From Mariprofundaceae bacterium (GTDB lineage: Bacteria; Pseudomonadota; Zetaproteobacteria; Mariprofundales; Mariprofundaceae): a DNA stretch of 64,000 nt. This document shows positions 1-64,000 of this stretch, one piece after another (within the stretch, counting starts at the first letter, position 1; each line of letters begins with the position of its first letter). The position numbers were made by a program, and so were the translations under genes. The stretch lies in the NCBI GenBank assembly GCA_021772895.1, contig JAJFLC010000013.1:62001-126000 (forward strand). Direction: 5' to 3'. The notes below the pieces were generated by a model. That model saw nothing but the letters and a program-made list of their open reading frames with translations, made no database searches and was not told the DNA's origin.

Positions 1-46
1 AAGAACCTGTGCCCCCGGTAATCATCAATACTTTGTTATTGAACAT
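1..46 (-). CDS. Start of a nucleotide-sugar 4,6-dehydratase (FnlA/WbvB/CapD-like), cut by left edge
   Basis: Only the first 15 codons lie in the window, beginning with ATG at 46..44. They read MFNNKVLMITGGTGS, the N-terminal beta strand and glycine-rich NAD(P) loop (GGTGS) typical of the short FnlA/WbvB/CapD UDP-GlcNAc 4,6-dehydratases. These enzymes start UDP-L-FucNAc and UDP-L-QuiNAc synthesis in the cytoplasm. The gene begins 2 bp after the stop of the RmlD-like reductase, and a WbuB-like transferase precedes that, an order common in FucNAc/QuiNAc loci. The family call rests on a very short piece plus context. Confidence 0.6.
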   Translation of the reverse strand, partial: MFNNKVLMITGGTGS

Positions 47-48
47 GG

Positions 49-915
49 TTATTTATCGCGCTCCTTTATCTGATCAGCCAACTCATCAAGCATCGCTTCC
101 CACGAAGGCGCAATATAACCTGTTTTTCGACAAAATGCCGCCCCATTAAGGCTACGGTCGCAAACAAATCCATCATCAGGCTCAATTTCAACATCTTCAC
201 GATCTAGCCGTTTAGCAAGCCTTACTAACAGATCGTACTTATTGATCGGTTCACTGGCGACATTCCAGATACCACTCAGGGTTGTGTGATTGACCAGAAC
301 ATCTTCAATAACCCGTGCAAGTTCAATTGAAATCAAACCTGAATAGATAGCTTTACGATAGCCTCTTATTTCCCCATTCTGTTCAAGAAACCATTCAATC
401 AAACCGTGGGCTCCGTCAAGCTCCAGTCCAATCGTAGATTTTCTTAAAGTGATCACATGGGGTTGATTCACTTCACCAAGATATTTACTTCTACCATACA
501 GATCTCCGGCATCAGATACAGCCTGTTCATCATAATATCCGATTTTTCCGGAAAAGATGCAGTCGGTACTCATATGCACCAGCCTTGCCCCATATTTACC
601 GCACAGATCAGCCAGCCGATGGGGAAACAGCGCGTTGATCCCAATTGTCGGAATCAGACTGGAGTCGTCCGCGCGCTGCTTAGTCACACCAATGGCGTTA
701 ACCACTGCATCGGGTCTGAATGATTGCATCACCTCTTCAAGCTTTTGAATTGAACTGACATCAATGCCATAGTAGCTGTTAGACGATGTGAACAGATCCG
801 CTGCGTAATCAGACGGTTGATGGTGCAGTGTGACCCTCACATCATGACGACCCTGCCAGGCCCGTAGAAACTGGTGACCAAGCATACCGTTCCCACCCAG
901 AATCAGTATCTTCAT
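49..915 (-). CDS. RmlD-like SDR reductase, probable UDP-L-QuiNAc pathway 4-reductase (WbvR/QnlA-like)
   Basis: 288-residue extended SDR. The NAD(P) loop GGNGMLG is at residues 7-13, STD at 116-118 and the catalytic YxxxK pair at Y140/K144, as in dTDP-4-dehydrorhamnose reductases. I place the start at 915 because its ATG overlaps the stop of the upstream transferase as ATGA (912-915); a longer reading frame to 945 would overlap that gene by 34 bp. No other dTDP-rhamnose genes are present. It lies between a WbuB-like transferase and a FnlA/WbvB-like dehydratase, where RmlD homologues reduce the 4-keto UDP-sugar to give UDP-L-QuiNAc. Family is sure; the exact sugar is inferred. Confidence 0.75.
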   Translation of the reverse strand: MKILILGGNGMLGHQFLRAWQGRHDVRVTLHHQPSDYAADLFTSSNSYYGIDVSSIQKLEEVMQSFRPDAVVNAIGVTKQRADDSSLIPTIGINALFPHRLADLCGKYGARLVHMSTDCIFSGKIGYYDEQAVSDAGDLYGRSKYLGEVNQPHVITLRKSTIGLELDGAHGLIEWFLEQNGEIRGYRKAIYSGLISIELARVIEDVLVNHTTLSGIWNVASEPINKYDLLVRLAKRLDREDVEIEPDDGFVCDRSLNGAAFCRKTGYIAPSWEAMLDELADQIKERDK

Positions 916-2141
916 TTTGTTTCCTTTACCAAATCGTGCATCCATCCTTCCAACTGACTCACTAAATGCTCCCGATCAAAATGCTGTCTATAATATGCCA
1001 GCCCAGCATCGCCCATAGCTTGCCGTTCAGCACCACTCATTCCACTCACTTTCAACACAGCCTCTGACAATCCCTTTGCATCACCGGATGCAACTGCAAA
1101 ACCTGAATTGCTCTCATCAATGATCTTCGCCCCCTCTCCGTCAAGAGCACCTATAATGGGTCTAGCACATGCCAGGTATGACTGCACCTTACCCGGGATA
1201 GTCGTAGTCATGACTGGATCTGCACGTAGCGTCACCAGCAAAGCATCCGCTAGCGCGAAGTAGGCAGGCATTGTTTCAACAGGCCTGCTTCCCAGAAGGT
1301 GCACACGACTTAAACCGCGCAACTCTATCTGCTCCTGCATCCAAGCACGTCGCCTACCATCACCAAGGAAGACCCAGTGAATCGGTTTCTCCTTTAACAA
1401 CTCTGCAGCATCGAGAATCGTATCCAACGATTGTGCAGACCCCAGATTGCCAGCAAACATGGCAACAAAACCATCGGCCGGAACCTCCACTCTTTCATTA
1501 GCATCAGGAGCAAGTCTGACAGGTTGGTAGAGTGCCTCAGCCGAGTTAGGGAAATACTCTATTTTTTCGGTTTCAGCACCTACTGCTATAACTGGTTCAA
1601 TAAAACCTCTGGATTGAACCAACACTTTGTCACAGTTTCGGTAGATCCATTTCACCATACGTCTTACTGTAGACAAAATCACTGGCGAGTTGATTGTTCC
1701 TGTCGCTGACAGGCTTTCCGGCCAGAGATCCTGTACCCAGAATAGCATCGGTGCTTTTTTGAGTTTTCTCATCACTATCGCAGGTATAGCCACAGTAATC
1801 GGTGAAGGTTCATAGCCAAAGATGATGTCGAATTTCCTCCTGCGCAACAGCCATAGTCCCAACAGACAACCGGAAACCATAAACGAAAGATAATTAAGCG
1901 CCAATTGCCAGGCTTTACTCTCACGCCTTACGAAAAGAGGAACGCGAACAATTGAAATCCCCTGTATTGTGTCACGGCGTTTGTTCCACCAACTGTACCC
2001 AGCAGATATCTTACCAGTCGGATAGTTTGGCACACCTGTTAGTACAGAAACATCATGACCCCGCTCTTTCAAAGCCCGTGCCAGATCATTGATGCGGAAG
2101 TTTTCAGGCCAGAAATACTGGCTAACTATAAGAATTCGCAA
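912..2141 (-). CDS. GT4 glycosyltransferase, WbuB-like (L-FucNAc/L-QuiNAc transferase)
   Basis: 409 residues, GT-B fold. The N-terminus (SQYFWPENFRI, then VPNYPTG near residue 40) is the hallmark of the WbuB/WcaI group, which adds L-FucNAc or L-QuiNAc to a lipid-linked acceptor on the inner face of the membrane. The donor domain around residues 310-350 keeps the IPGKVQSYLA segment. The start codon is TTG at 2141, 5 bp after the preceding stop, with only a weak GGGA-type ribosome site. The neighbouring RmlD-like and FnlA/WbvB-like genes would supply the matching UDP-sugar. Confidence 0.8.
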   Translation of the reverse strand: MRILIVSQYFWPENFRINDLARALKERGHDVSVLTGVPNYPTGKISAGYSWWNKRRDTIQGISIVRVPLFVRRESKAWQLALNYLSFMVSGCLLGLWLLRRRKFDIIFGYEPSPITVAIPAIVMRKLKKAPMLFWVQDLWPESLSATGTINSPVILSTVRRMVKWIYRNCDKVLVQSRGFIEPVIAVGAETEKIEYFPNSAEALYQPVRLAPDANERVEVPADGFVAMFAGNLGSAQSLDTILDAAELLKEKPIHWVFLGDGRRRAWMQEQIELRGLSRVHLLGSRPVETMPAYFALADALLVTLRADPVMTTTIPGKVQSYLACARPIIGALDGEGAKIIDESNSGFAVASGDAKGLSEAVLKVSGMSGAERQAMGDAGLAYYRQHFDREHLVSQLEGWMHDLVKETK

Positions 2142-2146
2142 ACCAA

Positions 2147-3181
2147 TTAATCCCGCAAAAGAGTCTTTAAAAAATCATTGGCGTCCATCCAATCAACACG
2201 ATCCGCGGTTTCACCTAAAAAGCGTTTGACGGCTCTGGCAATTGAAACAGGTGATGCAGGATCAAAGCTCTGCTCCGGGTCGACCACATCCCGAACATAA
2301 TCGAGTTCGGATGCAATAATGGGTAGACCGGTCAGTTCTGCCTCAATCAGGGGAAGTCCGAATGATTCAAGTGTGGAAGGAAAAACAAGTGCGCCAGACT
2401 TCCTGTAAAGCTTTAGGATATCATCTCCACCAACTGAGCCGAGATTGCAGATGTTCAAACCATTACTTTTCTTCTCTTTATCAATCCATGCAATGAGCTC
2501 AGAAAAATGATCTGCATTCAAAGTAAGGCATAGCGATGGTCTAACGCCTTTCATTGCAAGATTCGACCATGCCCTAATTAAATTCCGATGATTTTTATGA
2601 GGTTCGCCTGAAGCAACATAAATAAAATCATAGAGCTTTTTATCCTCTGCTTCAGAGCTATTAGTAATCACATCATTATGAGTATCTGCAACAAAAGGTA
2701 AAATCGCTGCTGAAACAGAAAAACTATCTTCAAGCAGACGTTTCATTGAAGCGCTTTGAACAACAACTTGATTTGAATTCCTGACAAACAGTTTGAACCA
2801 CAACCTCTCTATCGTAATACGCAAGCGAGTTTTTAAAGGGAACCCAGATAAATCAATATTGTCTACTAGATACCTGTTTTGAAGAAAGAGAATCACCCTA
2901 GCCTTTTGCGTAAAAAGTGGAGGAAGATTTCCAAAACAGAGAATCTGATCACCCTGTTTAGCCGCCTTGTTTAAGAGATTCTCTGCTCGCAAGCGCCCCA
3001 AGAATGAAGGTTGGATTCGACTGACCTGACAAGCCTTCAAATCATCATCAGATAAAGGCAACCGATCATCAGCAATAATATGGCTATTATCAGGAAGCGC
3101 CTGAACCAATGTCCTTAAAAGGGTAAGCCCACCACCGCAATGAACGTTAGGAGCATGTAATATTAAACGAGAACTATTCAT
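2147..3181 (-). CDS. GT4-type glycosyltransferase, group 1
   Basis: 344 residues. GEPHKNH near residue 192 and the PSTLESFGLPLIEAEL block near residue 268 are the usual signatures of group 1 (GT4) transferases, in which the E-x7-E pair binds the sugar nucleotide. The N-terminal HAPNVHCGGG segment is the first GT-B glycine loop. It has no membrane segment and probably works on the cytoplasmic face. Donor and acceptor cannot be told from sequence. It starts with ATG at 3181 and sits between a GtrA-like gene and the WbuB-like gene. The 64 bp upstream (3182-3245) are very AT-rich and hold nothing recognisable. Confidence 0.75.
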   Translation of the reverse strand: MNSSRLILHAPNVHCGGGLTLLRTLVQALPDNSHIIADDRLPLSDDDLKACQVSRIQPSFLGRLRAENLLNKAAKQGDQILCFGNLPPLFTQKARVILFLQNRYLVDNIDLSGFPLKTRLRITIERLWFKLFVRNSNQVVVQSASMKRLLEDSFSVSAAILPFVADTHNDVITNSSEAEDKKLYDFIYVASGEPHKNHRNLIRAWSNLAMKGVRPSLCLTLNADHFSELIAWIDKEKKSNGLNICNLGSVGGDDILKLYRKSGALVFPSTLESFGLPLIEAELTGLPIIASELDYVRDVVDPEQSFDPASPVSIARAVKRFLGETADRVDWMDANDFLKTLLRD

Positions 3182-3245
3182 TACTATTCGCTGTTTCTTA
3201 TCCTAACAAATTAAAATTCAACTCTACCAATTCAATTAACCGTTA

Positions 3246-3671
3246 TCATTCTAATATTACTTCATGGGCACGAAAAACCCAATATCTCTTAAATAAAAAA
3301 GACAGAGGGGCACACATAAGTGCCGCTATAACAAACCCCAATTGGTCCCCCCACATAGGATTAGATAATTCTGAGACAACCCAGCGACAAATTGGAGAGA
3401 ATACGGTTACCAGCCCCATCATAATAAAATTTGCGGCTATAAACTTGTAAAAACAACCCTTTCTTAAAAAAATCGCATGCCTTTGAATAAAATAATTAAC
3501 AATAATAAACGGAGGGTAAATGATAGCTGTAGAAATTGCATAATTGAGACTGCTGCCACTACCGATCAATTGGTATATCCACAGCTGAGCTGCCCAGGAA
3601 GCAATGCCCAGAATCCCGCCATTAATAGCAAAAAGAATAAACTGACGAACAATTATTTTTTTCTGTGGCAT
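3246..3671 (-). CDS. GtrA family membrane protein
   Basis: 141 residues with four hydrophobic helices and the family ends: RQFILFAINGG at the start and FKRYWVF near residue 130. GtrA proteins are four-helix membrane proteins thought to flip undecaprenyl-phosphate-linked monosaccharides to the periplasm, normally together with a GtrB-type synthase and a membrane glycosyltransferase. Both possible partners are in this operon (7301-8260 and 8350-10179). Eight bases separate it from the methyltransferase upstream. Substrate unknown. Confidence 0.8.
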   Translation of the reverse strand: MPQKKIIVRQFILFAINGGILGIASWAAQLWIYQLIGSGSSLNYAISTAIIYPPFIIVNYFIQRHAIFLRKGCFYKFIAANFIMMGLVTVFSPICRWVVSELSNPMWGDQLGFVIAALMCAPLSFLFKRYWVFRAHEVILE

Positions 3672-3679
3672 TTAAAATA

Positions 3680-4519
3680 TCAACTGTTTTTCACATGTTC
3701 ACAATCAACTTGCTCACGCCTCCTAATCACAACCATTTGATGAAGTGCTGTTACTGGTTGCAGAGGAGTAAGCAACCATTCAAACGCTTTTATAAGTGGT
3801 TCTACAAATGAGGGAAGTAGTTGTCTGAAATTGACTCCGCCAGAGGCTAGGTATCTAAAGCCATTGCTTAAAGTATTCATCTCTAAAATTTCTAACTCAT
3901 GGCCAAACAGCTCTTCAAAGTGTTCTCTATCTCGATGAAAAACCAAATAAGCAAGTGCCTGATTTGCACCCGAAAGCGGGCCGATAGAATATGGATTTAC
4001 CCATCCACTCATTTTTCGGTCAAACTGTTCTTCTGTATGTAAATATGTATGGACAAGACGTGAGAGCATTCCGTAATGGGGTTCAATAAGTATGCAGCCA
4101 CCACCTGGTTTCAATACCCTAATCAACTCTAAAAAAAACTGTTCTGGATCAGGCAGGTGATGAAAGACATTAATCGCATATAGCGATCTGACAGACTCAT
4201 CAGCCAAATCCAGATTTTGCGCATCTAACACCCGATCAATATGGTCTCCGAGCCTGACATCCGAAGTAATAAGGTTAGGGCGGATTTCCTTAAAAAATCC
4301 GGACCCACTCCCCAGTTCAACCTCCAACCCGTTGACTAAAAAATACTTTTCACAACCATCAAGCATTTCGGAATAAAAGTCTTCAAACACATGGCGCATT
4401 AGAGGCTTCTCAAGAAGAATCTGACGATGAATGGAAAGCAATTGATTATCGTCCACATTAACGCCACGGACTCGTGAGTCATATAATTTGTCACGCAACC
4501 AGCTCACTGCTTGTTTCAT
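3680..4519 (-). CDS. Class I SAM-dependent methyltransferase
   Basis: 279 residues. SAM motif I is VELGSGSGFF around residue 66, followed by an acidic SDVRLGD loop, and FHHLPDPEQFF (about residue 116) is the Methyltransf_11 post-motif. The C-terminal 60 residues have hydrophobic stretches that may touch the membrane. Its ATG overlaps the stop of the SDR upstream (4516-4519), so the two are probably translationally coupled. It belongs to the run FAD oxidoreductase-SDR-methyltransferase-GtrA, which suggests a sugar or lipid-linked sugar substrate; that is inference. Confidence 0.75.
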   Translation of the reverse strand: MKQAVSWLRDKLYDSRVRGVNVDDNQLLSIHRQILLEKPLMRHVFEDFYSEMLDGCEKYFLVNGLEVELGSGSGFFKEIRPNLITSDVRLGDHIDRVLDAQNLDLADESVRSLYAINVFHHLPDPEQFFLELIRVLKPGGGCILIEPHYGMLSRLVHTYLHTEEQFDRKMSGWVNPYSIGPLSGANQALAYLVFHRDREHFEELFGHELEILEMNTLSNGFRYLASGGVNFRQLLPSFVEPLIKAFEWLLTPLQPVTALHQMVVIRRREQVDCEHVKNS

Positions 4520-5337
4520 TTCAGCAACTCCAATTTAGATGTCAGGCTAGACTGATGTTCAGCACCCTGGTTTGATAAAAAGCCATTTAAGTTATCGCTG
4601 TTAACGGGCAACTTCACTCTCAAAAACTCTAAAAATTTCAAGCCCAGTAATATGAGCAATGAAGGAATCGGAATAATGAGTGGCTTTCTGCCAACCTCAC
4701 TGGCCGATCTCAGTACAAGCTTTCGCAAACTCACTAATTCTGGTTCAAACAAATTATAATCTCTTTGATCAGAAGTATCTTCGACAACTTGAAGAAGTAG
4801 CGTTGATAATAACATGACATCAATAATCGGCATTTCACCCCTTCCGCCATCCGGTAAGGGTATAATAGGCCATCGGTGTGAGACATGCTTGATTCGCCCG
4901 TACAATCCTCCCTCTCCAATAACAAGACCTGGACGAACAACAACCTGGTTGTTCTCAACGAAATAGCGCTCGAGTTTATATTTGGTTATACCGTATACCG
5001 ACTGAGCATGACTTCCAGATGAGTATGATGATACGAGCACCTGTTTCCTCACTCCTGCAGCCTGTGCCTGTTTAAAAAGCTTGAGTGTTCCAGCTAATGA
5101 TCGCTCTGCTCCTCTGCTTCCAGAAAAATCGTAGGCCAAGTGTATAAGTGCATCCACATTACTAAAATCTTCATTTAGTAGCTCCTGACCCAACTCCCAC
5201 ATAATACAACTTACAGAATCCCCATACTCTTCATCAATATTACGAAGCAAAAGCTGCAATGTGTGCCCGCAGTCAGTGAACCGCTTCAAGATATATCCAC
5301 CAATAAATCCGGATGAACCAGAAATCATTATTTTCAT
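4516..5337 (-). CDS. NAD-dependent epimerase/reductase (extended SDR)
   Basis: 273 residues. The N-terminal Rossmann motif is GSSGFIGGY (7-15), and the active-site pieces are SSYSSG near residue 103 and YGITK near 115, matching extended SDRs acting on sugars. The gene overlaps the FAD oxidoreductase at its start (5334-5337) and the methyltransferase at its stop, so these three are made together. An FAD oxidase plus SDR reductase is the arrangement of the DprE1/DprE2 epimerase pair, but there is no sequence claim of homology to DprE2. Substrate unknown. Confidence 0.7.
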   Translation of the reverse strand: MKIMISGSSGFIGGYILKRFTDCGHTLQLLLRNIDEEYGDSVSCIMWELGQELLNEDFSNVDALIHLAYDFSGSRGAERSLAGTLKLFKQAQAAGVRKQVLVSSYSSGSHAQSVYGITKYKLERYFVENNQVVVRPGLVIGEGGLYGRIKHVSHRWPIIPLPDGGRGEMPIIDVMLLSTLLLQVVEDTSDQRDYNLFEPELVSLRKLVLRSASEVGRKPLIIPIPSLLILLGLKFLEFLRVKLPVNSDNLNGFLSNQGAEHQSSLTSKLELLK

Positions 5338-6896
5338 TTCGGTAAAGATGCTGCAATTCGGGCAGCATTCGCCATAATGGTCAGGGTTAGGTTCTTGGCT
5401 GGAAGAGAGGGTAAAACCGACCCATCTATTGCGTGAACTCTCTTACAATTCCACAAGCGTCCGAGTCTATCTGTATTGAATTCCGATGGCGTTTCCTTCA
5501 TTGGCAGGGTACCAGCAAAATGAAATCCCCAGCCAACTGGCGATTCCTGAGCAAACCGCTCATGCCCATACAACCCAATTTTTCTAAAGGATCTTAATAA
5601 ATTCTGGATTCCATGATTATTAGGGCTAACGGGGTATTCCAGCCTTATCTCATTATCAACATCAAGTTTCAGCCGGTTTTTCAAATGTGGTATCGAAGGT
5701 CGCCAAATTTGAACTACAAAAAGTCCAGAAAGAATATTCTTTAGCAACCAAAGGTTTTCCTTCATTGAAAAGGGAAGATCGGGCAACAGATCCGACCTTA
5801 ACATTCCTCCAGCATAATAGATGCTCAGCATCTGTTTCTCTCCAGCATGATCGAAACAACCCGCGAGTTGGATAGGATAACTAATCACTGGCAACTCTGA
5901 TGCAATTGACGATGGCATAATTACTGGCAACAAGGTTGGCGGATGTTCCAAAACAGACAAAGAAGCATCTAACGCTCTGTTATTTAGCATTACGAGCCGT
6001 GCAGTCTGTAGTGCTCCACACGCCAGTAATAGGCGATTTGTTTTAATACGAACATTTTCACCTGAATCAACGTTTGAAGTTAACAGCTCTACATGACCAT
6101 TTTTCTCCAGATAACCATCAAGTCGAATCCTTGGAAGGTACTTAATTTTTCCTCGGGAAATCAATTCATCCAAAGTTCTTTGAGGAGTGTAGATAGAATT
6201 ATGACCGGTATTAAAAAACTCCGTCTCACCAAAATTATATGCCGAATAACCAGCATAATCTTCCGTCAACACAGCTAACCTTGGCCGCCCTAAAAGCAAA
6301 CCTGATTTGTTAACCTTATCTTTTTTTCTCTGATAAAGTGAGAGAAGTCTGGATGCAGACGGAATAATAGGAGAAGGAGCCAATAATTTTTCTGCTCCTC
6401 CAAAAAAACTACTCAAGTCATCTACTAATCCCGACACACCCATGTGCGCTTCAAGCCGATTATAGTATGGTTCAAGCTCGCTAGCCATAACAGGCCAGTC
6501 TCCAAGAGCATCCAAATCACTCTGTGTGTAACGATAAACCTGAGCACCCCAAGCGTTGGCAAACCCTCCTCGTGCATAACTTCCCCTTCCAGAATTAACA
6601 ATACTCTTCGACTCATCAGTTACAGAAAATGGAACTCCACTATGAACATATCGCATTTGGGAAGCCCTGAGTTTTGAATGGATTTTTGGAGAATCCAAAT
6701 TTGCCAACATTTCCCAATTACTTCCAAGTAACTCTTCGAGTTCCCCAGACCTCTTAGCATCACTAAGTGTTTCAGGATGAAATGGCGATGAGGCAATATT
6801 ACCCACATCAATAATAGCAGTCCCCGAGTGCTCTAACTCCAAGGCAGCCGCTATACCTGCGGCTCCAGAACCCACTATGACGGTATCAAATTCCAT
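5334..6896 (-). CDS. FAD-dependent GMC-type oxidoreductase
   Basis: 520 residues. The dinucleotide loop VGSGAAG is at 8-14. The C-terminal block AIDGSVLPSLPAKN followed by a TIMANA helix is the GMC_oxred_C signature. A His in the GFHFAGTLPM segment near residue 457 is a candidate catalytic base. No signal peptide or twin-arginine motif is visible, so it is probably cytoplasmic. It overlaps the small upstream gene by 11 bp and the downstream SDR by 4 bp. GMC members oxidise alcohols, including sugar hydroxyls. Here it likely oxidises a sugar made for this polysaccharide, perhaps at the lipid-linked stage. Confidence 0.75.
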   Translation of the reverse strand: MEFDTVIVGSGAAGIAAALELEHSGTAIIDVGNIASSPFHPETLSDAKRSGELEELLGSNWEMLANLDSPKIHSKLRASQMRYVHSGVPFSVTDESKSIVNSGRGSYARGGFANAWGAQVYRYTQSDLDALGDWPVMASELEPYYNRLEAHMGVSGLVDDLSSFFGGAEKLLAPSPIIPSASRLLSLYQRKKDKVNKSGLLLGRPRLAVLTEDYAGYSAYNFGETEFFNTGHNSIYTPQRTLDELISRGKIKYLPRIRLDGYLEKNGHVELLTSNVDSGENVRIKTNRLLLACGALQTARLVMLNNRALDASLSVLEHPPTLLPVIMPSSIASELPVISYPIQLAGCFDHAGEKQMLSIYYAGGMLRSDLLPDLPFSMKENLWLLKNILSGLFVVQIWRPSIPHLKNRLKLDVDNEIRLEYPVSPNNHGIQNLLRSFRKIGLYGHERFAQESPVGWGFHFAGTLPMKETPSEFNTDRLGRLWNCKRVHAIDGSVLPSLPAKNLTLTIMANAARIAASLPK

Positions 6897-7299
6897 ATCT
6901 CTCCAAGGACAATTTCCCCAGAAATTTTCTGAACAGGGCCCTGAGCCCCCAAAAAGGAAGTGTCAACCAAAACTGAAACCTTCGGTTAGACGGCCGGAAT
7001 GACTCAATATGGGCACCGTCACATTCTGAAAGATAAGAAATTAGAATCATTTTTTTTACTAATGGGTGGCGTTTTTTTCTATCACGGAGTGCAGACTCAA
7101 TATTTGTTATATTTGCTCCTGCCCTGATTAACGTGCAAATCTCATCGATTTCCATTTGATTCGCATTCAGGGTCGGGCACTCCTGATTTGCACGAACATA
7201 GTACTGAGTGAAATTTTTAGAAGCTAATCGCCCAAACATTGCCTGATGAAATGAGTTAGCCTCCGAGACCAAGTCATCTACTGATTGAAGAGATGTCAT
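6886..7299 (-). CDS. Small uncharacterised protein linked to the GMC oxidoreductase
   Basis: 137 residues, not recognised as a named family. It is mostly helical and polar, with two Cys residues (about 40 and 51) and a basic, hydrophobic C-terminal tail (FWLTLPFWGLRALFRKF) that could bind the membrane surface. It starts 1 bp after the stop of the GtrB-like gene and overlaps the FAD oxidoreductase by 11 bp, so a subunit or partner of that enzyme is the simplest reading. Gluconate/sorbitol dehydrogenase systems also pair a GMC flavoprotein with a small subunit, but I see no clear similarity to those subunits. Confidence 0.6.
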   Translation of the reverse strand: MTSLQSVDDLVSEANSFHQAMFGRLASKNFTQYYVRANQECPTLNANQMEIDEICTLIRAGANITNIESALRDRKKRHPLVKKMILISYLSECDGAHIESFRPSNRRFQFWLTLPFWGLRALFRKFLGKLSLERYGI

Positions 7300-7300
7300 T

Positions 7301-8260
7301 TCAGCTTTTTTCTATCCGCTGCTGTGACGCATCTTTAATCAACCCATTTTCAAAAAACATTTTATTTTGATGAGTAATTGAATCCAGAATCAGGCCAACA
7401 CCAATTGCCATCACTGCAACGAGTTCAAGGGATGCTGCAAGTACCGCTGAAGGTAAACGATGAACTTCCTGATATGTAAACCAGTCTTCGAATACAGGAA
7501 TGGAATAGTATAACCCTAATAGCCCGAAAAGTAGTGCAATAGCGAAAAAAAACAGCAGTGGCCGATAATGCCTGAGGATTTGGGCAATTGTAAAAATCAC
7601 CTTAGCACCATCTGAGAATGTGTTCAGTTTAGAAAAGCTTCCTTCCCGGCGATCAATGTATTCAATCGGAATCTCAATAATTCTGAATCGTTTATCTAAA
7701 GCGTGAAGAGTAACATCAGTTTCAACTTCAAACCCCTCAACCATAACAGGATAATTCTTAACAAATTTACGACTGAAGACCCTATAGCCACTCATAATAT
7801 CTGCAAGATTGGCCCTGAAAAGCCTATTAACCAATCCTTTTACCAAATTATTTCCAAGATTATGGAAACTCCTTTTGTTTTCCTGCTTGTAGTCTCCATT
7901 GCTCAAGCGATCACCAACAACCATGTCTGCCTGGCCATCAATTACAGGCTTAATCAAGTCATGTACCCTGTTAGCCGGATAAGTCATATCAGCATCGGAC
8001 ATGACATAGATATCGGCATCAATATTCATAAAGGCACGACGCACTGCATTACCTTTACCTTGCCGGAATTCATTAATCACTTCCCCAAAGGCATTTAAAC
8101 GTTTCAACGTATCCTGAGCAATTAAAGCGGTTGCATCGTCTGAATTATTATTAACAATAATAATTCTTGCATCTGGAAGCTCTCGATAGAACGCCTCAAT
8201 TGTTTCTGCAATTGTGAGTTCTTCATTATATGCAGGTAAAATGATAGCAATATCGACCAT
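7301..8260 (-). CDS. GT2 glycosyltransferase with two C-terminal membrane helices (GtrB/DPM1-like polyprenyl-phosphate sugar synthase)
   Basis: 319 residues from ATG at 8260, chosen because GGTGGGAG lies 4 bp upstream and the protein then begins directly with the GT2 strand IAIILPAYNEE. The acidic SDADMTYP motif (about residue 85) binds the sugar nucleotide. Two hydrophobic helices around residues 240-310 place it in the GtrB/DPM1 group, which transfers a sugar from a nucleotide donor to undecaprenyl phosphate at the inner membrane. With GtrA (3246-3671) and the GT-C-like protein (8350-10179) it completes a possible periplasmic side-branch system. Confidence 0.75.
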   Translation of the reverse strand: MVDIAIILPAYNEELTIAETIEAFYRELPDARIIIVNNNSDDATALIAQDTLKRLNAFGEVINEFRQGKGNAVRRAFMNIDADIYVMSDADMTYPANRVHDLIKPVIDGQADMVVGDRLSNGDYKQENKRSFHNLGNNLVKGLVNRLFRANLADIMSGYRVFSRKFVKNYPVMVEGFEVETDVTLHALDKRFRIIEIPIEYIDRREGSFSKLNTFSDGAKVIFTIAQILRHYRPLLFFFAIALLFGLLGLYYSIPVFEDWFTYQEVHRLPSAVLAASLELVAVMAIGVGLILDSITHQNKMFFENGLIKDASQQRIEKS

Positions 8261-8349
8261 TAACTCCCACCTAGAGTACAGTGACAAGTTTGATTTCCAC
8301 AGCTCAATTTACTTAACCCGATTTTCGTTTTCACTATGGATAAATTCCT

Positions 8350-10179
8350 CTACAAAACAGCATGTAAAAATTGTAAACTCCCTTCGATTCGAACAACCTT
8401 AAACAGTTCTCCATCCTCGAACTTTTTATTACCAAACAACTTCTCGTAACGTTTCCAAAAAGCAGCATCTGCATGTCCTACAAACAGATAATCATATCCT
8501 GAAACATATTTAGCCAGCTCTTCCGTATCCATTGCACATGTCCAGACATCTCCAGCATAGTATTTTTCCCCCACGGACCAACATCCCTGATTGCTTAAGC
8601 GGGGAATAATTCCATAACTGAACACCTGCATCTGATACCCTGTACTATTCTGCCAAATAAAATAAACCTTTTTATCCTCAGGAACCTTCACTGAAACAGC
8701 CGCCGAATAATTTTCCAGCATTTTCATTCCTGATGAGACCTCAGCCAAACCAACAGCGTACTTCAAATCTGTTATTACATGACGAGTTGATGGCATAGCT
8801 GTCGAAACTGTGAATAATAACAAAAACACAAGCGTAACTTTTTTGCCAGAGTTCTCATTCAATTGTTTCTGTAACAATATTGAAAAAAGAATTAAATATA
8901 GAGCTACAATGTATGTCCCAAGATATCTCGCAAATGAAGCCAGTCTCGGCCCTTCATATGCGCCAAAAAAGAACAGGTATAAAACCAGTAACAATAAGAG
9001 ATATGCAGCTAGCCCTCCCAGCAATCCGAAAAGCTGAATAGCGGCACTGCCTTTTTTGGTCTTATTATTCTCAAAATATATGATCATCATAGCAGCAATA
9101 AGAATTAATATGAATTTCATAGCGTTTTTTGGATGAGTACTGGCTTCCACAAATCTTTCAATCGTTATCTTCTGACGTTCAGTAGATATATTTGAGTCAA
9201 AGCTATTGATGATTTTCTCAATGGAAACATCAGGATTAAATGTTTTTGTCGCACCCATCGATTCAAAATGATTCTGCCAACTTGCATGAATCACAAATAG
9301 TGCTGGAACCATTAAAAGAGCAAGCAGTAAAGAGCTTATAACACTCTTTTTTTGCTTTAACAGCCACATCTGATCAAACACAATAATTGCAATAATGATG
9401 CCCGCAAATGCCATTCCCATCATCTTTATTACAGGCAAAACCAATATTACAGGTATAATTCTAACAACTGCATTAGAAGAGCGGTCACTTAACCAGTAAC
9501 TAACAACGCCGGAAGCAAACAGCAAGGCGACCAGAAGATCTACCATCAAGGTATGAAAGCCAGTTCCAAAATAGTGAATGGAACAGTAAAAAAAGAGAGA
9601 GCTAAGAATTAAAGCAAGCCAGCGACCTTTAGGCACTGCTAACAATAGTTGTGAACACGCTGCAAGGATAAGCAGGCCTTGAGCAAAAAAGGCTGCGGAT
9701 ACACTAAAGCCGGAAATCTGAAACACGAAGTAATGGAAAAGAACTGATCCAGGAGGATAATCTTTTTGCCATACAGGGTCATCTGCCTGAACCAGTCCAT
9801 TGTTATAATAGATAACTTTTGCTGTTCTCGCCCAATTAGAAAAGTCATCCCATGCGATAAAAAAACTATAATAATCAGTACTAACAAGAACAGTAAGAAG
9901 TATTGAGCCTACAAGAAAGAAAACAGTCCCTGGTGATGTAATAGAGACATTGCCAGTTTCCTTTACAACAGGAATGATAAGAGCAACAAACAGAATAATC
10001 CCAAGCCCCATCAACAATTGAGAAGAAGGCCCTAGTACATCTGCAAGAGCTGCAAAATATAGAAAAAGAGTAATTGATGTTCCAACAAACAAAAACGTGG
10101 ATTCCAATGGCCATTTAAAAAAACGGTTTAATAAAAGCCCATACCCTAATAATGAAGCCACAGTGGCAACTGCAAACAT
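8350..10179 (-). CDS. Polytopic membrane protein, probable GT-C glycosyltransferase
   Basis: 609 residues with about a dozen hydrophobic helices and a soluble C-terminal domain of roughly 140 residues. An early loop carries AWDDFSNW (about residue 108) and then DYPPGSVLFHY (about 140). A first-loop acidic pair followed by YPPG is typical of GT-C enzymes that use polyprenyl-phosphate sugars in the periplasm. I do not recognise a named family. Its placement beside the GtrB-like synthase suggests it adds that sugar to the polysaccharide. Start ATG at 10179 with AGGG upstream. Confidence 0.55.
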   Translation of the reverse strand: MFAVATVASLLGYGLLLNRFFKWPLESTFLFVGTSITLFLYFAALADVLGPSSQLLMGLGIILFVALIIPVVKETGNVSITSPGTVFFLVGSILLTVLVSTDYYSFFIAWDDFSNWARTAKVIYYNNGLVQADDPVWQKDYPPGSVLFHYFVFQISGFSVSAAFFAQGLLILAACSQLLLAVPKGRWLALILSSLFFYCSIHYFGTGFHTLMVDLLVALLFASGVVSYWLSDRSSNAVVRIIPVILVLPVIKMMGMAFAGIIIAIIVFDQMWLLKQKKSVISSLLLALLMVPALFVIHASWQNHFESMGATKTFNPDVSIEKIINSFDSNISTERQKITIERFVEASTHPKNAMKFILILIAAMMIIYFENNKTKKGSAAIQLFGLLGGLAAYLLLLLVLYLFFFGAYEGPRLASFARYLGTYIVALYLILFSILLQKQLNENSGKKVTLVFLLLFTVSTAMPSTRHVITDLKYAVGLAEVSSGMKMLENYSAAVSVKVPEDKKVYFIWQNSTGYQMQVFSYGIIPRLSNQGCWSVGEKYYAGDVWTCAMDTEELAKYVSGYDYLFVGHADAAFWKRYEKLFGNKKFEDGELFKVVRIEGSLQFLHAVL

Positions 10180-10222
10180 TAACTACCCTCTCTCAATACA
10201 AATATTCAACAATGAAATCAAC

Positions 10223-11620
10223 CTATATCTGCGAGTCTCCAGCCTTTGGTTTCAACGTCAAATAAAACAGTGCCGCATAGATCCACATATGCCAAAAACT
10301 TATATCAGGCTGCTGGCGTTGCAACCCCATCATCATACAAGCAAGAACACTTAACCCTATCGCTATTCGCATTTTGTCTTCAGAGGATGATATGTCCGAT
10401 TTCCAGACCATTTGGATAGCAAACCAAGTTAACAATAAAAACATCAAAATATAAAATACTCCCCCTACACCCCCTGATTCCAATGCTGCATTGGCAAAGC
10501 CAACCGCTATCGCATAATCCACAGTAGTCATACCAAGTCCAGCTCCCGTCCCAAAAGGATGCTTACTCAAGTAATCGCCTACAATCAAGATTGCTTCATA
10601 TCTAAGAGTCATTGAAGGCGTTTTATTTTCAATGAACCCCGAAGACCAAGCGTAAGCATTATATTCATCCGCATTCCTCGGTCCAGAGCCAGCACTTAGC
10701 CCACCACCAGAGCCAGCACTTAGCCCACCAGAGTTAGCATCTAGTCTAGGGTAATCAAGTTGAGCAATCCATTGAAATAATGGCATCCCCGTTTTAATAG
10801 GGATGATAAACATCAAAAGAAGCAACGATAACAAACCTGACACAAACAAAATTTCTGTGGATCTGATCGACCTCACTTTCAATAACAATGGAATAATGCC
10901 GAGCAAAACCAAGCCAATACCAATTGAATAACTCCCTAACACGCCAACGCCTAGAATTAACGTGCGGACTATGGCTTTTTTCACAATTAACATCCAAAAA
11001 ATGGCTGGCATCAAAGCAAAAGCAAAAGTTCCTGGCTCTTCTGAAAACCCTTGCATTCTAAATAGCGGAAATGGCGCATAAACCGCTGATAGTCGGTAAT
11101 AACTTCCCCAGTACACATCAAACAAATAATGATTTTCGATATTTTCTTCATTTCTCAGCGTGGAAATTGGTTCAAGTATTTCCATGCCCACCCCAATAGA
11201 AACAGCCAAAGCAGCAATTACACTAATAACCATCAAGTTTGCATAAATTGTAAATGTTTTATAAATGTAAACTTTATCAATAAGTAACAAAATAAAGATA
11301 AAAAACATCACCTTCAAACAATTACTCAAAAATTGTTTATAGGCATAAAAGTCATTTGCATAAATGGTCGATACCATCAATGCAAACAAATACCCAGCCC
11401 ATAGGAAAAAGAATATTTTTTGTTCCCTAGAAAATTCAAATTTGTTAACATTTGAATATTTCCAATGCATTAGAAAAACAGCCAACAGAATCAACAAAAA
11501 AGATATTTTAAAAACAGAGGGATACAAAAATTTCAATAAAAACGGGAAAAGAAACCATGAGAAAACCGTAGTAAATATCAAAGAGTACATCATAGTACGA
11601 TCTATAAAACTTTCTTTCAT
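10223..11620 (-). CDS. wzy: O-antigen polymerase/ligase family protein (Wzy-like)
   Basis: 465-residue polytopic inner-membrane protein. A GTGAGLGMTT-type segment late in the protein and the layout of helices around one large periplasmic loop fit the Wzy_C/O-antigen ligase family. With Wzx (15434-16876) in the same operon, the role is probably polymerisation of repeat units. The ATG at 11620 is preferred over a GTG at 11641 because GGAAGGGAAG precedes it. The periplasmic loop contains an in-frame 24-bp tandem duplication that repeats GGLSAGSG. WaaL-like ligase is the alternative. Confidence 0.7.
   Translation of the reverse strand: MKESFIDRTMMYSLIFTTVFSWFLFPFLLKFLYPSVFKISFLLILLAVFLMHWKYSNVNKFEFSREQKIFFFLWAGYLFALMVSTIYANDFYAYKQFLSNCLKVMFFIFILLLIDKVYIYKTFTIYANLMVISVIAALAVSIGVGMEILEPISTLRNEENIENHYLFDVYWGSYYRLSAVYAPFPLFRMQGFSEEPGTFAFALMPAIFWMLIVKKAIVRTLILGVGVLGSYSIGIGLVLLGIIPLLLKVRSIRSTEILFVSGLLSLLLLMFIIPIKTGMPLFQWIAQLDYPRLDANSGGLSAGSGGGLSAGSGPRNADEYNAYAWSSGFIENKTPSMTLRYEAILIVGDYLSKHPFGTGAGLGMTTVDYAIAVGFANAALESGGVGGVFYILMFLLLTWFAIQMVWKSDISSSEDKMRIAIGLSVLACMMMGLQRQQPDISFWHMWIYAALFYLTLKPKAGDSQI
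10683..10730. repeat. Perfect 24-bp tandem duplication inside wzy
   Basis: Two identical, directly adjacent 24-bp units at 10683-10706 and 10707-10730 (each begins CCAGAGCC and ends CCCACCA). The unit is eight codons, so the frame is kept and the protein has GGLSAGSG repeated in a periplasmic loop. Such a repeat can change copy number by slippage. Confidence 0.95.
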
Positions 11621-11691
11621 TACTTGGTCTTCCCTTCCCACTTTTTACAGTTCAAAACAACACTTTTCATCCTTCAAATTAAAATGCTACA

Positions 11692-12699
11692 CTATTTGAG
11701 CATCGATAACATCAGTGAATTATGGAATTTTTCCATACCTTTGCTTTCTAAAAATTCTTTACCCTTCTCTCTCATTGCTTCGATATCTGATTTAGGTATA
11801 AACATAATATGATTGACAAGTTCATTCCATCCATGAAATTCAGTAAAATCAATGTAAATCTCAGGGTCAACATAATCAGCGACATCAGGAGCCCCATAAT
11901 AGATTGGAATGCATCCTGCATACAAACAATCAAACAACTTCTCTGTCATGTAGCCATCCATACGCATATTTTCAAAACAGAGACAGAATTCATAGCGACT
12001 CAGAATCTCAAATTTCGATTCACATGCACCTTTGTAGATAGACAGCAAGCGCTTTCGATTCTTCCAATATGGTATCCACATTGAAGAACGCGACAACCAT
12101 CGATCCCATCCTCGACCATACAAATCAACCAAGTCTGTCTTCGACAATGCCACCATAGCGTCAATTCGCTTACTGTAAAGTTCCTCATTTCGAGAGGCAG
12201 GCTTATGATTGCCGTTAATAACAACAACTCGTCTCTTCCTGTCCCTGTTCGCCCAGAAAGATTCAATGACATGATTAAACGGCTGTGGCCAATATAATTT
12301 TCTCAATTTGGATTGATCCACCCCATCAAATGCATATCCATCTCCATGAGTATTATGGACATACACCTCCTCAAACAGTGAGGTTAGCTTTGGAAGCGCC
12401 TTATAGATTGATGGGTCAACTACAGGAGGCTCAAAAACATAAAAACTTTTCATCAAGACATCCTGCTGCGCAGCCATTTCATCAAGATTGTCCAGCATAC
12501 CAAGTGAATAGTACTCTACTGGACCACCTTTGCGATCCCACAGGTCAAGAGTGTTAAGTTCAATCCCTTTCCCCTCGCACCTCTCTTTCAAAAAAATCCA
12601 TGGCCGTAAGCAATCATCTCTGTTTAACCCAGAGTCAACAAAAAAACGATTCCCGTAAAATGCCTGCGATGGCGGGTCTATAAAAAATCTTTTCTTCAT
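11692..12699 (-). CDS. GT10 fucosyltransferase-like (putative colitosyl/fucosyltransferase)
   Basis: 335 residues. The diagnostic GT10 block is near residue 240: CFENMRMDGYMTEKLFD followed by AGCIPIYYG, the GDP-fucose-binding alpha-1,3/4-fucosyltransferase motif. No signal or membrane segment is obvious. The start overlaps the stop of the methyltransferase upstream (12696-12699). The operon encodes Gmd, ColD and ColC, so its GDP-deoxysugar donor may be GDP-L-colitose (3-deoxyfucose) rather than GDP-fucose. Family call is firm, donor inferred. Confidence 0.85.
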   Translation of the reverse strand: MKKRFFIDPPSQAFYGNRFFVDSGLNRDDCLRPWIFLKERCEGKGIELNTLDLWDRKGGPVEYYSLGMLDNLDEMAAQQDVLMKSFYVFEPPVVDPSIYKALPKLTSLFEEVYVHNTHGDGYAFDGVDQSKLRKLYWPQPFNHVIESFWANRDRKRRVVVINGNHKPASRNEELYSKRIDAMVALSKTDLVDLYGRGWDRWLSRSSMWIPYWKNRKRLLSIYKGACESKFEILSRYEFCLCFENMRMDGYMTEKLFDCLYAGCIPIYYGAPDVADYVDPEIYIDFTEFHGWNELVNHIMFIPKSDIEAMREKGKEFLESKGMEKFHNSLMLSMLK

Positions 12700-13418
12700 T
12701 GGCGTTTTTCTCGTTCAGGAGTCACCAACACCATCATGGTCTCGCCTCCAAACAGACGCACACCAACATCCTTATTCAAGGCATATGCGAAATAACGGAC
12801 CCACGAGAAAAATTTGGTCTTCAACGTTCGTTGCGGAGCATTAAATGCAGCCTCTGTGTAGCGCCAGTCAACCACCTCCATACCGCACTCTTTCAACAAT
12901 TCAAATGCCAACCCCTTCGTAAAATAGTGGATATGCCCCACCTTGCGACGTACATGTAGCAATGGGCGCTCACGAAACACACTGACTACCGAAAGATCAA
13001 GTGGAAAGTGGATAACCAGATAATCAGCGCGAGTTTTTAACTCTGTTAAGAACTGGTGGGGGTCCACCACATGCTCAAGCACATCCAATAGTAGAATTAC
13101 ATCGTAATGGTTTGAATCAAGCTCAAAGAAATCTCCTAGTAAAAAATCAACTCCAGCATGCTCACTTTTTTTCCAGAAATTTACCGCTGCCGGTGCAATA
13201 TCATAACCGACATATGAGGCCTCAGGATTCATTTCCTTCAAGCTGACTAGTACACCACCAGCACCACAACCCACTTCACATACATGTTTTAAAATCAGGT
13301 GATTATCGGAAACAATTCTATTCACATGACCTGCCTTCCAAGAGCTATCCTCTATGTCCCAACTCGGATTGTGATCCAGGTAATCATCTGTAATATATTT
13401 ATCGTTAGGTAATGACAC
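12696..13418 (-). CDS. Class I SAM-dependent methyltransferase
   Basis: 240 residues. SAM motif I is CEVGCGAGG near residue 46, the acidic strand end is VGYDIAP near 70, and DVLEHVVDPHQFL near 115 is the Methyltransf_11 post-motif. It is soluble and lies between a GT2 gene and the GT10 gene, overlapping the latter by 4 bp. It probably modifies a sugar or the growing glycan, but target and position (O, N or C) cannot be read from the sequence. Confidence 0.75.
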   Translation of the reverse strand: MSLPNDKYITDDYLDHNPSWDIEDSSWKAGHVNRIVSDNHLILKHVCEVGCGAGGVLVSLKEMNPEASYVGYDIAPAAVNFWKKSEHAGVDFLLGDFFELDSNHYDVILLLDVLEHVVDPHQFLTELKTRADYLVIHFPLDLSVVSVFRERPLLHVRRKVGHIHYFTKGLAFELLKECGMEVVDWRYTEAAFNAPQRTLKTKFFSWVRYFAYALNKDVGVRLFGGETMMVLVTPEREKRQ

Positions 13419-13457
13419 TTATTATCCTTTTCATCCGCCGATTAACGTCTTCTATTC

Positions 13458-14438
13458 TCACTGCACCCGACATCTCAATAACGTTAGCAGCAAAAGTGCA
13501 AAAAATTTCAATCCTCGCAAGGAAGTCATAGCGTCTTTCAGTAAACAAGAAAAAAAAACATCATCCAATATTTCCTTTGCGAGTTTAACATCGCCCTTTC
13601 GCAGGGCATTTCTGGCTCTTACAACATTATCCCGCATTAACCATATCTGATACCACTGTAGGTCGTTTGAATCAAGGCATGCGGCGACTTCAGGTTTGGC
13701 CATCCAATAATCGAGGATTGTAAACAGGTCTGCCCTGTCCGTTTTCATCTTATTATAACCATGACTAAAGTGGGATGTACTCACTCGATATTGTAACAGG
13801 GGTAAGTTAATCAATCCAAGTTTCCCAGCCTCGGCTATTCTGAGCCATGCATCCAAGTCTGCTCCTGAACCGAACGTACCTTCACGTAACTCTTTCACCA
13901 CCCCTATACAGGTTTTTGTTCTAATCATTGCACTCGGGCAGAAGAAAAAATTATTTTCTCTCAGCACAGCCTTTATAATGCAAGCCAACTCAAAAGAACC
14001 ACTCTCACCCACACCAAGGTTTAGGTAAGATGGTACATACGCAGTCCTTATTTTTCGGGCGTTTTCGTTGATAATATTGGCAAATGTCAAAACACCTCCT
14101 GCATCCTGATCGCTCTCGAGAAACTGCACCTCTTTTTCGATAATATCCGGCTGGTAGAGATCATCAGCGTGAAAAATGGCGGTGTATTTACCTCTTCCAA
14201 GATTTAAACAGCGGGTAAAATTTTTTTCTCCACTACTAGTTGCTTCAGCAAAATGGAATTGAATCCGATCATCTTCAAATTCACGGGCAATTTTAACTGT
14301 ATTATCAGTAGAAGCGTTATCAAAAATATGAATTTCGAGGTTTGGATAGCTTTGTGTTATGATTGAAGCCAAGGTTTCATGGAGTGTGCCTTCTGCATTG
14401 TAACATGGGATGCAAACACAGACTAAAGGTTGATCCAT
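13458..14438 (-). CDS. GT2 family glycosyltransferase
   Basis: 326 residues. It begins with VCVCIPCYNAEGTL, continues with FDNASTDNT near residue 40 and has the HADD metal/nucleotide-binding motif near 93, all GT-A/GT2 landmarks. The ATG at 14438 is preferred: it overlaps the previous stop as TAATG and has GGGGTGG 5 bp upstream, whereas the in-frame GTG codons just before it would enter that ribosome site. No membrane helices, so probably cytoplasmic repeat-unit assembly. Confidence 0.8.
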   Translation of the reverse strand: MDQPLVCVCIPCYNAEGTLHETLASIITQSYPNLEIHIFDNASTDNTVKIAREFEDDRIQFHFAEATSSGEKNFTRCLNLGRGKYTAIFHADDLYQPDIIEKEVQFLESDQDAGGVLTFANIINENARKIRTAYVPSYLNLGVGESGSFELACIIKAVLRENNFFFCPSAMIRTKTCIGVVKELREGTFGSGADLDAWLRIAEAGKLGLINLPLLQYRVSTSHFSHGYNKMKTDRADLFTILDYWMAKPEVAACLDSNDLQWYQIWLMRDNVVRARNALRKGDVKLAKEILDDVFFSCLLKDAMTSLRGLKFFALLLLTLLRCRVQ

Positions 14439-15433
14439 TAACACCACCCCAACGATTGAAATACCTGTAGAAACCGTTGACCGTATCCATGATCACGACG
14501 CACTCTATCCAGGCCGTTTTTTGTCACCCGTTCCAGCTCTTCAGGATCATTGAGATAGCGAATAGTTTTATCGACAAGCTCTTCAGGAGTTTGGTATATA
14601 ACAATCTCATTTCCAGGTTCAAACAATTTCTCCAATCCATCCACATAATAGCTTAACTGCATAGTTCCACACGCAGGGATTTCAAAGTGACGCCCTTTGA
14701 TCTGCTCATGCACCTTAGTGGAGCGAAAGCGATTCAATAAAGCACGCGGTGAAAAGAGCAGGTATCTAATATCCCAAGAGGGGCAATTCGTCATATTAAC
14801 ACTGATTTTTGACCGCTGAAACAGTTCAATCATCTTTGCTTCACTTAGCATACCATCCGGCCAGCGATAACCAAAAGCTTCAACCTTCACACCACTTTTT
14901 CGAAGCCTAGAGACCAGCCACTCCCTATATGGGTGCCAAGAACCAACGAATGAAACGTCTATGTCCTTAGCAAGGTGTGAGGCTGGGCAAAACAGTTGCT
15001 CATTTACTCCAAAAGGAACAAAAACAGCATTGCTTAATCCGTTGCGCGCATATCTTCTTACACCAGTAATATCCGTCGTAGTAAACACATCAAAACATGG
15101 TGCCCACTCAGCAACAAACTCCCGACGCCATCCATCATCATGAAAAAAGCAGAGTGTTTTAGTTAACCTCTGGAGACCTTTGACAAATCCTGTGGAAAAC
15201 TGATCGGTATAAAGCGAAAAAACCGTCACATCTGGCCGCCAATCTGTAATCTCATCAATCAAAGCCTGCTGCATGCTCTCTTGCCCCAACTCCTGAGTGA
15301 GGCCTAAATAGTCAAAGAAACGAACCTCCTCGAAGTGACTTTTTAGCCCTAGGTGGAAATGATTCCAGTCATATGAGAGGCCTCGGTTAGGATCACCATA
15401 ATCGTACTTCATACAAACCAATAAAACTTTCAA
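14438..15433 (-). CDS. CgeB-like glycosyltransferase (GT4/GT-B type)
   Basis: 331 residues. The layout is that of the CgeB/spore maturation type: CFFHDDGW near residue 93, VSFVGSWHPYREWL near 155, and a C-terminal FEIPACGTMQLSYY followed by YQTPEELVDK, which is the Glyco_trans_1_2 acceptor/donor block. Such proteins are common in O-antigen and flagellar glycosylation loci. It begins directly after the Wzx stop and overlaps the GT2 gene by 1 bp. Linkage and sugar unknown. Confidence 0.75.
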   Translation of the reverse strand: MKVLLVCMKYDYGDPNRGLSYDWNHFHLGLKSHFEEVRFFDYLGLTQELGQESMQQALIDEITDWRPDVTVFSLYTDQFSTGFVKGLQRLTKTLCFFHDDGWRREFVAEWAPCFDVFTTTDITGVRRYARNGLSNAVFVPFGVNEQLFCPASHLAKDIDVSFVGSWHPYREWLVSRLRKSGVKVEAFGYRWPDGMLSEAKMIELFQRSKISVNMTNCPSWDIRYLLFSPRALLNRFRSTKVHEQIKGRHFEIPACGTMQLSYYVDGLEKLFEPGNEIVIYQTPEELVDKTIRYLNDPEELERVTKNGLDRVRRDHGYGQRFLQVFQSLGWC

Positions 15434-16876
15434 TCAGGCCACCTCCCGGTCTATTTGAGATTTTAACAGCATGAATAAAATAACCAGCAAAACAGCTCCC
15501 ATGCTTAACAACCAAAAAAATGATTCAACAAGCGTATCACTAACACCCAACATAGCATGAGCAGCTTCAGTAACAGCTATTAACAGTAGTGATATCACCC
15601 CCGCTTGAAACAGTTTAGTCCATGGCATAATAATTTCAAAAGTTCTAGAAAGCAGCATATGGCTTGAGATCACCCCTATAAAACCAGCCATCGCCAAAGC
15701 CATTCCCACACCATGAGCCGCCCAATCAGAAATAAACAGGAAAACAAACAATGGAGCCGCTATTGCGCTAAAAACATTGGGAACAATAAGCTTCTTTGTA
15801 TCCATACCGGCATGAGCCACCAGCGCATAAGTTCCCACTGTTACCCGGGCAGCTTCGGCTAATGCTCCCCATACAATATATTGAGCAGCCGGAGCAAACT
15901 TTTCATCAAGCAATACACGTGCTAACTCATCAGAAACAGAAATAATAATCGCAATGGTCACCAGTAGACTGGCCAACATTGCTGATGCATATTCATGCCA
16001 TGACAGAGCTTGTTCATGCCTGTCCTCGGAAGAGGTTCGCTTATAAAATGTCGGTATAAAATAAGTGCCGATCACTGACTCGAAGACACCAATAAGCGAT
16101 GCACTGACACCATAACCCACTACAAATAGACCCAGCGCTTCCAGACCGATCACATCCTGAACAAGAAAGCGATAGGACTGACTTTGTACCCAGATTAACA
16201 GAACAGAAATGGCAAGTGGCCAGATAAATGCAAGCACAGTAAATACTTTAGCTGAAGTAACTAGCAATTCTTCGGAGCTGCTATTTTGTTTTTTGTGATC
16301 CTTCGTAAAACGAAAGAAAAGTAAACTGCCGACAATGGCTAGCATACCCTGCCCTATCAATTGTCCACCTTGCCATAACACGGCCTCTGGCTTAAACCAG
16401 GTCACAAGCAGCACTGATGCGATCAGACTAATAATCACTGTTCCCAACGTCAGAACTACAAACCATCCTCTGTATCCCAATAGGTTCAGCGAAGGAATAT
16501 AAGTCTGGTTTAGTGTTGCAAAGATAATGGCGCAAAAAACAAGAGCGACCACCCAGAATAATGGCATTCCGGGAACGGCTACATAATAGGTGTTCGAGGC
16601 ATAAAGCAAGAAAGCTGAAAACAGACCAACGCCACTCAGATAAATCGAATAATAGATCATATACCGGTCAATTTTTCCATTCTCTACCCAAGAGTGAAGA
16701 CGCCTATTAATGAACATCCCCAAAGGATTAACCATGGCTAACACAAAAAAAGAGGTTACTGCCAGAAGAAGCGACCAACGGCCCATCTCCTCAGGGGTAA
16801 GAAGGGATGTGATGATACGTAGAGCAAGCAGAGCCAACGCTGCCTGTGCAATGCGACCAAAAAAAATCAATCCCAT
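15434..16876 (-). CDS. wzx: Wzx-type polysaccharide flippase (MOP superfamily)
   Basis: 480 residues with 12-14 hydrophobic helices and few charged loops. The N-terminal FFGRIAQAALALLALRIITSLL helix pair followed by TPEEMGRW is typical of polysaccharide_synt/Wzx proteins, which move undecaprenyl-diphosphate repeat units to the periplasm. Its ATG overlaps the last base of colD. It works with the Wzy-like protein at 10223-11620. The chain-length regulator and the Wza-type exporter are not in this window. Confidence 0.85.
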   Translation of the reverse strand: MGLIFFGRIAQAALALLALRIITSLLTPEEMGRWSLLLAVTSFFVLAMVNPLGMFINRRLHSWVENGKIDRYMIYYSIYLSGVGLFSAFLLYASNTYYVAVPGMPLFWVVALVFCAIIFATLNQTYIPSLNLLGYRGWFVVLTLGTVIISLIASVLLVTWFKPEAVLWQGGQLIGQGMLAIVGSLLFFRFTKDHKKQNSSSEELLVTSAKVFTVLAFIWPLAISVLLIWVQSQSYRFLVQDVIGLEALGLFVVGYGVSASLIGVFESVIGTYFIPTFYKRTSSEDRHEQALSWHEYASAMLASLLVTIAIIISVSDELARVLLDEKFAPAAQYIVWGALAEAARVTVGTYALVAHAGMDTKKLIVPNVFSAIAAPLFVFLFISDWAAHGVGMALAMAGFIGVISSHMLLSRTFEIIMPWTKLFQAGVISLLLIAVTEAAHAMLGVSDTLVESFFWLLSMGAVLLVILFMLLKSQIDREVA

Positions 16877-18063
16877 CAGAGACTATTTAATTGAACGGAC
16901 TCAAGCACTTGATGTAAGTAATTAATTTTTGAACGGATATCAAAATGATGGTTGCCGACAAATAATCCATAATCATGAACCGCCTGCGAATTGAGGTGTT
17001 TACCAACCACTCGATGGTTCAGATGTTTAATTACATCATTGACCAGAAAGTTTCCCGTCACAACAGGGCGCACATCAATATTAGCTGCATTAAGTGCTTG
17101 CACAACTCTGCTTCTATCGACTCTCGAATCCGGGCGTATGACCAACGAAAAACCAAACCATGAGCTGATACCCGATTCCCGCTGAATAATAAAGCGCTCA
17201 TCACCGGAAAACCGTTCAACAAAATGAACGGCATTTTCCTGTCGTTTTTCAATGAACCCATCCAGTTTTTTCAACTGCTCCAGACCAACGGCTCCTGACA
17301 TCTCAACTGGTCGGAAATTATAACCGGGCAATACAAAACGGAATGATTCATAAAATAAATCGGCATTTTTCTCACACACCAGATTTTCCTGAGGAAGATG
17401 GCGTGTCCAGCCATGTGAGCGCATAGATAACATTATATGATACATTTCTTCATCATCGGTAAGGATCATCCCACCTTCCATCGTAGCCATATGGTGGGAA
17501 AAAAAAGTACTGAATGTTCCGCATATACCAAATGTCCCTGTAGGCTTGCCTTTCCAAGTCGCCCCCATGGATTCGCAGTTATCCTCAATAAGATAAAGAT
17601 CATATTTATCACAAAAGGACTGGATGGCATCCAGATCGGCCGCATTTCCTAATATATGCGGCACAAAAACAGCACGTGTTTTTTCTGACACCCCATTCTC
17701 AAGCTGCGTAACATCCAGGTTCAAGGTCTCCAAATCAATATCGACAAATACCAATTTCATGCCGCATTGATGGATCGGATAATAAGTTGTAGACCAGGAT
17801 AGGGAGGGAACGATAATCTCATCACCGGGCTGAAAGGGCTTCTCCTTCTTGTATAACATTGCATTAATGGCAAGCAGGTTGGCTGACGAGCCGGAGTTCA
17901 CCATGATTCCGAAGCGGCTACCAAACTTTTTGGCAAACTCGCGCTCAAATGTTGCTACAGACTGTCCCATTGTATACTGGTCACGAGCAATCACACTCTC
18001 AATCGCACGAATTTCCTCTTCGCCCCATGATGATGCAGCTAATTCATAATGCATATTCGTCAT
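16876..18063 (-). CDS. colD: GDP-4-keto-6-deoxy-D-mannose 3-dehydratase (ColD-like)
   Basis: About 395 residues, DegT/DnrJ aminotransferase fold. The PLP lysine is replaced by His in TFFSHHMATMEGG, which converts the family from transaminase to 3-dehydratase, as in ColD. Other ColD-like blocks are VPSLSWSTTYYP, LLIEDNCESMGAT-type, SHGWTRHLP and FVLPGYN, in the same order as the E. coli O55 enzyme from memory. Start ATG at 18063 (another ATG is 9 bp on); a start at 18081 would overlap colC and lacks a ribosome site. Product: GDP-4-keto-3,6-dideoxymannose, for the adjacent ColC. Substrate comes from Gmd (29202-30284). Confidence 0.88.
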   Translation of the reverse strand: MTNMHYELAASSWGEEEIRAIESVIARDQYTMGQSVATFEREFAKKFGSRFGIMVNSGSSANLLAINAMLYKKEKPFQPGDEIIVPSLSWSTTYYPIHQCGMKLVFVDIDLETLNLDVTQLENGVSEKTRAVFVPHILGNAADLDAIQSFCDKYDLYLIEDNCESMGATWKGKPTGTFGICGTFSTFFSHHMATMEGGMILTDDEEMYHIMLSMRSHGWTRHLPQENLVCEKNADLFYESFRFVLPGYNFRPVEMSGAVGLEQLKKLDGFIEKRQENAVHFVERFSGDERFIIQRESGISSWFGFSLVIRPDSRVDRSRVVQALNAANIDVRPVVTGNFLVNDVIKHLNHRVVGKHLNSQAVHDYGLFVGNHHFDIRSKINYLHQVLESVQLNSL

Positions 18064-18070
18064 CTTACGT

Positions 18071-18994
18071 TTATTCCCCATTCCTAGATTCCAAAAAATA
18101 GAAGTATGTCATTCTCATACCTGCCTCAAGTGTTGTTTTTGCTTTCCAGCCCAAAGCCTCAGCTCCAGACACATCCATGAGTTTACGGCGCATTCCAGCA
18201 GGCTTAGACAGATCATGAACAAACCCCACTTCACAGCCGACAACCTCGGCTCCAATGCGGTAATAATCATTCACCGAGTAATCATAACCAAGGCCTACGT
18301 TAACCATACCAGGAAACTCCTCGATCCGCTCCATCGCGAGCACTAGAAAGTCCACCAGATCATCAACATACATAAACTCCCTGCGTGATTCCCCATCGCC
18401 CCAGATACCCACCTCAAGAGCACCAATATTCTTGGCTTCATGCAGCTTTCTAATCACAGCTGGAACCATATGTGAGCGTTCAACATCAAAGTGATCATAC
18501 CTGCCATACAGATTACAGGGAATAACGGTTTTATACATTAAGCCCTTGGTTCTGTTGATATATTCACACAATTTTGCAGCAGAAATCTTTGCCAATGCAT
18601 ATCCTTCATTGGTTGGCTCCAACTCTCCAGTCAACATATCAGATTCCCGTAGGATATCACGACCCCTTGGATACATGCAGGAGCTTCCCAGATTGACCAG
18701 CCTCTTCACCCCTGCATTCATTGCCTCAAGAATCACATGGGTGTTCATTAGCAGGTTATCAGCAAGAAACTCGACAGGTTCATTGATGTTCGCCTGAATC
18801 CCCCCCACCTTGGCAGCAAGATGAAATACGAAATCAGGCTTAGAATTCGCCATGTATGCCGCAACAGCCTGCTGATCCAAAAGGTCCAGTTCGTTCCTTC
18901 CTGGAGTTATAAGGTCAATGCTCTGATCAACAGCCAACCTTTCAGCTAGATTTCTTCCGAGCATACCGTTGGATCCAGTAACTAGTATCTTCAT
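18071..18994 (-). CDS. colC: GDP-L-colitose synthase / GDP-L-fucose synthase-like epimerase-reductase
   Basis: 307-residue extended SDR. The NAD(P) loop is GSNGMLG (7-13), AAKVGG and the NLGSSCMYPRG block near residue 110 are the GDP-fucose synthase (Fcl) signature, and YALAK near 140 is the catalytic YxxxK. Fcl and ColC are homologous. I favour ColC because the next gene is ColD, whose product ColC epimerises at C-5 and reduces at C-4 to GDP-L-colitose. If ColD were inactive it would act as Fcl. Confidence 0.8.
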   Translation of the reverse strand: MKILVTGSNGMLGRNLAERLAVDQSIDLITPGRNELDLLDQQAVAAYMANSKPDFVFHLAAKVGGIQANINEPVEFLADNLLMNTHVILEAMNAGVKRLVNLGSSCMYPRGRDILRESDMLTGELEPTNEGYALAKISAAKLCEYINRTKGLMYKTVIPCNLYGRYDHFDVERSHMVPAVIRKLHEAKNIGALEVGIWGDGESRREFMYVDDLVDFLVLAMERIEEFPGMVNVGLGYDYSVNDYYRIGAEVVGCEVGFVHDLSKPAGMRRKLMDVSGAEALGWKAKTTLEAGMRMTYFYFLESRNGE

Positions 18995-19045
18995 CTCGAC
19001 TCAATATCTCCGACTTAACTTTTTCCCTTTAATTTTCTCAGAAAA

Positions 19046-19972
19046 CTAGCCCTGAAATTGAATTTGACTGGCATGTTTTTCCGAATGCAGGAAAAAGAAG
19101 TTGGTCTCTACCGTCTCGTCTGTCATTTTAGCTAATTCTTTTAATGTGGAGCCTTCTGCATAGAAACAACGATATCCAAGTAATGAAAAGAGATCGATGA
19201 TTTCATTCGGATGATAGTTAAACTTCGCAGACCACTTCCGTAGCATTTCAGCAAACACAATGGGTTTATCTCTCTGTAGCGTCTCCACCGCCCCTTGAAA
19301 TGCAAATAACTCAGCGCCCTCAACATCACATTTAATGAAATCGATATGTAGTTCATTGGCATTTACAAAGTTATCCAGCCGTTCTACGTGACAGGTGATT
19401 AACTCTGCGTCTGTCCGTTCACTCAGGTTTTCTGAAGAAGCATTACCACTCCCTTCCGGATAAAAATAGAACGTCAAATCCTTACGTTCATTGGACAACC
19501 CAAATGGATGAGTAACAATATTGGTTAGCTGATTCAGCTTAATGTTCTGCTCTAGATGAGAGTAGGTTTTAGGAATAGGTTCAAATGCGTGTATCTGGCT
19601 GACTTTACAATAACGCGCAATAAGAAGCGAATACCAACCCATATTAGCGCCAATATCGAATACAACCCCCTGCTCTGGAACAAGCTTCAAGATCATCTTT
19701 GTATCTTTTTCCTCGTACCCTAGAAAGTTAAGCGATTCAATCGGTGCAACACGGTGGTCCCCTTCCGGGCAAAGCATGCGAACGCCATATCTTTTTGATG
19801 TCATGATGACTTTACCATCACGAATCTCTATTGATTCAACATCAGTTTGTGCCAGGTATTTTGCATACTCAAACAATTGAGCATGACGAAGCCGGTACAT
19901 TTCCTGAATGTATTCCGGTTTGTTCAACGCACCAGAAAGATGCTGATCACGTATTTTTTGTAATGATGTCAT
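19046..19972 (-). CDS. FkbM family methyltransferase
   Basis: 308 residues. FDIGANMGWYSL near residue 112 is SAM motif I, HAFEPIPKTY near 136 is motif II, and DFIKCDVEGAE near 210 is the FkbM acidic segment. FkbM domains O-methylate sugars and other hydroxyls. It starts inside the end of the SDR gene upstream (ATGA, 19969-19972) and is soluble. Its place between the branched-sugar genes and the colitose genes gives no sure target. Confidence 0.82.
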   Translation of the reverse strand: MTSLQKIRDQHLSGALNKPEYIQEMYRLRHAQLFEYAKYLAQTDVESIEIRDGKVIMTSKRYGVRMLCPEGDHRVAPIESLNFLGYEEKDTKMILKLVPEQGVVFDIGANMGWYSLLIARYCKVSQIHAFEPIPKTYSHLEQNIKLNQLTNIVTHPFGLSNERKDLTFYFYPEGSGNASSENLSERTDAELITCHVERLDNFVNANELHIDFIKCDVEGAELFAFQGAVETLQRDKPIVFAEMLRKWSAKFNYHPNEIIDLFSLLGYRCFYAEGSTLKELAKMTDETVETNFFFLHSEKHASQIQFQG

Positions 19973-21036
19973 ATTGAGTAACTCTCTATTGTTCGCTTAA
20001 ATCCATCTGCCAAACTTGTTCTGGGTTTCCATCCGAGAGAACTTATCCGGGATATATCCGGGCAATTTCTTGTAATTGGACTTTGCAGATATCCTTGACT
20101 TGCCTGATGATTTTCCTTGATTATGGCAAGCCTTTTTTCGGGAAAAAGGCTAACAAGAAGATTCGCCAAATCCATAATACTAGTCTCTGCCTGACTATTC
20201 CCTACATTATAAGAAACACCGCTCTCCCCATTTAAGAGAACTGTAAAGAATCCAGCCGTTGCATCTGCCAGATAACAAAAAGCTCTTGATGCAGTGCCCG
20301 CGCTTCTTACTACGATGGAACGATTCTCGACAACGTCTCTAACAAAGTCCGCATAAACACGACCATCATCAAGTTTCATGCCAGGACCATAAGTATGGAA
20401 CGGGCGCACGATCTTAGTTGGAACCTGATACTGTGCGTGCCAAGATACGCACATATTTTCAGCCATACGTTTGCTTTCAGCATAACACGAGCGAATTGAT
20501 GTTGGGTCAATATATCCATAATCCGATTCTTTTGTCGGAATATTCTGTGTTTCACCGTAGACCTCTCCACTGCTAAAATACATAAATGAAATCACCGGGT
20601 GATTACGCGCCAACTCCAATAATTGCATTGTACCCAACACATTTGCCGAAAGAGTTCCCACAGGATCAATGCCATAGAATTTTGGGCTCGCTTGGCTGGC
20701 CGCATGGATAATAAAATGATGCGGCAAAGCTAAGCTGATGGGTTTCGAAACATCCTGTACCAGCACCGTCAGATTTGGATTATCCAAGTGATTCGCAAAA
20801 CGTTTTGTATAATTTTCACGATTACGAACCAACGCAGTAATGTGAATATCAAGATCCCTTGTCCGGTTTAAATGGAGTAGCGTTTCAACAAGGTATGCAG
20901 GCAAAAAACCAGAGGCTCCCGTAATCAACACGCGTTTTCTGGCAAGCATGTTCCAGTCCACTGAAGTGACATTGGCAATCTCTTCAATATCTTCTGAAAC
21001 AATCCGATTAGTGACCAGAGAATGGGGGTTGCTCAT
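19969..21036 (-). CDS. NAD-dependent SDR of the branched-sugar module (first of two)
   Basis: 355 residues. About 34 N-terminal residues precede the Rossmann motif ITGASGFLPAY; SSGEVYGE near residue 160 and YAESK near 192 form the SDR catalytic site. FCYLADATAGF near 258 and YNVGN near 280 are typical of UDP/CDP-sugar epimerase/dehydratase relatives. It resembles the second SDR at 22912-23979 in length and layout. It follows the TPP enzyme by 7 bp. By analogy with YerF in yersiniose synthesis, one of the two SDRs may reduce the ketone left by the TPP enzyme. Confidence 0.72.
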   Translation of the reverse strand: MSNPHSLVTNRIVSEDIEEIANVTSVDWNMLARKRVLITGASGFLPAYLVETLLHLNRTRDLDIHITALVRNRENYTKRFANHLDNPNLTVLVQDVSKPISLALPHHFIIHAASQASPKFYGIDPVGTLSANVLGTMQLLELARNHPVISFMYFSSGEVYGETQNIPTKESDYGYIDPTSIRSCYAESKRMAENMCVSWHAQYQVPTKIVRPFHTYGPGMKLDDGRVYADFVRDVVENRSIVVRSAGTASRAFCYLADATAGFFTVLLNGESGVSYNVGNSQAETSIMDLANLLVSLFPEKRLAIIKENHQASQGYLQSPITRNCPDISRISSLGWKPRTSLADGFKRTIESYSI

Positions 21037-21043
21037 GAACGCA

Positions 21044-22915
21044 TTAATCCAGGGTACCTGTCTCTAAAGTATTCGATTTATCATGAAGCCCAATCAGCAT
21101 ATTCTCTCTCATCTCATCTCTTGATAATAATGGAGACAAGTCCTCGAGTGGCGGCGAAATAATTGAGCCATCTTTTTGCGCTACCAGAGAAAGTTTTGGT
21201 ACAAACGGCTGCTCTGGATGTGTAAACACCTCACAGATAACCGGCCCATTAATTGCTTGTACCTCAGGGATAATGGTTTCTGTATCTTCCCATGTCCGAA
21301 TTTGGAATGATGGAATATCGAAAGCATAGGCAACTTTTGAGAAGTCGGGACAAGTCACGCCTGATTTTCGATCTGAACCTGAATAGCGACCAGAAAACAG
21401 TGCCTTTTGAGTATGTTTAATCATCAAGTAACCATCATTGTTAAAAATTATAATCTTGATTGGAAGGTTATGATGCGCAATGGTTTGCAGCTCCTGCAAA
21501 TTCAGCATCATACCGCCATCACAATTCAGGCACATCACCTCTCGATTTGCGCCAATGGCAGCACCGATGGCTCCAGGTAAACCAAACCCCATCTCCCCCA
21601 GTCCCGTCGATGTCATCATTCTCTGCCCAGCTTTGAATTTAAGCACTTGGTGAGCCGATAGCAGTGCAGTACCCATATCGGTCACCACAATTTGATCGTC
21701 ATGAAAATATTGTTCCAGCGACTGCATAAAACGATAGGAGTTAATAAAGCTGACTTCTGATTCATCCTGCATATCAGCATGCTCTGGACCTACAACTGGA
21801 TAATGTTGACGGTAGCTTTCACATTGTTTTATCCAGTCAGGTCGGCAAAACGACTCCTTGGTATGGCTCAAGAGCTGCTCCATGAATTTACCAGCATCAC
21901 TCAGAATCGGGGCTTGAATTCGATCACCAAGTTTCAGTAACTCATTTGAGTCAATATCAACCATGGCCACCTGAGCCGCACGAGCGAACTCCGTCAGATC
22001 GTAGCCAACTTGAGGGATGGCTAAACGTGTCCCAATGCAAATAAGCGCATCGCAATTTTGCAGCACAAAATTAGCTGCTCGCTGTCCATAAACGCCAGCC
22101 CTACCAAAACACAATAGATGATCGGAATCCAGAATGTCACAGGCTTGCCAACTTACCAGAGTTGGAATACCCATGGTCTCAACAAATTCTTTTGCAAGAT
22201 GCTCAGAGCCCGCCAACCTGATTCCATTTCCCAACCAAAGAACTGGGCGTGTGGAGGAAGTAAGTATTTTCTGAACGGCACTTACCCCATCTTTACAATC
22301 AAGGGTGTTAGCCTGATTATCATCTAAATTAGCTTCCGCATTTTCCAAGCTCGATGCAGCAGGCTGTAATTCAGCCTCGTCAATCATCGCAGCTTGGATA
22401 TTCATAGGTATATCAATCCAGACCGGCCCCTGTCTTGGTGCACCTGCAATGGCATATGCCCGAGAAATCACATCAAGCACTTTCTCCGGTTCCATGATGC
22501 GATCAGTCCACTTGGTCACCTTCTCAACCATTTGAGTACTGTCGTATCCTTGCACGCCCCAAATTCGAAGTGGATTTTCTACAGATGTAAATCGAGAGTT
22601 TTCATTTCCGGAAATAACAAGAACAGGCATCGAGTCCATCCATGCGCTCACAACCCCGGTCACCCCATTTGAAGATCCCGCCCCTGTCGTCAGCAACACG
22701 ACAGAAACCTTTCCTGTCGTGCGATAATAGGTCGTAGCAGCCATAATTGCTGCCTGTTCATGATGAACACAGATGATTTCTGTAAAACCACGGCGAGTGA
22801 TTGCATCAAAAACTTGTGCATTTCCCGCACCAACAATTCCAAATACATGAAGTATCCCCTGATCTGCAAAGAAATCAGCGATAAAATCACATGCTTTTTT
22901 TTCCACCAAAATCAT
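21044..22915 (-). CDS. Thiamine-diphosphate enzyme, acetolactate synthase-like (YerE-type sugar carboligase candidate)
   Basis: 623 residues from ATG at 22915, which overlaps the preceding stop as ATGA and has AGGAAAGGGG just upstream. Three-domain acetolactate synthase architecture: the catalytic Glu in VHHEQAAIMAA (about residue 48), the central Rossmann-like domain, and the ThDP motif near residue 470 written CDGGMM...FNNDGY, with Cys in place of the usual first Gly. No biosynthetic ilvN small subunit is nearby. In yersiniose loci YerE of this family decarboxylates pyruvate and adds the C2 unit to C-4 of CDP-3,6-dideoxy-4-ketohexose. Here the next genes make a different 2-keto acid, so a C4 transfer is proposed. 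Confidence 0.75.
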   Translation of the reverse strand: MILVEKKACDFIADFFADQGILHVFGIVGAGNAQVFDAITRRGFTEIICVHHEQAAIMAATTYYRTTGKVSVVLLTTGAGSSNGVTGVVSAWMDSMPVLVISGNENSRFTSVENPLRIWGVQGYDSTQMVEKVTKWTDRIMEPEKVLDVISRAYAIAGAPRQGPVWIDIPMNIQAAMIDEAELQPAASSLENAEANLDDNQANTLDCKDGVSAVQKILTSSTRPVLWLGNGIRLAGSEHLAKEFVETMGIPTLVSWQACDILDSDHLLCFGRAGVYGQRAANFVLQNCDALICIGTRLAIPQVGYDLTEFARAAQVAMVDIDSNELLKLGDRIQAPILSDAGKFMEQLLSHTKESFCRPDWIKQCESYRQHYPVVGPEHADMQDESEVSFINSYRFMQSLEQYFHDDQIVVTDMGTALLSAHQVLKFKAGQRMMTSTGLGEMGFGLPGAIGAAIGANREVMCLNCDGGMMLNLQELQTIAHHNLPIKIIIFNNDGYLMIKHTQKALFSGRYSGSDRKSGVTCPDFSKVAYAFDIPSFQIRTWEDTETIIPEVQAINGPVICEVFTHPEQPFVPKLSLVAQKDGSIISPPLEDLSPLLSRDEMRENMLIGLHDKSNTLETGTLD

Positions 22916-23979
22916 CCCCTTTCCTGGCTGTTTTGCATCAGATGCCATTGTGCAGTTAATTTAATGGCCTCATCCAAGGATGTGAACGCGGACAGGCCAT
23001 ATTCATTTTGAGCGTGCGTTGTATCCGGTAACAGTTGAGCAGAGCGCCCAAGACTGCGTGGTGAGGTGTTAAACATAATCTCCGGGGATGGTTCAAAGTT
23101 TTGAGCCACAAGTTTAGCCAAATCCTGTAGGGAAGTACCAACTGGACTACCCACATTAACAACATCGCCACCCTGCCCTGCGGTCAATATTTTCAAAAAC
23201 CAATATGCTGCATCGCTGCCATAAAGATAACTTCTAACCACCTGTCCATCACCTAACACCCGAATGGCATGCCCCTGTAGTGCATCCGATAAAAATGTAG
23301 TTTGTGCCCACGGTGTTTCCAATGATTGATACGGCCCAACAAATGAAAACGGACGAGCTACCAGCACAGGAACACGGGATTGCGCACGTGCGGCAGAGCA
23401 AATTGTCTCTGCAAAACGCTTCGAATTGGCATAAACAAAGCTGGCATCGGGTGCCGCTGCCCCTTGAGCACTTTCAGCCAAGCCCATTTCTGAGGCAGGC
23501 TGAGGGCCACAAACCAAACCCGAACTAAGATAAAGTAGTTTCTTTAACCGCCCTAGACGCTCGGCAGTTCTCATCACCGACATGGTTCCATCAACAACCA
23601 CCGATGCTGTATCAAGAGGATTTGATGCATGCGTACGAATATCAGGGTTGGCCGCAGCATGAATTACCCAATCAGCATCCATGGGAAATTCGCCTAGTTG
23701 CCGGACATCAGATTTGATTAGATGAATGTCTTCCCGATTGGCTAAATGAGGCAATCGATTTGAAAACTGTTCGGTACTCCGCGAGATCAGGGATAGTTTG
23801 ATTCCGAATTGATATGCGTCATTGAGGGCTGTAACCATTTCAGCAATCCATGTCCCTACAAATCCGGTTCCACCAACAATAACCAACTCAGATTGACGCA
23901 ATGGATCTAGTTCTTTATCTCGACCATCCAAAATTCTCAGACAGTCATGACGTATTCTTTCTTGGCGTTTCACTTTCAT
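22912..23979 (-). CDS. NAD-dependent SDR of the branched-sugar module (second of two)
   Basis: 355 residues. About 30 residues precede the GGTGFVGTW loop; HAAANPDIR, LYLSSG near residue 148 and YANSK near 180 give the SDR catalytic set, and VVNVGSPVG near 270 is a sugar-binding block seen in epimerase/dehydratases. It overlaps both neighbours by 4 bp (TPP enzyme at its stop, aldolase at its start), so it is made in step with them. Its layout parallels the SDR at 19969-21036, perhaps from an old duplication. Likely a ketoreductase or epimerase on the CDP-branched sugar. Confidence 0.72.
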   Translation of the reverse strand: MKVKRQERIRHDCLRILDGRDKELDPLRQSELVIVGGTGFVGTWIAEMVTALNDAYQFGIKLSLISRSTEQFSNRLPHLANREDIHLIKSDVRQLGEFPMDADWVIHAAANPDIRTHASNPLDTASVVVDGTMSVMRTAERLGRLKKLLYLSSGLVCGPQPASEMGLAESAQGAAAPDASFVYANSKRFAETICSAARAQSRVPVLVARPFSFVGPYQSLETPWAQTTFLSDALQGHAIRVLGDGQVVRSYLYGSDAAYWFLKILTAGQGGDVVNVGSPVGTSLQDLAKLVAQNFEPSPEIMFNTSPRSLGRSAQLLPDTTHAQNEYGLSAFTSLDEAIKLTAQWHLMQNSQERG

Positions 23980-25007
23980 TTACCTCCTTTCGCAGCCTGT
24001 AGGGCGAGCTCTTTGGCAACTTCTAGGATCATGTCCTCTTGGCCCGCCACGATCTTGCACCGTCCAAGTTCAAAAAACAGATCGCGAGGATCAACATCAA
24101 ACTCCTTAGCAATGCGTGAAACTGGCCTCATAAAACCGGAAAACACCCCGGCCGTACCACTCACAACACTAACCGATGTTATCGATGGTATTTTTTGCAT
24201 AAGTATTTGTTCAGCAAGATCACCGGCATCTAGGATTTTGTATAAATCAATTCCTGTCCTGTATCCCAGCCGTTCTAGAACGGCAACAAGCACTTCCAGC
24301 TGGGTGTTCCCAGCGCCTGCACCAAATCCTCGCGCACAACCATCCAATAATGTTGCACCTGCTTCGGCGGCTGCAATTGAATTTGCTATAGCCAGTCCTA
24401 AGTTATTGTGTGCATGGAATCCAACAGCAATTGAAAGCTCACTTACAAGCAACTCTACTCGCTTGCGAACATCTTCAGGAAGAAAATGCCCTGAAGAATC
24501 CATAAAGACAACTCCCTCTGCACCATACGACTCCATCTTCCTGGCTTGCTCTAAAAGAAATACGGGTGAAATCATATGAGACATCATCAGGCAACCCCAG
24601 ACCTCCACACCCTGACCGCGAGAGAAACTAATATGTCGTTCGCAAATATCAGCTTCACTGCAATGTGCAGCAACTCTGACCACATCAACCCCCATCCCTA
24701 ATGCTGGCTTCAAATCCCTTTCGATTGTAGCAAAACCTGGAATGACGTGAATACCCAACTTAGACTTGGTAAGGTTTTTTCTCGCAACCTCTAAAGCAAT
24801 ACTATCCGGTGTTTTGGCTTCACCAACCAATAGTGAGGATGCGCCAAGACCATTTCCATGCCCAACTTCAACGATAGATACACCCGCAGCATCAGCAGCC
24901 CTGCAATATGCTGCAATTTGTTCAACGTCCAACTGATGGCCTACCGCATGGTTCCCATCTCGCAGTGTAGGGTCGCTGATAGAAATTGTGCAGTTACGCT
25001 CCATCAT
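23976..25007 (-). CDS. 4-hydroxy-2-oxovalerate aldolase-like (DmpG/MhpE family)
   Basis: 343 residues, HMGL-like TIM barrel. DPTLRDGNHAVGHQ at the start and VEVGHGNGLGASS near residue 47 are DmpG/BphI signatures, and GFHAHNNLGLA near 205 carries the metal-binding His pair. The C-terminal part is the DmpG communication domain that docks the acetaldehyde dehydrogenase. Known reaction: 4-hydroxy-2-oxopentanoate to and from pyruvate plus acetaldehyde. No aromatic meta-cleavage genes are present, so the synthetic direction in sugar formation is more likely. Start ATG at 25007 overlaps the partner's stop; a second ATG follows at 25004. Confidence 0.85.
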   Translation of the reverse strand: MMERNCTISISDPTLRDGNHAVGHQLDVEQIAAYCRAADAAGVSIVEVGHGNGLGASSLLVGEAKTPDSIALEVARKNLTKSKLGIHVIPGFATIERDLKPALGMGVDVVRVAAHCSEADICERHISFSRGQGVEVWGCLMMSHMISPVFLLEQARKMESYGAEGVVFMDSSGHFLPEDVRKRVELLVSELSIAVGFHAHNNLGLAIANSIAAAEAGATLLDGCARGFGAGAGNTQLEVLVAVLERLGYRTGIDLYKILDAGDLAEQILMQKIPSITSVSVVSGTAGVFSGFMRPVSRIAKEFDVDPRDLFFELGRCKIVAGQEDMILEVAKELALQAAKGGK

Positions 25008-25918
25008 TCCCCCGTCGATCCTTTACTATGAGCAAGACTTGCATATTCTTCAGCCATGGCAATCGCAGCACAGTTAATAATGTCCAAGTTACCTGCATAG
25101 GCTGGTAAATAATCACCCAGTCCACGAACCCTTGCAATCACCACAATACGATCATTTTCCACAATCGGCCCAAAAATAATTTCGTAACCAGGAACATATT
25201 TACGAACATTCTCAACCAGTGGTTCCAAAATCTCGACTAACTTGGGGATATTCGGGTTATTAACTTTTGCAAAAATGGTAGCCTGCATATCAATGCATGG
25301 TTCGGCAGGGTTTAAATTAAGTATGGCCTTGGTTCGGGTCGCACCTGAAAATTCTCTAAGCCCTTCCTCCGTTGTTTTTATGTACTCATCGAGATTTTGT
25401 CTGGTTGCTGGCCCGGCACTCCGTGAAGCAATGCTTGAAACAACCTCAATATAATCAACATCAGTCTGACTTTGGCCAATGGCATATGCCACCGGAATAG
25501 AGGCTTGTCCGCCACATGTCACCATGTTGACATTAAATTCTGCGAGAGAATCTTCCAAATTCACACTAGGTACACTCATCAATCCTATTTTCGCCGGAGT
25601 AAGATCGATAACTCGCTTGTTCAGTTTTTTAAAAACAGGGGCATGCTCAAGGTGGCTTTTGGCTGATGTTGCATCAAAAATCAATTCACAACAGTCTGGA
25701 TTCTGCACAATATAATTAATTCCGTCAGCCGAGACGGTAACGCCCAAAGAAAGTGCTTTAACCATACCTACAGAGGATAAATTTCTACCAATAAATGCTC
25801 CACATTCAAGTGATGGAGAACGTAAAATCTTGATTAAAAGATCCGTTCCAATATTTCCGCTCCCGATAATGGCTATCCTGAGTTTATTTTTTGGTTGAAC
25901 CACAGCCTTTCTGCTCAT
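25004..25918 (-). CDS. Acetaldehyde dehydrogenase (acetylating), DmpF/MhpF family
   Basis: 304 residues. The NAD loop IIGSGNIGTDL is near the N-terminus, and MVTCGGQASIP near residue 128 carries the catalytic Cys of the family. The usual partner is the DmpG-type aldolase, encoded next with a 4-bp overlap; the two proteins form a complex that channels acetaldehyde. In degradation it turns acetaldehyde into acetyl-CoA. In this operon, reduction of acetyl-CoA to acetaldehyde for aldol addition to pyruvate is proposed. It starts 6 bp after the rfbH stop. Confidence 0.88.
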   Translation of the reverse strand: MSRKAVVQPKNKLRIAIIGSGNIGTDLLIKILRSPSLECGAFIGRNLSSVGMVKALSLGVTVSADGINYIVQNPDCCELIFDATSAKSHLEHAPVFKKLNKRVIDLTPAKIGLMSVPSVNLEDSLAEFNVNMVTCGGQASIPVAYAIGQSQTDVDYIEVVSSIASRSAGPATRQNLDEYIKTTEEGLREFSGATRTKAILNLNPAEPCIDMQATIFAKVNNPNIPKLVEILEPLVENVRKYVPGYEIIFGPIVENDRIVVIARVRGLGDYLPAYAGNLDIINCAAIAMAEEYASLAHSKGSTGE

Positions 25919-25924
25919 CTTAAA

Positions 25925-27244
25925 TTAGCCATTCACATCAATAAATGTTTCGAGCTTCTCTACAACGTAGTCCAGCATTGATTCACTCAACCCCGGAAAA
26001 ACACCAAGCCAGAAGGTTTGGTTCATAATGCGGTCTGTATTGTTTAAATTATCGGAAATACGATAATTCAACCCTTGAAAATAAGGCTGTTTGGTGAGAT
26101 TTCCGGCAAACAACAAGCGCGTGCCAATTTTATTCTCATCCAGATAACGTAATAGTTCTACACGTGAGAATGGAGCATCTTCGCTGATCGTTATGGGAAA
26201 ACCGAACCATGACGGTTCACTGTTAGTCGTTGGCTCGGGCAGGATCAGGTACTTCTCCAGTGGCGCCAGCGCTTTTTTCAAGTGGGTGAAATTTTTCTTC
26301 CTGGCCTCTATAAAGCCTTCCAATCGGTCCATTTGAGCTAGTCCAACAGCTGCCTGCATATCACTGATTTTTAGATTGTAGCCAACATGCGAATAGATGT
26401 ACTTGTGATCATAACCTTCCGGCAAATCTCCCAATTTCCAGCAAAAACGTTTACCGCAGGTATCATCTTTACCGGGATCGCAAAAGCAGTCACGGCCCCA
26501 GTCACGCACCGATTCCAGAATCAACTTCAGCTTGCCGCTATTGGTAAACACAGCGCCACCCTCACCCATGGTGATATGATGCGCAGGGTAAAAGCTTAAT
26601 GTCGCAATATCACCAAAGGTACCAACCATCTTCCCATCATAGGTGGAGCCAAGGGCATCACAGCAGTCTTCAACCAGCCAGAGGTGGTGTTTATCTGCAA
26701 GCTCGCGGACTTTCTTTAAATCAAACGGATTGCCTAGCGTATGTGCAATCATAATGGCTTTAGTTTTGTCTGTAATGGCGGCTTCAATCTTGTCGGAATC
26801 GATATTATAGGTCGGAATATGCACATCAACGAATACCGGTACGCAACCATGCTGAATGATTGGATTCACTGTAGTTGGAAAACCAGCAGCCACAGCAATC
26901 ACTTCATCACCCGGTTTAAGTGTACGTTTACCGAGCCTTGGCGAAGTTAATGCCGAAAAAGCCAACAGATTAGCAGACGAACCAGAGTTAACAGTTAACA
27001 CATGTTTTACGCCGAGAAATTTCTTCAAATGTTTTTCAAAGGCGTCATTAAAGCGGCCAGTGGTAAGCCAAGCATCAAGACTGGCATCCACCATATACTG
27101 TACCTCTTTGGCACCGAGAAGCTTTCCGGAAACAGGCACATGCGATTCACCAGCAACAAACACCTTCGGGGCCAGGTCTTCTTCGGCATACTCAGCAACC
27201 AACTCTGATATTTTTTCTCTCAGGCCTTCCAATTTCTTACTCAT
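25925..27244 (-). CDS. rfbH: CDP-4-keto-6-deoxy-D-glucose 3-dehydrase (E1)
   Basis: 439 residues. The family's active-site His replacing the PLP lysine is in [11 protein letters not shown]. The [2Fe-2S] cysteines fit the E1 spacing C-X57-C-X1-C-X7-C exactly: the second Cys of EDCCDA, then CFC and the Cys of KDDTCG. It removes the C-3 hydroxyl of CDP-4-keto-6-deoxyglucose with PMP and an electron-donating E3 reductase (RfbI/AscD). No E3 gene is in the window, which is odd. Overlaps rfbG by 4 bp. Confidence 0.93.
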
Positions 27245-28371
27245 TGTCCATCCCTATTGACTGCCCAGAAGATGCCTGATCGGGCTGCTTTTTCACTATA
27301 TGCTCGGATTTGATCAATCGTCACTTCTCGCAAACTTTCTGTGCCACTTGACCAGGCCAGATACCACCCCACAGTCATATCAATGGCATCACCAACACTG
27401 TTAGCCGGATGCCACTCCAAAACATCATTTGCCTTGGTTATATCCAGCTTCAAGAATTTTGCCTCATGCACCCTATCTGCATCGGGATGCTCGCAAGAAT
27501 ATGAGCCGGAACCCCACTCCTTCACCACCATTGCAGCAATACCCGAAACTGGAACATTGCCGATGCTTCCCGGCCCGAAGTTCCACCCTTCTTCAAACTT
27601 TCCGGGTTCTTGATATTGCTTAGCTGCCAGCCAAAGATAACCGGAAAGCGGCTCCAAAACATGCTGCCAAGGTCGAATAGCATGCGGGTTACGGATATTG
27701 ATCGGCTCACATTTTTCCAATGCACGAATGCAATCAGGAATAATACGATCCAATGCCCAGTCACCACCACCAATCACATTACCTGCCCGTACCGAGGAAA
27801 GACTTACTCCATGTTCACTGATTCTGTCGGAATGGAAGAATGACTGGCGATAAGAGGATACCACTAGTTCACTGCAACCTTTGCTATTGCTATATGGATC
27901 ATACCCTCCCATCGGATCATTTTCCCGGTAGGCGTATACCCATTCACGATTCTCGTAGCATTTATCCGATGTGATTACCTGACATACTCGAACCGATGGC
28001 GTGTTACGCACTGCTTCCAGCAGGTTTACCGTCCCCATCACATTCGTTTCAAATGTTTCAGCGGGCTCATCATAAGAGAACCGAACCAATGGCTGAGCAG
28101 CCAAATGAAATACAATCTGCGGCTGCACCTTTCTCACATAAGTCTTCAGATTCTGCCTATCACGCACATCACCAATCTCATGGCCAGCCAAGACAAAGGC
28201 AACATCAGCGTCATCAAACAAGCTGGGATCAGTCGGCGCATCTAAGGCATAGCCATACACCTCAGCACCCAATTCTGAAAGCCATAGAGAGAGCCACGAC
28301 CCTTTAAATCCGGTGTGACCAGTAACCAACACCCGTTTTCCATGATACACATGATTAAACTGATGTTTCAT
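27241..28371 (-). CDS. rfbG: CDP-glucose 4,6-dehydratase
   Basis: 376 residues from ATG at 28371, preferred to a GTG at 28389 that would overlap rfbF; GGTG lies close upstream. [11 protein letters not shown] is the NAD loop characteristic of Rfb[10 protein letters not shown] near residue 125 and YSNSKGCSE near 155 form the catalytic site, and [11 protein letters not shown] near 190 is another family block. It converts CDP-glucose to CDP-4-keto-6-deoxyglucose for RfbH, which overlaps its stop. Confidence 0.93.
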
Positions 28372-28373
28372 AT

Positions 28374-29141
28374 TCACCACACCTTCCACGGAGCTTTAGC
28401 AGCTTGCCACAACTCTTCCAGATACGTTTTATCACGCAAGGTGTCCATCGGTTGCCAAAAACCGTGATGATGAAATGCCGATAGTTGCCCACCTTTCGCC
28501 AACATCTTTAGAGGCTCCTGCTCCCAGACACTTGTATCGCCACCAATCAAATCAAAAACCTTGGGAGAAAGTACAAAATAACCACCGTTAATCCACGCCC
28601 CATCCCCTTGAGGTTTCTCCTCAAAGGACTTGATCGTATTTTCCTGAATATTTAGTGCCCCAAAACGGCCAGGTGGTTGAACTGCTGTCAATGTTGCCAA
28701 CCCACCCTGATTCCTGTGAAACTGAACCAGCTCACCAATATCAACATCGGACACACCATCTCCATATGTGAAACAAAAATCTTCATCATCAAGATATGAC
28801 GTCACCCTTTTCAGACGCCCACCAGTCGAAGTATTCTCACCTGTGTCAATCAGCGTAACTTTCCACGGCTCTGCCTTTTTCCGGTGCACTTCCATCGAAT
28901 TCTCCTGCATATCAAACGTCACATCAGACATATGCAGAAAATAGTTGGCGAAATACTCTTTGATAACATAACCCTTATAGCCACAGCAGATAATGAAATC
29001 GTTAATATCGTAGGCAGAATAAGTTTTCATGATATGCCATAAGACTGGTCTGCCACCGATTTCAATCATTGGCTTTGGTTTTAGATAGGACTCTTCACTT
29101 ATACGAGTCCCAAGCCCACCTGCCAGAATAACTGCCTTCAT
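28374..29141 (-). CDS. rfbF: Glucose-1-phosphate cytidylyltransferase
   Basis: 255 residues. The nucleotidyltransferase signature is LAGGLGTRISEES with KPKPMIEIGGRP right after it; FTYGDGVSDV near residue 127 binds metal, and the protein ends with the usual MDTLRDKTYLEELW block. It makes CDP-glucose from CTP and glucose-1-phosphate, the entry to all CDP-3,6-dideoxyhexoses. It starts the rfbFGH trio. The 60 bp between it and gmd hold no clear signal. Confidence 0.93.
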   Translation of the reverse strand: MKAVILAGGLGTRISEESYLKPKPMIEIGGRPVLWHIMKTYSAYDINDFIICCGYKGYVIKEYFANYFLHMSDVTFDMQENSMEVHRKKAEPWKVTLIDTGENTSTGGRLKRVTSYLDDEDFCFTYGDGVSDVDIGELVQFHRNQGGLATLTAVQPPGRFGALNIQENTIKSFEEKPQGDGAWINGGYFVLSPKVFDLIGGDTSVWEQEPLKMLAKGGQLSAFHHHGFWQPMDTLRDKTYLEELWQAAKAPWKVW

Positions 29142-29201
29142 GATTTCACCCCCCTTAAATCAACCCTCAGTAAGCCATTCGTTAGAATGGTTATTTCGAT
29201 T

Positions 29202-30284
29202 TTATTCACTCTTGGGGGAGCCCCTATAACCGTGCTTTTTCACTAGCACGTCTCTTTCAGCAGAAATAAGATCTTCCCGTATCATTTCACTAACCAATTC
29301 TTTAAAGCCAATTTTTGGCACCCATCCAAGTTTCTCTTTGGCTTTAGTTGGATCACCCAGAAGCGTCTCCACTTCCGCTGGCCTGAAATAACGAGGATCT
29401 ACGGCAACAATACAGTTACCGTCAGCATCAAATCCCTTTTCATCAACTCCTGAACCCTTCCAGATAATCGCTATCCCAATCTCTTTTGCAGCTGCATTGA
29501 CAAAATCGCGCACAGAATATTGCACCCCAGTCGCAATCACGAAATCGTCCGGCTCATCCTGTTGCAGCATCATCCACTGCATCTCCACATAATCTTTTGC
29601 ATGCCCCCAGTCACGCAACGCATTCATGTTTCCAAGATACAAACAATCTTGGAGGTTTAACTTAATTCTAGCCAATGCACGAGTTATCTTGCGAGTCACG
29701 AAAGTCTCTCCACGAAGAGGCGATTCATGGTTAAAGAGGATACCATTACAGGCATAAAGCCCATAAGACTCACGATAATTCACTGTAATCCAGTAAGCAT
29801 AAAGCTTTGCAACGCCGTAAGGAGAACGTGGATAAAATGCTGTTGTTTCTGTTTGGGGAGTCTCCCGAACCTCACCATACAACTCCGAAGTAGAAGCCTG
29901 ATAAAAGCGGGTCTTCTTCTCCAATCCAAGAATTCGAATCGCTTCAAGAATTCGCAGTGCTCCTATCGCATCTGAATCGGCAGTATATTCTGGCTCCTCG
30001 AATGATACAGCCACATGACTTTGTGCAGCCAAATTATAGATTTCATCTGGCTGTACCTGCTGAATAATCCGAATCAGACTGCTTGAATCAGTCATGTCTC
30101 CATAGTGCAAGACAAATCGTTGATCTAGATCATGCGGATCTCGGAAAAGATGATCAATACGGTCTGTATTAATCAGAGATGTGCGGCGTTTAATGCCATG
30201 AACTTCGTATCCTTTGTTCAAAAGGAACTCCGCCAGATATGCTCCATCCTGTCCTGTTACCCCTGTAATCAATGCTTTTTTCAT
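29202..30284 (-). CDS. gmd: GDP-mannose 4,6-dehydratase
   Basis: 360 residues. [15 protein letters not shown] and [17 protein letters not shown] at the N-terminus, QASTSELYG near residue 128, [10 protein letters not shown] near 157 and [16 protein letters not shown] near 184 are all Gmd hallmarks. Product: GDP-4-keto-6-deoxy-D-mannose, the shared precursor of GDP-fucose and GDP-colitose; ColD and ColC lie further down the operon. Its ATG overlaps the stop of the regulator (30281-30284). Confidence 0.96.
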
Positions 30285-30676
30285 GATTCTCTTTCCCTTC
30301 TTTCGGCTTTTCGCGTTACAGAATGATACTCATCCATTAAATTTTGTTGCTCTGCTTCAATTCTCAAATCCTCTATCTCTTTACGCAGACGATCATACTC
30401 TCTCACTTTAAACTGAAGAAAAGCCACTGTCATACGCGACTTCTCATCAATCCCATTCGGGGTAAGCAAGTAGGAATAAGCAAGTTTATTATCACTGTTG
30501 CGAAAATTATTTACTTTCAAACAGCCTTTCTCAACCAGAGCCTTCAAACAAAAATTTATTTTGCCAAGACTAACACCTAGACGCTGAGCCAACTCCCGCT
30601 GGGAAAGGCTAGGGTTAACATCCAGAGCTTTTAGCAATCCATAGCTAGTTGTATCGTCTTGGGGTGCGTTCATCAT
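30281..30676 (-). CDS. MarR-family EPS-associated transcriptional regulator, first gene of the operon
   Basis: About 131 residues: winged helix with [19 protein letters not shown] as the recognition helix-turn-helix (about 20-38), LVEKGCLKV and [18 protein letters not shown] as wing and family block, then a coiled coil of charged residues. It matches the MarR-type regulators found at the head of exopolysaccharide loci. Start ATG is 30676 or the adjacent ATG at 30673; an ORF to 30715 uses TTG that is part of a -35 box. No ribosome site precedes the ATG and the predicted transcript starts within a few bases of it, so translation may be leaderless. A perfect palindrome covers the start (see 30664-30686). 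Confidence 0.85.
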
Positions 30677-30686
30677 ATGAACGCAC
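30664..30686 (-). promoter_or_regulatory. Perfect 10-bp inverted repeat over the regulator start, putative autoregulatory operator
   Basis: GTGCGTTCAT, a CAT spacer, and ATGAACGCAC form a perfect dyad (10+3+10). It begins right after the predicted -10 box and includes the predicted transcription start and the ATG codons of the MarR-type regulator. MarR proteins bind such dyads as dimers and often repress their own operon. The binding is inferred. Confidence 0.6.
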
Positions 30687-30715
30687 ATACAACAGCTCCA
30701 AACCAACACTGTCAA
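30687..30715 (-). promoter_or_regulatory. Probable sigma-70 promoter of the polysaccharide operon
   Basis: Minus strand: TTGACA (30715-30710, perfect -35), 17-bp spacer, TTGTAT (30692-30687, partial -10). The predicted transcript start is about 30680-30677, within a few bases of the ATG of the regulator gene and inside the palindrome. It lies 77 bp after the tviB-like stop, so the operon has its own promoter. The -10 match is only moderate. Confidence 0.55.
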
Positions 30716-30792
30716 GATGACTATTTGATGCAGGACACTCTAAAGATCACTTTACGCTCTGGTGAATACCGAAGAACCTGCCTCAACAAGAA

Positions 30793-32082
30793 TCACATTC
30801 TCCAAATGTTTAGTTCATTGATGCCTTTGCCAGGCCTGTTAAATAAGGCTTTTACGTCCATAACGGGAGCACCAAACTTCACCATTAACTGCAAATCAAC
30901 CGCACCCATGCCAGTGAATTGCCTGTGCCCCACAGCTACAATAAGCGCATCGACGTTCCTAATCTGTTTAATCGGAGACAATGCAATCCCGTACTCGTGC
31001 TGCGCATCATCGCTATCAGCCACAGGATCATGCACCAGCACTTCTACGCCCAGAGATTCAAGTTCACGAATGCAATCAATAACCTTGGTGTTTCGGAGGT
31101 CCGCACAATCCTCTTTAAATGTCAGGCCCAATATTCCTACACGAGATCCTTTGATTTTCGCACCGACTCGAATCATTTCAACAATCGTCTGCTCTGCCAG
31201 CCAGCGCCCCATACCGTCATTGATCCGGCGCGCTGCCTTGATAATTTCAGGCCTGAATCCTGCGATTTCAGCACGATGACTCAGATAATATGGATCTACG
31301 CCGATACAGTGCCCACCGACCAGCCCCGGCTTGAATGGTAAAAAATTCCACTTTGAACCTGCGGCTTCCAGTACATCTTGCGTATCAATACCAAGTTTAT
31401 GAAAAATAAGTGCTAATTCATTAATGAGCGCAATATTGACATCCCGTTGTGTATTTTCGATCACCTTAGCCGCTTCAGCCACCTTGATAGTCGGCGCTCT
31501 GTGCACTCCCGCTTCAATGACCTGCTTATAGAGCCACGCGACTCTATCCAGAGTATCTTCGTCCTGACCCGAGACAATTTTCACAATGGTTTCAAGCCGA
31601 TGGACCTTATCGCCCGGATTCACACGCTCCGGTGAATAGCCTACTTTAAAATCCTTTCCACATATTAATCCCGACTCTTTTTCAAGAATCGGAACACAGA
31701 TTTCTTCTGTAACACCCGGATAAACTGTTGATTCAAATACAACGATGGCATCTTTTTTCATATGACATCCAACTACCTCAGCAGCCTTGATTACCGGCGA
31801 CAAATCAGGTTTATGTGTATTATCAACTGGTGTAGGAACTGCTACGATGATAAAATCTGCATGAGAAATATCCAATGGATCAGTTGTATAGCTTAACTGA
31901 TCAGCCAGCACAAAAAGCTCTTCCTCCATCTCTCCCGTTGGATCGTAACCCTCTTTGTATGCAGTGATTTTTTCGTCAATAACATCAAAGCCGATAGTCG
32001 GCATGACACGACCAAAGGCCAATGCCAAAGGCAGACCAACATATCCCATGCCTACAATTGCTACACTTTGATCATTCTTCAC
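30793..32082 (-). CDS. Nucleotide-sugar dehydrogenase, TviB/WbpO type (UDP-GalNAc/GlcNAc to uronic acid)
   Basis: 429 residues. GMGYVGLPLALAFG is the NAD loop, VAVPTPVD and FESTVYPGVTEE follow, and GGHCIGVDPYYL near residue 262 carries the catalytic Cys of UDP-sugar 6-dehydrogenases. The EAAKVIENTQRDVNIALINEL block and the length place it with TviB/WbpO (UDP-HexNAc) rather than Ugd (UDP-glucose). GTG start at 32082 overlaps the manC stop. It would supply a HexNAcA residue to the glycan. Exact substrate is not fixed. Confidence 0.85.
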   Translation of the reverse strand: MKNDQSVAIVGMGYVGLPLALAFGRVMPTIGFDVIDEKITAYKEGYDPTGEMEEELFVLADQLSYTTDPLDISHADFIIVAVPTPVDNTHKPDLSPVIKAAEVVGCHMKKDAIVVFESTVYPGVTEEICVPILEKESGLICGKDFKVGYSPERVNPGDKVHRLETIVKIVSGQDEDTLDRVAWLYKQVIEAGVHRAPTIKVAEAAKVIENTQRDVNIALINELALIFHKLGIDTQDVLEAAGSKWNFLPFKPGLVGGHCIGVDPYYLSHRAEIAGFRPEIIKAARRINDGMGRWLAEQTIVEMIRVGAKIKGSRVGILGLTFKEDCADLRNTKVIDCIRELESLGVEVLVHDPVADSDDAQHEYGIALSPIKQIRNVDALIVAVGHRQFTGMGAVDLQLMVKFGAPVMDVKALFNRPGKGINELNIWRM

Positions 32083-33506
32083 TCACAACCCCTGCCGTAA
32101 TGATCATCAAATCTCTCAATATCATCTTCGCCAAGATAATCACCAACCTGTACCTCTACAATTTGAAGAGGGTTCTCGCCATTGTTCGCAAGTCGATGCT
32201 TCTCACCGATAGCGATATAGGTACTCTCATTTTTGGAGACTGTGTAGACCTCTTCACCTCGTGTTACAGTGGCAACCCCCGAAACCACTACCCAATGCTC
32301 AGAGCGTTGCTGATGGCTTTGTAAGCTCAGGGACGCGCCAGGTGATACTTCAATGCGTTTTAACTTATACCCGCTATTTCGACCTTCCAACACGGTATAA
32401 TTTCCCCATGGTCGATAAACCGTCACATGTTCAACATGCTCTTTACTTCCCCGTGCTTTGATTTTATCAACAATTTCGCGGACACGCTGACTCTCTCCTC
32501 GTTTTGTAAGCAGAATAGCGTCCGGTGTCTCTACAACAATCACATCTTCAAGGTTCACTGCCGCAAGCAGTTTGGATTCACTGCGAATGAGTGAGTTTTT
32601 ACAATCAAAACTGAGTACATCGCCAGCCAATGTGTTGCCATCTTCATCATGATCCGAGATATCGTAAACTGCATCCCAGCTTCCGACATCCGACCATCCG
32701 ATGTCACAAGGTATAAGCGCGACAGACTCAGACTTTTCCATCACACCATAATCAATTGAAATAGAGGGCATATTAGCAAAGCCATGGCGAATCACTTCAT
32801 GCCAGGGTTCGTCTTTGTTCCATCTATTACGCATATTTTCCAAAACAGACCAAATATCAGGAAGGTGTTTCTGAATCGCATCAAGAATGACTGATGCCTT
32901 CCAGACAAACATGCCTGAGTTCCAAAAATAAGATCCCTGCAAAAGAAAAGACTCAGCCGTCGCCAAGTCCGGCTTTTCGGTGAAACGCAATACGGGATAG
33001 GCATTTCCATCTGCCTCCGACGCAGCCTGAACATAACCAAAACCTGTATCCGGACGAGTGGGTTTAATGCCAAACGTCACAAGTTTCCCTTCTTCCGCCA
33101 CATCAACGGCCATGTCTAAACACTGATGAAAGCTTTTTATGTCCTGTATCAAATGGTCTGCTGGCAAAACCAGCATCACGGGGTCGCTTTTTGTCAGGTC
33201 CATCAAAAGCGCAGCCGCCACAGCCACCGCAGGTGCCGTGTTTCTAGCTGCTGGCTCCAGAATCGTATTCAAATCTTTTAATGCAGAATAAGCCTCCCCA
33301 CTTGCATGGGCTTCACTGGTGACCACCCATACATCATCTTTGGAAATAAATGGGGTTAACCGTGAAATCGTACCTTCCAGTAGTGTCTCATCACCCTGTA
33401 AATTCAAAAACTGTTTTGGTAACTGCTGACGAGAGAGAGGCCACAGACGCGTGCCTGAGCCCCCTGCGAGAATAACCGCAACCCTGTTTGAGCTTTCTTT
33501 AGACAT
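32079..33506 (-). CDS. manC: Mannose-1-phosphate guanylyltransferase / mannose-6-phosphate isomerase
   Basis: 475 residues, the bifunctional type II form. LAGGSGTRLWPLSR is the pyrophosphorylase motif, FTEKPD near residue 180 the sugar-phosphate site, and the C-terminal cupin (RPWGNYTVLEGR, then QSHQQRSEHWVVV) is the phosphomannose isomerase domain. It makes GDP-mannose for Gmd (29202-30284). It starts 5 bp after the cysS stop without a strong ribosome site, so it is probably read from the housekeeping operon. No phosphomannomutase gene is in the window. Confidence 0.95.
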   Translation of the reverse strand: MSKESSNRVAVILAGGSGTRLWPLSRQQLPKQFLNLQGDETLLEGTISRLTPFISKDDVWVVTSEAHASGEAYSALKDLNTILEPAARNTAPAVAVAAALLMDLTKSDPVMLVLPADHLIQDIKSFHQCLDMAVDVAEEGKLVTFGIKPTRPDTGFGYVQAASEADGNAYPVLRFTEKPDLATAESFLLQGSYFWNSGMFVWKASVILDAIQKHLPDIWSVLENMRNRWNKDEPWHEVIRHGFANMPSISIDYGVMEKSESVALIPCDIGWSDVGSWDAVYDISDHDEDGNTLAGDVLSFDCKNSLIRSESKLLAAVNLEDVIVVETPDAILLTKRGESQRVREIVDKIKARGSKEHVEHVTVYRPWGNYTVLEGRNSGYKLKRIEVSPGASLSLQSHQQRSEHWVVVSGVATVTRGEEVYTVSKNESTYIAIGEKHRLANNGENPLQIVEVQVGDYLGEDDIERFDDHYGRGCE

Positions 33507-33511
33507 TTAAC

Positions 33512-34915
33512 TTAATCAGCCTTTTTCCAAGTTGTTCCATCTGCCCCATCTTCCAGAATAATATCCCTGACTGCAAGCTCATCACGAATAGCATCTGCAC
33601 GTGCAAAATTTCGTTCTGTTCTTGCCTTGTTACGATCAACAATCAACGCTTCGATCCACGCGGCATCAACCTCAGCATTATTGGCTCCGCCATGAAACCA
33701 TGCATCAGCATCCTTTTGCACAATTCCGAGAAGAGACGTCATCGCAGTCAATTCACGAACCTGCCTGCTCACACCCTCACCTGCATCAAGCTTTCGATTG
33801 ATTTCTTTGCAGGTTTGAAAAATTTCCGCCAATGCTTCCGGCGTATTAAAATCATCATTCATGGCTCCAACAAATGCATCAGACAGGAGCCCTTTCTCCG
33901 TGACAAGCTGCTGCTCCGTCTGTTTCATCTGTTCCAGACGGCGTTTTGTTTCATACAAACGATCAAGCCCCACTTTTACAACATCCAACGCTGCATCAGA
34001 AAAATCCACCGGTGAACGATAGTGGGTACCCAGAAGAAACATTCGAAGCACTTCAGAATCATATTTTTTCAACACTTCACAGATAGTGAAAAAGTTCCCC
34101 AGCGACTTGGACATCTTCTCTGCATTAATATTCACAAGGCCATTGTGCAACCAGTAGCGAGCAAATGCCCCACCATTGGCAGCTCGCGCCTGTGCAATTT
34201 CATTTTCATGATGCGGAAACTTTAAATCCATACCACCACCATGAATATCAAAGGTGCTGCCCAGATGCGCACAACTCATAGCCGAACATTCAATATGCCA
34301 GCCAGGCCGTCCGCTACCCCAAGGTGAATCCCATGCAGGCTCTCCAGATTTAGCCTGCTTCCACAATACAAAATCAAGCGGATCATCTTTACTACGATCT
34401 ACATCAACACGTGAACCAGATTCAAGTTCATCGATTTTTTTACCTGAAAGTTGTCCATAACCTTCAAACTTACGCACCGAATAAAGCACATCCCCGCGAT
34501 CTGAAACATAGGCAAAACCCTGATCAATCAATTGAGTAATCATATCAATCATTTCATTCATATGCAGTGTTGCACGCGGTTCATGCGTTGGACGCAAGCA
34601 ATATAGTGCATCCATATCCATATGGAATGCTGTGATCATTTCATCGGTCAGTGTTTTAGGTTCAATGCCTGCTTCATTGGCACGCTTAATGATTTTATCG
34701 TCCACATCGGTGAAATTACGCACGTAATTCACCTCATAACCAAGCTGCATCAACCAGCGGTAAATCACATCAAAAACAACCATGACTCGGGCATGTCCGA
34801 CATGGCAGTGATCATAAATTGTCACGCCGCAGACATACATGCCAGCCTTACCTTTAACCAACGGTGTAAATTCCTCTTTTTTACGTGCCAACGTATTATA
34901 GATCTGCAAGTTCAC
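33512..34915 (-). CDS. cysS: Cysteinyl-tRNA synthetase
   Basis: 467 residues, normal length. Zn/HIGH region near residue 28: CGVTIYDHCHVGHAR; KMSKSLGNF near 268; WHIECSAM near 205 holds the other Zn ligands. The GTG start at 34915 overlaps the gltX stop by 4 bp. It charges tRNA-Cys in the cytoplasm. Placed between gltX and manC. Confidence 0.97.
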   Translation of the reverse strand: MNLQIYNTLARKKEEFTPLVKGKAGMYVCGVTIYDHCHVGHARVMVVFDVIYRWLMQLGYEVNYVRNFTDVDDKIIKRANEAGIEPKTLTDEMITAFHMDMDALYCLRPTHEPRATLHMNEMIDMITQLIDQGFAYVSDRGDVLYSVRKFEGYGQLSGKKIDELESGSRVDVDRSKDDPLDFVLWKQAKSGEPAWDSPWGSGRPGWHIECSAMSCAHLGSTFDIHGGGMDLKFPHHENEIAQARAANGGAFARYWLHNGLVNINAEKMSKSLGNFFTICEVLKKYDSEVLRMFLLGTHYRSPVDFSDAALDVVKVGLDRLYETKRRLEQMKQTEQQLVTEKGLLSDAFVGAMNDDFNTPEALAEIFQTCKEINRKLDAGEGVSRQVRELTAMTSLLGIVQKDADAWFHGGANNAEVDAAWIEALIVDRNKARTERNFARADAIRDELAVRDIILEDGADGTTWKKAD

Positions 34916-36297
34916 GCGTTTACTCGCCTGATCACATCTTCCAGCCGTAAAATCACACCCTCACGACCAAGATATGCAACCACATGACTCATCTCTGGCC
35001 CATGTTCCATACCCGTTAAGGCAACACGCAACGGTAAAAATAACTGTTTACCTTTGCAGCCCGTCAATTCTTTCACGCTTGCAGCCCAACCCTTCCAATC
35101 AACGCCAGACGAGCCATTCCAGGTTTCCAGTGCTTGCCTAAAAAAATCGATTCCTGCCGAACGCAATACACGTTCATCATCTTGAAAGTCCGCTGTAACA
35201 TCCACAATTCGTGCATATTTCAATGCATCCTCAACACGCTCCAGGTTACCCCCAAGCAATTCAGCCAGACCGACAAGCTTTTCGTGATCCACATCAGAAA
35301 AGTGACCGCCTAACAAGTTAGCCAGAGATATTGCAGGCAAGGCATGCAACAACTTCTCATGCCATCGCCACATCTGTTCATCCGACCAGCGCACGGATGA
35401 CGTCGAAACATGCTCCGCATTAAAAAGCTTTGCGATTTCATTCGCATCCGCAACGTCATCAGGCAGGTTTGGATGACCAAGGCGTGCCATGGACTGAATG
35501 AGTGCCGCCGGCAAAAGCCCTTCAATACGCAGATGAGAAACGCTGTGACTACCTGTTCGTTTCGAAAGCTTTGCGCCATCCTGTCCAAGAAGCAAACCAT
35601 GATGCAGGTATACAGGCACTTTCATATCCAACCGTTCAAGCAACCAGACCTGATAAGCAGAATTGGTCAAATGATCATCACCACGCATGGTATGCGTGAT
35701 GCCATCGAGCGCATCATCAATGGCATTGGGCAGCAAAAATGTAAATGTTCCATCGGATCGTACAACAACAGGATCATCCAGATCGCGACAGGCAAAACTG
35801 ACATCACCCCGCAGCGCATCTTTCACAACCACTTCACCGGAACTGTTTTTTATTTTCAGGCGCCATACATAAGATTCATTTTCAGCACGTTCAACTGATT
35901 CTTCATTTGAAAGCTCTCTACACCGGCCTGAATAGCGGGGAGGAAGTCCACGCGAAGTCGCTAGTTTTCGATCCAGATTCAACTGACTTTCGGTGCAAAA
36001 ACAACGGTAGGCATGACCAGAAGATTCAAGTGCATTCAAAGCGCCACGATGTTTTTCAGCATGAGCAGACTGGAAAATAACTTCGCCATCCCAATCAAGC
36101 CCCAGCCATTTCAAATCATCTTCAATGGCCTCGATGTATTCAGCTTCCGAACGTTCACGATCGGTATCTTCGAAACGCAGTAGAAAACGGCCACCATGCT
36201 TGCGAGCATAAAGCCAGTTAAGCAAAGCTGTCCGCACATTGCCCAGATGTAGCATACCTGTTGGCGATGGCGCAAAACGGGTTACAACATCACTCAT
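34912..36297 (-). CDS. gltX: Glutamyl-tRNA synthetase
   Basis: 461 residues. HIGH-type motif in SPTGMLHLGNVRTALLNW, Zn ligands CFC near residue 100 with YSGRC further on, and the KMSKS equivalent AKLSKRTGSHS near 238. The Zn site makes it the E. coli GltX type. ATG overlaps the ftsB-like stop (36294-36297). A GluQ paralogue lacking the anticodon domain is at 47996-48952. Confidence 0.97.
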   Translation of the reverse strand: MSDVVTRFAPSPTGMLHLGNVRTALLNWLYARKHGGRFLLRFEDTDRERSEAEYIEAIEDDLKWLGLDWDGEVIFQSAHAEKHRGALNALESSGHAYRCFCTESQLNLDRKLATSRGLPPRYSGRCRELSNEESVERAENESYVWRLKIKNSSGEVVVKDALRGDVSFACRDLDDPVVVRSDGTFTFLLPNAIDDALDGITHTMRGDDHLTNSAYQVWLLERLDMKVPVYLHHGLLLGQDGAKLSKRTGSHSVSHLRIEGLLPAALIQSMARLGHPNLPDDVADANEIAKLFNAEHVSTSSVRWSDEQMWRWHEKLLHALPAISLANLLGGHFSDVDHEKLVGLAELLGGNLERVEDALKYARIVDVTADFQDDERVLRSAGIDFFRQALETWNGSSGVDWKGWAASVKELTGCKGKQLFLPLRVALTGMEHGPEMSHVVAYLGREGVILRLEDVIRRVNA

Positions 36298-36587
36298 GAT
36301 CCATCTTCCTCTTTTATTCCAACGGCATTTTTTTTATTGCCCGGCATAATCAGCATATACTCATCCGGATGCACATAACCCAATTCACGGTGAACCAGCT
36401 CCTCAAGTGCTTTTGGATCATGACGCAATCGTAAAATTTCCTTTGCCAATGTTTCCCTCACCGCTTTCATCTCTTCAAGCTCAGCCTTCATCATTTCGAG
36501 GTTTTCTTTTTCAGATTGGTAAACACGATAACCGTGATCAGAAAAAACAAGATCCCAGCTCATCCAGAACAGAGCCAGAACTATCAA
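36294..36587 (-). CDS. ftsB: FtsB/DivIC-like septum formation protein; start uncertain
   Basis: 97 residues as listed: one N-terminal membrane helix, a coiled coil (about 25-60) and the RHDPKALEELVHRELGYVHPDE block that marks FtsB/DivIC. FtsB joins FtsL and FtsQ in the division complex. From the TTG at 36587 the membrane helix is cut short. The frame stays open 20 more codons to a CTG at 36647, which has AAGG 8 bp upstream (in the eno end) and would add a basic cytoplasmic tail and complete the helix (RLFIGLIVLALFW). No ATG, GTG or TTG lies between, so a CTG start is likely. Confidence 0.82.
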   Translation of the reverse strand: MIVLALFWMSWDLVFSDHGYRVYQSEKENLEMMKAELEEMKAVRETLAKEILRLRHDPKALEELVHRELGYVHPDEYMLIMPGNKKNAVGIKEEDGS

Positions 36588-36650
36588 ACCAATAAAAAGC
36601 CGGTTCTTTAGCTTCCCAGAAGTCGCTCCGGCACTTTTATCTTTCAGTGT

Positions 36651-37970
<1,320 letters not shown>

Positions 37971-38049
37971 TTAAAATTTCATTCTTGTTTCACCAGCGAA
38001 GATACAAGACACCCGGAGAGTTCACAATCTCCTCGACTCATCTTCGTGG

Positions 38050-40733
<2,684 letters not shown>

Positions 40734-43700
40734 TCAATCCAGCCACTTTCTCGCATTGCGAAACATGCGTAGCCATGGTGCATCTTCACACCATTGATTG
40801 CCATTCCATGCATCCGGGTGCCATGAATTCTGGACCGTTCTAAAAATCCGCTCAGGATGCGGCATCATAATAGTGAAACGCCCATCATCAGTTGTAAAAC
40901 CCGTCAAAGCATCCGGCGAACCATTGGGATTATGCGGATAACTGTTTGCTGCTTCCCCATCTGCACCGATAAATCGCAAGGCAGCATGGCTGTTAGCCGG
41001 AACATCACCTTTTCCAAACAAGGCACGCCCTTCGCCATGCGCCACCACGAGTGGTAATTTTGAACCTTGCATATCAGCCAGAAAAACCGATGGCGAATCA
41101 AGCACTTCAACCATCAACAAACGTGCTTCAAATTGCTCCGATTTGTTACGCACAAACTGTGGCCATGCCTCAGCACCCGGCACAATCTCTTTCAGACCAC
41201 TCATCATCTGGCAGCCATTACATACGCCTAACGCAATCGTATCCTGCCTGGAGAAAAATGACTCGAACTGATCACGCGCACGCGCATTAAAAAGGATCGA
41301 ACTCGCCCATCCACGGCCTGCACCCAGCACATCACCAAACGAAAACCCACCACATGCCACCATGCCTTTAAAGTCATCAAACGAATAACGTCCCTCAATA
41401 ATATCAGACATATGCACATCAACACTTTCAAATCCGGCACGGTCAAAGGCTGCTGCCATTTCAACCTGACCATTCACGCCCTGTTCTCTCAATATCGCCA
41501 TCTTCGGGCGAGCCCCGGTCAAATATGGCGCGCTGATGTTTTCGGCCGGATCAAATGTCAGCTCGGCATAGAGCCCTCGGTCATCACGATTCGCAATGGC
41601 TTCAAAAGATTCACGGGCACACTCAGGATTATCCCGTAACATTTGCATTCGATAACTGGTTTCGCTCCACATCTGCTGAAGCTCAAGCAGATCTTCATCA
41701 ATCACGCGTTGTTGCTGATAACAAAACGAAATGCGCAGATCATCATTTAATTCACCAATAATATGGCTAATATGTCCCACGTCTTCACTGGCCAAATGCG
41801 CCAGAACCTTTTCACGATCTTCTCTGCGGACCTGAATCACCACGCCTAATTCTTCAGCAAAAAGGACACCCAGCTCGTTACTTCCAAGCGCATCAAGATG
41901 CACTGTTACACCCGTACGACCTGCAAACGCCATCTCTGAAATAGTTGCAAACAGTCCGCCATCTGAACGATCATGATAAGCAAGCACAAGGTCTTCTGCA
42001 TGTAATCTCTGAATTGCCTGAAAAAAAGATTTCAGCAAAGCAGGAGAATCAAGATCCGGCACTTCTTCGCCGGTCTTGCCATAAACCTGAGCCAGTGCGG
42101 AACCACCCAGACGATGCCTACCTTCTCCCAAATCAATCAGGATTAAGTCGGTTTCGCCCTTATCACTACGCAACTCAGGCGTAAGGGTTTTACGTGTATC
42201 AACGACAGGTGAAAAAGCAGAAATAATCAAAGAAAGAGGCGATGTCATCTCGATGCTTTGATCATCGCCATTTTCATCACAACGCTGCCACACGCTCTTC
42301 ATCGAAAGTGAGTCTTTGCCTACTGGAATCGAAATCCCCAACTCAGGGCAAAGTGCCATACCCACTGCCTGCACCGCATCATAAAGGTGAGCATCTTCTC
42401 CTCCATGCCCGCATGCCGCCATCCAGTTGGCCGAAAGTTTCACATCACCCAGTTTTTTAATCGAAGCTGCCGCAATGTTGGTGATCGCCTCGCCCACAGC
42501 CATCCGCCCGGATGCTGCTGCATCCAACAATGCAATGGGTGTCCGTTCGCCCATACTCATGGCTTCACCGGTATAAGTTTCAAAATCAGTTGAAGTCACT
42601 GCCACATCGGACACCGGCACTTGCCAGGGGCCTACCATCTGATCACGTGTTACCAAGCCTGTGACAGAGCGATCACCAATTGTGATCAAAAACTCTTTAC
42701 TGGCCACTGCCGGCAGACGCAGCACACGCCTCACAGCTTCAGAAACATCAATCACACTCAAATCCAAAGGCTCAACAACAGCTTCAACGTGAAAAGCATG
42801 CCGTGTCATCCTGGGTGCTTTTCCAAGCAACACTTCCAATGGCAAATCAACGGGTTTATTCGAAAACTCAGGGTCGTTAACGGTTAAATGTTCATCATCG
42901 ATGACTTCACCCAGCACAGCAAAAAGACATCGCTCTCTTTCACAAATAGCCGCAAAAGATTCACGATCCTCAGGGGCAATTGCCAGCACATAACGTTCCT
43001 GCGCCTCATTACACCAAATCTGCATCGGACTCATGCCCGATTCCATATTATGCACCGCTCTCAGATCAAACCAGCCACCCCGGCCCGCATCGTGAATCAG
43101 CTCAGGTACAGCATTAGACAATCCACCCGCACCAACATCATGGATAAACAGAATCGGATTATCAGCCCCCATCTGCCAACAACGATCCAGAACTTCCTGA
43201 CAACGGCGCTCCATTTCAGGGTTCCCACGCTGAACCGAATCAAAATCAAGAGCTTCTGCATTTGCACCGGTATCCATACTGGATGCCGCACCACCACCAA
43301 GACCAATCAACATCGCAGGGCCACCAAGCTGAATAATCAACGAGCCGACAGGTACTTCCCGTTTATGTACATGGCGCGCATCGATGTTACCGACACCACC
43401 CGCCAACATAATCGGCTTGTGATAACCACGCAGCTCATCACCCACCTTCTGTTCAAATGTTCTGAAATAACCACTGATATTTGGACGGCCAAATTCGTTA
43501 TTAAATGCTGCGGCACCAATCGGGCCATCGGTCATGATCTCAAGTGCAGAAGCAATGCGTTCAGGTTTGCCATGATCCGTTTCCCATGGCTGTTCAAAGC
43601 CGGGGATTCTCAAATTGGAAACTGAAAAGCCACATAAGCCTGCCTTGGGCTTGGAGCCAATACCTGTAGCTCCCTCATCACGAATTTCACCACCGGATCC

Positions 43701-44645
43701 GGTCGCAGCGCCTGCAAAAGGAGAAATTGCCGTCGGATGGTTATGCGTCTCTACCTTCATCAAAATATGAGTATCATCATCATGGGCAGCATAACTACCA
43801 TCACTGTCTGGATAAAAACGCTGAGACCTGCCACCCTGAATCACGGAAGAGTTGTCACTATAGGCAACCAGTGTACCTTCAGGATTGCTCTCATGGGTAT
43901 GACGAATCATTGAAAAAAGTGAGCGCCCCATCACTTCGCCATCAATCACCCAATCCGCATTAAAAATTTTATGCCGGCAATGTTCAGAGTTTGCCTGAGC
44001 AAACATCATCAATTCAGCATCCGATGGGTTTCGAGACATCCGGGTGAAGTTTTCAAATAGATAATCAATCTCATCATCTGAAAGGGCCAAACCCAATTTC
44101 ACATTGGCATTTTCAAGTGCTTCATGGCCGCCACCTATCACATCGACAGTAGCAAGTGCTGTAGGCTTCTGATGTGAAAAAAGCTGTGACAGTTCATGGG
44201 TACTTGCGAGAACAGATTCAGTCATACGGTCACAGATCAGCTTTCCAAGCTCAGCATGCTCATCATGAGATGTTCCAGTAATGGTATAGGCAATACCCCG
44301 TTCGATTCGCCCCAATGAATCCAGTCCGCAGAGCCCGGCAATATTCGTCGCTTTCGAAGACCATGATGAAATCGTCCCTACTCGCGGGGTAACCAGAAAC
44401 AGTTCATCAGAAGCCTCTGCGCTATATAGCAAAGGATCATCACCAAGGATGCTTTCAAGCCTCTCTGTATCGCTTGCGTTCCATGAGCTTTCTACTTCTG
44501 CAACATAGATAAAATGGGCACTGACAGATCCAATGGAGAGGCCATTTGATGCGGCAACATCAAGCAGTTTCTGCTTACGAAAATCGGAGAGTGCGAACGC
44601 ACCTTTAAGAATAATGAGCTGTAAATCAGGCGCGCTTATAGACAT
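40734..44645 (-). CDS. purL: Phosphoribosylformylglycinamidine synthase (single-chain PurL)
   Basis: 1303 residues, the large form typical of beta-, gamma- and related proteobacteria, with PurS-like, two PurM-like and a C-terminal glutaminase domain. Blocks: [14 protein letters not shown] near residue 218, [20 protein letters not shown] near 300, and the glutaminase [12 protein letters not shown] near 1150 with HGEGRALF further on. It turns FGAR to FGAM in purine synthesis. ATG at 44645 with AGGA upstream. No frameshift. Confidence 0.97.
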
Positions 44646-44716
44646 GCACGCATCCTATGGATTGAGAAGTGGAAACCAAGTAGAAAATACGATTGTTATG
44701 TACCTCTCCATGCAAA

Positions 44717-44731
44717 ATCGTTTCAAACGAT
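44717..44731. promoter_or_regulatory. Short perfect dyad upstream of purL
   Basis: ATCGTTT-C-AAACGAT, 7-bp arms around one base, 72 bp before the purL ATG in a 222-bp gap. It could be an operator. It does not match the E. coli PurR box (ACGCAAACGTTTGCGT), whose core is AACGTT, so no protein is assigned. Confidence 0.35.
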
Positions 44732-44867
44732 CAACCCCATCATTAGCTGCCAAACCCTAATAATTTTCAATCGAAACAACCCTTCCTGTTATGGGATGTG
44801 AATTAAACCTGAGCAATTAAAATCAAATGAGCAAGAATTCTGAATCTTTCCGAAGCTTTTATACTGG

Positions 44868-45278
44868 TTAATTTGAAGAACTTTTTAGAGGCAATTCATC
44901 ACATATTGCATGAGCAAGCTTTACTGTGATTATGTAAGGAATAATTACAAAATCTGGGACATGTTTATAGGTGTATTCCTTCACATTCTCCTCCCTGTAT
45001 TTTGAGCTACCGCATGATTTTTTCGCTTGCTCTTCCCACATTGTACGGGCACCCGATAAATTCTCATATGGTGCAAAATTTGTTTTAACGACTATTCGAT
45101 ATGTATTGCCATTAATTTTTTGGACATCATACCCACCACCAAGATAGTTTGGTCCTGAGGTTTGCATGTTATGCTTTGATGCACATCCACTTAACAATAA
45201 AAATGCTAATAATACAAATGTATATTTTAAGCCTCCAACTAAGGAAACAGCTACGGGACCGGACCTAGTTCCACACAT
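44868..45278 (-). CDS. Small putative lipoprotein
   Basis: 136 residues. A hydrophobic segment KYTFVLLAFLLLSGC ends in a lipobox (LSGC, Cys about residue 32), so it is probably anchored in the envelope. Unusually, about 17 residues precede the helix, but the ATG at 45278 has a clean ribosome site (AGGGAG, 8 bp). The rest contains YRIVVKTNFAPYENL, a CGSSKY segment and a C-terminal hydrophobic stretch around VIIPYIITVKLAHAIC. CC0125/CC1285-like small lipoproteins have similar features; no function is claimed. Confidence 0.65.
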   Translation of the reverse strand: MCGTRSGPVAVSLVGGLKYTFVLLAFLLLSGCASKHNMQTSGPNYLGGGYDVQKINGNTYRIVVKTNFAPYENLSGARTMWEEQAKKSCGSSKYREENVKEYTYKHVPDFVIIPYIITVKLAHAICDELPLKSSSN

Positions 45279-45364
45279 TATTATTCTCCCTTCCCTACGT
45301 GGGAATAAATTAAACCTAAAGCTTTTGGCGCATCAAACACGCACTATCAGCGTTCAGAAAAAAA

Positions 45365-45547
45365 TCACGTACGTTCCTTTTCAATTTTCCTAAGCATTGA
45401 GGCCTTCAATTCTGCCGCATCAGTCTGACTTAACACCCGTGCCAAACGAGCAGGGGCATTACACCTCATACAGCCATAATCAGGATCGCCATCAAAGGCT
45501 TTAAGCATGCCCTGAATTAATCTCTCTCTGGGTAGTCTACTGAACAA
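45365..45547 (-). CDS. Possible 60-residue orphan ORF
   Basis: Open frame with TTG at 45547 or an internal ATG about 13 codons later; an in-frame stop lies shortly upstream. The product has CMRCNAPARLARV, a CxxC pair that might bind metal, and a charged helical end. No family recognised and no good ribosome site, so it may be a gene remnant or not coding. It lies between a lipoprotein gene and the rpsT terminator. Confidence 0.28.
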   Translation of the reverse strand: MFSRLPRERLIQGMLKAFDGDPDYGCMRCNAPARLARVLSQTDAAELKASMLRKIEKERT

Positions 45548-45591
45548 CTGAACATCCAGTCGCTATCCGAAACGGTAGCCATATTTCGGGC

Positions 45592-45630
45592 AAAAAAAAG
45601 CCCGTCGTATCCTTGGATATGACGGGCTTA
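45592..45630 (-). terminator. Rho-independent terminator of rpsT
   Basis: 13-bp stem (AAGCCCGTCGTAT pairing with ATATGACGGGCTT, one G-T wobble), 6-base loop CCTTGG, and on the minus strand a run of eight T after the stem. It starts 20 bp after the rpsT stop. Confidence 0.92.
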
Positions 45631-45649
45631 ATAAAATCAAACTATTGAA

Positions 45650-45913
45650 TCAGGCCATTGCCTTAACGTGTGTATTCAGACGAGATACACGGCGTGATGC
45701 CTGACTCGGATGAATAAGATGTTTGCGTCCAGCACGATCAAGCAAAGAAATCGCAGTTTTCAGCGCTTCGTTTGCGACAGCCTTATCGCCGACTGCAACA
45801 GCCGTATGAACCGCTTTAATTGCCGAGCGCATTGCTGATTTTTGTGAACGATGCTGAATACGAAGCTTCTCGTCCTGACGTGCGCGTTTTAGTGCAGATG
45901 CATGATTTGCCAA
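45650..45913 (-). CDS. rpsT: 30S ribosomal protein S20
   Basis: 87 residues, starting MANHASALKRARQDEK, very basic, with the SRLNTHVKA end of bacterial S20. It binds 16S rRNA in the small subunit. The start codon is TTG, preceded by GGGAG at 9 bp. E. coli rpsT also starts with UUG and is autogenously controlled at translation, so the same may hold here. The leader has a hairpin (45929-45951). Flanked by its own promoter and terminator. Confidence 0.95.
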   Translation of the reverse strand: MANHASALKRARQDEKLRIQHRSQKSAMRSAIKAVHTAVAVGDKAVANEALKTAISLLDRAGRKHLIHPSQASRRVSRLNTHVKAMA

Positions 45914-45928
45914 TCTTTTTAACTCCCA

Positions 45929-45951
45929 GGATTGCTATAAAATTGCAATCC
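45929..45951 (-). promoter_or_regulatory. Hairpin in the rpsT leader
   Basis: 7-bp inverted repeat GGATTGC / GCAATCC with a 9-base AT loop, ending 15 bp before the TTG start and just ahead of the ribosome site. It could mask or present the site for control by S20. Control is inferred from E. coli practice. Confidence 0.4.
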
Positions 45952-45972
45952 ATGCCTTAAAATGAGCGGCGA

Positions 45973-46000
45973 ACCATACGTGAAGAAGCCCCTCTGTCAA
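45973..46000 (-). promoter_or_regulatory. rpsT: rpsT promoter
   Basis: Minus strand: TTGACA (46000-45995), 16-bp spacer, TATGGT (45978-45973). A perfect -35 and a 4/6 -10 placed about 60 bp before the start codon, with the leader hairpin between. Confidence 0.6.
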
Positions 46001-46038
46001 CACTAAATCACTCCGTTTTTGTATATCGTCAAAGATGC

Positions 46039-46066
46039 TTGCTGCTCTGGCTACAAAGCGTAAAAT
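46039..46066 (+). promoter_or_regulatory. Possible promoter of the antiporter gene
   Basis: Plus strand: TTGCTG (46039-46044), 16-bp spacer, TAAAAT (46061-46066), 35 bp before the ATG at 46101. The -10 matches 5/6, the -35 only 3/6. Confidence 0.4.
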
Positions 46067-46100
46067 GTGCATCATGCATATAAAAAGACGTATCTAATAT

Positions 46101-47978
46101 ATGGGACTGACCGAATACCCAACAACTATCTTTGTTATCGCTGTGCTTATTGCTGTTGCATGTCAGATCGCATCATCGAAGATGAAGTTCCCACCTATCT
46201 TTTTATGGCTGCTGGCAGGCATGGCCATTGGCCCTTATGGCTTTCATATCCTGCACGCCGAAAAAGTTCAGCCAGCACTACATACCCTGATTGAACTCGG
46301 GCTTGCCGTGATTCTCTTTGAAGGTGGTCTGAATCTAAATCTTAAATCTTTGAAAGAACATGGCTGGGTTGTCGGGAGACTTCTCATCTTTGGGCCACTG
46401 CTAACCATCATCATTGGTGGAACTGCCGCACACTTCCTGGCAGGCATCAGCTGGCCCCTTGCATTGCTGTTTGGCTCTTTGGTTGCGGTTGGTGGCCCCA
46501 CCGTTATCACACCCATCATACGTCAGGTACGTATAGACCGCGAATTATCCCACATCCTGACCAGTGAAGCGATGCTTGTTGATGCTGTGGGAGCCATTCT
46601 TGCCATTGTCATGTTACAGCTTGTTTTAATGCCTGATCCCACGGCGCTGATCACCGTTCAAGCTGTGGTTACAAAATTTTCTGTGGGTACTGCGATTGGT
46701 CTGACAGGAGGCTGGCTGCTTTCTCTCATACTGAAAAGTAATATCGTTGAAGATATAGAAGTTCGCACAGTCTTTACCCTTGCCGCTGTCTGGGGATTGT
46801 TTATTTTAGCCGACAGCATCAGTTCACAAACAGGCCTTCTGGCCGTACTGGTTGCAGGTGCCGCCATACAAAAAATGGACGTGCCAGACATTCAACGTCT
46901 CCGCCACTTTAAGGGCAGCCTCTCCATCCTGCTGATTTCTGTATTATTTGTCTTGCTGGCTGCCAACCTAAACCTTCTTGTCGTCAAGGAACACCTTTGG
47001 GAAGGACTCATCGTATTTAGTATATTAGCACTGGTTGCACGACCACTCAGTGCCTGGCTTGCTGCCATTAAAACGGGTTTAAGCCCTTCTCAAACATGGT
47101 TTCTTGGGGCCATGGCCCCGCGCGGTGTTGTTGCGGCAGCGATCACATCACTTTTTGTACTGATTCTAATCGAAGAAAAATATAAAGACGCAGAGGTTCT
47201 GCTTGCTCTTGTTTACATCATCATCATTGCATCCGTTTTTGTATACAGTTTTATTGCCTCACCCTTGGCCAAATGGCTGGGTGTCACCGGAAGAGATGAA
47301 CGCTCTGTGCTTATTGTCGGTGGTGGACAAATGGGTGGCGAAATCGGCCGGGTACTTGCAGATAATCGCGAAGTCCGTTTTTTGGATTTAAACGTGGATG
47401 TTGTTAACAACCTCAAACGCGCCAATTTTCAAGCTGTCTGTGGCAATGCGCTTGACCCGATTTACATGGAAATTCTGCATACTGAAGAAGTCGGTGCAGT
47501 TCTCGCGATGACCGGTTCATCCGATCATAATCTATTGATCGCCAACCTTGCCAAAAATAATTTCCATGTGAATGAAGTCTATGTCGCTTTGCAGGAAGGC
47601 GATGAACATAAACACGCCAGCATGATCAAACAACTTCAAGCCAAACGTTTGTTTGCCAAGCCCTATACATTCACCTATTGGCATGATCAGGCACAAAGAA
47701 AACGTCTCATGCATGAAACCCGCATCATTGAAGAAGACTCGCCTCTGATTGGGCATAAGATGGCTGGTATAAGAATTCCCCATGGTATACAACCGCTGGC
47801 AGTGTGCCGAAATAATGAAATGATGATCCCACATGATGAATTGCGCTTTCAGGCGGGTGATGAAATTTCACTTTTATTACGCCCTGAACGTGTTCAGGAG
47901 GGTCAGTTGCTTATTCTACCTCCGGCCTCTGACAACAGCATGGTTACAACTCAAAATACCAGCAAACCAGGCAATTAA
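46101..47978 (+). CDS. Cation:proton antiporter with C-terminal TrkA domains
   Basis: 625 residues. About 12 membrane helices fill residues 1-395 with NhaP/CPA-type blocks: VILFEGGLNL near 73, GGPTVITPII near 132 and TSEAMLVDAVGA near 152 (the ion-binding acidic region). A Rossmann TrkA_N domain follows (VLIVGGGQMGGEIGR, about 400-520), then a TrkA_C-like tail. Inner-membrane exchange of Na+ or K+ for H+, gated by nucleotide, is expected. First gene of a plus-strand trio with gluQ and cysM. Confidence 0.85.
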   Translation: MGLTEYPTTIFVIAVLIAVACQIASSKMKFPPIFLWLLAGMAIGPYGFHILHAEKVQPALHTLIELGLAVILFEGGLNLNLKSLKEHGWVVGRLLIFGPLLTIIIGGTAAHFLAGISWPLALLFGSLVAVGGPTVITPIIRQVRIDRELSHILTSEAMLVDAVGAILAIVMLQLVLMPDPTALITVQAVVTKFSVGTAIGLTGGWLLSLILKSNIVEDIEVRTVFTLAAVWGLFILADSISSQTGLLAVLVAGAAIQKMDVPDIQRLRHFKGSLSILLISVLFVLLAANLNLLVVKEHLWEGLIVFSILALVARPLSAWLAAIKTGLSPSQTWFLGAMAPRGVVAAAITSLFVLILIEEKYKDAEVLLALVYIIIIASVFVYSFIASPLAKWLGVTGRDERSVLIVGGGQMGGEIGRVLADNREVRFLDLNVDVVNNLKRANFQAVCGNALDPIYMEILHTEEVGAVLAMTGSSDHNLLIANLAKNNFHVNEVYVALQEGDEHKHASMIKQLQAKRLFAKPYTFTYWHDQAQRKRLMHETRIIEEDSPLIGHKMAGIRIPHGIQPLAVCRNNEMMIPHDELRFQAGDEISLLLRPERVQEGQLLILPPASDNSMVTTQNTSKPGN

Positions 47979-47995
47979 CAGTTCGAGTACAAAAT

Positions 47996-48952
47996 TTGAA
48001 ACTTAGGACTCGCTTCGCCCCCAGCCCGACAGGATTACTCCATGTCGGCAATGCCTTTTCAGCTCTAATTTGCCAACAGTGGGCTGAAAAACATCACGCA
48101 GAGCTTTTTCTTCGTATTGAGGATATTGATCACACCCGGTGTAAATCAGAGTTCCAACAACAGCTCATCGATGATCTGACATGGCTCGGCATTCACTGGC
48201 AAGGTGATATCATCAAACAGAGCAACAGGCATGAGGCATATCGAGATGCCCTGAAAAAACTGCATGATTTGGGTGTCATCTACCCTTGTTTCTGCACCCG
48301 AAAACATATTCAGCAGGAGATTGAACGCATGAGTTCCGCTCCGCATACAGACCTTTCACATACTGCTCCCCTGTACGCAGATTTATCTCATGCAAACGAT
48401 CATTCAGACCCCTATCTCGGCATTTGTCGAAACATAGACAAATCCCGGTCAGAAATAAAAATGAAACATGAACCGTTTGCCTGGCGACTTCACATCACAA
48501 AAGCCATGGAACTCATCAACGCCCCCATCGGCTGGAACGACCAACATGGGCATTTTCACGCTGCATCACCTGCTTTGTTTGGTGATACCATCATTGGGCG
48601 CAAAGATATCGAATTCAGTTATCACCTTGCAGTGGTGATTGATGATGCCAAACAAAAAATCACACACATCATTCGTGGCAAAGATTTATTCAGCAGCACA
48701 CCCATCCACTGCCTTTTACAGCATCTCTTAGGACTGCCTACCCCGATCTATATTCATCATGCACTTCTGGTAGGCACACAAGGTGAGAGGCTTGCCAAAC
48801 GCCATCAATCAACCCCCTTAAAAAACCTGAAAGATGCAGGCTGTGATTCCAAATTGTTGCGCCAATTCCTATTGACAAGGGATCCGCCTGTATGGCCCTT
48901 TGCAGACACGGACATCATCCACATTATCGAACAACTTGGCAGGAAAGCCTGA
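47996..48952 (+). CDS. gluQ: Glutamyl-Q tRNA(Asp) synthetase
   Basis: 318 residues, a GluRS catalytic domain without the anticodon-binding half. TRFAPSPTGLLHVGNAFSAL is the HIGH region, CFC near residue 97 and YLGIC near 136 are Zn ligands, and ERLAKRHQS near 260 replaces KMSKS. It attaches glutamate to queuosine of tRNA-Asp. The start is TTG at 47996 with no ribosome site and no alternative start between it and the antiporter stop 17 bp upstream, suggesting translational coupling. Confidence 0.93.
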   Translation: MKLRTRFAPSPTGLLHVGNAFSALICQQWAEKHHAELFLRIEDIDHTRCKSEFQQQLIDDLTWLGIHWQGDIIKQSNRHEAYRDALKKLHDLGVIYPCFCTRKHIQQEIERMSSAPHTDLSHTAPLYADLSHANDHSDPYLGICRNIDKSRSEIKMKHEPFAWRLHITKAMELINAPIGWNDQHGHFHAASPALFGDTIIGRKDIEFSYHLAVVIDDAKQKITHIIRGKDLFSSTPIHCLLQHLLGLPTPIYIHHALLVGTQGERLAKRHQSTPLKNLKDAGCDSKLLRQFLLTRDPPVWPFADTDIIHIIEQLGRKA

Positions 48953-49005
48953 ACAGATCAGACTGGCGCCCCATCAACAATAATTCACAAACAAAGGATG
49001 TTCTT

Positions 49006-49944
49006 TTGCCTGCAATTCTTGATCTTATCGGTAACACGCCTCTGGCAGAGTTAAAAAACATCACTGCACACCTACCAAAAAACATTCGTATTTTAGCAAA
49101 GCTGGAACGTTTTAATCCCGGAGGTTCAGTCAAAGACCGCCCTGCCCTGAAAATGATTCAAAACGGGATTCAATCGGGTGAACTGAGCAAAGATAAAATC
49201 ATTCTGGATTCCACTTCAGGAAATACAGGTATTGCATTGGCCATGATCGGCGCTGCTTTGAACTATAGAGTACGCCTTGTCTTGCCGGGTAATGTCTCGG
49301 ATGAACGCAAGCGCATTTGCCGTGCCTTTGGTGCCGAGCTTATCTTCTCCGATCCGCTTGAAGGCTCCGATGGTGCCATCATTGAGGCACGACGCATTTA
49401 TGAATCTGAACCAGATCGTTACTTCAAACCGGACCAATATAATAATCCTGCCAATCCAGCAGCTCATGAAGAGACCACCGGGCCTGAAATCTGGCGTGAT
49501 ACACATGGAAAGGTCACCCATTTTATTGCATCACTTGGCACATCCGGCACCCTGGTTGGTACAGGCCGTTTCCTGAAAAGGATCAACCCGGCCATCCAAA
49601 TCATTGCTACAGAACCTGATTCTCCCTTTCATGGCATTGAAGGCTTGAAACATATCGAATCCAGTATCGTTCCGGGAATTTATGATCAATCCGTTCATGA
49701 TCGAAAAATCGGCATCAGTACTGATGAAGCCTATGATCTGACGCAACGCCTTGCCTCTGAGGAGGGCATTCTCTCCGGTCAATCCTGCGGTTGCGCTCTG
49801 GCTACAGCACTTAAAGTTGCTGAAGAGCTGGCTGAAGCTGGAGAACCCGGTGAAATTGTTACGATTTTTCCTGATGGCGGTGAAAAATACCTAACCACGG
49901 CTGTCTTTGCAGACGGTTCCGTCTCCAGCGGCGAAGGCATTTAA
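49006..49944 (+). CDS. cysM: Cysteine synthase (O-acetylserine or O-phosphoserine sulfhydrylase)
   Basis: About 312 residues from TTG at 49006, chosen because AAAGGA lies 7 bp upstream and the protein then begins PAILDLIGNTPLAEL like its family; a frame to 48892 would run 61 bp into gluQ. PLP lysine in GGSVKDRPA near residue 40, substrate loop DSTSGNTGIA near 66, phosphate loop GTSGTLVGTG near 175. SPFHGIEGLKHI resembles the CysM-like branch. No cysE nearby. CysK cannot be excluded. Confidence 0.88.
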   Translation: MPAILDLIGNTPLAELKNITAHLPKNIRILAKLERFNPGGSVKDRPALKMIQNGIQSGELSKDKIILDSTSGNTGIALAMIGAALNYRVRLVLPGNVSDERKRICRAFGAELIFSDPLEGSDGAIIEARRIYESEPDRYFKPDQYNNPANPAAHEETTGPEIWRDTHGKVTHFIASLGTSGTLVGTGRFLKRINPAIQIIATEPDSPFHGIEGLKHIESSIVPGIYDQSVHDRKIGISTDEAYDLTQRLASEEGILSGQSCGCALATALKVAEELAEAGEPGEIVTIFPDGGEKYLTTAVFADGSVSSGEGI

Positions 49945-50014
49945 AAAACTCATCAGAAACATCAGTAAAAAATATAACGGCGGATGACAAACACAATGGC
50001 AGGCACAGAATATT

Positions 50015-51580
50015 TTAATCAGGTGCAGAAGATGAATTGTGCGCCTTATCCAAATTCCACTGCTGGTGCCATTCGATATATGCATCAGGATTGAGTGGGC
50101 GACTATAGTGATAACCTTGACCCATATCACAACCAAATGAATGGAGCTTCTCAATCACATCTTCGGTCTCCACACCTTCAACAACAACCTGAAGTTTCAA
50201 ATCCTTGGCAAGTGCAACGGTTGATCTAACGAGAATTTCATCTTTTTCGTCCAACAGAATATTTGCTACAAAGCTCTGATCAATCTTAAGCTCTGTTGCA
50301 GGGAGGAGTTTAAGGTATGCGAGAGAGGAATAGCCCGTTCCAAAATCATCAATGGAAATTTTGAATCCATGCCGCTTCAATTGCGATAGTAATTCAATTG
50401 CCGTCTCGGGATGTTTCATAATTGCACTTTCGGTGACTTCAACGGTTACCATTGAGCAAGGTAAAGATTTTTTTTCCACATACTGCATAAAAAAATCGAA
50501 TATGTCGGGATCATATAAATTTCGAGGCGAAACGTTAATCGATACAGGGATAAGTAAGCCTTTCTCTCTCCACTCACAACATTGATCCACGGCTGTTTCA
50601 AAAACCCACCGGGTAATTTCATTTATAAGCCCCGTCTGCTCAGCAAGTGGAATAAAAACAGCAGGAGACTGGCCTGACTCCCCAACCCAGCGTGCCAAAG
50701 CTTCCACACCAGAAATTTCTCCATTATCCAAATTTACTTTCGGCTGATAGTAGAGTTCCAATTCCTTAGCCTTGATAGCACTGCGTAGCTGCCCAAAAAC
50801 AAGCAAACGTTGATGCGATGCAGATTCATCCTGAACATCATAAATATCATAGTCGAGCTTCTCATGTTTAGCTCTGGTTCTCGCTATATTTGCGCGTCTG
50901 ATAAGGTCACTGGCTGTATCAGCATGGTCAGGAAAGATTGATACGCCCATCACACTCATAATATCAACCTGAATATCATCAATCTTAAAAACGTCCTCCA
51001 ACGCTTCACTAATTTTTTTGATAATATTTTTAACAAGTCTGACATCTGTATCGGGCAATAACACACCAAACTCATTTCCGCTCAGCCTGCCAACAATATC
51101 TGATTCTCTCAATATCGATTGTATTCGTTTTGCCAACTGAGAAAGCAATTCATCACCAATTTTGTAGCCAAAAGACTGATTTATTCGAGATAAATCGCTT
51201 GGGCCAATCACAATCATTGCCACGCAGTAAGCTTCTCTTTTCGCCTTGTTTATTTCATGCTCTACCAATTTACGAAACAGGTTTCGTCTTGGAAGGCCCG
51301 TAAGAGAATCATACATTAAAAAACGATTTGTTTGTTCATTGATCGTCTGCCGCTGTAATGGGAGCAGAAGAAAAAGGTATAACATAGGCGCAACTAAAAT
51401 ACCGAGTAAAAACGCATCCAAAAATGCCAATTCATATTCGTCCAACTGAGGCAACGGGAACATTGTAAAAAGCATCATAATGCCAACTTCTACAATGATA
51501 ATTGCCAGCATCACTTTGAACATTATGAACCACGGTTTTATAGACGCCTTATCAAGAATAGATCGATATTTTTCTCTCAT
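50015..51580 (-). CDS. Membrane GGDEF-EAL protein, probable c-di-GMP phosphodiesterase
   Basis: 521 residues. Two N-terminal helices (about 18-75) enclose only a short loop, so sensing is unclear. The GGDEF domain (about 85-245) has SGNEF in place of GGDEF and is probably not a cyclase. The EAL domain (about 260-510) keeps the set for hydrolysis: VEALARW, NVSPRNL, VEVTESA, DDFGTGYSSL, KIDQSF and VEGVET. It should lower c-di-GMP, which often controls polysaccharide output. Converges with cysM; next gene upstream is icd beyond a terminator. Confidence 0.9.
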   Translation of the reverse strand: MREKYRSILDKASIKPWFIMFKVMLAIIIVEVGIMMLFTMFPLPQLDEYELAFLDAFLLGILVAPMLYLFLLLPLQRQTINEQTNRFLMYDSLTGLPRRNLFRKLVEHEINKAKREAYCVAMIVIGPSDLSRINQSFGYKIGDELLSQLAKRIQSILRESDIVGRLSGNEFGVLLPDTDVRLVKNIIKKISEALEDVFKIDDIQVDIMSVMGVSIFPDHADTASDLIRRANIARTRAKHEKLDYDIYDVQDESASHQRLLVFGQLRSAIKAKELELYYQPKVNLDNGEISGVEALARWVGESGQSPAVFIPLAEQTGLINEITRWVFETAVDQCCEWREKGLLIPVSINVSPRNLYDPDIFDFFMQYVEKKSLPCSMVTVEVTESAIMKHPETAIELLSQLKRHGFKISIDDFGTGYSSLAYLKLLPATELKIDQSFVANILLDEKDEILVRSTVALAKDLKLQVVVEGVETEDVIEKLHSFGCDMGQGYHYSRPLNPDAYIEWHQQWNLDKAHNSSSAPD

Positions 51581-51715
51581 TTACTTTCCATGCTTTCCAT
51601 CTATCGGAAAACAAACAAATAGCATTAAATAAATAACACTAAATTTCCCATCTGCGTCATAGGCGTAAAAAAGCTATCAAGTCTTCTTTAAGTTCTAAGC
51701 AGTTATTCAAAGCTA

Positions 51716-51756
51716 CAACCAAAAAGAGCGCGATATTATCGCGCTCTTTTTGGTTG
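51716..51756. terminator. Strong bidirectional terminator after icd
   Basis: Perfect 20-bp inverted repeat (51716-51735 and 51737-51756) around one base, with a GC-rich core AGAGCGCGATA flanked by A5 and T5 runs, 11 bp after the icd stop. It works on paper in both directions. Confidence 0.92.
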
Positions 51757-51767
51757 ATATAAGAAAA

Positions 51768-53513
51768 TTAATAGCTCTTTTTAAACTCTGTTTTATGACA
51801 TTTCGGACATGGCGGAATACGGCCTGTCTTTTTAAAATGCATTTCATGCCCACAGGCAGCACAGGTGAGTGTACCAGCCGCTGTAATTTCACCGGATCGA
51901 CATGAAAGTGATTCTTTTGCTTTTACCGCAGCGCCAGTAAGTGCAGAGCCTGCAGCTTCCAACAACGATGAAATCGATGCCAATGCACCCGTACCAAGCC
52001 GTGTTGGGTTCAGCTTAATCCTTGCTTCATCACGAAAGGTTTCGGCCATCGAACTAAAATCACGCTCAAGGAATTTTTTAAAGTTCTTGCCTTGCTCTTC
52101 ACTGACAGCACCGGCAGCCGTTAACTGCTTACGCGCCTTTTCCATAGCAATTTGAGCAAATTCAGAAGATTTTTCTGCACCTGCTTCAAACAGCTCCTTA
52201 AATTTAGCTGCCATTTCATCGTACTGATCAGCTTCTTCTTTATCAGACCCTGCAACATCATCCATATGACTGATAACCGCATCACCAAAACCTGAAGTTG
52301 ATAACTTGGTTGCGCCTTTCATCAGTCGTTCAAAGTCATAAGTGACAGTTTTAGCAGCAATCGACGCATTGATGCCTTTCAAAATCAAATCAGCAGCCTC
52401 TGTCCAGCCCATGTAACGCAACATCATTTCACCGGAAAGCACCACAGATGATGGGTTCACCATATCTTTATCGGCATATTTGGGTGCTGTGCCGTGAGTC
52501 GCTTCAAAAATTGCATGGCCAGAGCTGTAATTGATGTTGGCACCCGGTGCAATACCGATACCACCTACCTGTGCAGCCAGCGCATCTGACAAATAGTCCC
52601 CATTTAAATTCAACGTCGCAATCACATCAAACTCAGTCGCACGCGTTAACACCTGTTGAAGTGCGATATCTGCAATCGCATCTTTGATCACGATACCATT
52701 TGGCAGTTCACACCACGGGCCACCATCAATCTCAACCCCACCAAATTCACGCTTGGCCAAATCATAACCCCAGTTACGAAACCCGCCCTCAGTAAATTTC
52801 ATAATGTTACCCTTGTGGACTAGGGTTACAGACTTACGATTATTATCAATGGCATACTGGATCGCAGCACGAACCAGACGTTCTGTGCCCTCCTGTGAAA
52901 CCGGCTTCACACCAATGCCGGATGTTTCAGGAAAACGAATTTTGGTAACACCCATCTCTTCCTGAAGAAACTTAATCACTTTCTTCACTTCATCCGAGCC
53001 TGCTGGCCATTCAATACCAGCATAAATATCTTCGGAATTTTCACGGTAGATCACCATATCGACATCTTCAGGTTTCTTTACAGGCGACGGAACTCCTGTG
53101 AAATATTTCACAGGTCGAACACAGGTATAAAGATCCAGCTTTTGACGAAGTGCAACATTCAGCGATGTAATGCCGCCACCGATCGGTGTTGTCAGTGGGC
53201 CTTTAATGCCGACCAGATATTCTTTAAATGCATCCAGCGTATCCTGAGGCAACCATGCATCATCGCTCTGGCCATACAGGTTCCATGCTTTTTCACCTGC
53301 ATAAACTTCCATCCATGCAATTTTTCGTTTGCCATCATAAGCCTTTTCAACAGCCGCATCGAGAACACGCTGGGATGCACGCCAGATATCACGGCCTGTA
53401 CCATCGCCCTCAATAAAGGTTACAATCGGCTGATCAGGAACATTTAGTTTCCCATCTTTGCCCATAGTGATTTTTTTGCCTGTTTTAGGGATGCGAATCT
53501 TATCAAAAGACAT
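51768..53513 (-). CDS. icd: NADP-dependent isocitrate dehydrogenase with C-terminal zinc-ribbon extension
   Basis: 581 residues from ATG at 53513 (AGG upstream). Residues 1 to about 417 are a normal E. coli-type enzyme: the phosphorylatable Ser region [11 protein letters not shown] (115-123), [13 protein letters not shown], and [15 protein letters not shown], whose KY marks NADP. Residues 420-581 are extra: a charged helical part (425-535), then a zinc ribbon with Cys at 551, 554, 569 and 572 (CAAC...CPKC), resembling the DUF1451/YbeL zinc ribbon. Frame is continuous with no stop between. Follows aspS and a lipoprotein gene; TCA-cycle enzyme. Confidence 0.93.
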
Positions 53514-53544
53514 AATCAACCTCGTGTTGAACTACTTCAATTTT

Positions 53545-53850
53545 TTAATCGTTATTAACAGAACGATGCTTCATTTTTACCGATAGCTGAGCTTGTCTTT
53601 TTGCCTCAACTGCCTTTCGACGCGCCATCTCATAGTGTTTCCTGTCAATCGCTTCTGCGGCTTCTTTCAGGCTCTTTTCAGCACTTTTAAGGACCTTCGT
53701 TGCCTTAAAACCTTTAACATCGGCCTGCTGAGCACTTTCAATGGCAGAACGTGCTTCAGCCATCTCCTGCACAGGCGGTTTAACTGCACATGCACAAAGA
53801 AAAACAGCAACCGCTGCCACGCTCAACCACTTCATATTGAAAGCAAACAT
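53545..53850 (-). CDS. Small lipoprotein, DUF4398-like
   Basis: About 101 residues from ATG at 53850 (another ATG at 53835). A hydrophobic signal KWLSVAAVAVFLCAC ends in a Cys-containing lipobox (LCAC). The rest is a helical region rich in Ala, Lys and Glu (ARSAIESAQQADVKG, KVLKSAEKSLKEAAEA), as in DUF4398 lipoproteins of the outer membrane. It lies 32 bp after aspS and 31 bp before icd. Function unknown. Confidence 0.75.
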   Translation of the reverse strand: MFAFNMKWLSVAAVAVFLCACAVKPPVQEMAEARSAIESAQQADVKGFKATKVLKSAEKSLKEAAEAIDRKHYEMARRKAVEAKRQAQLSVKMKHRSVNND

Positions 53851-53882
53851 GTCACTAAGAATCTGCTCCTGATTTCGAATTG

Positions 53883-55664
53883 TCAAACGACTGTCCTGCG
53901 TTTTTTCAAGCCAAGCTCTTTCCATTGACTATCCGCAACTTCAGAAGGCGCATCACTCATCGGGTCTGCCGCTTTCTGAGTTTTCGGAAATGCAATCACA
54001 TCACGAATGGATTCAGCTCCCACCATCAGGGCCAGCACTCGATCCAAACCAAAGGCCAGGCCACCATGAGGGGGCGCACCATATTTCAATGCATCCAGTA
54101 AAAAACCAAATTTCAACCGAGCTTCTTCTTCAGAAATATCCAATGCTTTCAATATACGCGCCTGCACCTCGGTATCATGGATACGAATTGAACCACCACC
54201 AATCTCCGTTCCGTTCCAAACCAGATCATATGCCTGTGAACACATGTCCAGCGGTGCTGTCTCAAGCTTGTCCAAGTCTGCATCATAAGGGGCAGTGAAC
54301 GGGTGATGCAATGCCTGCAAACGTTTGTTCTCAGCGTCCCATTCAAACATGGGAAAATCCACGACCCAAACAAATTGATTATCGCTCACATCAAACAGAT
54401 CTAAATCTTTGCCCAACTCTACACGCAGATAACCCAGAGCATTGTTCACAACCTCTTTTGTATCAGCACCAAAAAACAACAAATCACCATTCTCTGCACC
54501 ACAACGCTCAAGCAATGCCTTCAACACCTCTTCGGACAGGTTTTTCACAATCGGTGATTGCAAACCACCCGGAACATCCGCCACATCGTTCACCTTGATA
54601 TATGCCAAACCTTTCGCACCATAAATAGAGACAAACTTGGTATAGTTATCAATCTGCTTGCGACTGAGTTTACTTGCCCCTTCAGGCACACGAATCACTT
54701 TCACCAGTCCACCGTTGTCGGCTGGTCCACGAAACACTTTGAAATCCACTGTTTTCATCAAATCAGTCACATCAACATGTTCCAGACCAAAACGCACATC
54801 CGGGCGATCAAGACCATACTTATCCATCGATTCCTGATAAGTAATACGAGGGAAAGGCATGCCGGACTTTACACCCAACCCTGCTTCAAACATCGCAGCA
54901 ATAAGTCCTTCAGCCTTTGCCATCACGTCGTCCTGTGAAACAAATGACATTTCAATATCCACCTGTGTAAATTCAGGCTGACGATCTGCACGAAGATCTT
55001 CATCACGAAAACAGCGGGCAATTTGATAATAGCGATCCATGCCCGCCACCATCAAAAGCTGTTTGAATATCTGCGGGCTCTGCGGAAGTGCATAAAAAGA
55101 GCCGGGATAAACACGTGAAGGCACAAGATAATCACGTGCGCCTTCCGGCGTGGATTTATTTAAAATAGGTGTTTCAACTTCCAGAAAGTCCTGCTGGTCC
55201 AGATAATTCCGTGCTGCGTGGATTACTTTGTGACGAAGCATCATATTGTTCTGCATCAAAGGACGACGCAAATCCAAATACCGATATTCAAGGCGATGCT
55301 GCTCACCGGCATTACAATCATCATCAATCGAAAATGGCGGTGTCTCAGCGCGGTTTTGCACCACGATTGAAGACGCTTTGATTTCAATTTCACCCGTTGG
55401 CAATTTTGGATTGATCGCCTCAGCATCACGCGCAATCACTTCACCACTGACTTCAACAACATCCTGCTGCCGTAGAGAATGGGCAAGCGCATGAACATCC
55501 GGGGTATCAGGGTGTACAACCACTTGAACCAGACCATAACGATCACGTACATCAAGAAAAACTACGCCACCATGATCACGATTGGTCTGTACCCAGCCAT
55601 TAAGACGGACATCTTCACCTATTTGTTCTTTTCGAAAATCACCACAACGTGTGCGCTCAGTCAT
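53883..55664 (-). CDS. aspS: Aspartyl-tRNA synthetase
   Basis: 593 residues, bacterial type with OB domain, GAD insert and class II core. LNGWVQTNRDHGGVVFLDVRD-like N-domain, QSPQIFKQLLM near residue 200, CFRDEDLRADRQPEFTQ near 222 and GLAFGLDRV near 545 are motifs 2 and 3. ATG at 55664 with GGAGGA upstream. Whether it also charges tRNA-Asn depends on gatCAB/asnS, not in the window. First gene of aspS-lipoprotein-icd. Confidence 0.97.
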   Translation of the reverse strand: MTERTRCGDFRKEQIGEDVRLNGWVQTNRDHGGVVFLDVRDRYGLVQVVVHPDTPDVHALAHSLRQQDVVEVSGEVIARDAEAINPKLPTGEIEIKASSIVVQNRAETPPFSIDDDCNAGEQHRLEYRYLDLRRPLMQNNMMLRHKVIHAARNYLDQQDFLEVETPILNKSTPEGARDYLVPSRVYPGSFYALPQSPQIFKQLLMVAGMDRYYQIARCFRDEDLRADRQPEFTQVDIEMSFVSQDDVMAKAEGLIAAMFEAGLGVKSGMPFPRITYQESMDKYGLDRPDVRFGLEHVDVTDLMKTVDFKVFRGPADNGGLVKVIRVPEGASKLSRKQIDNYTKFVSIYGAKGLAYIKVNDVADVPGGLQSPIVKNLSEEVLKALLERCGAENGDLLFFGADTKEVVNNALGYLRVELGKDLDLFDVSDNQFVWVVDFPMFEWDAENKRLQALHHPFTAPYDADLDKLETAPLDMCSQAYDLVWNGTEIGGGSIRIHDTEVQARILKALDISEEEARLKFGFLLDALKYGAPPHGGLAFGLDRVLALMVGAESIRDVIAFPKTQKAADPMSDAPSEVADSQWKELGLKKRRTVV

Positions 55665-55767
55665 CTTGCAAATCCTCCAGAGGAATCCTTCAGATACGAA
55701 GGGTGGCGCAGACTACCGCCGCTTTGGATAACTGCAAAGCATCAGACCTCACGGCAAAAAAAGTAAT

Positions 55768-56895
55768 CTAAATAATCTCAGCCCAAACATTCTCAAACTG
55801 TTCAATATTAGAATAAAAGTGTGGCGCAAAACGGATGCCCCCTGCCCGGTGAGCACATATAATACGTGATGCCATCAACCTTTGATAAAGCGCTGCGTGG
55901 CCTGCATGATCCAGTTGTTTATGCCAGAATGTGACGATGCCAGCATATCGTCCCGGTTGATTTGGTGTCAGCAGCTCCAAATCAGCGTGTGCGGATATTT
56001 GTGTCATCAAAGCGTCAGCACGCTCCAACACCCTACGCTCAACCTCATGCATGCCAATTTCTTCAAACAATGACAGGCTTGCATGAAAAGCATGGACCCC
56101 AAGCATATTAAGGCTACCCGGTTCAAATCTTTGTGCTGATTTTGCCGGTTTCCAGTCAAGCGCATCAAAATCTCCTGATTGCTCAACCATACGCCAACCA
56201 AACTGATTCAATTTCAATCGATCACGCCATTCCGGAGAAACATAAAACAGCGCAATGCCTTCAGGCCCAAGCAACCACTTGTGTGCATCTGCCACCACAG
56301 CATCTGCATGAATTGCCTGCGCATCAAACTGAAGCGCCCCGAGACTTTGAATCGCATCCACGCAGAAAAAGATTTTTTTCTCTTTGCAACATTCACCAAG
56401 CCGTTTTAAATCCATCCTCATACCCGTCGCAAACTGAACGGAACTAACCGTCATCAAACGTGTATGTTCATCAACCAGCTCAAGCATCGCTGCTTCAGGA
56501 TCATCACCCGAAATATCAGCAAACCTCAATTCAACACCTTTCGATTTTAGTGATTCCCAAACGATCCGATTCGATGGAAATTCCTGATCTGTGGAAACAA
56601 TATTATCGCCTGCTTGCCAATCCAGCCCATATGCAACAATCGAAAGGCCTTCCGATGTGTTTTTCAGCAACGCAATATCATCACTACTTTGTGCATTCAC
56701 CAGCCACTTCAGCCGACCACGAAGCTCCCGCTCCACCTTCATCCATTTAGGGTAGTCCGTCGCACCCTGTCGCATATTCTCTTCAGCGAAAGCCTTGACC
56801 GCATCAGCAGTCCTGCGCGGCCAAACACCAACTGCGGCGTGATTCAGATAAGTGAGATTTTTATCAAGTGGAAACTCATGTTTAAGGTCGGACAT
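55768..56895 (-). CDS. Class V PLP aminotransferase (cysteine desulfurase-like)
   Basis: 375 residues. Starts with PLDKNLTYLNHAAVG, has LLKNTSEGLS near residue 80 (PLP phosphate contact) and the lysine in VVADAHKWLLGPEG near 210. The family includes cysteine desulfurases, isopenicillin N epimerase-like and kynureninase-like enzymes. I see no clear SufS-type active Cys loop, so the substrate is open. Single gene with an AT-rich promoter region upstream (56896-57075). Confidence 0.82.
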   Translation of the reverse strand: MSDLKHEFPLDKNLTYLNHAAVGVWPRRTADAVKAFAEENMRQGATDYPKWMKVERELRGRLKWLVNAQSSDDIALLKNTSEGLSIVAYGLDWQAGDNIVSTDQEFPSNRIVWESLKSKGVELRFADISGDDPEAAMLELVDEHTRLMTVSSVQFATGMRMDLKRLGECCKEKKIFFCVDAIQSLGALQFDAQAIHADAVVADAHKWLLGPEGIALFYVSPEWRDRLKLNQFGWRMVEQSGDFDALDWKPAKSAQRFEPGSLNMLGVHAFHASLSLFEEIGMHEVERRVLERADALMTQISAHADLELLTPNQPGRYAGIVTFWHKQLDHAGHAALYQRLMASRIICAHRAGGIRFAPHFYSNIEQFENVWAEII

Positions 56896-56930
56896 TAATC
56901 AAATACTGCCTGCTTCTATTTTTTAGGGAG

Positions 56931-56965
56931 ATGCTGATTCATAGTGGAATATTATAAATCAGCAT
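56931..56965 (-). promoter_or_regulatory. TATAAT box inside a 9-bp dyad upstream of the aminotransferase gene
   Basis: ATGCTGATT (56931-56939) and AATCAGCAT (56957-56965) are perfect inverted arms with 17 bp between. The minus strand between them has TATAAT (56956-56951), a perfect -10, about 56 bp before the start codon. No good -35 was found, which fits a regulated promoter but is not proof. Confidence 0.4.
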
Positions 56966-57026
56966 ATAAAAGAAAAACTGCGGCTTTCCTTTCACTTGCA
57001 AACCGATCACTTACATTTCCAATTTG

Positions 57027-57046
57027 GCAACCCCTCCATGGGTTGC
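57027..57046 (-). terminator. Hairpin after the DUF4389 gene
   Basis: Perfect 7-bp stem GCAACCC / GGGTTGC with a 6-base loop, 30 bp past the DUF4389 stop. On the minus strand it is followed by CAAATTGG, so the T-run is poor; weak terminator or mRNA end structure. Confidence 0.45.
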
Positions 57047-57075
57047 ATAGAAGTGTTAAATTGATCAACGCTGCC

Positions 57076-57492
57076 TTAACCTTCTTTATCCTCTGCCACA
57101 CTTTCTTTTTTAGGTTTAGCTGCCGGCGTTCTCTTTTTTGCAGGGGCCCGCTTACGGGCAGGAGCAGGCTTTTTCTCTTCCACCACTGTGCCAGTTAGTT
57201 CTACATCCGAAGGCCAATCACCAAATGGAAAGGGACGTACTTCGCTGTTATAAGTCAGATAACGATACACCTGATAAACAAATGCGGAAAGTTGGGCGCC
57301 AAGCGAAAGAACTTTTTCATTTTTGTTGCCGGTAAAGAGCACCGTTAAAAACTGGAAAAAGACAACAATGGCCAGAACAACCTCTGCGACATTATAAATA
57401 ATAAAAAATAGCAGCATGAAAAGCAGACGAATCCATACATTGCTATCTTTCACCTTTGACTTCAAATCATCTGATACTGTTTCTTCACTCAT
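57076..57492 (-). CDS. DUF4389 membrane protein
   Basis: 138 residues. One long hydrophobic region ([21 protein letters not shown] and on to [11 protein letters not shown], residues 22-55), then [26 protein letters not shown], the DUF4389 hallmark. The C-terminal 35 residues are a Lys/Ala/Pro tail ([17 protein letters not shown]) that is likely disordered and nucleic-acid- or membrane-charge-binding. Located 25 bp after hppA. Role unknown. Confidence 0.85.
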
Positions 57493-57517
57493 TTTCTCTC
57501 TCCTTATTCCTATCTAT

Positions 57518-59521
57518 TTATCCCAGTAGCGGTGCAATGACCAGCGATACAATCGCCATCACATTGATTAAAATATTCATCGATGGGCCTGAGGTATCTT
57601 TAAACGGATCACCCACAGTATCACCCACCACCACTGCTTTATGCACATCGGAACCCTTGCCACCCAGATTACCTTTTTCGACATGTTTTTTGGCATTATC
57701 CCATGCACCACCTGCATTGGCCATCATCAATGCCATCAATACACAACAAACCAGCGCACCTGCCAGCATACCGCCCAGTGATTCTGCCCCAAGGCCAAAG
57801 CCAACCACAACGGGTGCTGCAACTGCAAGCACGCCGGGCAATACCATTTTTTTCAATGCTGCCGTCGTCGCAATATCCACACATCTGGCATGATCCGGTT
57901 CAGCTTCTCCTGCCATCAATCCCGGAATTTCCCGAAATTGTCGCCGAATTTCCTTGATCATTTCAAACGCAGCATCACCCACAGCCGTCATGGTGAGCGA
58001 AGCCACTAAAAACGGGAAAATCCCACCGATAAACAAGCCAATCAGCACCAAAGGCTCATTCAGGTTCAAGGAAAAGTCCTTATGATGCAAAGAAACCGTC
58101 TCCACAAAGGCAGCGATAATTGCAAGCGCTGCCAATGCCGCTGCGCCAATCGCAAAACCTTTGCCAATGGCAGCCGTGGTATTACCCAGTTCATCCAGTG
58201 AATCGGTGATTTTGCGTGTCTCTTCACCCATACCGGACATCTCAGCTATGCCGCCTGCATTATCTGCGACCGGGCCATAAGCATCAATCGCCATCGTAAT
58301 CCCTACCGTTGCCAACATCCCCACGGCAGCGATGCCGACGCCGTAAATACCTGCCAGTGAGGTCGACACATAAATAATAGCAGCAATTGTAAGCATCGGG
58401 ATCACCACCGACTGCATGCCAACCGCAAGGCCCGAGATCATCACCGTCGCCGGGCCAGTCTCACCTGATCTGGCAATATCACGTACAGGTCTACCACCGG
58501 TATAATATTCAGTCACCACACCAATGATGATACCGCCCATCGCACCTGCAACCACAGCACCCCAAACAGATGCTACAACGCCAACATAAGTAACCAATAC
58601 ATAAGCCGCTAAAATAAAAACAATTGATGCACCCATCGTGCCAATACGCAGTGCCAGTTGCGGCTCTTTATGAGCAAACATTCTGACCAGTGCAATACCA
58701 GTGACCGAACAGATCAGTCCCACTGAAGCCAGCGCCAGTGGCAAAAACATCAGTGCCTGCTGTTTGCCAAGCGGGTCAAGTATATCAGCCGCCATCGTTG
58801 AGGCCATCGCGATGGTGGCAATGATCGCGCCGCAGTAAGATTCAAAGATATCTGAACCCATACCGGCAACGTCACCCACATTATCGCCCACGTTATCAGC
58901 AATCACACCGGGATTGCGTGGATCATCCTCTGGAATACCCGCTTCGATTTTACCCACCAGATCAGCGCCCACATCGGCACTCTTGGTAAAAATACCCCCG
59001 CCCACACGTGAAAACAGGGCTACAGACGAAGCACCCATACCAAAACCGTGAATCACATGCGCAGTATGAGGGTCACCACCAAAAAAGAGATAAAGCGTGC
59101 CAAGCCCGATAAGGCCAAGTGAGGCCACCACCAGACCCATGATGGAACCGCCGTAAAAGGCAATGGTCAGCGCCTCAGGTGCGCCATGATTTTGAGCGGC
59201 TATCGCAGTGCGTACATTCGCCTTTGTGGCAGCAAACATGCCAAAATAACCGGCAAGCGCCGAACAGACTGCTCCCACAAGAAATGCGATGGTGGTATTC
59301 ACACCCAGTGTCAATGCCAGTATCACAGCAACAACGACAACAAAAATTAACAGAATCGAGTATTCGCGTTTCATGAATACCATGGCGCCAAGGTGAATCG
59401 CCTCGCCAATCTCAACAACCTTACCTTCACCCGCCGGGAATTTTTTCACCGAATGATAAAGAAAAAAGGCAATCATCAACCCAACCACACCCAGTATCGC
59501 CGGTATCATCTCCTCACCCAT
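57518..59521 (-). CDS. hppA: Membrane ion-pumping pyrophosphatase, K+-dependent type, possibly Na+-translocating
   Basis: 667 residues, about 16 helices. Pyrophosphate site: [21 protein letters not shown] near 183-202 and [16 protein letters not shown] near 209-224. GNTTA with A450 and G453 is the K+-dependent signature (K+-independent enzymes have Lys and Thr there). The gate Glu in DIFESY (E227) is at the position used by Na+-pumping and mixed Na+/H+ members; plant-like H+ pumps carry it four residues later. It sits between ppa and the DUF4389 gene. Ion choice is a prediction. Confidence 0.95.
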
Positions 59522-59546
59522 ACAAAGCCTCCCTGACCGCCCATAT

Positions 59547-59580
59547 AAAAAAGGCGACTGATTTCTCAGTCACCTTTATA
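59547..59580 (-). terminator. Terminator after ppa
   Basis: Inverted repeat TAAAGGTGACTGA / TCAGTCGCCTTTT (minus strand, one mismatch) around a 4-base loop, followed by TTTTTTAT. It starts 20 bp after the ppa stop and before the hppA ATG, so ppa and hppA are likely separate units or attenuated. Confidence 0.85.
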
Positions 59581-59600
59581 AAGGAAAATCAGCTAACAGG

Positions 59601-60146
59601 TCAAGACAAACCTTGTTCCTGTTCCGCAAGGTGAGCAATTGAAGCGACGATCTCAGCACGTGCCTCTTCAGCGCCCTGCCAACCTGTCACCTTCACCCAT
59701 TTATTAGGTTCAAGATCTTTATAATGCTCAAAAAAGTGCTGAATCTGATCAATCAGAAACTTTGGCAAGTCACTCGGACTCTCAACATGATCATAAACCG
59801 GTTTCAGACGGGATACAGGAACTGCCAGCACCTTTGCATCCATACCTGCCTCATCTTCCATCTGCAACATGCCAATCGGGCGGCAAGGGATCACACAGCC
59901 CGGAATCAGCGCAAACTGGGAAACCACCAGCACATCTGTCGGGTCACCATCATCTGAAAGGGTGTTGGGAACAAAACCGTAATTGCATGGATAATGCATC
60001 GCGGTGTGCATAAAGCGATCGACAAACACAGCCCCGGAAGCCTTATCCAACTCATACTTGATCGGATCGGCATGCTGCGGCACCTCAATCACTACATTGA
60101 TATCATGCGGCGGATTATCGCCTGCCGGAATTTTACTGAGATCCAT
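59601..60146 (-). CDS. ppa: Inorganic pyrophosphatase (soluble, family I)
   Basis: 181 residues, usual length. [18 protein letters not shown] at the start, [10 protein letters not shown] near residue 65 holding the metal-binding Asp set, and [13 protein letters not shown] near 96. It hydrolyses cytosolic pyrophosphate and so competes with the ion-pumping enzyme encoded next. ATG at 60146 with GGGAG 9 bp upstream. Confidence 0.96.
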
Positions 60147-60177
60147 GAATGGTTACTCCCGATGAAATTTTTGCCGC

Positions 60178-60205
60178 ATTGTAGAAACTAATGCGCTACA
60201 CACAA
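60178..60205 (-). promoter_or_regulatory. ppa: ppa promoter
   Basis: Minus strand: TTGTGT (60205-60200), 16-bp spacer, TACAAT (60183-60178, 5/6 match), about 32 bp before the ATG. It overlaps the upstream part of the divergent L,D-transpeptidase promoter region. Confidence 0.5.
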
Positions 60206-60221
60206 GCCCGATAAATTTTGT

Positions 60222-60227
60222 TATACT
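60222..60227 (+). promoter_or_regulatory. -10 box directly before the L,D-transpeptidase start
   Basis: TATACT (5/6) ends 3 bases before GTG-ATG at 60231-60236; transcription would begin at or next to the start codon, giving a leaderless mRNA. No clear -35 is seen. Confidence 0.4.
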
Positions 60228-60230
60228 TGC

Positions 60231-60698
60231 GTGATGATTATTGTATCCGTATCCGATCAACTTCTTCATCACCGCCGCAACAGTGGCGTCTGGCACACGT
60301 ACCCTGTCTCCACTGCCGCCAACGGCACAGGCAATACTAAAGGAAGTCTTCAAACCCCACTAGGCAACCACCGCATTGCAGAAAAAATCGGCGATGATCT
60401 CCCGCTCTTCACAGCCTTCAAGGCACGTAAACCATTCTGCATTTACAGTCCCGAAATCGATGACCAAAAAAAAGATTGGATATTAACACGAATTCTCTGG
60501 CTTGAAGGTATCGAAACCGGTAAAAACAATCGTGGTAAAGTCGATACCAAATCACGTTACATCTATATTCACGGCACCCATGATGAAGCAATGCTTGGAA
60601 CGCCAGTTTCTCACGGCTGTATCCGCATGAATAATCTGGATATGCTAGAGCTTTTTGAACACACATTCCCCGGTGAACGGGTCAAAATAAAAACTTAA
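60231..60698 (+). CDS. L,D-transpeptidase (YkuD domain) without signal peptide
   Basis: About 155 residues; start GTG at 60231 or ATG at 60234. The catalytic motif is IHGTHDEAMLGTPVSHGCIRM near residue 110-132, with the nucleophile Cys and His of YkuD enzymes, and GSLQTPLGNHRI near 38 is the substrate loop. These enzymes make 3-3 peptidoglycan cross-links or attach proteins in the periplasm, yet no signal peptide or helix is visible and no upstream start extends the frame. Single plus-strand gene between ppa and tatC. Confidence 0.85.
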   Translation: MMIIVSVSDQLLHHRRNSGVWHTYPVSTAANGTGNTKGSLQTPLGNHRIAEKIGDDLPLFTAFKARKPFCIYSPEIDDQKKDWILTRILWLEGIETGKNNRGKVDTKSRYIYIHGTHDEAMLGTPVSHGCIRMNNLDMLELFEHTFPGERVKIKT

Positions 60699-60751
60699 CT
60701 GCCATCATCAGAGATGACTTAAGCTTGTGTTGCATCGACCAGCACTTTTAC

Positions 60752-61552
60752 TTAATCGGCGACTTTCTTCTTATCTCTATTCATCTTTGCCAGCATGATT
60801 CCTACCTCATAAAGCAACATCATTGGAAAGGCTAAAAGTGTTTGAGAAATAATATCCGGCGGCGTCAGGATCGCAGCAAGAATAAAAGCCCAGATAATCA
60901 CATAACGTCGTTTGGCTGCCAGCGTCTCTGGCTTTACCAGATCAAGGCGCACCAGCATCAACACAACAATCGGAATCTGAAAACTCAAACCAAAGGCAAA
61001 CAACAGCTTCAGCACCAATGTCAGATACTCTTTCACCGCAGGCATCGCCTGAATGGTTTCGGTGGAAAAACCTAAAAAGAACTCAAATATCAAGGGAAAC
61101 ACGATATAAAAGGCAAAGGCCCCACCTGCAAAAAGAAGCAGCAGACTGGCAACAAAATAGCCAACAAAGGCATGACGTTCGTGCTTATAAAGCCCCGGCG
61201 CAATAAAAGCCCATACATGATAAAAAGTGATGGGGGCCGTGATAAAAATACTGAGAACCAGTGCTATTTTCAGATACGTAAAAAAAACATCCGGCGCATT
61301 CAGGAAAATCAGCGGTGTATTGGGTGGCAATGCTGCTCTGAGCGGCATGGAGATAAAATCAAAGATCACATCAGAAAAGTTCATCAACACAGCCACGCCG
61401 ATCACATAAGCAAGCACAGAAATTTTCAGGCGGGTTCGCAACTCTTTAAGGTGTGACAGTAGCGACACCTGTGGTACTTCCGGTGCCTCTGAGGATACAT
61501 CTGAGTGCACATTTGAAGAGGCACTTGAAAGTTTATCAGAAGAGCTACTCAT
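60752..61552 (-). CDS. tatC: Sec-independent protein translocase TatC
   Basis: 266 residues, six membrane helices. LSHLKELRTRL near residue 33 is the cytosolic N-terminal signature, FAGGAFAFYIVFPLIFEFF near 145 and FGLSFQIPI near 198 are TatC blocks. It is the twin-arginine signal receptor. Overlaps tatB by 4 bp (61549-61552). A 30-residue Ser-rich N-tail precedes the core. Confidence 0.97.
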   Translation of the reverse strand: MSSSSDKLSSASSNVHSDVSSEAPEVPQVSLLSHLKELRTRLKISVLAYVIGVAVLMNFSDVIFDFISMPLRAALPPNTPLIFLNAPDVFFTYLKIALVLSIFITAPITFYHVWAFIAPGLYKHERHAFVGYFVASLLLLFAGGAFAFYIVFPLIFEFFLGFSTETIQAMPAVKEYLTLVLKLLFAFGLSFQIPIVVLMLVRLDLVKPETLAAKRRYVIIWAFILAAILTPPDIISQTLLAFPMMLLYEVGIMLAKMNRDKKKVAD

Positions 61553-61863
61553 TCCGCTTTTTTATCTGCCTGTTTTTTGTTGCTTGCCTGGATATCGGCA
61601 ACCGGCTTACCACCAGGCTTGTTTGCCACATCATCCGGCATGGTGCTCAAACCTCCGGACACAGCATCTTTGACTTCATCAACCTCGCCACGAAGCCCTT
61701 CGGTCTCCTGATGAAATTGATGTTTCATCTCACTCATCCATCGACGTGCATGACGAATCGCATTGCCTACCTGTGAAATAAGCTCGGGCATCCGTTCCGG
61801 CCCCAACACCAGAAATGCGACAATACCGATCAAAATCAGCTCAAGCACCCCGATGTCAGGCAT
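61549..61863 (-). CDS. tatB: Sec-independent protein translocase TatB
   Basis: 104 residues. Membrane helix then GPERMPEL hinge (residues 21-28), amphipathic helix with WMSEMKHQFHQETEG, and a polar tail, the TatB form. It works with TatC in signal binding. The 85-bp gap to tatA holds no clear terminator, so tatABC is probably one unit. Confidence 0.93.
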   Translation of the reverse strand: MPDIGVLELILIGIVAFLVLGPERMPELISQVGNAIRHARRWMSEMKHQFHQETEGLRGEVDEVKDAVSGGLSTMPDDVANKPGGKPVADIQASNKKQADKKAE

Positions 61864-61948
61864 CGTTTAAAAAAACCAATATGTTATCTGTGTGATGATT
61901 AACGATATGTCGATCAACCCAACAATGTGTGTAACAAACCATCAGCGG

Positions 61949-62149
61949 TCAGGATGCCTTTGTATCATCCTTAGAAGGTTCTGCGGCGTCTTTGGTCTCA
62001 GCATCTTTTGTTTGATCATCCGAGATATTCTTGCGAAAACTTTTGATGCCTTTGGCAAGACCACTACCAATTTCAGGTAATTTACGTGCGCCAAAAAGCA
62101 CCAGCACAATCACTAAAATAAGCACCAGTTCAGTTGTACCTAATCCCAT
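61949..62149 (-). CDS. tatA: Sec-independent protein translocase TatA
   Basis: 66 residues. [24 protein letters not shown] carries the helix and the FGxxKLPE hinge; the tail is short and charged. TatA forms the transport pore. First gene of tatA-tatB-tatC, read right to left, after the M48 protease gene. Confidence 0.95.
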
Positions 62150-62255
62150 TGTCTTCCTCCAGATCGTTTACACCCATCTAAAATCCAATGAGCTCGGCAA
62201 GCTTACCTTGAGCCGCAAATAAATATAAGTGTTACCGAATGTTTTGGGTGGCGTA

Positions 62256-64000
62256 CTAACCAGCCACCATCAAAGGCATCGGGCAATCCAGACCATCGGC
62301 GACCGCACGCAGCAGTTCACCTTCTTTCACCGAGATCACACCGTTACATAACACACAATGCACCGCGGCCTTCAGAATCGACTCTTTCAGGTGAGGTGTC
62401 GCCATGTTCAGTTCGGTTAATGCCTTATCAAAATGAGAAAACCGTGCATTCTTTTTATCCGGTAGCAGATGCTCTTCATCTACCAGCAAAGCCATCGACT
62501 CGGTAAAAACTGACGCGGCATTTTCTCCATGGCCTGTTCTTGCCAGCAGGGCAAGTACCACGACAACATGTGGAAATATGGTCTTCATTCGGTAATATTT
62601 CATCGGCAACGGTGCACTTCTGGTAAACTCACCATCCAATCGCCTGATCAGCATTCGATAGAGTACAAACTCAAACAGACTCACCGAATGATCAGCTTTG
62701 ATCACCGCACCCACTGACTTTTTAAATATCGTATACTGAGGCAAGGACATCTCCTTCAAAGCAGGTAAAACCATCTCAGCCAATGGCAGGCGTAACTCCG
62801 AAGCCAAACCCTCAACTTCCATCTGAATCTCCAGCGTCTCCCTGAACACACTCGGATCGGCTGTTTTTTCCAATACTTGCAACTGCACCCTCTTTTTTTG
62901 TGTATCCCGATTCAAAAGCAGTGCATAAACCGCCGCTCGGGCTGTATAAGGATCATGCGCAAAATCACGAATTCTTGCAGGCATTTTGGCCATGAGCAGT
63001 GTGGCTTCCTGAACTGACTCAATATTCGGGCTACCCACCCTTGAAATGATATCATCAGGTGACACATATGAAACGGCCACCTCATCATCAGGTGCCACCA
63101 TAAGTTCAGCCGCAGCATGTGAAATATTGGCCGATGATCGGGTCTTATAATTTACCTTCTCAAATTTCCCTTCAAACCTCGGTTCAATTCTCTTAATACG
63201 CTCTTCAAGCGGTGGATGTGTTGCCCACCAATCACTCGCATACCAGGATTTTAACGCATTACCAAAAAAGAAATGGCTCACCTGCCCTGTTGCCACATGC
63301 GAAACCTTCGATCCTGCTTTATAACCACCAATAATTTTCAAAGCATCTGCAATGCCCGCAGGATTACGCGTAAATTGAACGGCAGATGCATCGGCAAGAA
63401 ACTCGCGCTGCCGTGATACCGCACGTTTAATAAAATCTGCCATCACAACGCCAACCGTACCCACAACAAAGAGCAACAACCCCATCACCAGAAGCCCGGG
63501 GTGTGTACCTCGCTCACGGGAATAACGCGATGTCGGTTTCATCGTCATCAATACAATGCCTGCATCCGAAACCAGCGTGATGCCAAACAACAATCCCATC
63601 ATGCGCATCTTCATGGCTGAATCACCATTCAGAATATGACTAAACTCGTGTGCCATCACACCTTGCAATTGATCACGATTAAGCAATTCAAGCGCACCGC
63701 GCGTGATGCCCACCACGGTATCTGAAGGTGAAAAACCTGCTGCAAATGCATTGATGCCCTGTTGTTCAAGAAGATAAACCGGTGGCACCGGCAACCCCGA
63801 TGCAATGGCCATCTCTTCCACCACGTTTAATAATCTTCGATCAAGGGGACTCCGGCTGGCGGATGGAAGGTAAGTACCACCCAGCATCCGGGCGACTGCA
63901 GCCCCTCCGCCTTCGGAAAGTGCTCGAATACGGTAAACACTGCCACCCAGTATCACAGCCAGTGTGATACCGGTTGATACATAGAACACGTCCCAACTCC
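62256..64000 (-). CDS. Large M48 family metalloprotease, 5' end cut by right edge
   Basis: At least 580 residues. The frame runs open to the window edge, so the GTG at 63989 is probably internal and one or more N-terminal helices lie outside. HExxH zinc site in GVMAHEFSHILNGD, with SRQREFLADASAVQF giving the third ligand, as in HtpX. Beyond the HtpX-like part (about 300 residues) a long C-terminal region follows with no named family; its end (CVLCNGVISVKEGELLRAVADGL) resembles a TerB-like helical fold. Envelope protein quality control is the likely role. Confidence 0.88.
   Translation of the reverse strand, partial: SWDVFYVSTGITLAVILGGSVYRIRALSEGGGAAVARMLGGTYLPSASRSPLDRRLLNVVEEMAIASGLPVPPVYLLEQQGINAFAAGFSPSDTVVGITRGALELLNRDQLQGVMAHEFSHILNGDSAMKMRMMGLLFGITLVSDAGIVLMTMKPTSRYSRERGTHPGLLVMGLLLFVVGTVGVVMADFIKRAVSRQREFLADASAVQFTRNPAGIADALKIIGGYKAGSKVSHVATGQVSHFFFGNALKSWYASDWWATHPPLEERIKRIEPRFEGKFEKVNYKTRSSANISHAAAELMVAPDDEVAVSYVSPDDIISRVGSPNIESVQEATLLMAKMPARIRDFAHDPYTARAAVYALLLNRDTQKKRVQLQVLEKTADPSVFRETLEIQMEVEGLASELRLPLAEMVLPALKEMSLPQYTIFKKSVGAVIKADHSVSLFEFVLYRMLIRRLDGEFTRSAPLPMKYYRMKTIFPHVVVVLALLARTGHGENAASVFTESMALLVDEEHLLPDKKNARFSHFDKALTELNMATPHLKESILKAAVHCVLCNGVISVKEGELLRAVADGLDCPMPLMVAG

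Follow-up and report, generated by a model that had tools for sequence, protein, structure and literature searches.

We analysed a 64,000-nucleotide stretch of DNA from a Mariprofundaceae bacterium, referred to as the window. An ORF check of the window confirmed seven open reading frames, all on the minus strand, which extend from position 10179 down to position 3246 at the coordinates first read. From high to low coordinates, they are as follows.

8350..10179, minus strand: putative GT-C-like polytopic membrane protein, 609 aa; assigned by topology and motifs, no Pfam match in the family scan
7301..8287, minus strand: GtrB/DPMS-like GT2, predicted polyprenyl-phosphate sugar synthase, 328 aa from TTG; PF00535, 1e-22
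6886..7299, minus strand: small helical partner protein, 137 aa; no match in family scans
5334..6896, minus strand: GMC-superfamily FAD sugar oxidoreductase, 520 aa; PF05199 (GMC_oxred_C), 1e-7, above the cut-off
4516..5337, minus strand: extended-type SDR reductase/epimerase, 273 aa; PF01370, above the cut-off
3680..4519, minus strand: Class I SAM methyltransferase, 279 aa; PF08241 (Methyltransf_11), 2e-10
3246..3671, minus strand: GtrA-like small membrane protein, proposed flippase, 141 aa; PF04138, 1.2e-4, below the cut-off

The genes are tightly packed. A gap of 1 bp separates the GT2 and small genes, the small and FAD genes overlap by 11 bp, the FAD/SDR and SDR/methyltransferase junctions are 4 bp overlaps each, and 8 bp lie between the methyltransferase and the GtrA-like gene. 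The sequence-only reading had described this gene order, from the GT-C-like to the GtrA-like protein with overlaps throughout the middle, and it is present as described. Its labels for the GT2, the GMC FAD enzyme, the SDR and the methyltransferase hold, whereas those for the GtrA-like protein (22.7 bits against a cut-off of 26.1) and the Pfam-less GT-C-like protein are softer than claimed. The operon is embedded in a larger polysaccharide cluster, which encodes a Wzx-like protein of the glycan flippase family, GT4 and GT10 transferases, and CDP- and GDP-sugar genes.

Relatives of the FAD protein were found by a genome-wide pattern scan using a four-sequence alignment, which gave 80 loci with 25–38% identity. 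These loci belong to Acidobacteriota, Nitrospirota, Verrucomicrobiota, Planctomycetota, Myxococcota, Bdellovibrionota, Chloroflexota, Sumerlaeota, Vulcanimicrobiota, Gemmatimonadota, Nitrospinota, Pseudomonadota and candidate phyla. From the FAD-relative loci we made profiles and ran them over the six reading frames of each locus, with 83 loci usable. In these 83 loci, which come from at least 12 phyla, the small protein or domain lies immediately upstream of FAD in 74, and a same-strand SDR adjoins FAD in 69. A methyltransferase lies within 4 kb of FAD in 31/83; a GtrB-like GT2 is present in 46/83 and GtrA in 18/83. Because the loci were picked by FAD alone, all these neighbor counts are conditional frequencies, with Pseudomonas over-represented and some loci cut by contig ends. 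The set of small, FAD and SDR genes, with or without the methyltransferase, is thus recurrent across at least 12 phyla and often lies near lipid-linked-sugar enzymes. The conserved adjacency of small, FAD and SDR genes across phyla rules out a chance juxtaposition.

Two ARRANGEMENTS occur among the FAD loci. Type A, small-FAD-SDR(-MT), is that of the window and of loci in Acidobacteriota, Verrucomicrobiota, Myxococcota, Nitrospirota and Chloroflexota. Type B is SDR-small-FAD, in which SDR and small domain are fused into one open frame in 24 loci. The full order of the window, GtrB-small-FAD-SDR-MT, also appears in Myxococcota and Verrucomicrobiota (L011 and L014), and in L014 the next gene encodes a PMT_2 protein that carries a carbohydrate-binding domain. 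The Pseudomonas-type order consists of a GT4+GT2 protein, a PMT-like protein, GtrB, MT, GtrA (PF04138, 1e-15), SDR-small and FAD. About 15 Proteobacteria share the GtrB-MT-GtrA-SDR/small-FAD order, with a PMT-type protein upstream. Co-occurrence in other genomes had been set by the sequence-only reading as its first refutation test, and the gene set does recur in related gene orders, as L011, L014 and the Proteobacteria illustrate. The FAD tree shows a non-random grouping of the arrangements. It places the window within the type A clade, at the end of a long branch (1.55), and the FAD enzyme of the window may have drifted in function. No relative of the FAD protein was found in the class of the host (78 genomes, one order), in which the window copy is unique. 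The open-licence literature that we searched for a GMC/GtrA/undecaprenyl link contained no description of the module.

The FAD enzyme has both an N-terminal FAD Rossmann motif and the GMC C-terminal domain, and its AF2 model is of high confidence (pLDDT 90.3, pTM 0.93). Searching its profile against the PDB returned FAD-GDH alpha at 1e-29 along with pyranose and glycoside oxidases, and a Foldseek search with the model returned FAD-GDH at 4e-26. The nearest solved structures are FAD-glucose dehydrogenase alpha, fructose dehydrogenase, pyranose oxidases and C-glycoside oxidases. Judged by profile and modelled fold, the enzyme is a member of the sugar-oxidising GMC branch. His459 is invariant among FAD relatives (67/67) and Asn502 is present in 43/67; the two align with the catalytic His and Asn of FAD-GDH, and we predict that they form the catalytic pair. 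A C-x5-C-x3-C motif has its middle Cys in 37 of the 67 relatives, with an Fe-S-like Cys triad in type B, and the alignment with these relatives (n=67) shows no Fe-S-type triad at that site in the window enzyme. The FAD enzyme shows neither a signal peptide nor a TM segment and is therefore probably cytoplasmic.

The small protein matched no known family in Pfam and NCBIfam scans. Its AF2 model (pLDDT 91.5) is all-helical with seven helices and has no fold match in the PDB. We found that it corresponds, as a separate protein, to a helical domain that other lineages carry as a C-terminal extension of the SDR: hhalign aligned stand-alone A with stand-alone B at E 2e-12, B with the SDR-fused family at 5e-18, and A with the SDR-fused family at 6.5e-6. 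The small-protein profile matched two of 399 Pseudomonadota genomes (the same genomes as in the FAD search), both with FAD adjacent. Exactly one copy of the domain is present in 40 of 44 genomes of relatives, adjacent to FAD in 39 of them; the remaining genome, that of L017, still retains a copy, which is unlinked. This homology, the exclusivity to FAD carriers and the single-copy retention rule out an unrelated or spurious ORF, and a gamma-type subunit of gluconate-2-dehydrogenase or FAD-GDH is unsupported by profile or fold comparison. The small, FAD and SDR genes evolve as a linked set. Fusion of SDR and small domain in 24 loci, together with a split copy adjoining FAD elsewhere, is Rosetta-stone evidence for one complex. 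On sequence grounds, we regard the small protein as an integral, conserved and previously undescribed partner of the FAD enzyme. Its C-terminal helix is long, hydrophobic and mostly net-positive in most members and TM-like in some, and this hydrophobic, basic character suggests membrane contact.

The SDR matches the Epimerase and NAD_binding_10 families and contains the GxxGxxG and YxxxK motifs, with the catalytic Tyr115/Lys119 conserved in 64/65. The methyltransferase of the window is matched at 1e-93 by a profile of module methyltransferases built without it, and so belongs to a module-specific family. Among solved structures, it is closest to lipid and small-molecule methyltransferases rather than sugar ones, a point against the scheme proposed below. 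Methylation is optional across the family.

For the GT2, an ATG start at 8260 is likelier than the TTG at 8287. The protein has a DAD motif and two C-terminal TM segments, and its nearest PDB structures are DPMS (5mlz, 4e-12) and then ArnC. The best NCBIfam model is AglJ (TIGR04182), at 202 bits below a cut-off of 325, from which a hexose such as glucose is a plausible sugar. The density of GtrB-like GT2 genes near the module is about 3.5 times that further away (0.68 vs 0.19 per 10 kb), many of the counts coming from one Pseudomonas lineage. The GtrA-like protein gave a weak single-sequence hhalign match, and searching the whole host genome with PF04138 returned no match; a clear GtrA lies inside the module of the Pseudomonas-type relatives. 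In the 609-aa protein, 11 predicted TM segments, an early-loop ‘WDD’ motif and a ‘YPPGS’ motif tentatively suggest a GT-C transferase. In L009, L014, L037 and L069, the corresponding position is taken by a PMT-type GT-C protein. Polytopic proteins as a whole, which could have supported the GT-C label, are not enriched near the module (0.92 near vs 0.81 far per 10 kb). Neither the GT-C-like nor the GtrA-like protein of the window has close relatives in the other FAD loci or in the host's class (78 genomes).

On the basis of these observations, we propose that the operon decorates a surface polysaccharide with a sugar that has undergone lipid-linked redox editing, as with DprE1/DprE2 but by non-homologous enzymes, a proposal that we judge to have an even chance of being right. 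The GT2 would use a nucleotide sugar to charge undecaprenyl phosphate with a hexose, as its family suggests. A complex of FAD enzyme and small protein, anchored to the membrane through the C-terminal helix of the latter, would then oxidise a ring hydroxyl to a ketone. The oxidase family is assigned by sequence and fold; for this putative substrate, analogy with the nearest FAD relatives points to C3 or C2 as the position. The SDR, which is probably in the same complex because other lineages have it fused to this helical domain, would re-reduce the ketone from the other face, resulting in net epimerisation. Where a methyltransferase is present, it would methylate the sugar. Following the GtrA/GtrB/GT-C scheme, the GtrA-like protein would flip the product, and the GT-C protein would attach it as a side branch on the periplasmic side. 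We infer in this scheme the sugar, the oxidised carbon, the lipid-linked substrate, the stereochemistry, the electron acceptor and the methyl position. The sequence-only reading had suggested redox editing of the sugar, perhaps on the lipid. This reading is partly supported, by the recurrence of the genes elsewhere, the sugar-oxidising GMC relatives, the retained SDR Tyr/Lys and the denser GtrB genes; action on the lipid carrier is our extrapolation. More tentatively, and with slightly less than even confidence, we suggest a three-protein membrane-associated redox epimerase (GMC enzyme, new helical adaptor and SDR), convergent with DprE1/DprE2, that edits polyprenyl-phosphate hexoses in more than 10 phyla, with a dedicated methyltransferase widening the glycan sugar repertoire.

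Two groups of relatives speak against a lipid-linked substrate. Chloroflexota loci (L027, L028 and L030) have small-FAD-SDR standing alone, with no GtrB or other glycan neighbors seen, and in the Rhizobium version (L004) SDR-FAD lies beside GmhA/HddA/GmhB-like heptose activation genes. Both would fit a pathway in which the FAD, small, SDR and methyltransferase proteins edit a soluble cytoplasmic nucleotide sugar and the GT2 afterwards transfers the completed sugar to the lipid, the operon layout reflecting only pathway order; nucleotide sugars are common substrates of PF01370-type SDRs. However, the hydrophobic, mostly net-positive helix in most small-family members, the enrichment of GtrB-like GT2 beside the module in unrelated phyla, and the use of free sugars and glycosides by the nearest FAD relatives make such a pathway rather unlikely. 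The stand-alone Chloroflexota modules, the L017 genome with its small gene kept but unlinked, and the lack of polytopic enrichment could also indicate a general membrane oxidoreductase complex for glycolipids or other lipids, with varying neighbors and a GtrB/GtrA/GT-C link that is secondary in some lineages. This is rendered improbable by the independent recurrence of GtrB with GT-C in Pseudomonas-type, Nitrospira, Myxococcota, Verrucomicrobiota, Methylococcaceae and Acidobacteriota loci.

A further possibility concerns the product. The FAD enzyme could make a keto-sugar that the methyltransferase C-methylates beside the ketone, with reduction by the SDR coming afterwards; the product would then be a branched-chain methyl sugar and neither an epimer nor an O-methyl sugar. 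C-methylation beside ketones is the established chemistry of deoxysugar C-methyltransferases, the methyltransferase lies directly after or beside FAD/SDR where it occurs (the 31 loci above), and a sterol C-methyltransferase is among its distant solved relatives (E 6e-4). Nevertheless, the other distant matches are N- and O-type methyltransferases, the active site gives no sign of C- over O-methylation, and most loci keep FAD and SDR without a methyltransferase. We consider this outcome very improbable.

DprE1/DprE2 is a major drug target in tuberculosis. To our knowledge, the lipid-linked sugars that oxidase/reductase pairs epimerise are otherwise mainly pentofuranoses. If lipid-linked editing is correct, the module would be a non-homologous DprE1/DprE2 equivalent for GT2-loaded sugars in more than 10 phyla, including common soil Pseudomonas, and would widen the known routes to rare surface sugars. 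Meanwhile, the small helical protein, a new domain, would gain a function. The chemistry is directly testable in the cultivable P. fluorescens/P. brassicacearum group.

The DprE1/DprE2 decaprenyl-phosphoryl-ribose 2′-epimerase of Mycobacterium resembles the module in having FAD oxidase and SDR genes near polyprenyl-phosphate-sugar and GT-C genes, and in the two-step epimerisation on a lipid-linked sugar that we propose here. The sequence-only reading had drawn this comparison, which stands as an analogy and fails as homology: the FAD enzyme is GMC by profile and fold, not a VAO/ALO flavoenzyme, and no protein of the DprE1-type ALO/FAD_binding_4 family was found in the host genome. The module also differs in its extended-type SDR, the extra helical partner domain and often a methyltransferase, and the sugar would enter through a GT2 instead of a PRPP-using prenyl-phosphoribose synthase. 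Araf side-chain systems with DprE1/DprE2 have been discussed (PMC11127046). The same work describes a three-component pentofuranose system of Citrobacter youngae with a single SDR epimerase (ORF13), a MATE flippase and a PRPP-derived pentose (PMC11127046). As we propose here, a lipid-linked sugar is edited there before periplasmic GT-C transfer and an SDR sets its identity, whereas the window has FAD, small and SDR genes with GtrA/GtrB. O-antigen glucosylation by GtrA/GtrB/Gtr(type) likewise combines a GT2 polyprenyl-phosphate-sugar synthase, a GtrA-type protein and a polytopic GT-C in one operon, but here redox and methyltransferase genes lie between these canonical components.

Among flavoenzymes, FAD-glucose dehydrogenase (gamma-alpha) and fructose dehydrogenase share a GMC catalytic subunit with an adjoining small partner gene. 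In contrast, the small partner here resembles no solved chain in sequence or fold, not even a gamma subunit, the window enzyme lacks the Fe-S-type Cys triad and has no Cys at the site of the [3Fe-4S] ligands, and no cytochrome was found in the operon. The pyranose and C-glycoside 3-oxidases represented by PsG3Ox, with catalytic H440/N484, belong to a branch that includes enzymes oxidising glycosides at C3 (PMC10646112). The window enzyme falls in the same fold branch with equivalent His/Asn spacing (H440/N484 vs H459/N502). PsG3Ox-type enzymes are catabolic soluble oxidases without an SDR, a small domain or polyprenyl-sugar genes, all of which accompany the FAD enzyme in the module described here.

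The FAD proteins of type B loci (order SDR-small-FAD; for example L037, L069 and L081) carry a cysteine triad, C-x5-C-x3-C, where FAD-glucose dehydrogenase has its Fe-S ligands, whereas type A members (small-FAD-SDR, with or without the methyltransferase), the window's among them, are without this triad. Its presence or absence may mark differing electron acceptors. Among the genomes examined, only that of L017, which carries a relative of the window FAD enzyme, has a single small-domain gene away from FAD; lying on a different contig, it is retained as an unlinked stand-alone gene:

L093, 6148-6609, stand-alone small-domain gene

Four features lie in the window:

7301-8287 (-), GtrB-like GT2, TTG start from ORF calling
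11692-12699 (-), GT10 fucosyltransferase-like protein
21044-29141 (-), CDP-glucose pathway genes and neighbours
29202-30284 (-), GDP-mannose 4,6-dehydratase

The TTG of the GT2 is probably not the true start, and an ATG at 8260 yields a normal GT2 N-terminus. The GT10-like protein and the GDP-mannose 4,6-dehydratase share the same polysaccharide cluster, and together they suggest a glycan that contains fucose or a similar 6-deoxyhexose. In the CDP-glucose set, glucose-1-phosphate cytidylyltransferase, CDP-glucose 4,6-dehydratase and RfbH are adjoined by a TPP-dependent enzyme, 4-hydroxy-2-oxovalerate aldolase and an acylating acetaldehyde dehydrogenase. This looks like a route to a yersiniose-type branched-chain 3,6-dideoxy sugar, with acetaldehyde and pyruvate supplied by its own genes.

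Beside related modules, a conserved family of polytopic proteins of about 515 aa lies upstream of GtrB-SDR-small-FAD in five loci (L062 being counted without a GtrB call), from Nitrospira, Methylococcaceae, Acidobacteriota, Gemmatimonadota and Planctomycetota:

L069, 5971-7521
L068, 5826-7364
L081, 5199-6743
L049, 6021-7526
L062, 6971-8602

A Pfam scan of the L069, L068 and L062 proteins gave zero matches, and the family is a candidate new GT-C family. Another membrane protein is found downstream of the module in L014:

L014, 13584-15890, PMT_2 protein carrying the carbohydrate-binding domain CBM_4_9 at its C-terminus

It is reminiscent of the GT136 enzyme, which also bears a CBM (PMC11127046).

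Follow-up and report, generated by a model that had tools for sequence, protein, structure and literature searches.

A dmpFG-containing operon that probably makes an erwiniose-type branched C10 sugar in a Mariprofundaceae bacterium

The window is the whole stretch of DNA analysed here, 64,000 nucleotides from a Mariprofundaceae bacterium (contig JAJFLC010000013.1, positions 62,001 to 126,000). Its minus strand carries eight genes whose ends overlap or nearly abut, in the order rfbF, rfbG, rfbH, dmpF, dmpG, SDR1, ThDP, SDR2. The earlier note had described such a same-strand set, and both the coordinates and the family models bear it out (Table 1). RfbF, RfbG, RfbH, DmpF and DmpG were assigned through NCBIfam equivalog models, all above cut-off. 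SDR2 falls just outside the interval 21044–29141 given in the earlier note. Genes resembling gmd and ColD flank the operon. The RfbH/ColD-like PLP enzyme belongs to a neighbouring branch, probably for a GDP-sugar, and the FkbM-type methyltransferase is a possible source of O-methylation of the sugar or polymer. Apart from DmpF and DmpG themselves, no match to an aromatic-degradation family was found among the 11 window proteins annotated with NCBIfam and Pfam, as the earlier note had also claimed.

Table 1. Features of the operon and its near neighbours in the window.
Feature	Coordinates	Strand	Basis
rfbF (ddhA), glucose-1-phosphate cytidylyltransferase, giving CDP-glucose	28374..29141	-	TIGR02623, 478 bits vs cut-off 300
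rfbG (ddhB), CDP-glucose 4,6-dehydratase	27241..28389	-	TIGR02622, 482 bits vs cut-off 278
rfbH (ddhC, E1), PLP/[2Fe-2S] C-3 dehydratase	25925..27244	-	NF011936, 761 bits vs cut-off 423
DmpF-like acylating acetaldehyde dehydrogenase	25004..25918	-	TIGR03215, 376 bits vs cut-off 282; phmmer match 7z3s, E 3e-82
DmpG-like aldolase	23976..25007	-	TIGR03217, 386 bits vs cut-off 286
SDR1, extended SDR	22912..23979	-	Travels with dmpFG
JanthE-type ThDP carboligase (predicted)	21044..22948	-	59–60% identity to 8rph; CDG motif; five hot-spot residues
SDR2, putative C-5 ketone reductase	19969..21036	-	Distribution over 80 loci
FkbM-type methyltransferase	19046..19972	-	PF05050
RfbH/ColD-like PLP enzyme	16876..18081	-	NF011936, 287 bits, below cut-off 423

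The set had been read as a possible complete route to a branched C10 sugar of the erwiniose type. In such a route RfbF, RfbG and RfbH, together with a reductase, would supply CDP-3,6-dideoxy-4-ketohexose, the predicted acceptor. DmpF would convert acetyl-CoA to acetaldehyde, and DmpG would join acetaldehyde to pyruvate to form 4-hydroxy-2-oxopentanoate, with (4R) as its predicted configuration. The ThDP enzyme would then decarboxylate this acid and attach the resulting C4 acyl unit to the keto sugar at C-4. That unit is C4H8O2 (+88.05), which corrects the C4H8O (+72) given before. An SDR, SDR2 or less likely SDR1, would reduce the new ketone, giving C10H20O6. The atom balance agrees with the formula of erwiniose, based on what we take to be its D-gulo name; from the same name we derive (4R) as the configuration at erwiniose C-7. 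The RfbH translation shows the cysteines C-X-C-X7-C, presumably the RfbH cysteine motif. "Complete" overstates the case: an E3-type reductase to serve RfbH was looked for and not found. There is none in the window, and the best matches in the genome are 28% and 24% identical, both without the ferredoxin part. A generic reductase could serve RfbH instead of a dedicated E3.

The key enzyme of the proposed route is the ThDP carboligase. As a phmmer query it scores 792 bits against the solved structure of JanthE (8rph) and at most 235 against the next solved structures. The value of 235 bits belongs to 5ahk, an entry titled acetolactate synthase II, which we take to be a YerE. The enzyme lies under the cut-off of all 25 families listed of the 53 that it matched, the best being acetolactate synthase TIGR00118 (339 bits vs 538). 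In sequence it is clearly closer to JanthE than to the acetolactate synthases. In its cofactor motif CDG replaces GDG, as in 79 of the 80 loci that were fetched for comparison because they encode a JanthE-type ThDP enzyme. The window enzyme likewise has the catalytic Glu, as do 79 of these loci, the other one showing a gap. All five JanthE hot spots (V121, Y268, P293, Y297, K567) are kept in the window enzyme. One locus, L044, encodes an enzyme 98.7% identical to JanthE, and its neighbours match those of the window, SDR2 included. According to the available text of PMC12188165, JanthE, from Janthinobacterium sp. HH01, takes 4-hydroxy-2-oxovalerate with benzaldehyde and also accepts pyruvate in vitro; this 2025 paper describes it as a biocatalyst and calls its physiological substrates unidentified. 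Acetaldehyde dehydrogenase, DmpG and oxovalerate aldolase go unmentioned in the main text of PMC12188165 and in the review PMC12247030, as far as the text of each was available.

The genomic company of this enzyme points to a donor. Both dmpF and dmpG are present in 74 of the 80 loci, and in 71 of these 74 the ThDP gene is no more than 1.5 kb from the nearer of the two. Thus, the association is not due to chance. It persists across loci whose titles name many phyla. The general lack of dmpFG beside this ThDP enzyme, which the earlier note had named as fatal to its reading, was not seen. The remaining six loci are five that show no dmpFG (L030, L050, L080, L088, L090) and L077, which is cut off inside dmpF. 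Genome G111 has its ThDP gene on one contig and dmpFG on another. The two are also inherited together in two unrelated clades. Of 78 genomes from the window's class, two encode a relative of the ThDP enzyme (E ≤ 1e-100), and these two are also the ones with a DmpG above cut-off; one of the relatives is a 36% identical non-CDG type. Of 25 genomes from the genus of Pectobacterium atrosepticum, two carry both the ThDP gene of that species (at least 96% identical) and its DmpG, 22 carry neither, and the remaining one has a ThDP homologue of just 33% identity and lacks DmpG.

An alternative chemistry would have the ThDP enzyme use pyruvate, as YerE does, to make a C8 sugar of the yersiniose type, with DmpFG serving some other purpose nearby. 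The acceptance of pyruvate by JanthE in vitro, the five loci without dmpFG, and the fact that the hot-spot residues are much alike in those loci are all consistent with this. The linkage and co-inheritance argue the other way. In addition, dmpFG is absent from 14 of the 16 loci with non-CDG ThDP relatives (L104–L119, some of them short or cut by contig ends), 12 of which have at least one rfbF, rfbG or rfbH match. Furthermore, the review text available describes ErwE as preferring 4-hydroxy-2-oxo acids and not using pyruvate, as shown when a cyclic ketone stood in for the acceptor (PMC12247030); the gene for ErwE is probably the ThDP gene of the rfbFGH-dmpFG cluster of P. atrosepticum. The ThDP enzyme of the window thus does not look pyruvate-only, which was another of the outcomes that the earlier note had said would refute it, and we consider the pyruvate route improbable. 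ErwE also shows that the ThDP step had already been published when the earlier note spoke of no worked-out enzymology.

The preferred donor, a C4 unit made by DmpFG, and the CDP-sugar acceptor could each be replaced under the same logic. A longer acyl-CoA might be used, e.g., propionyl-CoA leading to 4-hydroxy-2-oxohexanoate, or the acceptor might be a GDP-keto sugar from the gmd- and ColD-like genes that flank the operon. ErwE is reported to take 4-hydroxy-2-oxobutanoate and -hexanoate as well (PMC12247030, text available in part). However, the aldehyde-length residue of DmpG, Leu89 in BphI, is bulky in the linked DmpGs (Ile in 64 of 73, Met in 9), which fits acetaldehyde. As for the acceptor, rfbF, rfbG and rfbH are all matched in 59 of the 80 loci (56 at stricter cut-offs), whereas relatives of the window's gmd (at least 50% identity) are found in only 6 and of its ColD-like gene (at least 45%) in none. 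The 21 loci in which the full rfbFGH set was not found are mostly short contigs. A CDP acceptor is not universal, and the case for another acceptor gains from this, since in L074 and L075, each 21.8 kb long, the ThDP gene and dmpFG stand without rfbF or rfbG. For the window, a different donor or acceptor seems a little less probable again than pyruvate.

In the DmpG of the window, the three His, the Arg and the Asp that were checked are all conserved. The two positions that determine stereochemistry, Leu88/Tyr291 in 1nvm (Leu87/Tyr290 in BphI), are occupied by His/Phe. The same pair is found in 73 of the 73 alignable DmpGs linked to a JanthE-type ThDP enzyme and in the DmpG of P. atrosepticum, whereas Leu/Tyr is found in all 17 catabolic-type copies and in three solved enzymes. 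This signature of the sugar-linked DmpGs is new in this analysis. It is not exclusive to ThDP loci, as L143 has His/Phe although no ThDP gene lies within its 20 kb. In L106, by contrast, the DmpG is linked and has His/Val. In BphI, the Leu87/Tyr290 pair goes with the (4S) product, and the L87N/Y290F and L87W/Y290F variants are inverted to (4R) specificity; the position-87 variants described in the available text do not include His (PMC3962088). The (4R) product is predicted for the window DmpG because it carries the His/Phe pair. In a tree whose bootstrap had not settled, the sugar-linked DmpGs group apart from 20 catabolic-type ones, although the sugar-linked group also takes in two copies whose loci have no ThDP gene. 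Both proteins pass catabolic family models, but the His/Phe pair, this grouping, the many-phylum linkage and the absence of further aromatic-degradation genes from the 11 proteins annotated make it very hard to see DmpFG as a left-over or active aromatic-catabolism module present by chance in a polysaccharide locus.

Two reductases accompany the set. Of the 74 loci with dmpF and dmpG, 68 have SDR1 next to dmpG on the same strand, less than 400 bp away; SDR1 also occurs in P. atrosepticum (37% identity). SDR2 (at least 45% identity) is present in 29 of the 80 loci and SDR3, the SDR that adjoins the P. atrosepticum ThDP gene, in 20 (at least 35%); the two never occur together, and 31 loci have neither (Fisher p 2.7e-5). 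The window has no SDR3 match; SDR2, of another family, is there instead. On this distribution SDR2 is the candidate reductase of the new ketone. SDR1 is a less likely one.

To summarize, the operon probably makes an erwiniose-type branched C10 sugar for a surface polysaccharide, through a C4 donor made by DmpFG and a JanthE-type ThDP enzyme. The earlier interpretation is supported, with the corrections given above. In its favour are gene content, conserved linkage, co-inheritance, the active-site signature and the rfbFGH-ThDP-dmpFG-SDR1 cluster of an erwiniose-making species, from which we infer the substrates, direction, stereochemistry, reducing SDR and final product. More tentatively, and at rather less than even chances, we suggest that JanthE-type enzymes work with a dedicated DmpFG switched to (4R) by Leu-to-His and Tyr-to-Phe changes, resembling the engineered BphI double mutants; that SDR2 loci (the window, L044) and SDR3 loci (P. 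atrosepticum) make different stereoisomers, the window sugar being an undescribed epimer of erwiniose; and that the trait extends across many bacterial phyla. For JanthE-type carboligases the proposal supplies a natural donor that can be put to the test. It also points to a stereo-switch that arose in nature in a much-studied aldolase, at the very two residues altered by protein engineering. A His/Phe dmpFG near a CDG ThDP enzyme and rfbFGH may serve as a signature for predicting C10 branched sugars. Annotations as acetaldehyde dehydrogenase or 4-hydroxy-2-oxovalerate aldolase need not imply aromatic degradation.

Four known systems bear comparison. JanthE resembles the window enzyme in identity, CDG motif and hot spots, and its L044 relative has the same operon genes. 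YerE, in the yersiniose A pathway, shares with the proposed pathway ThDP-dependent acyl transfer onto CDP-3,6-dideoxy-4-ketoglucose, but its donor unit is C2, from pyruvate (PMC12247030, text available in part). The catabolic DmpFG/BphIJ enzymes (1nvm) are like the window pair in family models, catalytic residues and gene pairing; they differ in having Leu/Tyr for His/Phe and, by prediction, in direction, the window pair being expected to run synthetically.

The closest parallel is P. atrosepticum, which makes erwiniose (PMC8657720, text available in part). Its genome in our set (G241) was identified by a 100% identical plasmid stretch. The cluster order is reductase-rfbF-rfbG-rfbH-aldolase-ThDP-SDR3-dmpF-dmpG-SDR1. 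Of the set in the window, rfbFGH, ThDP, dmpFG and SDR1 are there, and SDR3 replaces SDR2. Unlike the window, this cluster also has an E3-like reductase and one more frame, for an HpaI-like aldolase. Its DmpG nests among the JanthE-type-linked DmpGs, while the ThDP enzymes share only 31–34% identity. The window enzyme and the probable ErwE are 31% identical, do not qualify as orthologues and differ at all five hot spots. With that divergence and a second SDR of another family, the window product need not be erwiniose itself. Since SDR2 is not the SDR3 of P. atrosepticum, the sugar may be a stereoisomer of erwiniose.

The genes rfbF, rfbG, rfbH, dmpF, dmpG, SDR1, the ThDP enzyme gene and SDR2 follow one another on the minus strand of the window, with reading frames that overlap or nearly abut. 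The operon described in the earlier note is thus borne out, and its first five genes score above the cut-offs of curated family models. It sits in a polysaccharide locus, among gmd-, manC-, fcl- and ColD-like genes; the fcl- and ColD-like calls come from family scores, and gmd and manC were read from translations. These flanking genes, including the ColD/RfbH-like gene, point to a second deoxy sugar, carried on GDP, in the same polysaccharide. The genome to which the window belongs (24 contigs, 2.45 Mb) shows no RfbH reductase (E3).

Coordinates of features in the window and in the comparison loci
Feature	Sequence	Position	Strand	Observation
ThDP enzyme gene	window	21044-22948	-	
SDR2	window	19969-21036	-	
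Flanking genes	window	16876-18994 and 29202-33506		gmd-like, manC-like, fcl-like and ColD/RfbH-like genes
Operon segment	window	19969-29141		closest relatives are L049 and L023, a Gallionella MAG and an unclassified Proteobacteria MAG
HpaI-like aldolase frame	L119 (P. atrosepticum)	8320-9102		between rfbH and the ThDP gene
dmpF/dmpG	L152	9830-11796		His at the Leu87 position; aminotransferase-like frame follows; no ThDP match
dmpF/dmpG	L153	8988-10897		His at the Leu87 position; aminotransferase-like frame follows; no ThDP match
Two frames like split transketolase halves	L088 and L090	just upstream of the ThDP gene at 10001		read from first residues

Among solved proteins, the best relative of the window ThDP enzyme is JanthE (PDB 8rph), the ThDP carboligase of Janthinobacterium sp. 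HH01, with 792 bits against at most 235 bits for the runners-up and 59–60% identity. The unusual CDG cofactor motif is present in the window enzyme and, as scored from the alignment column, in 79 of 80 related loci. All five JanthE residues singled out in an engineering paper are kept in the window enzyme; according to that paper, these positions were chosen from docking (PMC12188165). The same paper gives several 2-keto acids as JanthE donors, pyruvate among them, includes 4-hydroxy-2-oxovalerate with benzaldehyde, and describes the physiological substrates as not yet identified. A plain acetolactate synthase is rejected, since the window enzyme reaches the cut-off of none of the 25 listed families.

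In PMC12247030, ErwE, the ThDP enzyme of erwiniose synthesis in Pectobacterium atrosepticum, is described as coupling CDP-4-keto-3,6-dideoxyglucose with a hydroxy 2-keto acid, the product being erwiniose. The chemistry put forward in the earlier note, namely the addition of a C4 acyl unit from 4-hydroxy-2-oxopentanoate to the 4-keto sugar, fits this coupling, and the published ErwE work answers the remark that no enzymology had been worked out for such a route. The mass expected for the addition needs correcting. That is, 4-hydroxy-2-oxopentanoic acid minus CO2 is C4H8O2 (88.05), not C4H8O (72.06). The atom balance is C6H10O4 + C4H8O2 + H2 = C10H20O6 (236.126), which is the formula of erwiniose.

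The absence of DmpFG from other loci with this type of ThDP enzyme had been named as grounds for abandoning the proposal. With one genome per species, 80 of 95 relatives of the window type were kept, and dmpF and dmpG are both present in 74 of them. The titles of the 80 loci name Pseudomonadota, Bacteroidota, Verrucomicrobiota, Acidobacteriota, Gemmatimonadota, Omnitrophota and others, where single phylum assignments may be wrong because many of the loci are MAGs. The ThDP gene has at least one of the two dmp genes no more than 1.5 kb away in 71 of these 74 loci. In the Rugamonas rivuli locus (L044), which encodes a ThDP enzyme with 98.7% identity to JanthE, the order is rfbF, rfbG, rfbH, ThDP, dmpF, dmpG, SDR1, SDR2. 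As a control, 16 loci with non-CDG ThDP relatives (L104–L119) were scanned; 12 of these have at least one rfb match, some of the 16 are short or ended by contig edges, and only two, L106 and L119, have dmpFG. A text search of PMC12188165 and PMC12247030 found no naming of the dmpFG products, and no linkage of dmpFG to these ThDP enzymes is found among the literature matches listed, an earlier mention being possible.

The remaining loci are as follows. The L077 contig ends inside dmpF, and dmpFG are absent from five loci, L030, L050, L080, L088 and L090. L080 is a contig of 4.3 kb. L030 and L050 carry a ThDP gene with an adjoining SDR3, the L050 contig stopping about 4.6 kb past the ThDP gene. 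L088 and L090, two related MAG loci, have rfbFGH alongside a ThDP enzyme of CDG type and may draw on a different donor; PMC12247030 mentions transketolases encoded by split genes that work with ketone acceptors. In genome G111, a CDG ThDP gene lies apart on one contig (L103), and rfbFGH, an E3-like gene, dmpFG, SDR1 and SDR3 lie on another (L150). The acceptor genes rfbF, rfbG and rfbH are all matched in 59 of the 80 loci, or 56 at stricter cut-offs. The full set is missing from 21 loci, 11 of which have none of the three genes and are about 10 kb or shorter, except L028 (12 kb) and L074 (21.8 kb). Among the 24 loci that fall under the stricter cut-offs, 11 are about 10 kb or shorter; L074 and L075 (21.8 kb each) have neither rfbF nor rfbG.

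SDR1 adjoins dmpG on the same strand in 68 of the 74 loci and, judged from gene content, goes with dmpFG. SDR2 is found in 29 of the 80 loci and SDR3 in 20, never together (Fisher p 2.7e-5, only indicative because related genomes are not independent), and neither is found in 31 loci, some truncated. Since SDR3 adjoins the ThDP gene in the dmpFG-free L030 and L050, SDR2 and SDR3 look like alternative reductases; they would reduce the ketone formed in the ThDP step, and their stereochemistry may differ.

The DmpG active site bears on stereochemistry. The available text of PMC3962088 reports that BphI makes or uses 4-hydroxy-2-oxopentanoate only as the (4S) form, that stereocontrol is lost in Y290F and Y290S, and that L87N/Y290F and L87W/Y290F use only the (4R) form. 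In the DmpGs linked to the window type of ThDP enzyme, His replaces Leu87 of BphI and Phe replaces Tyr290 in all 73 copies that could be aligned there; the truncated 74th (L099) has no letter at either position. His/Phe is also found in DmpG of L119, L138 and the window, which aligns to 1nvm without gaps at both positions. Leu/Tyr is found in three solved enzymes and in 17 of 17 catabolic-type copies, these being the top-scoring TIGR03217 loci (L120–L136), a choice that favours typical catabolic copies. His at position 87 is not among the variants described in the accessible part of PMC3962088. The checked Arg, Asp and His residues are kept in linked and catabolic copies, and the aldehyde-length position of the linked DmpGs stays large (Ile in 64 of 73, Met in 9), which fits acetaldehyde. 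A role of DmpFG in aromatic catabolism is rejected on the basis of the active-site pair, the annotated neighbours and the tree.

We take erwiniose to be 3,6,8-trideoxy-4-C-[(R)-1-hydroxyethyl]-D-gulo-octose, with C-7 presumably R by hand derivation from this name. A donor of (4R) configuration would lead to this R centre.

The pattern has exceptions: L106, where the ThDP enzyme is of GDG type, has His/Val, L142 has His/Cys, L143 His/Phe and L141 Ile/Tyr. L142 and L143 have dmpF and no ThDP match within about 20 kb. As far as sequence can tell, the His mark goes with an anabolic-looking branch and not with ThDP loci alone; the distant rows L144–L146 have Phe/His. In L152 and L153, the aminotransferase-like frame following a His-type dmpF/dmpG pair suggests another anabolic use, perhaps for a 4-hydroxy amino acid.

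The erwiniose organism itself offers a comparison. Erwiniose side chains are present in P. atrosepticum exopolysaccharide, according to PMC8657720. The L119 contig matches P. atrosepticum plasmid CP036162.1 (100% over the 15 kb compared); a plasmid search with the window ThDP protein gave no match. Its order is E3-like ferredoxin-type reductase, rfbF, rfbG, rfbH, HpaI-like aldolase, ThDP, SDR3, dmpF, dmpG, SDR1, flippase, glycosyltransferase, where functions of genes unmatched by window proteins were read from frames. The ThDP gene is probably erwE, and ErwE is known to use 4-hydroxy-2-oxo acids (PMC12247030). The HpaI-like aldolase has no match (E <= 1e-10) in the 80 related loci. Of 25 genomes of the genus, two carry both the L119 ThDP enzyme (at least 96% identity) and its DmpG, and 22 carry neither; the remaining one has a ThDP homologue at 33% identity but lacks DmpG. 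In the DmpG tree, which has long branches and omits L137, L139 and L140 (duplicates) and L147–L149, the P. atrosepticum copy lies inside a set of 15 rows, most of them Oxalobacteraceae and Pseudomonas copies with a CDG ThDP enzyme nearby (support 100/93, from a bootstrap that had not settled). This nesting, though the ThDP enzyme is only 34% identical to JanthE, suggests that one donor cassette works with two very different ThDP enzymes, of which one is probably ErwE.

At E <= 1e-100, two of the 78 genomes in the window's class, G000 and G065, have a relative of the ThDP enzyme; that of G065 is of GDG type and 36% identical. DmpG is above cut-off in the same two genomes, and the other 76 have no match better than about 1e-24. 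The ThDP and DmpG proteins of the window are about 80% identical to those of the Gallionella and Proteobacteria MAGs. Such close relatives there, with a single 36% relative among the 77 other class genomes, suggest horizontal transfer of the operon.

The core of the earlier proposal, a route to a branched C10 sugar, is well supported by the comparative evidence. What the window locus adds is the DmpG His/Phe signature and, for JanthE-type enzymes, a candidate natural donor that can be tested. None of the five hot-spot residues of JanthE is kept in the P. atrosepticum ThDP enzyme, and the two may therefore hold the donor differently. The window locus is a variation on the known pathway of the YerE (yersiniose A) and ErwE type.
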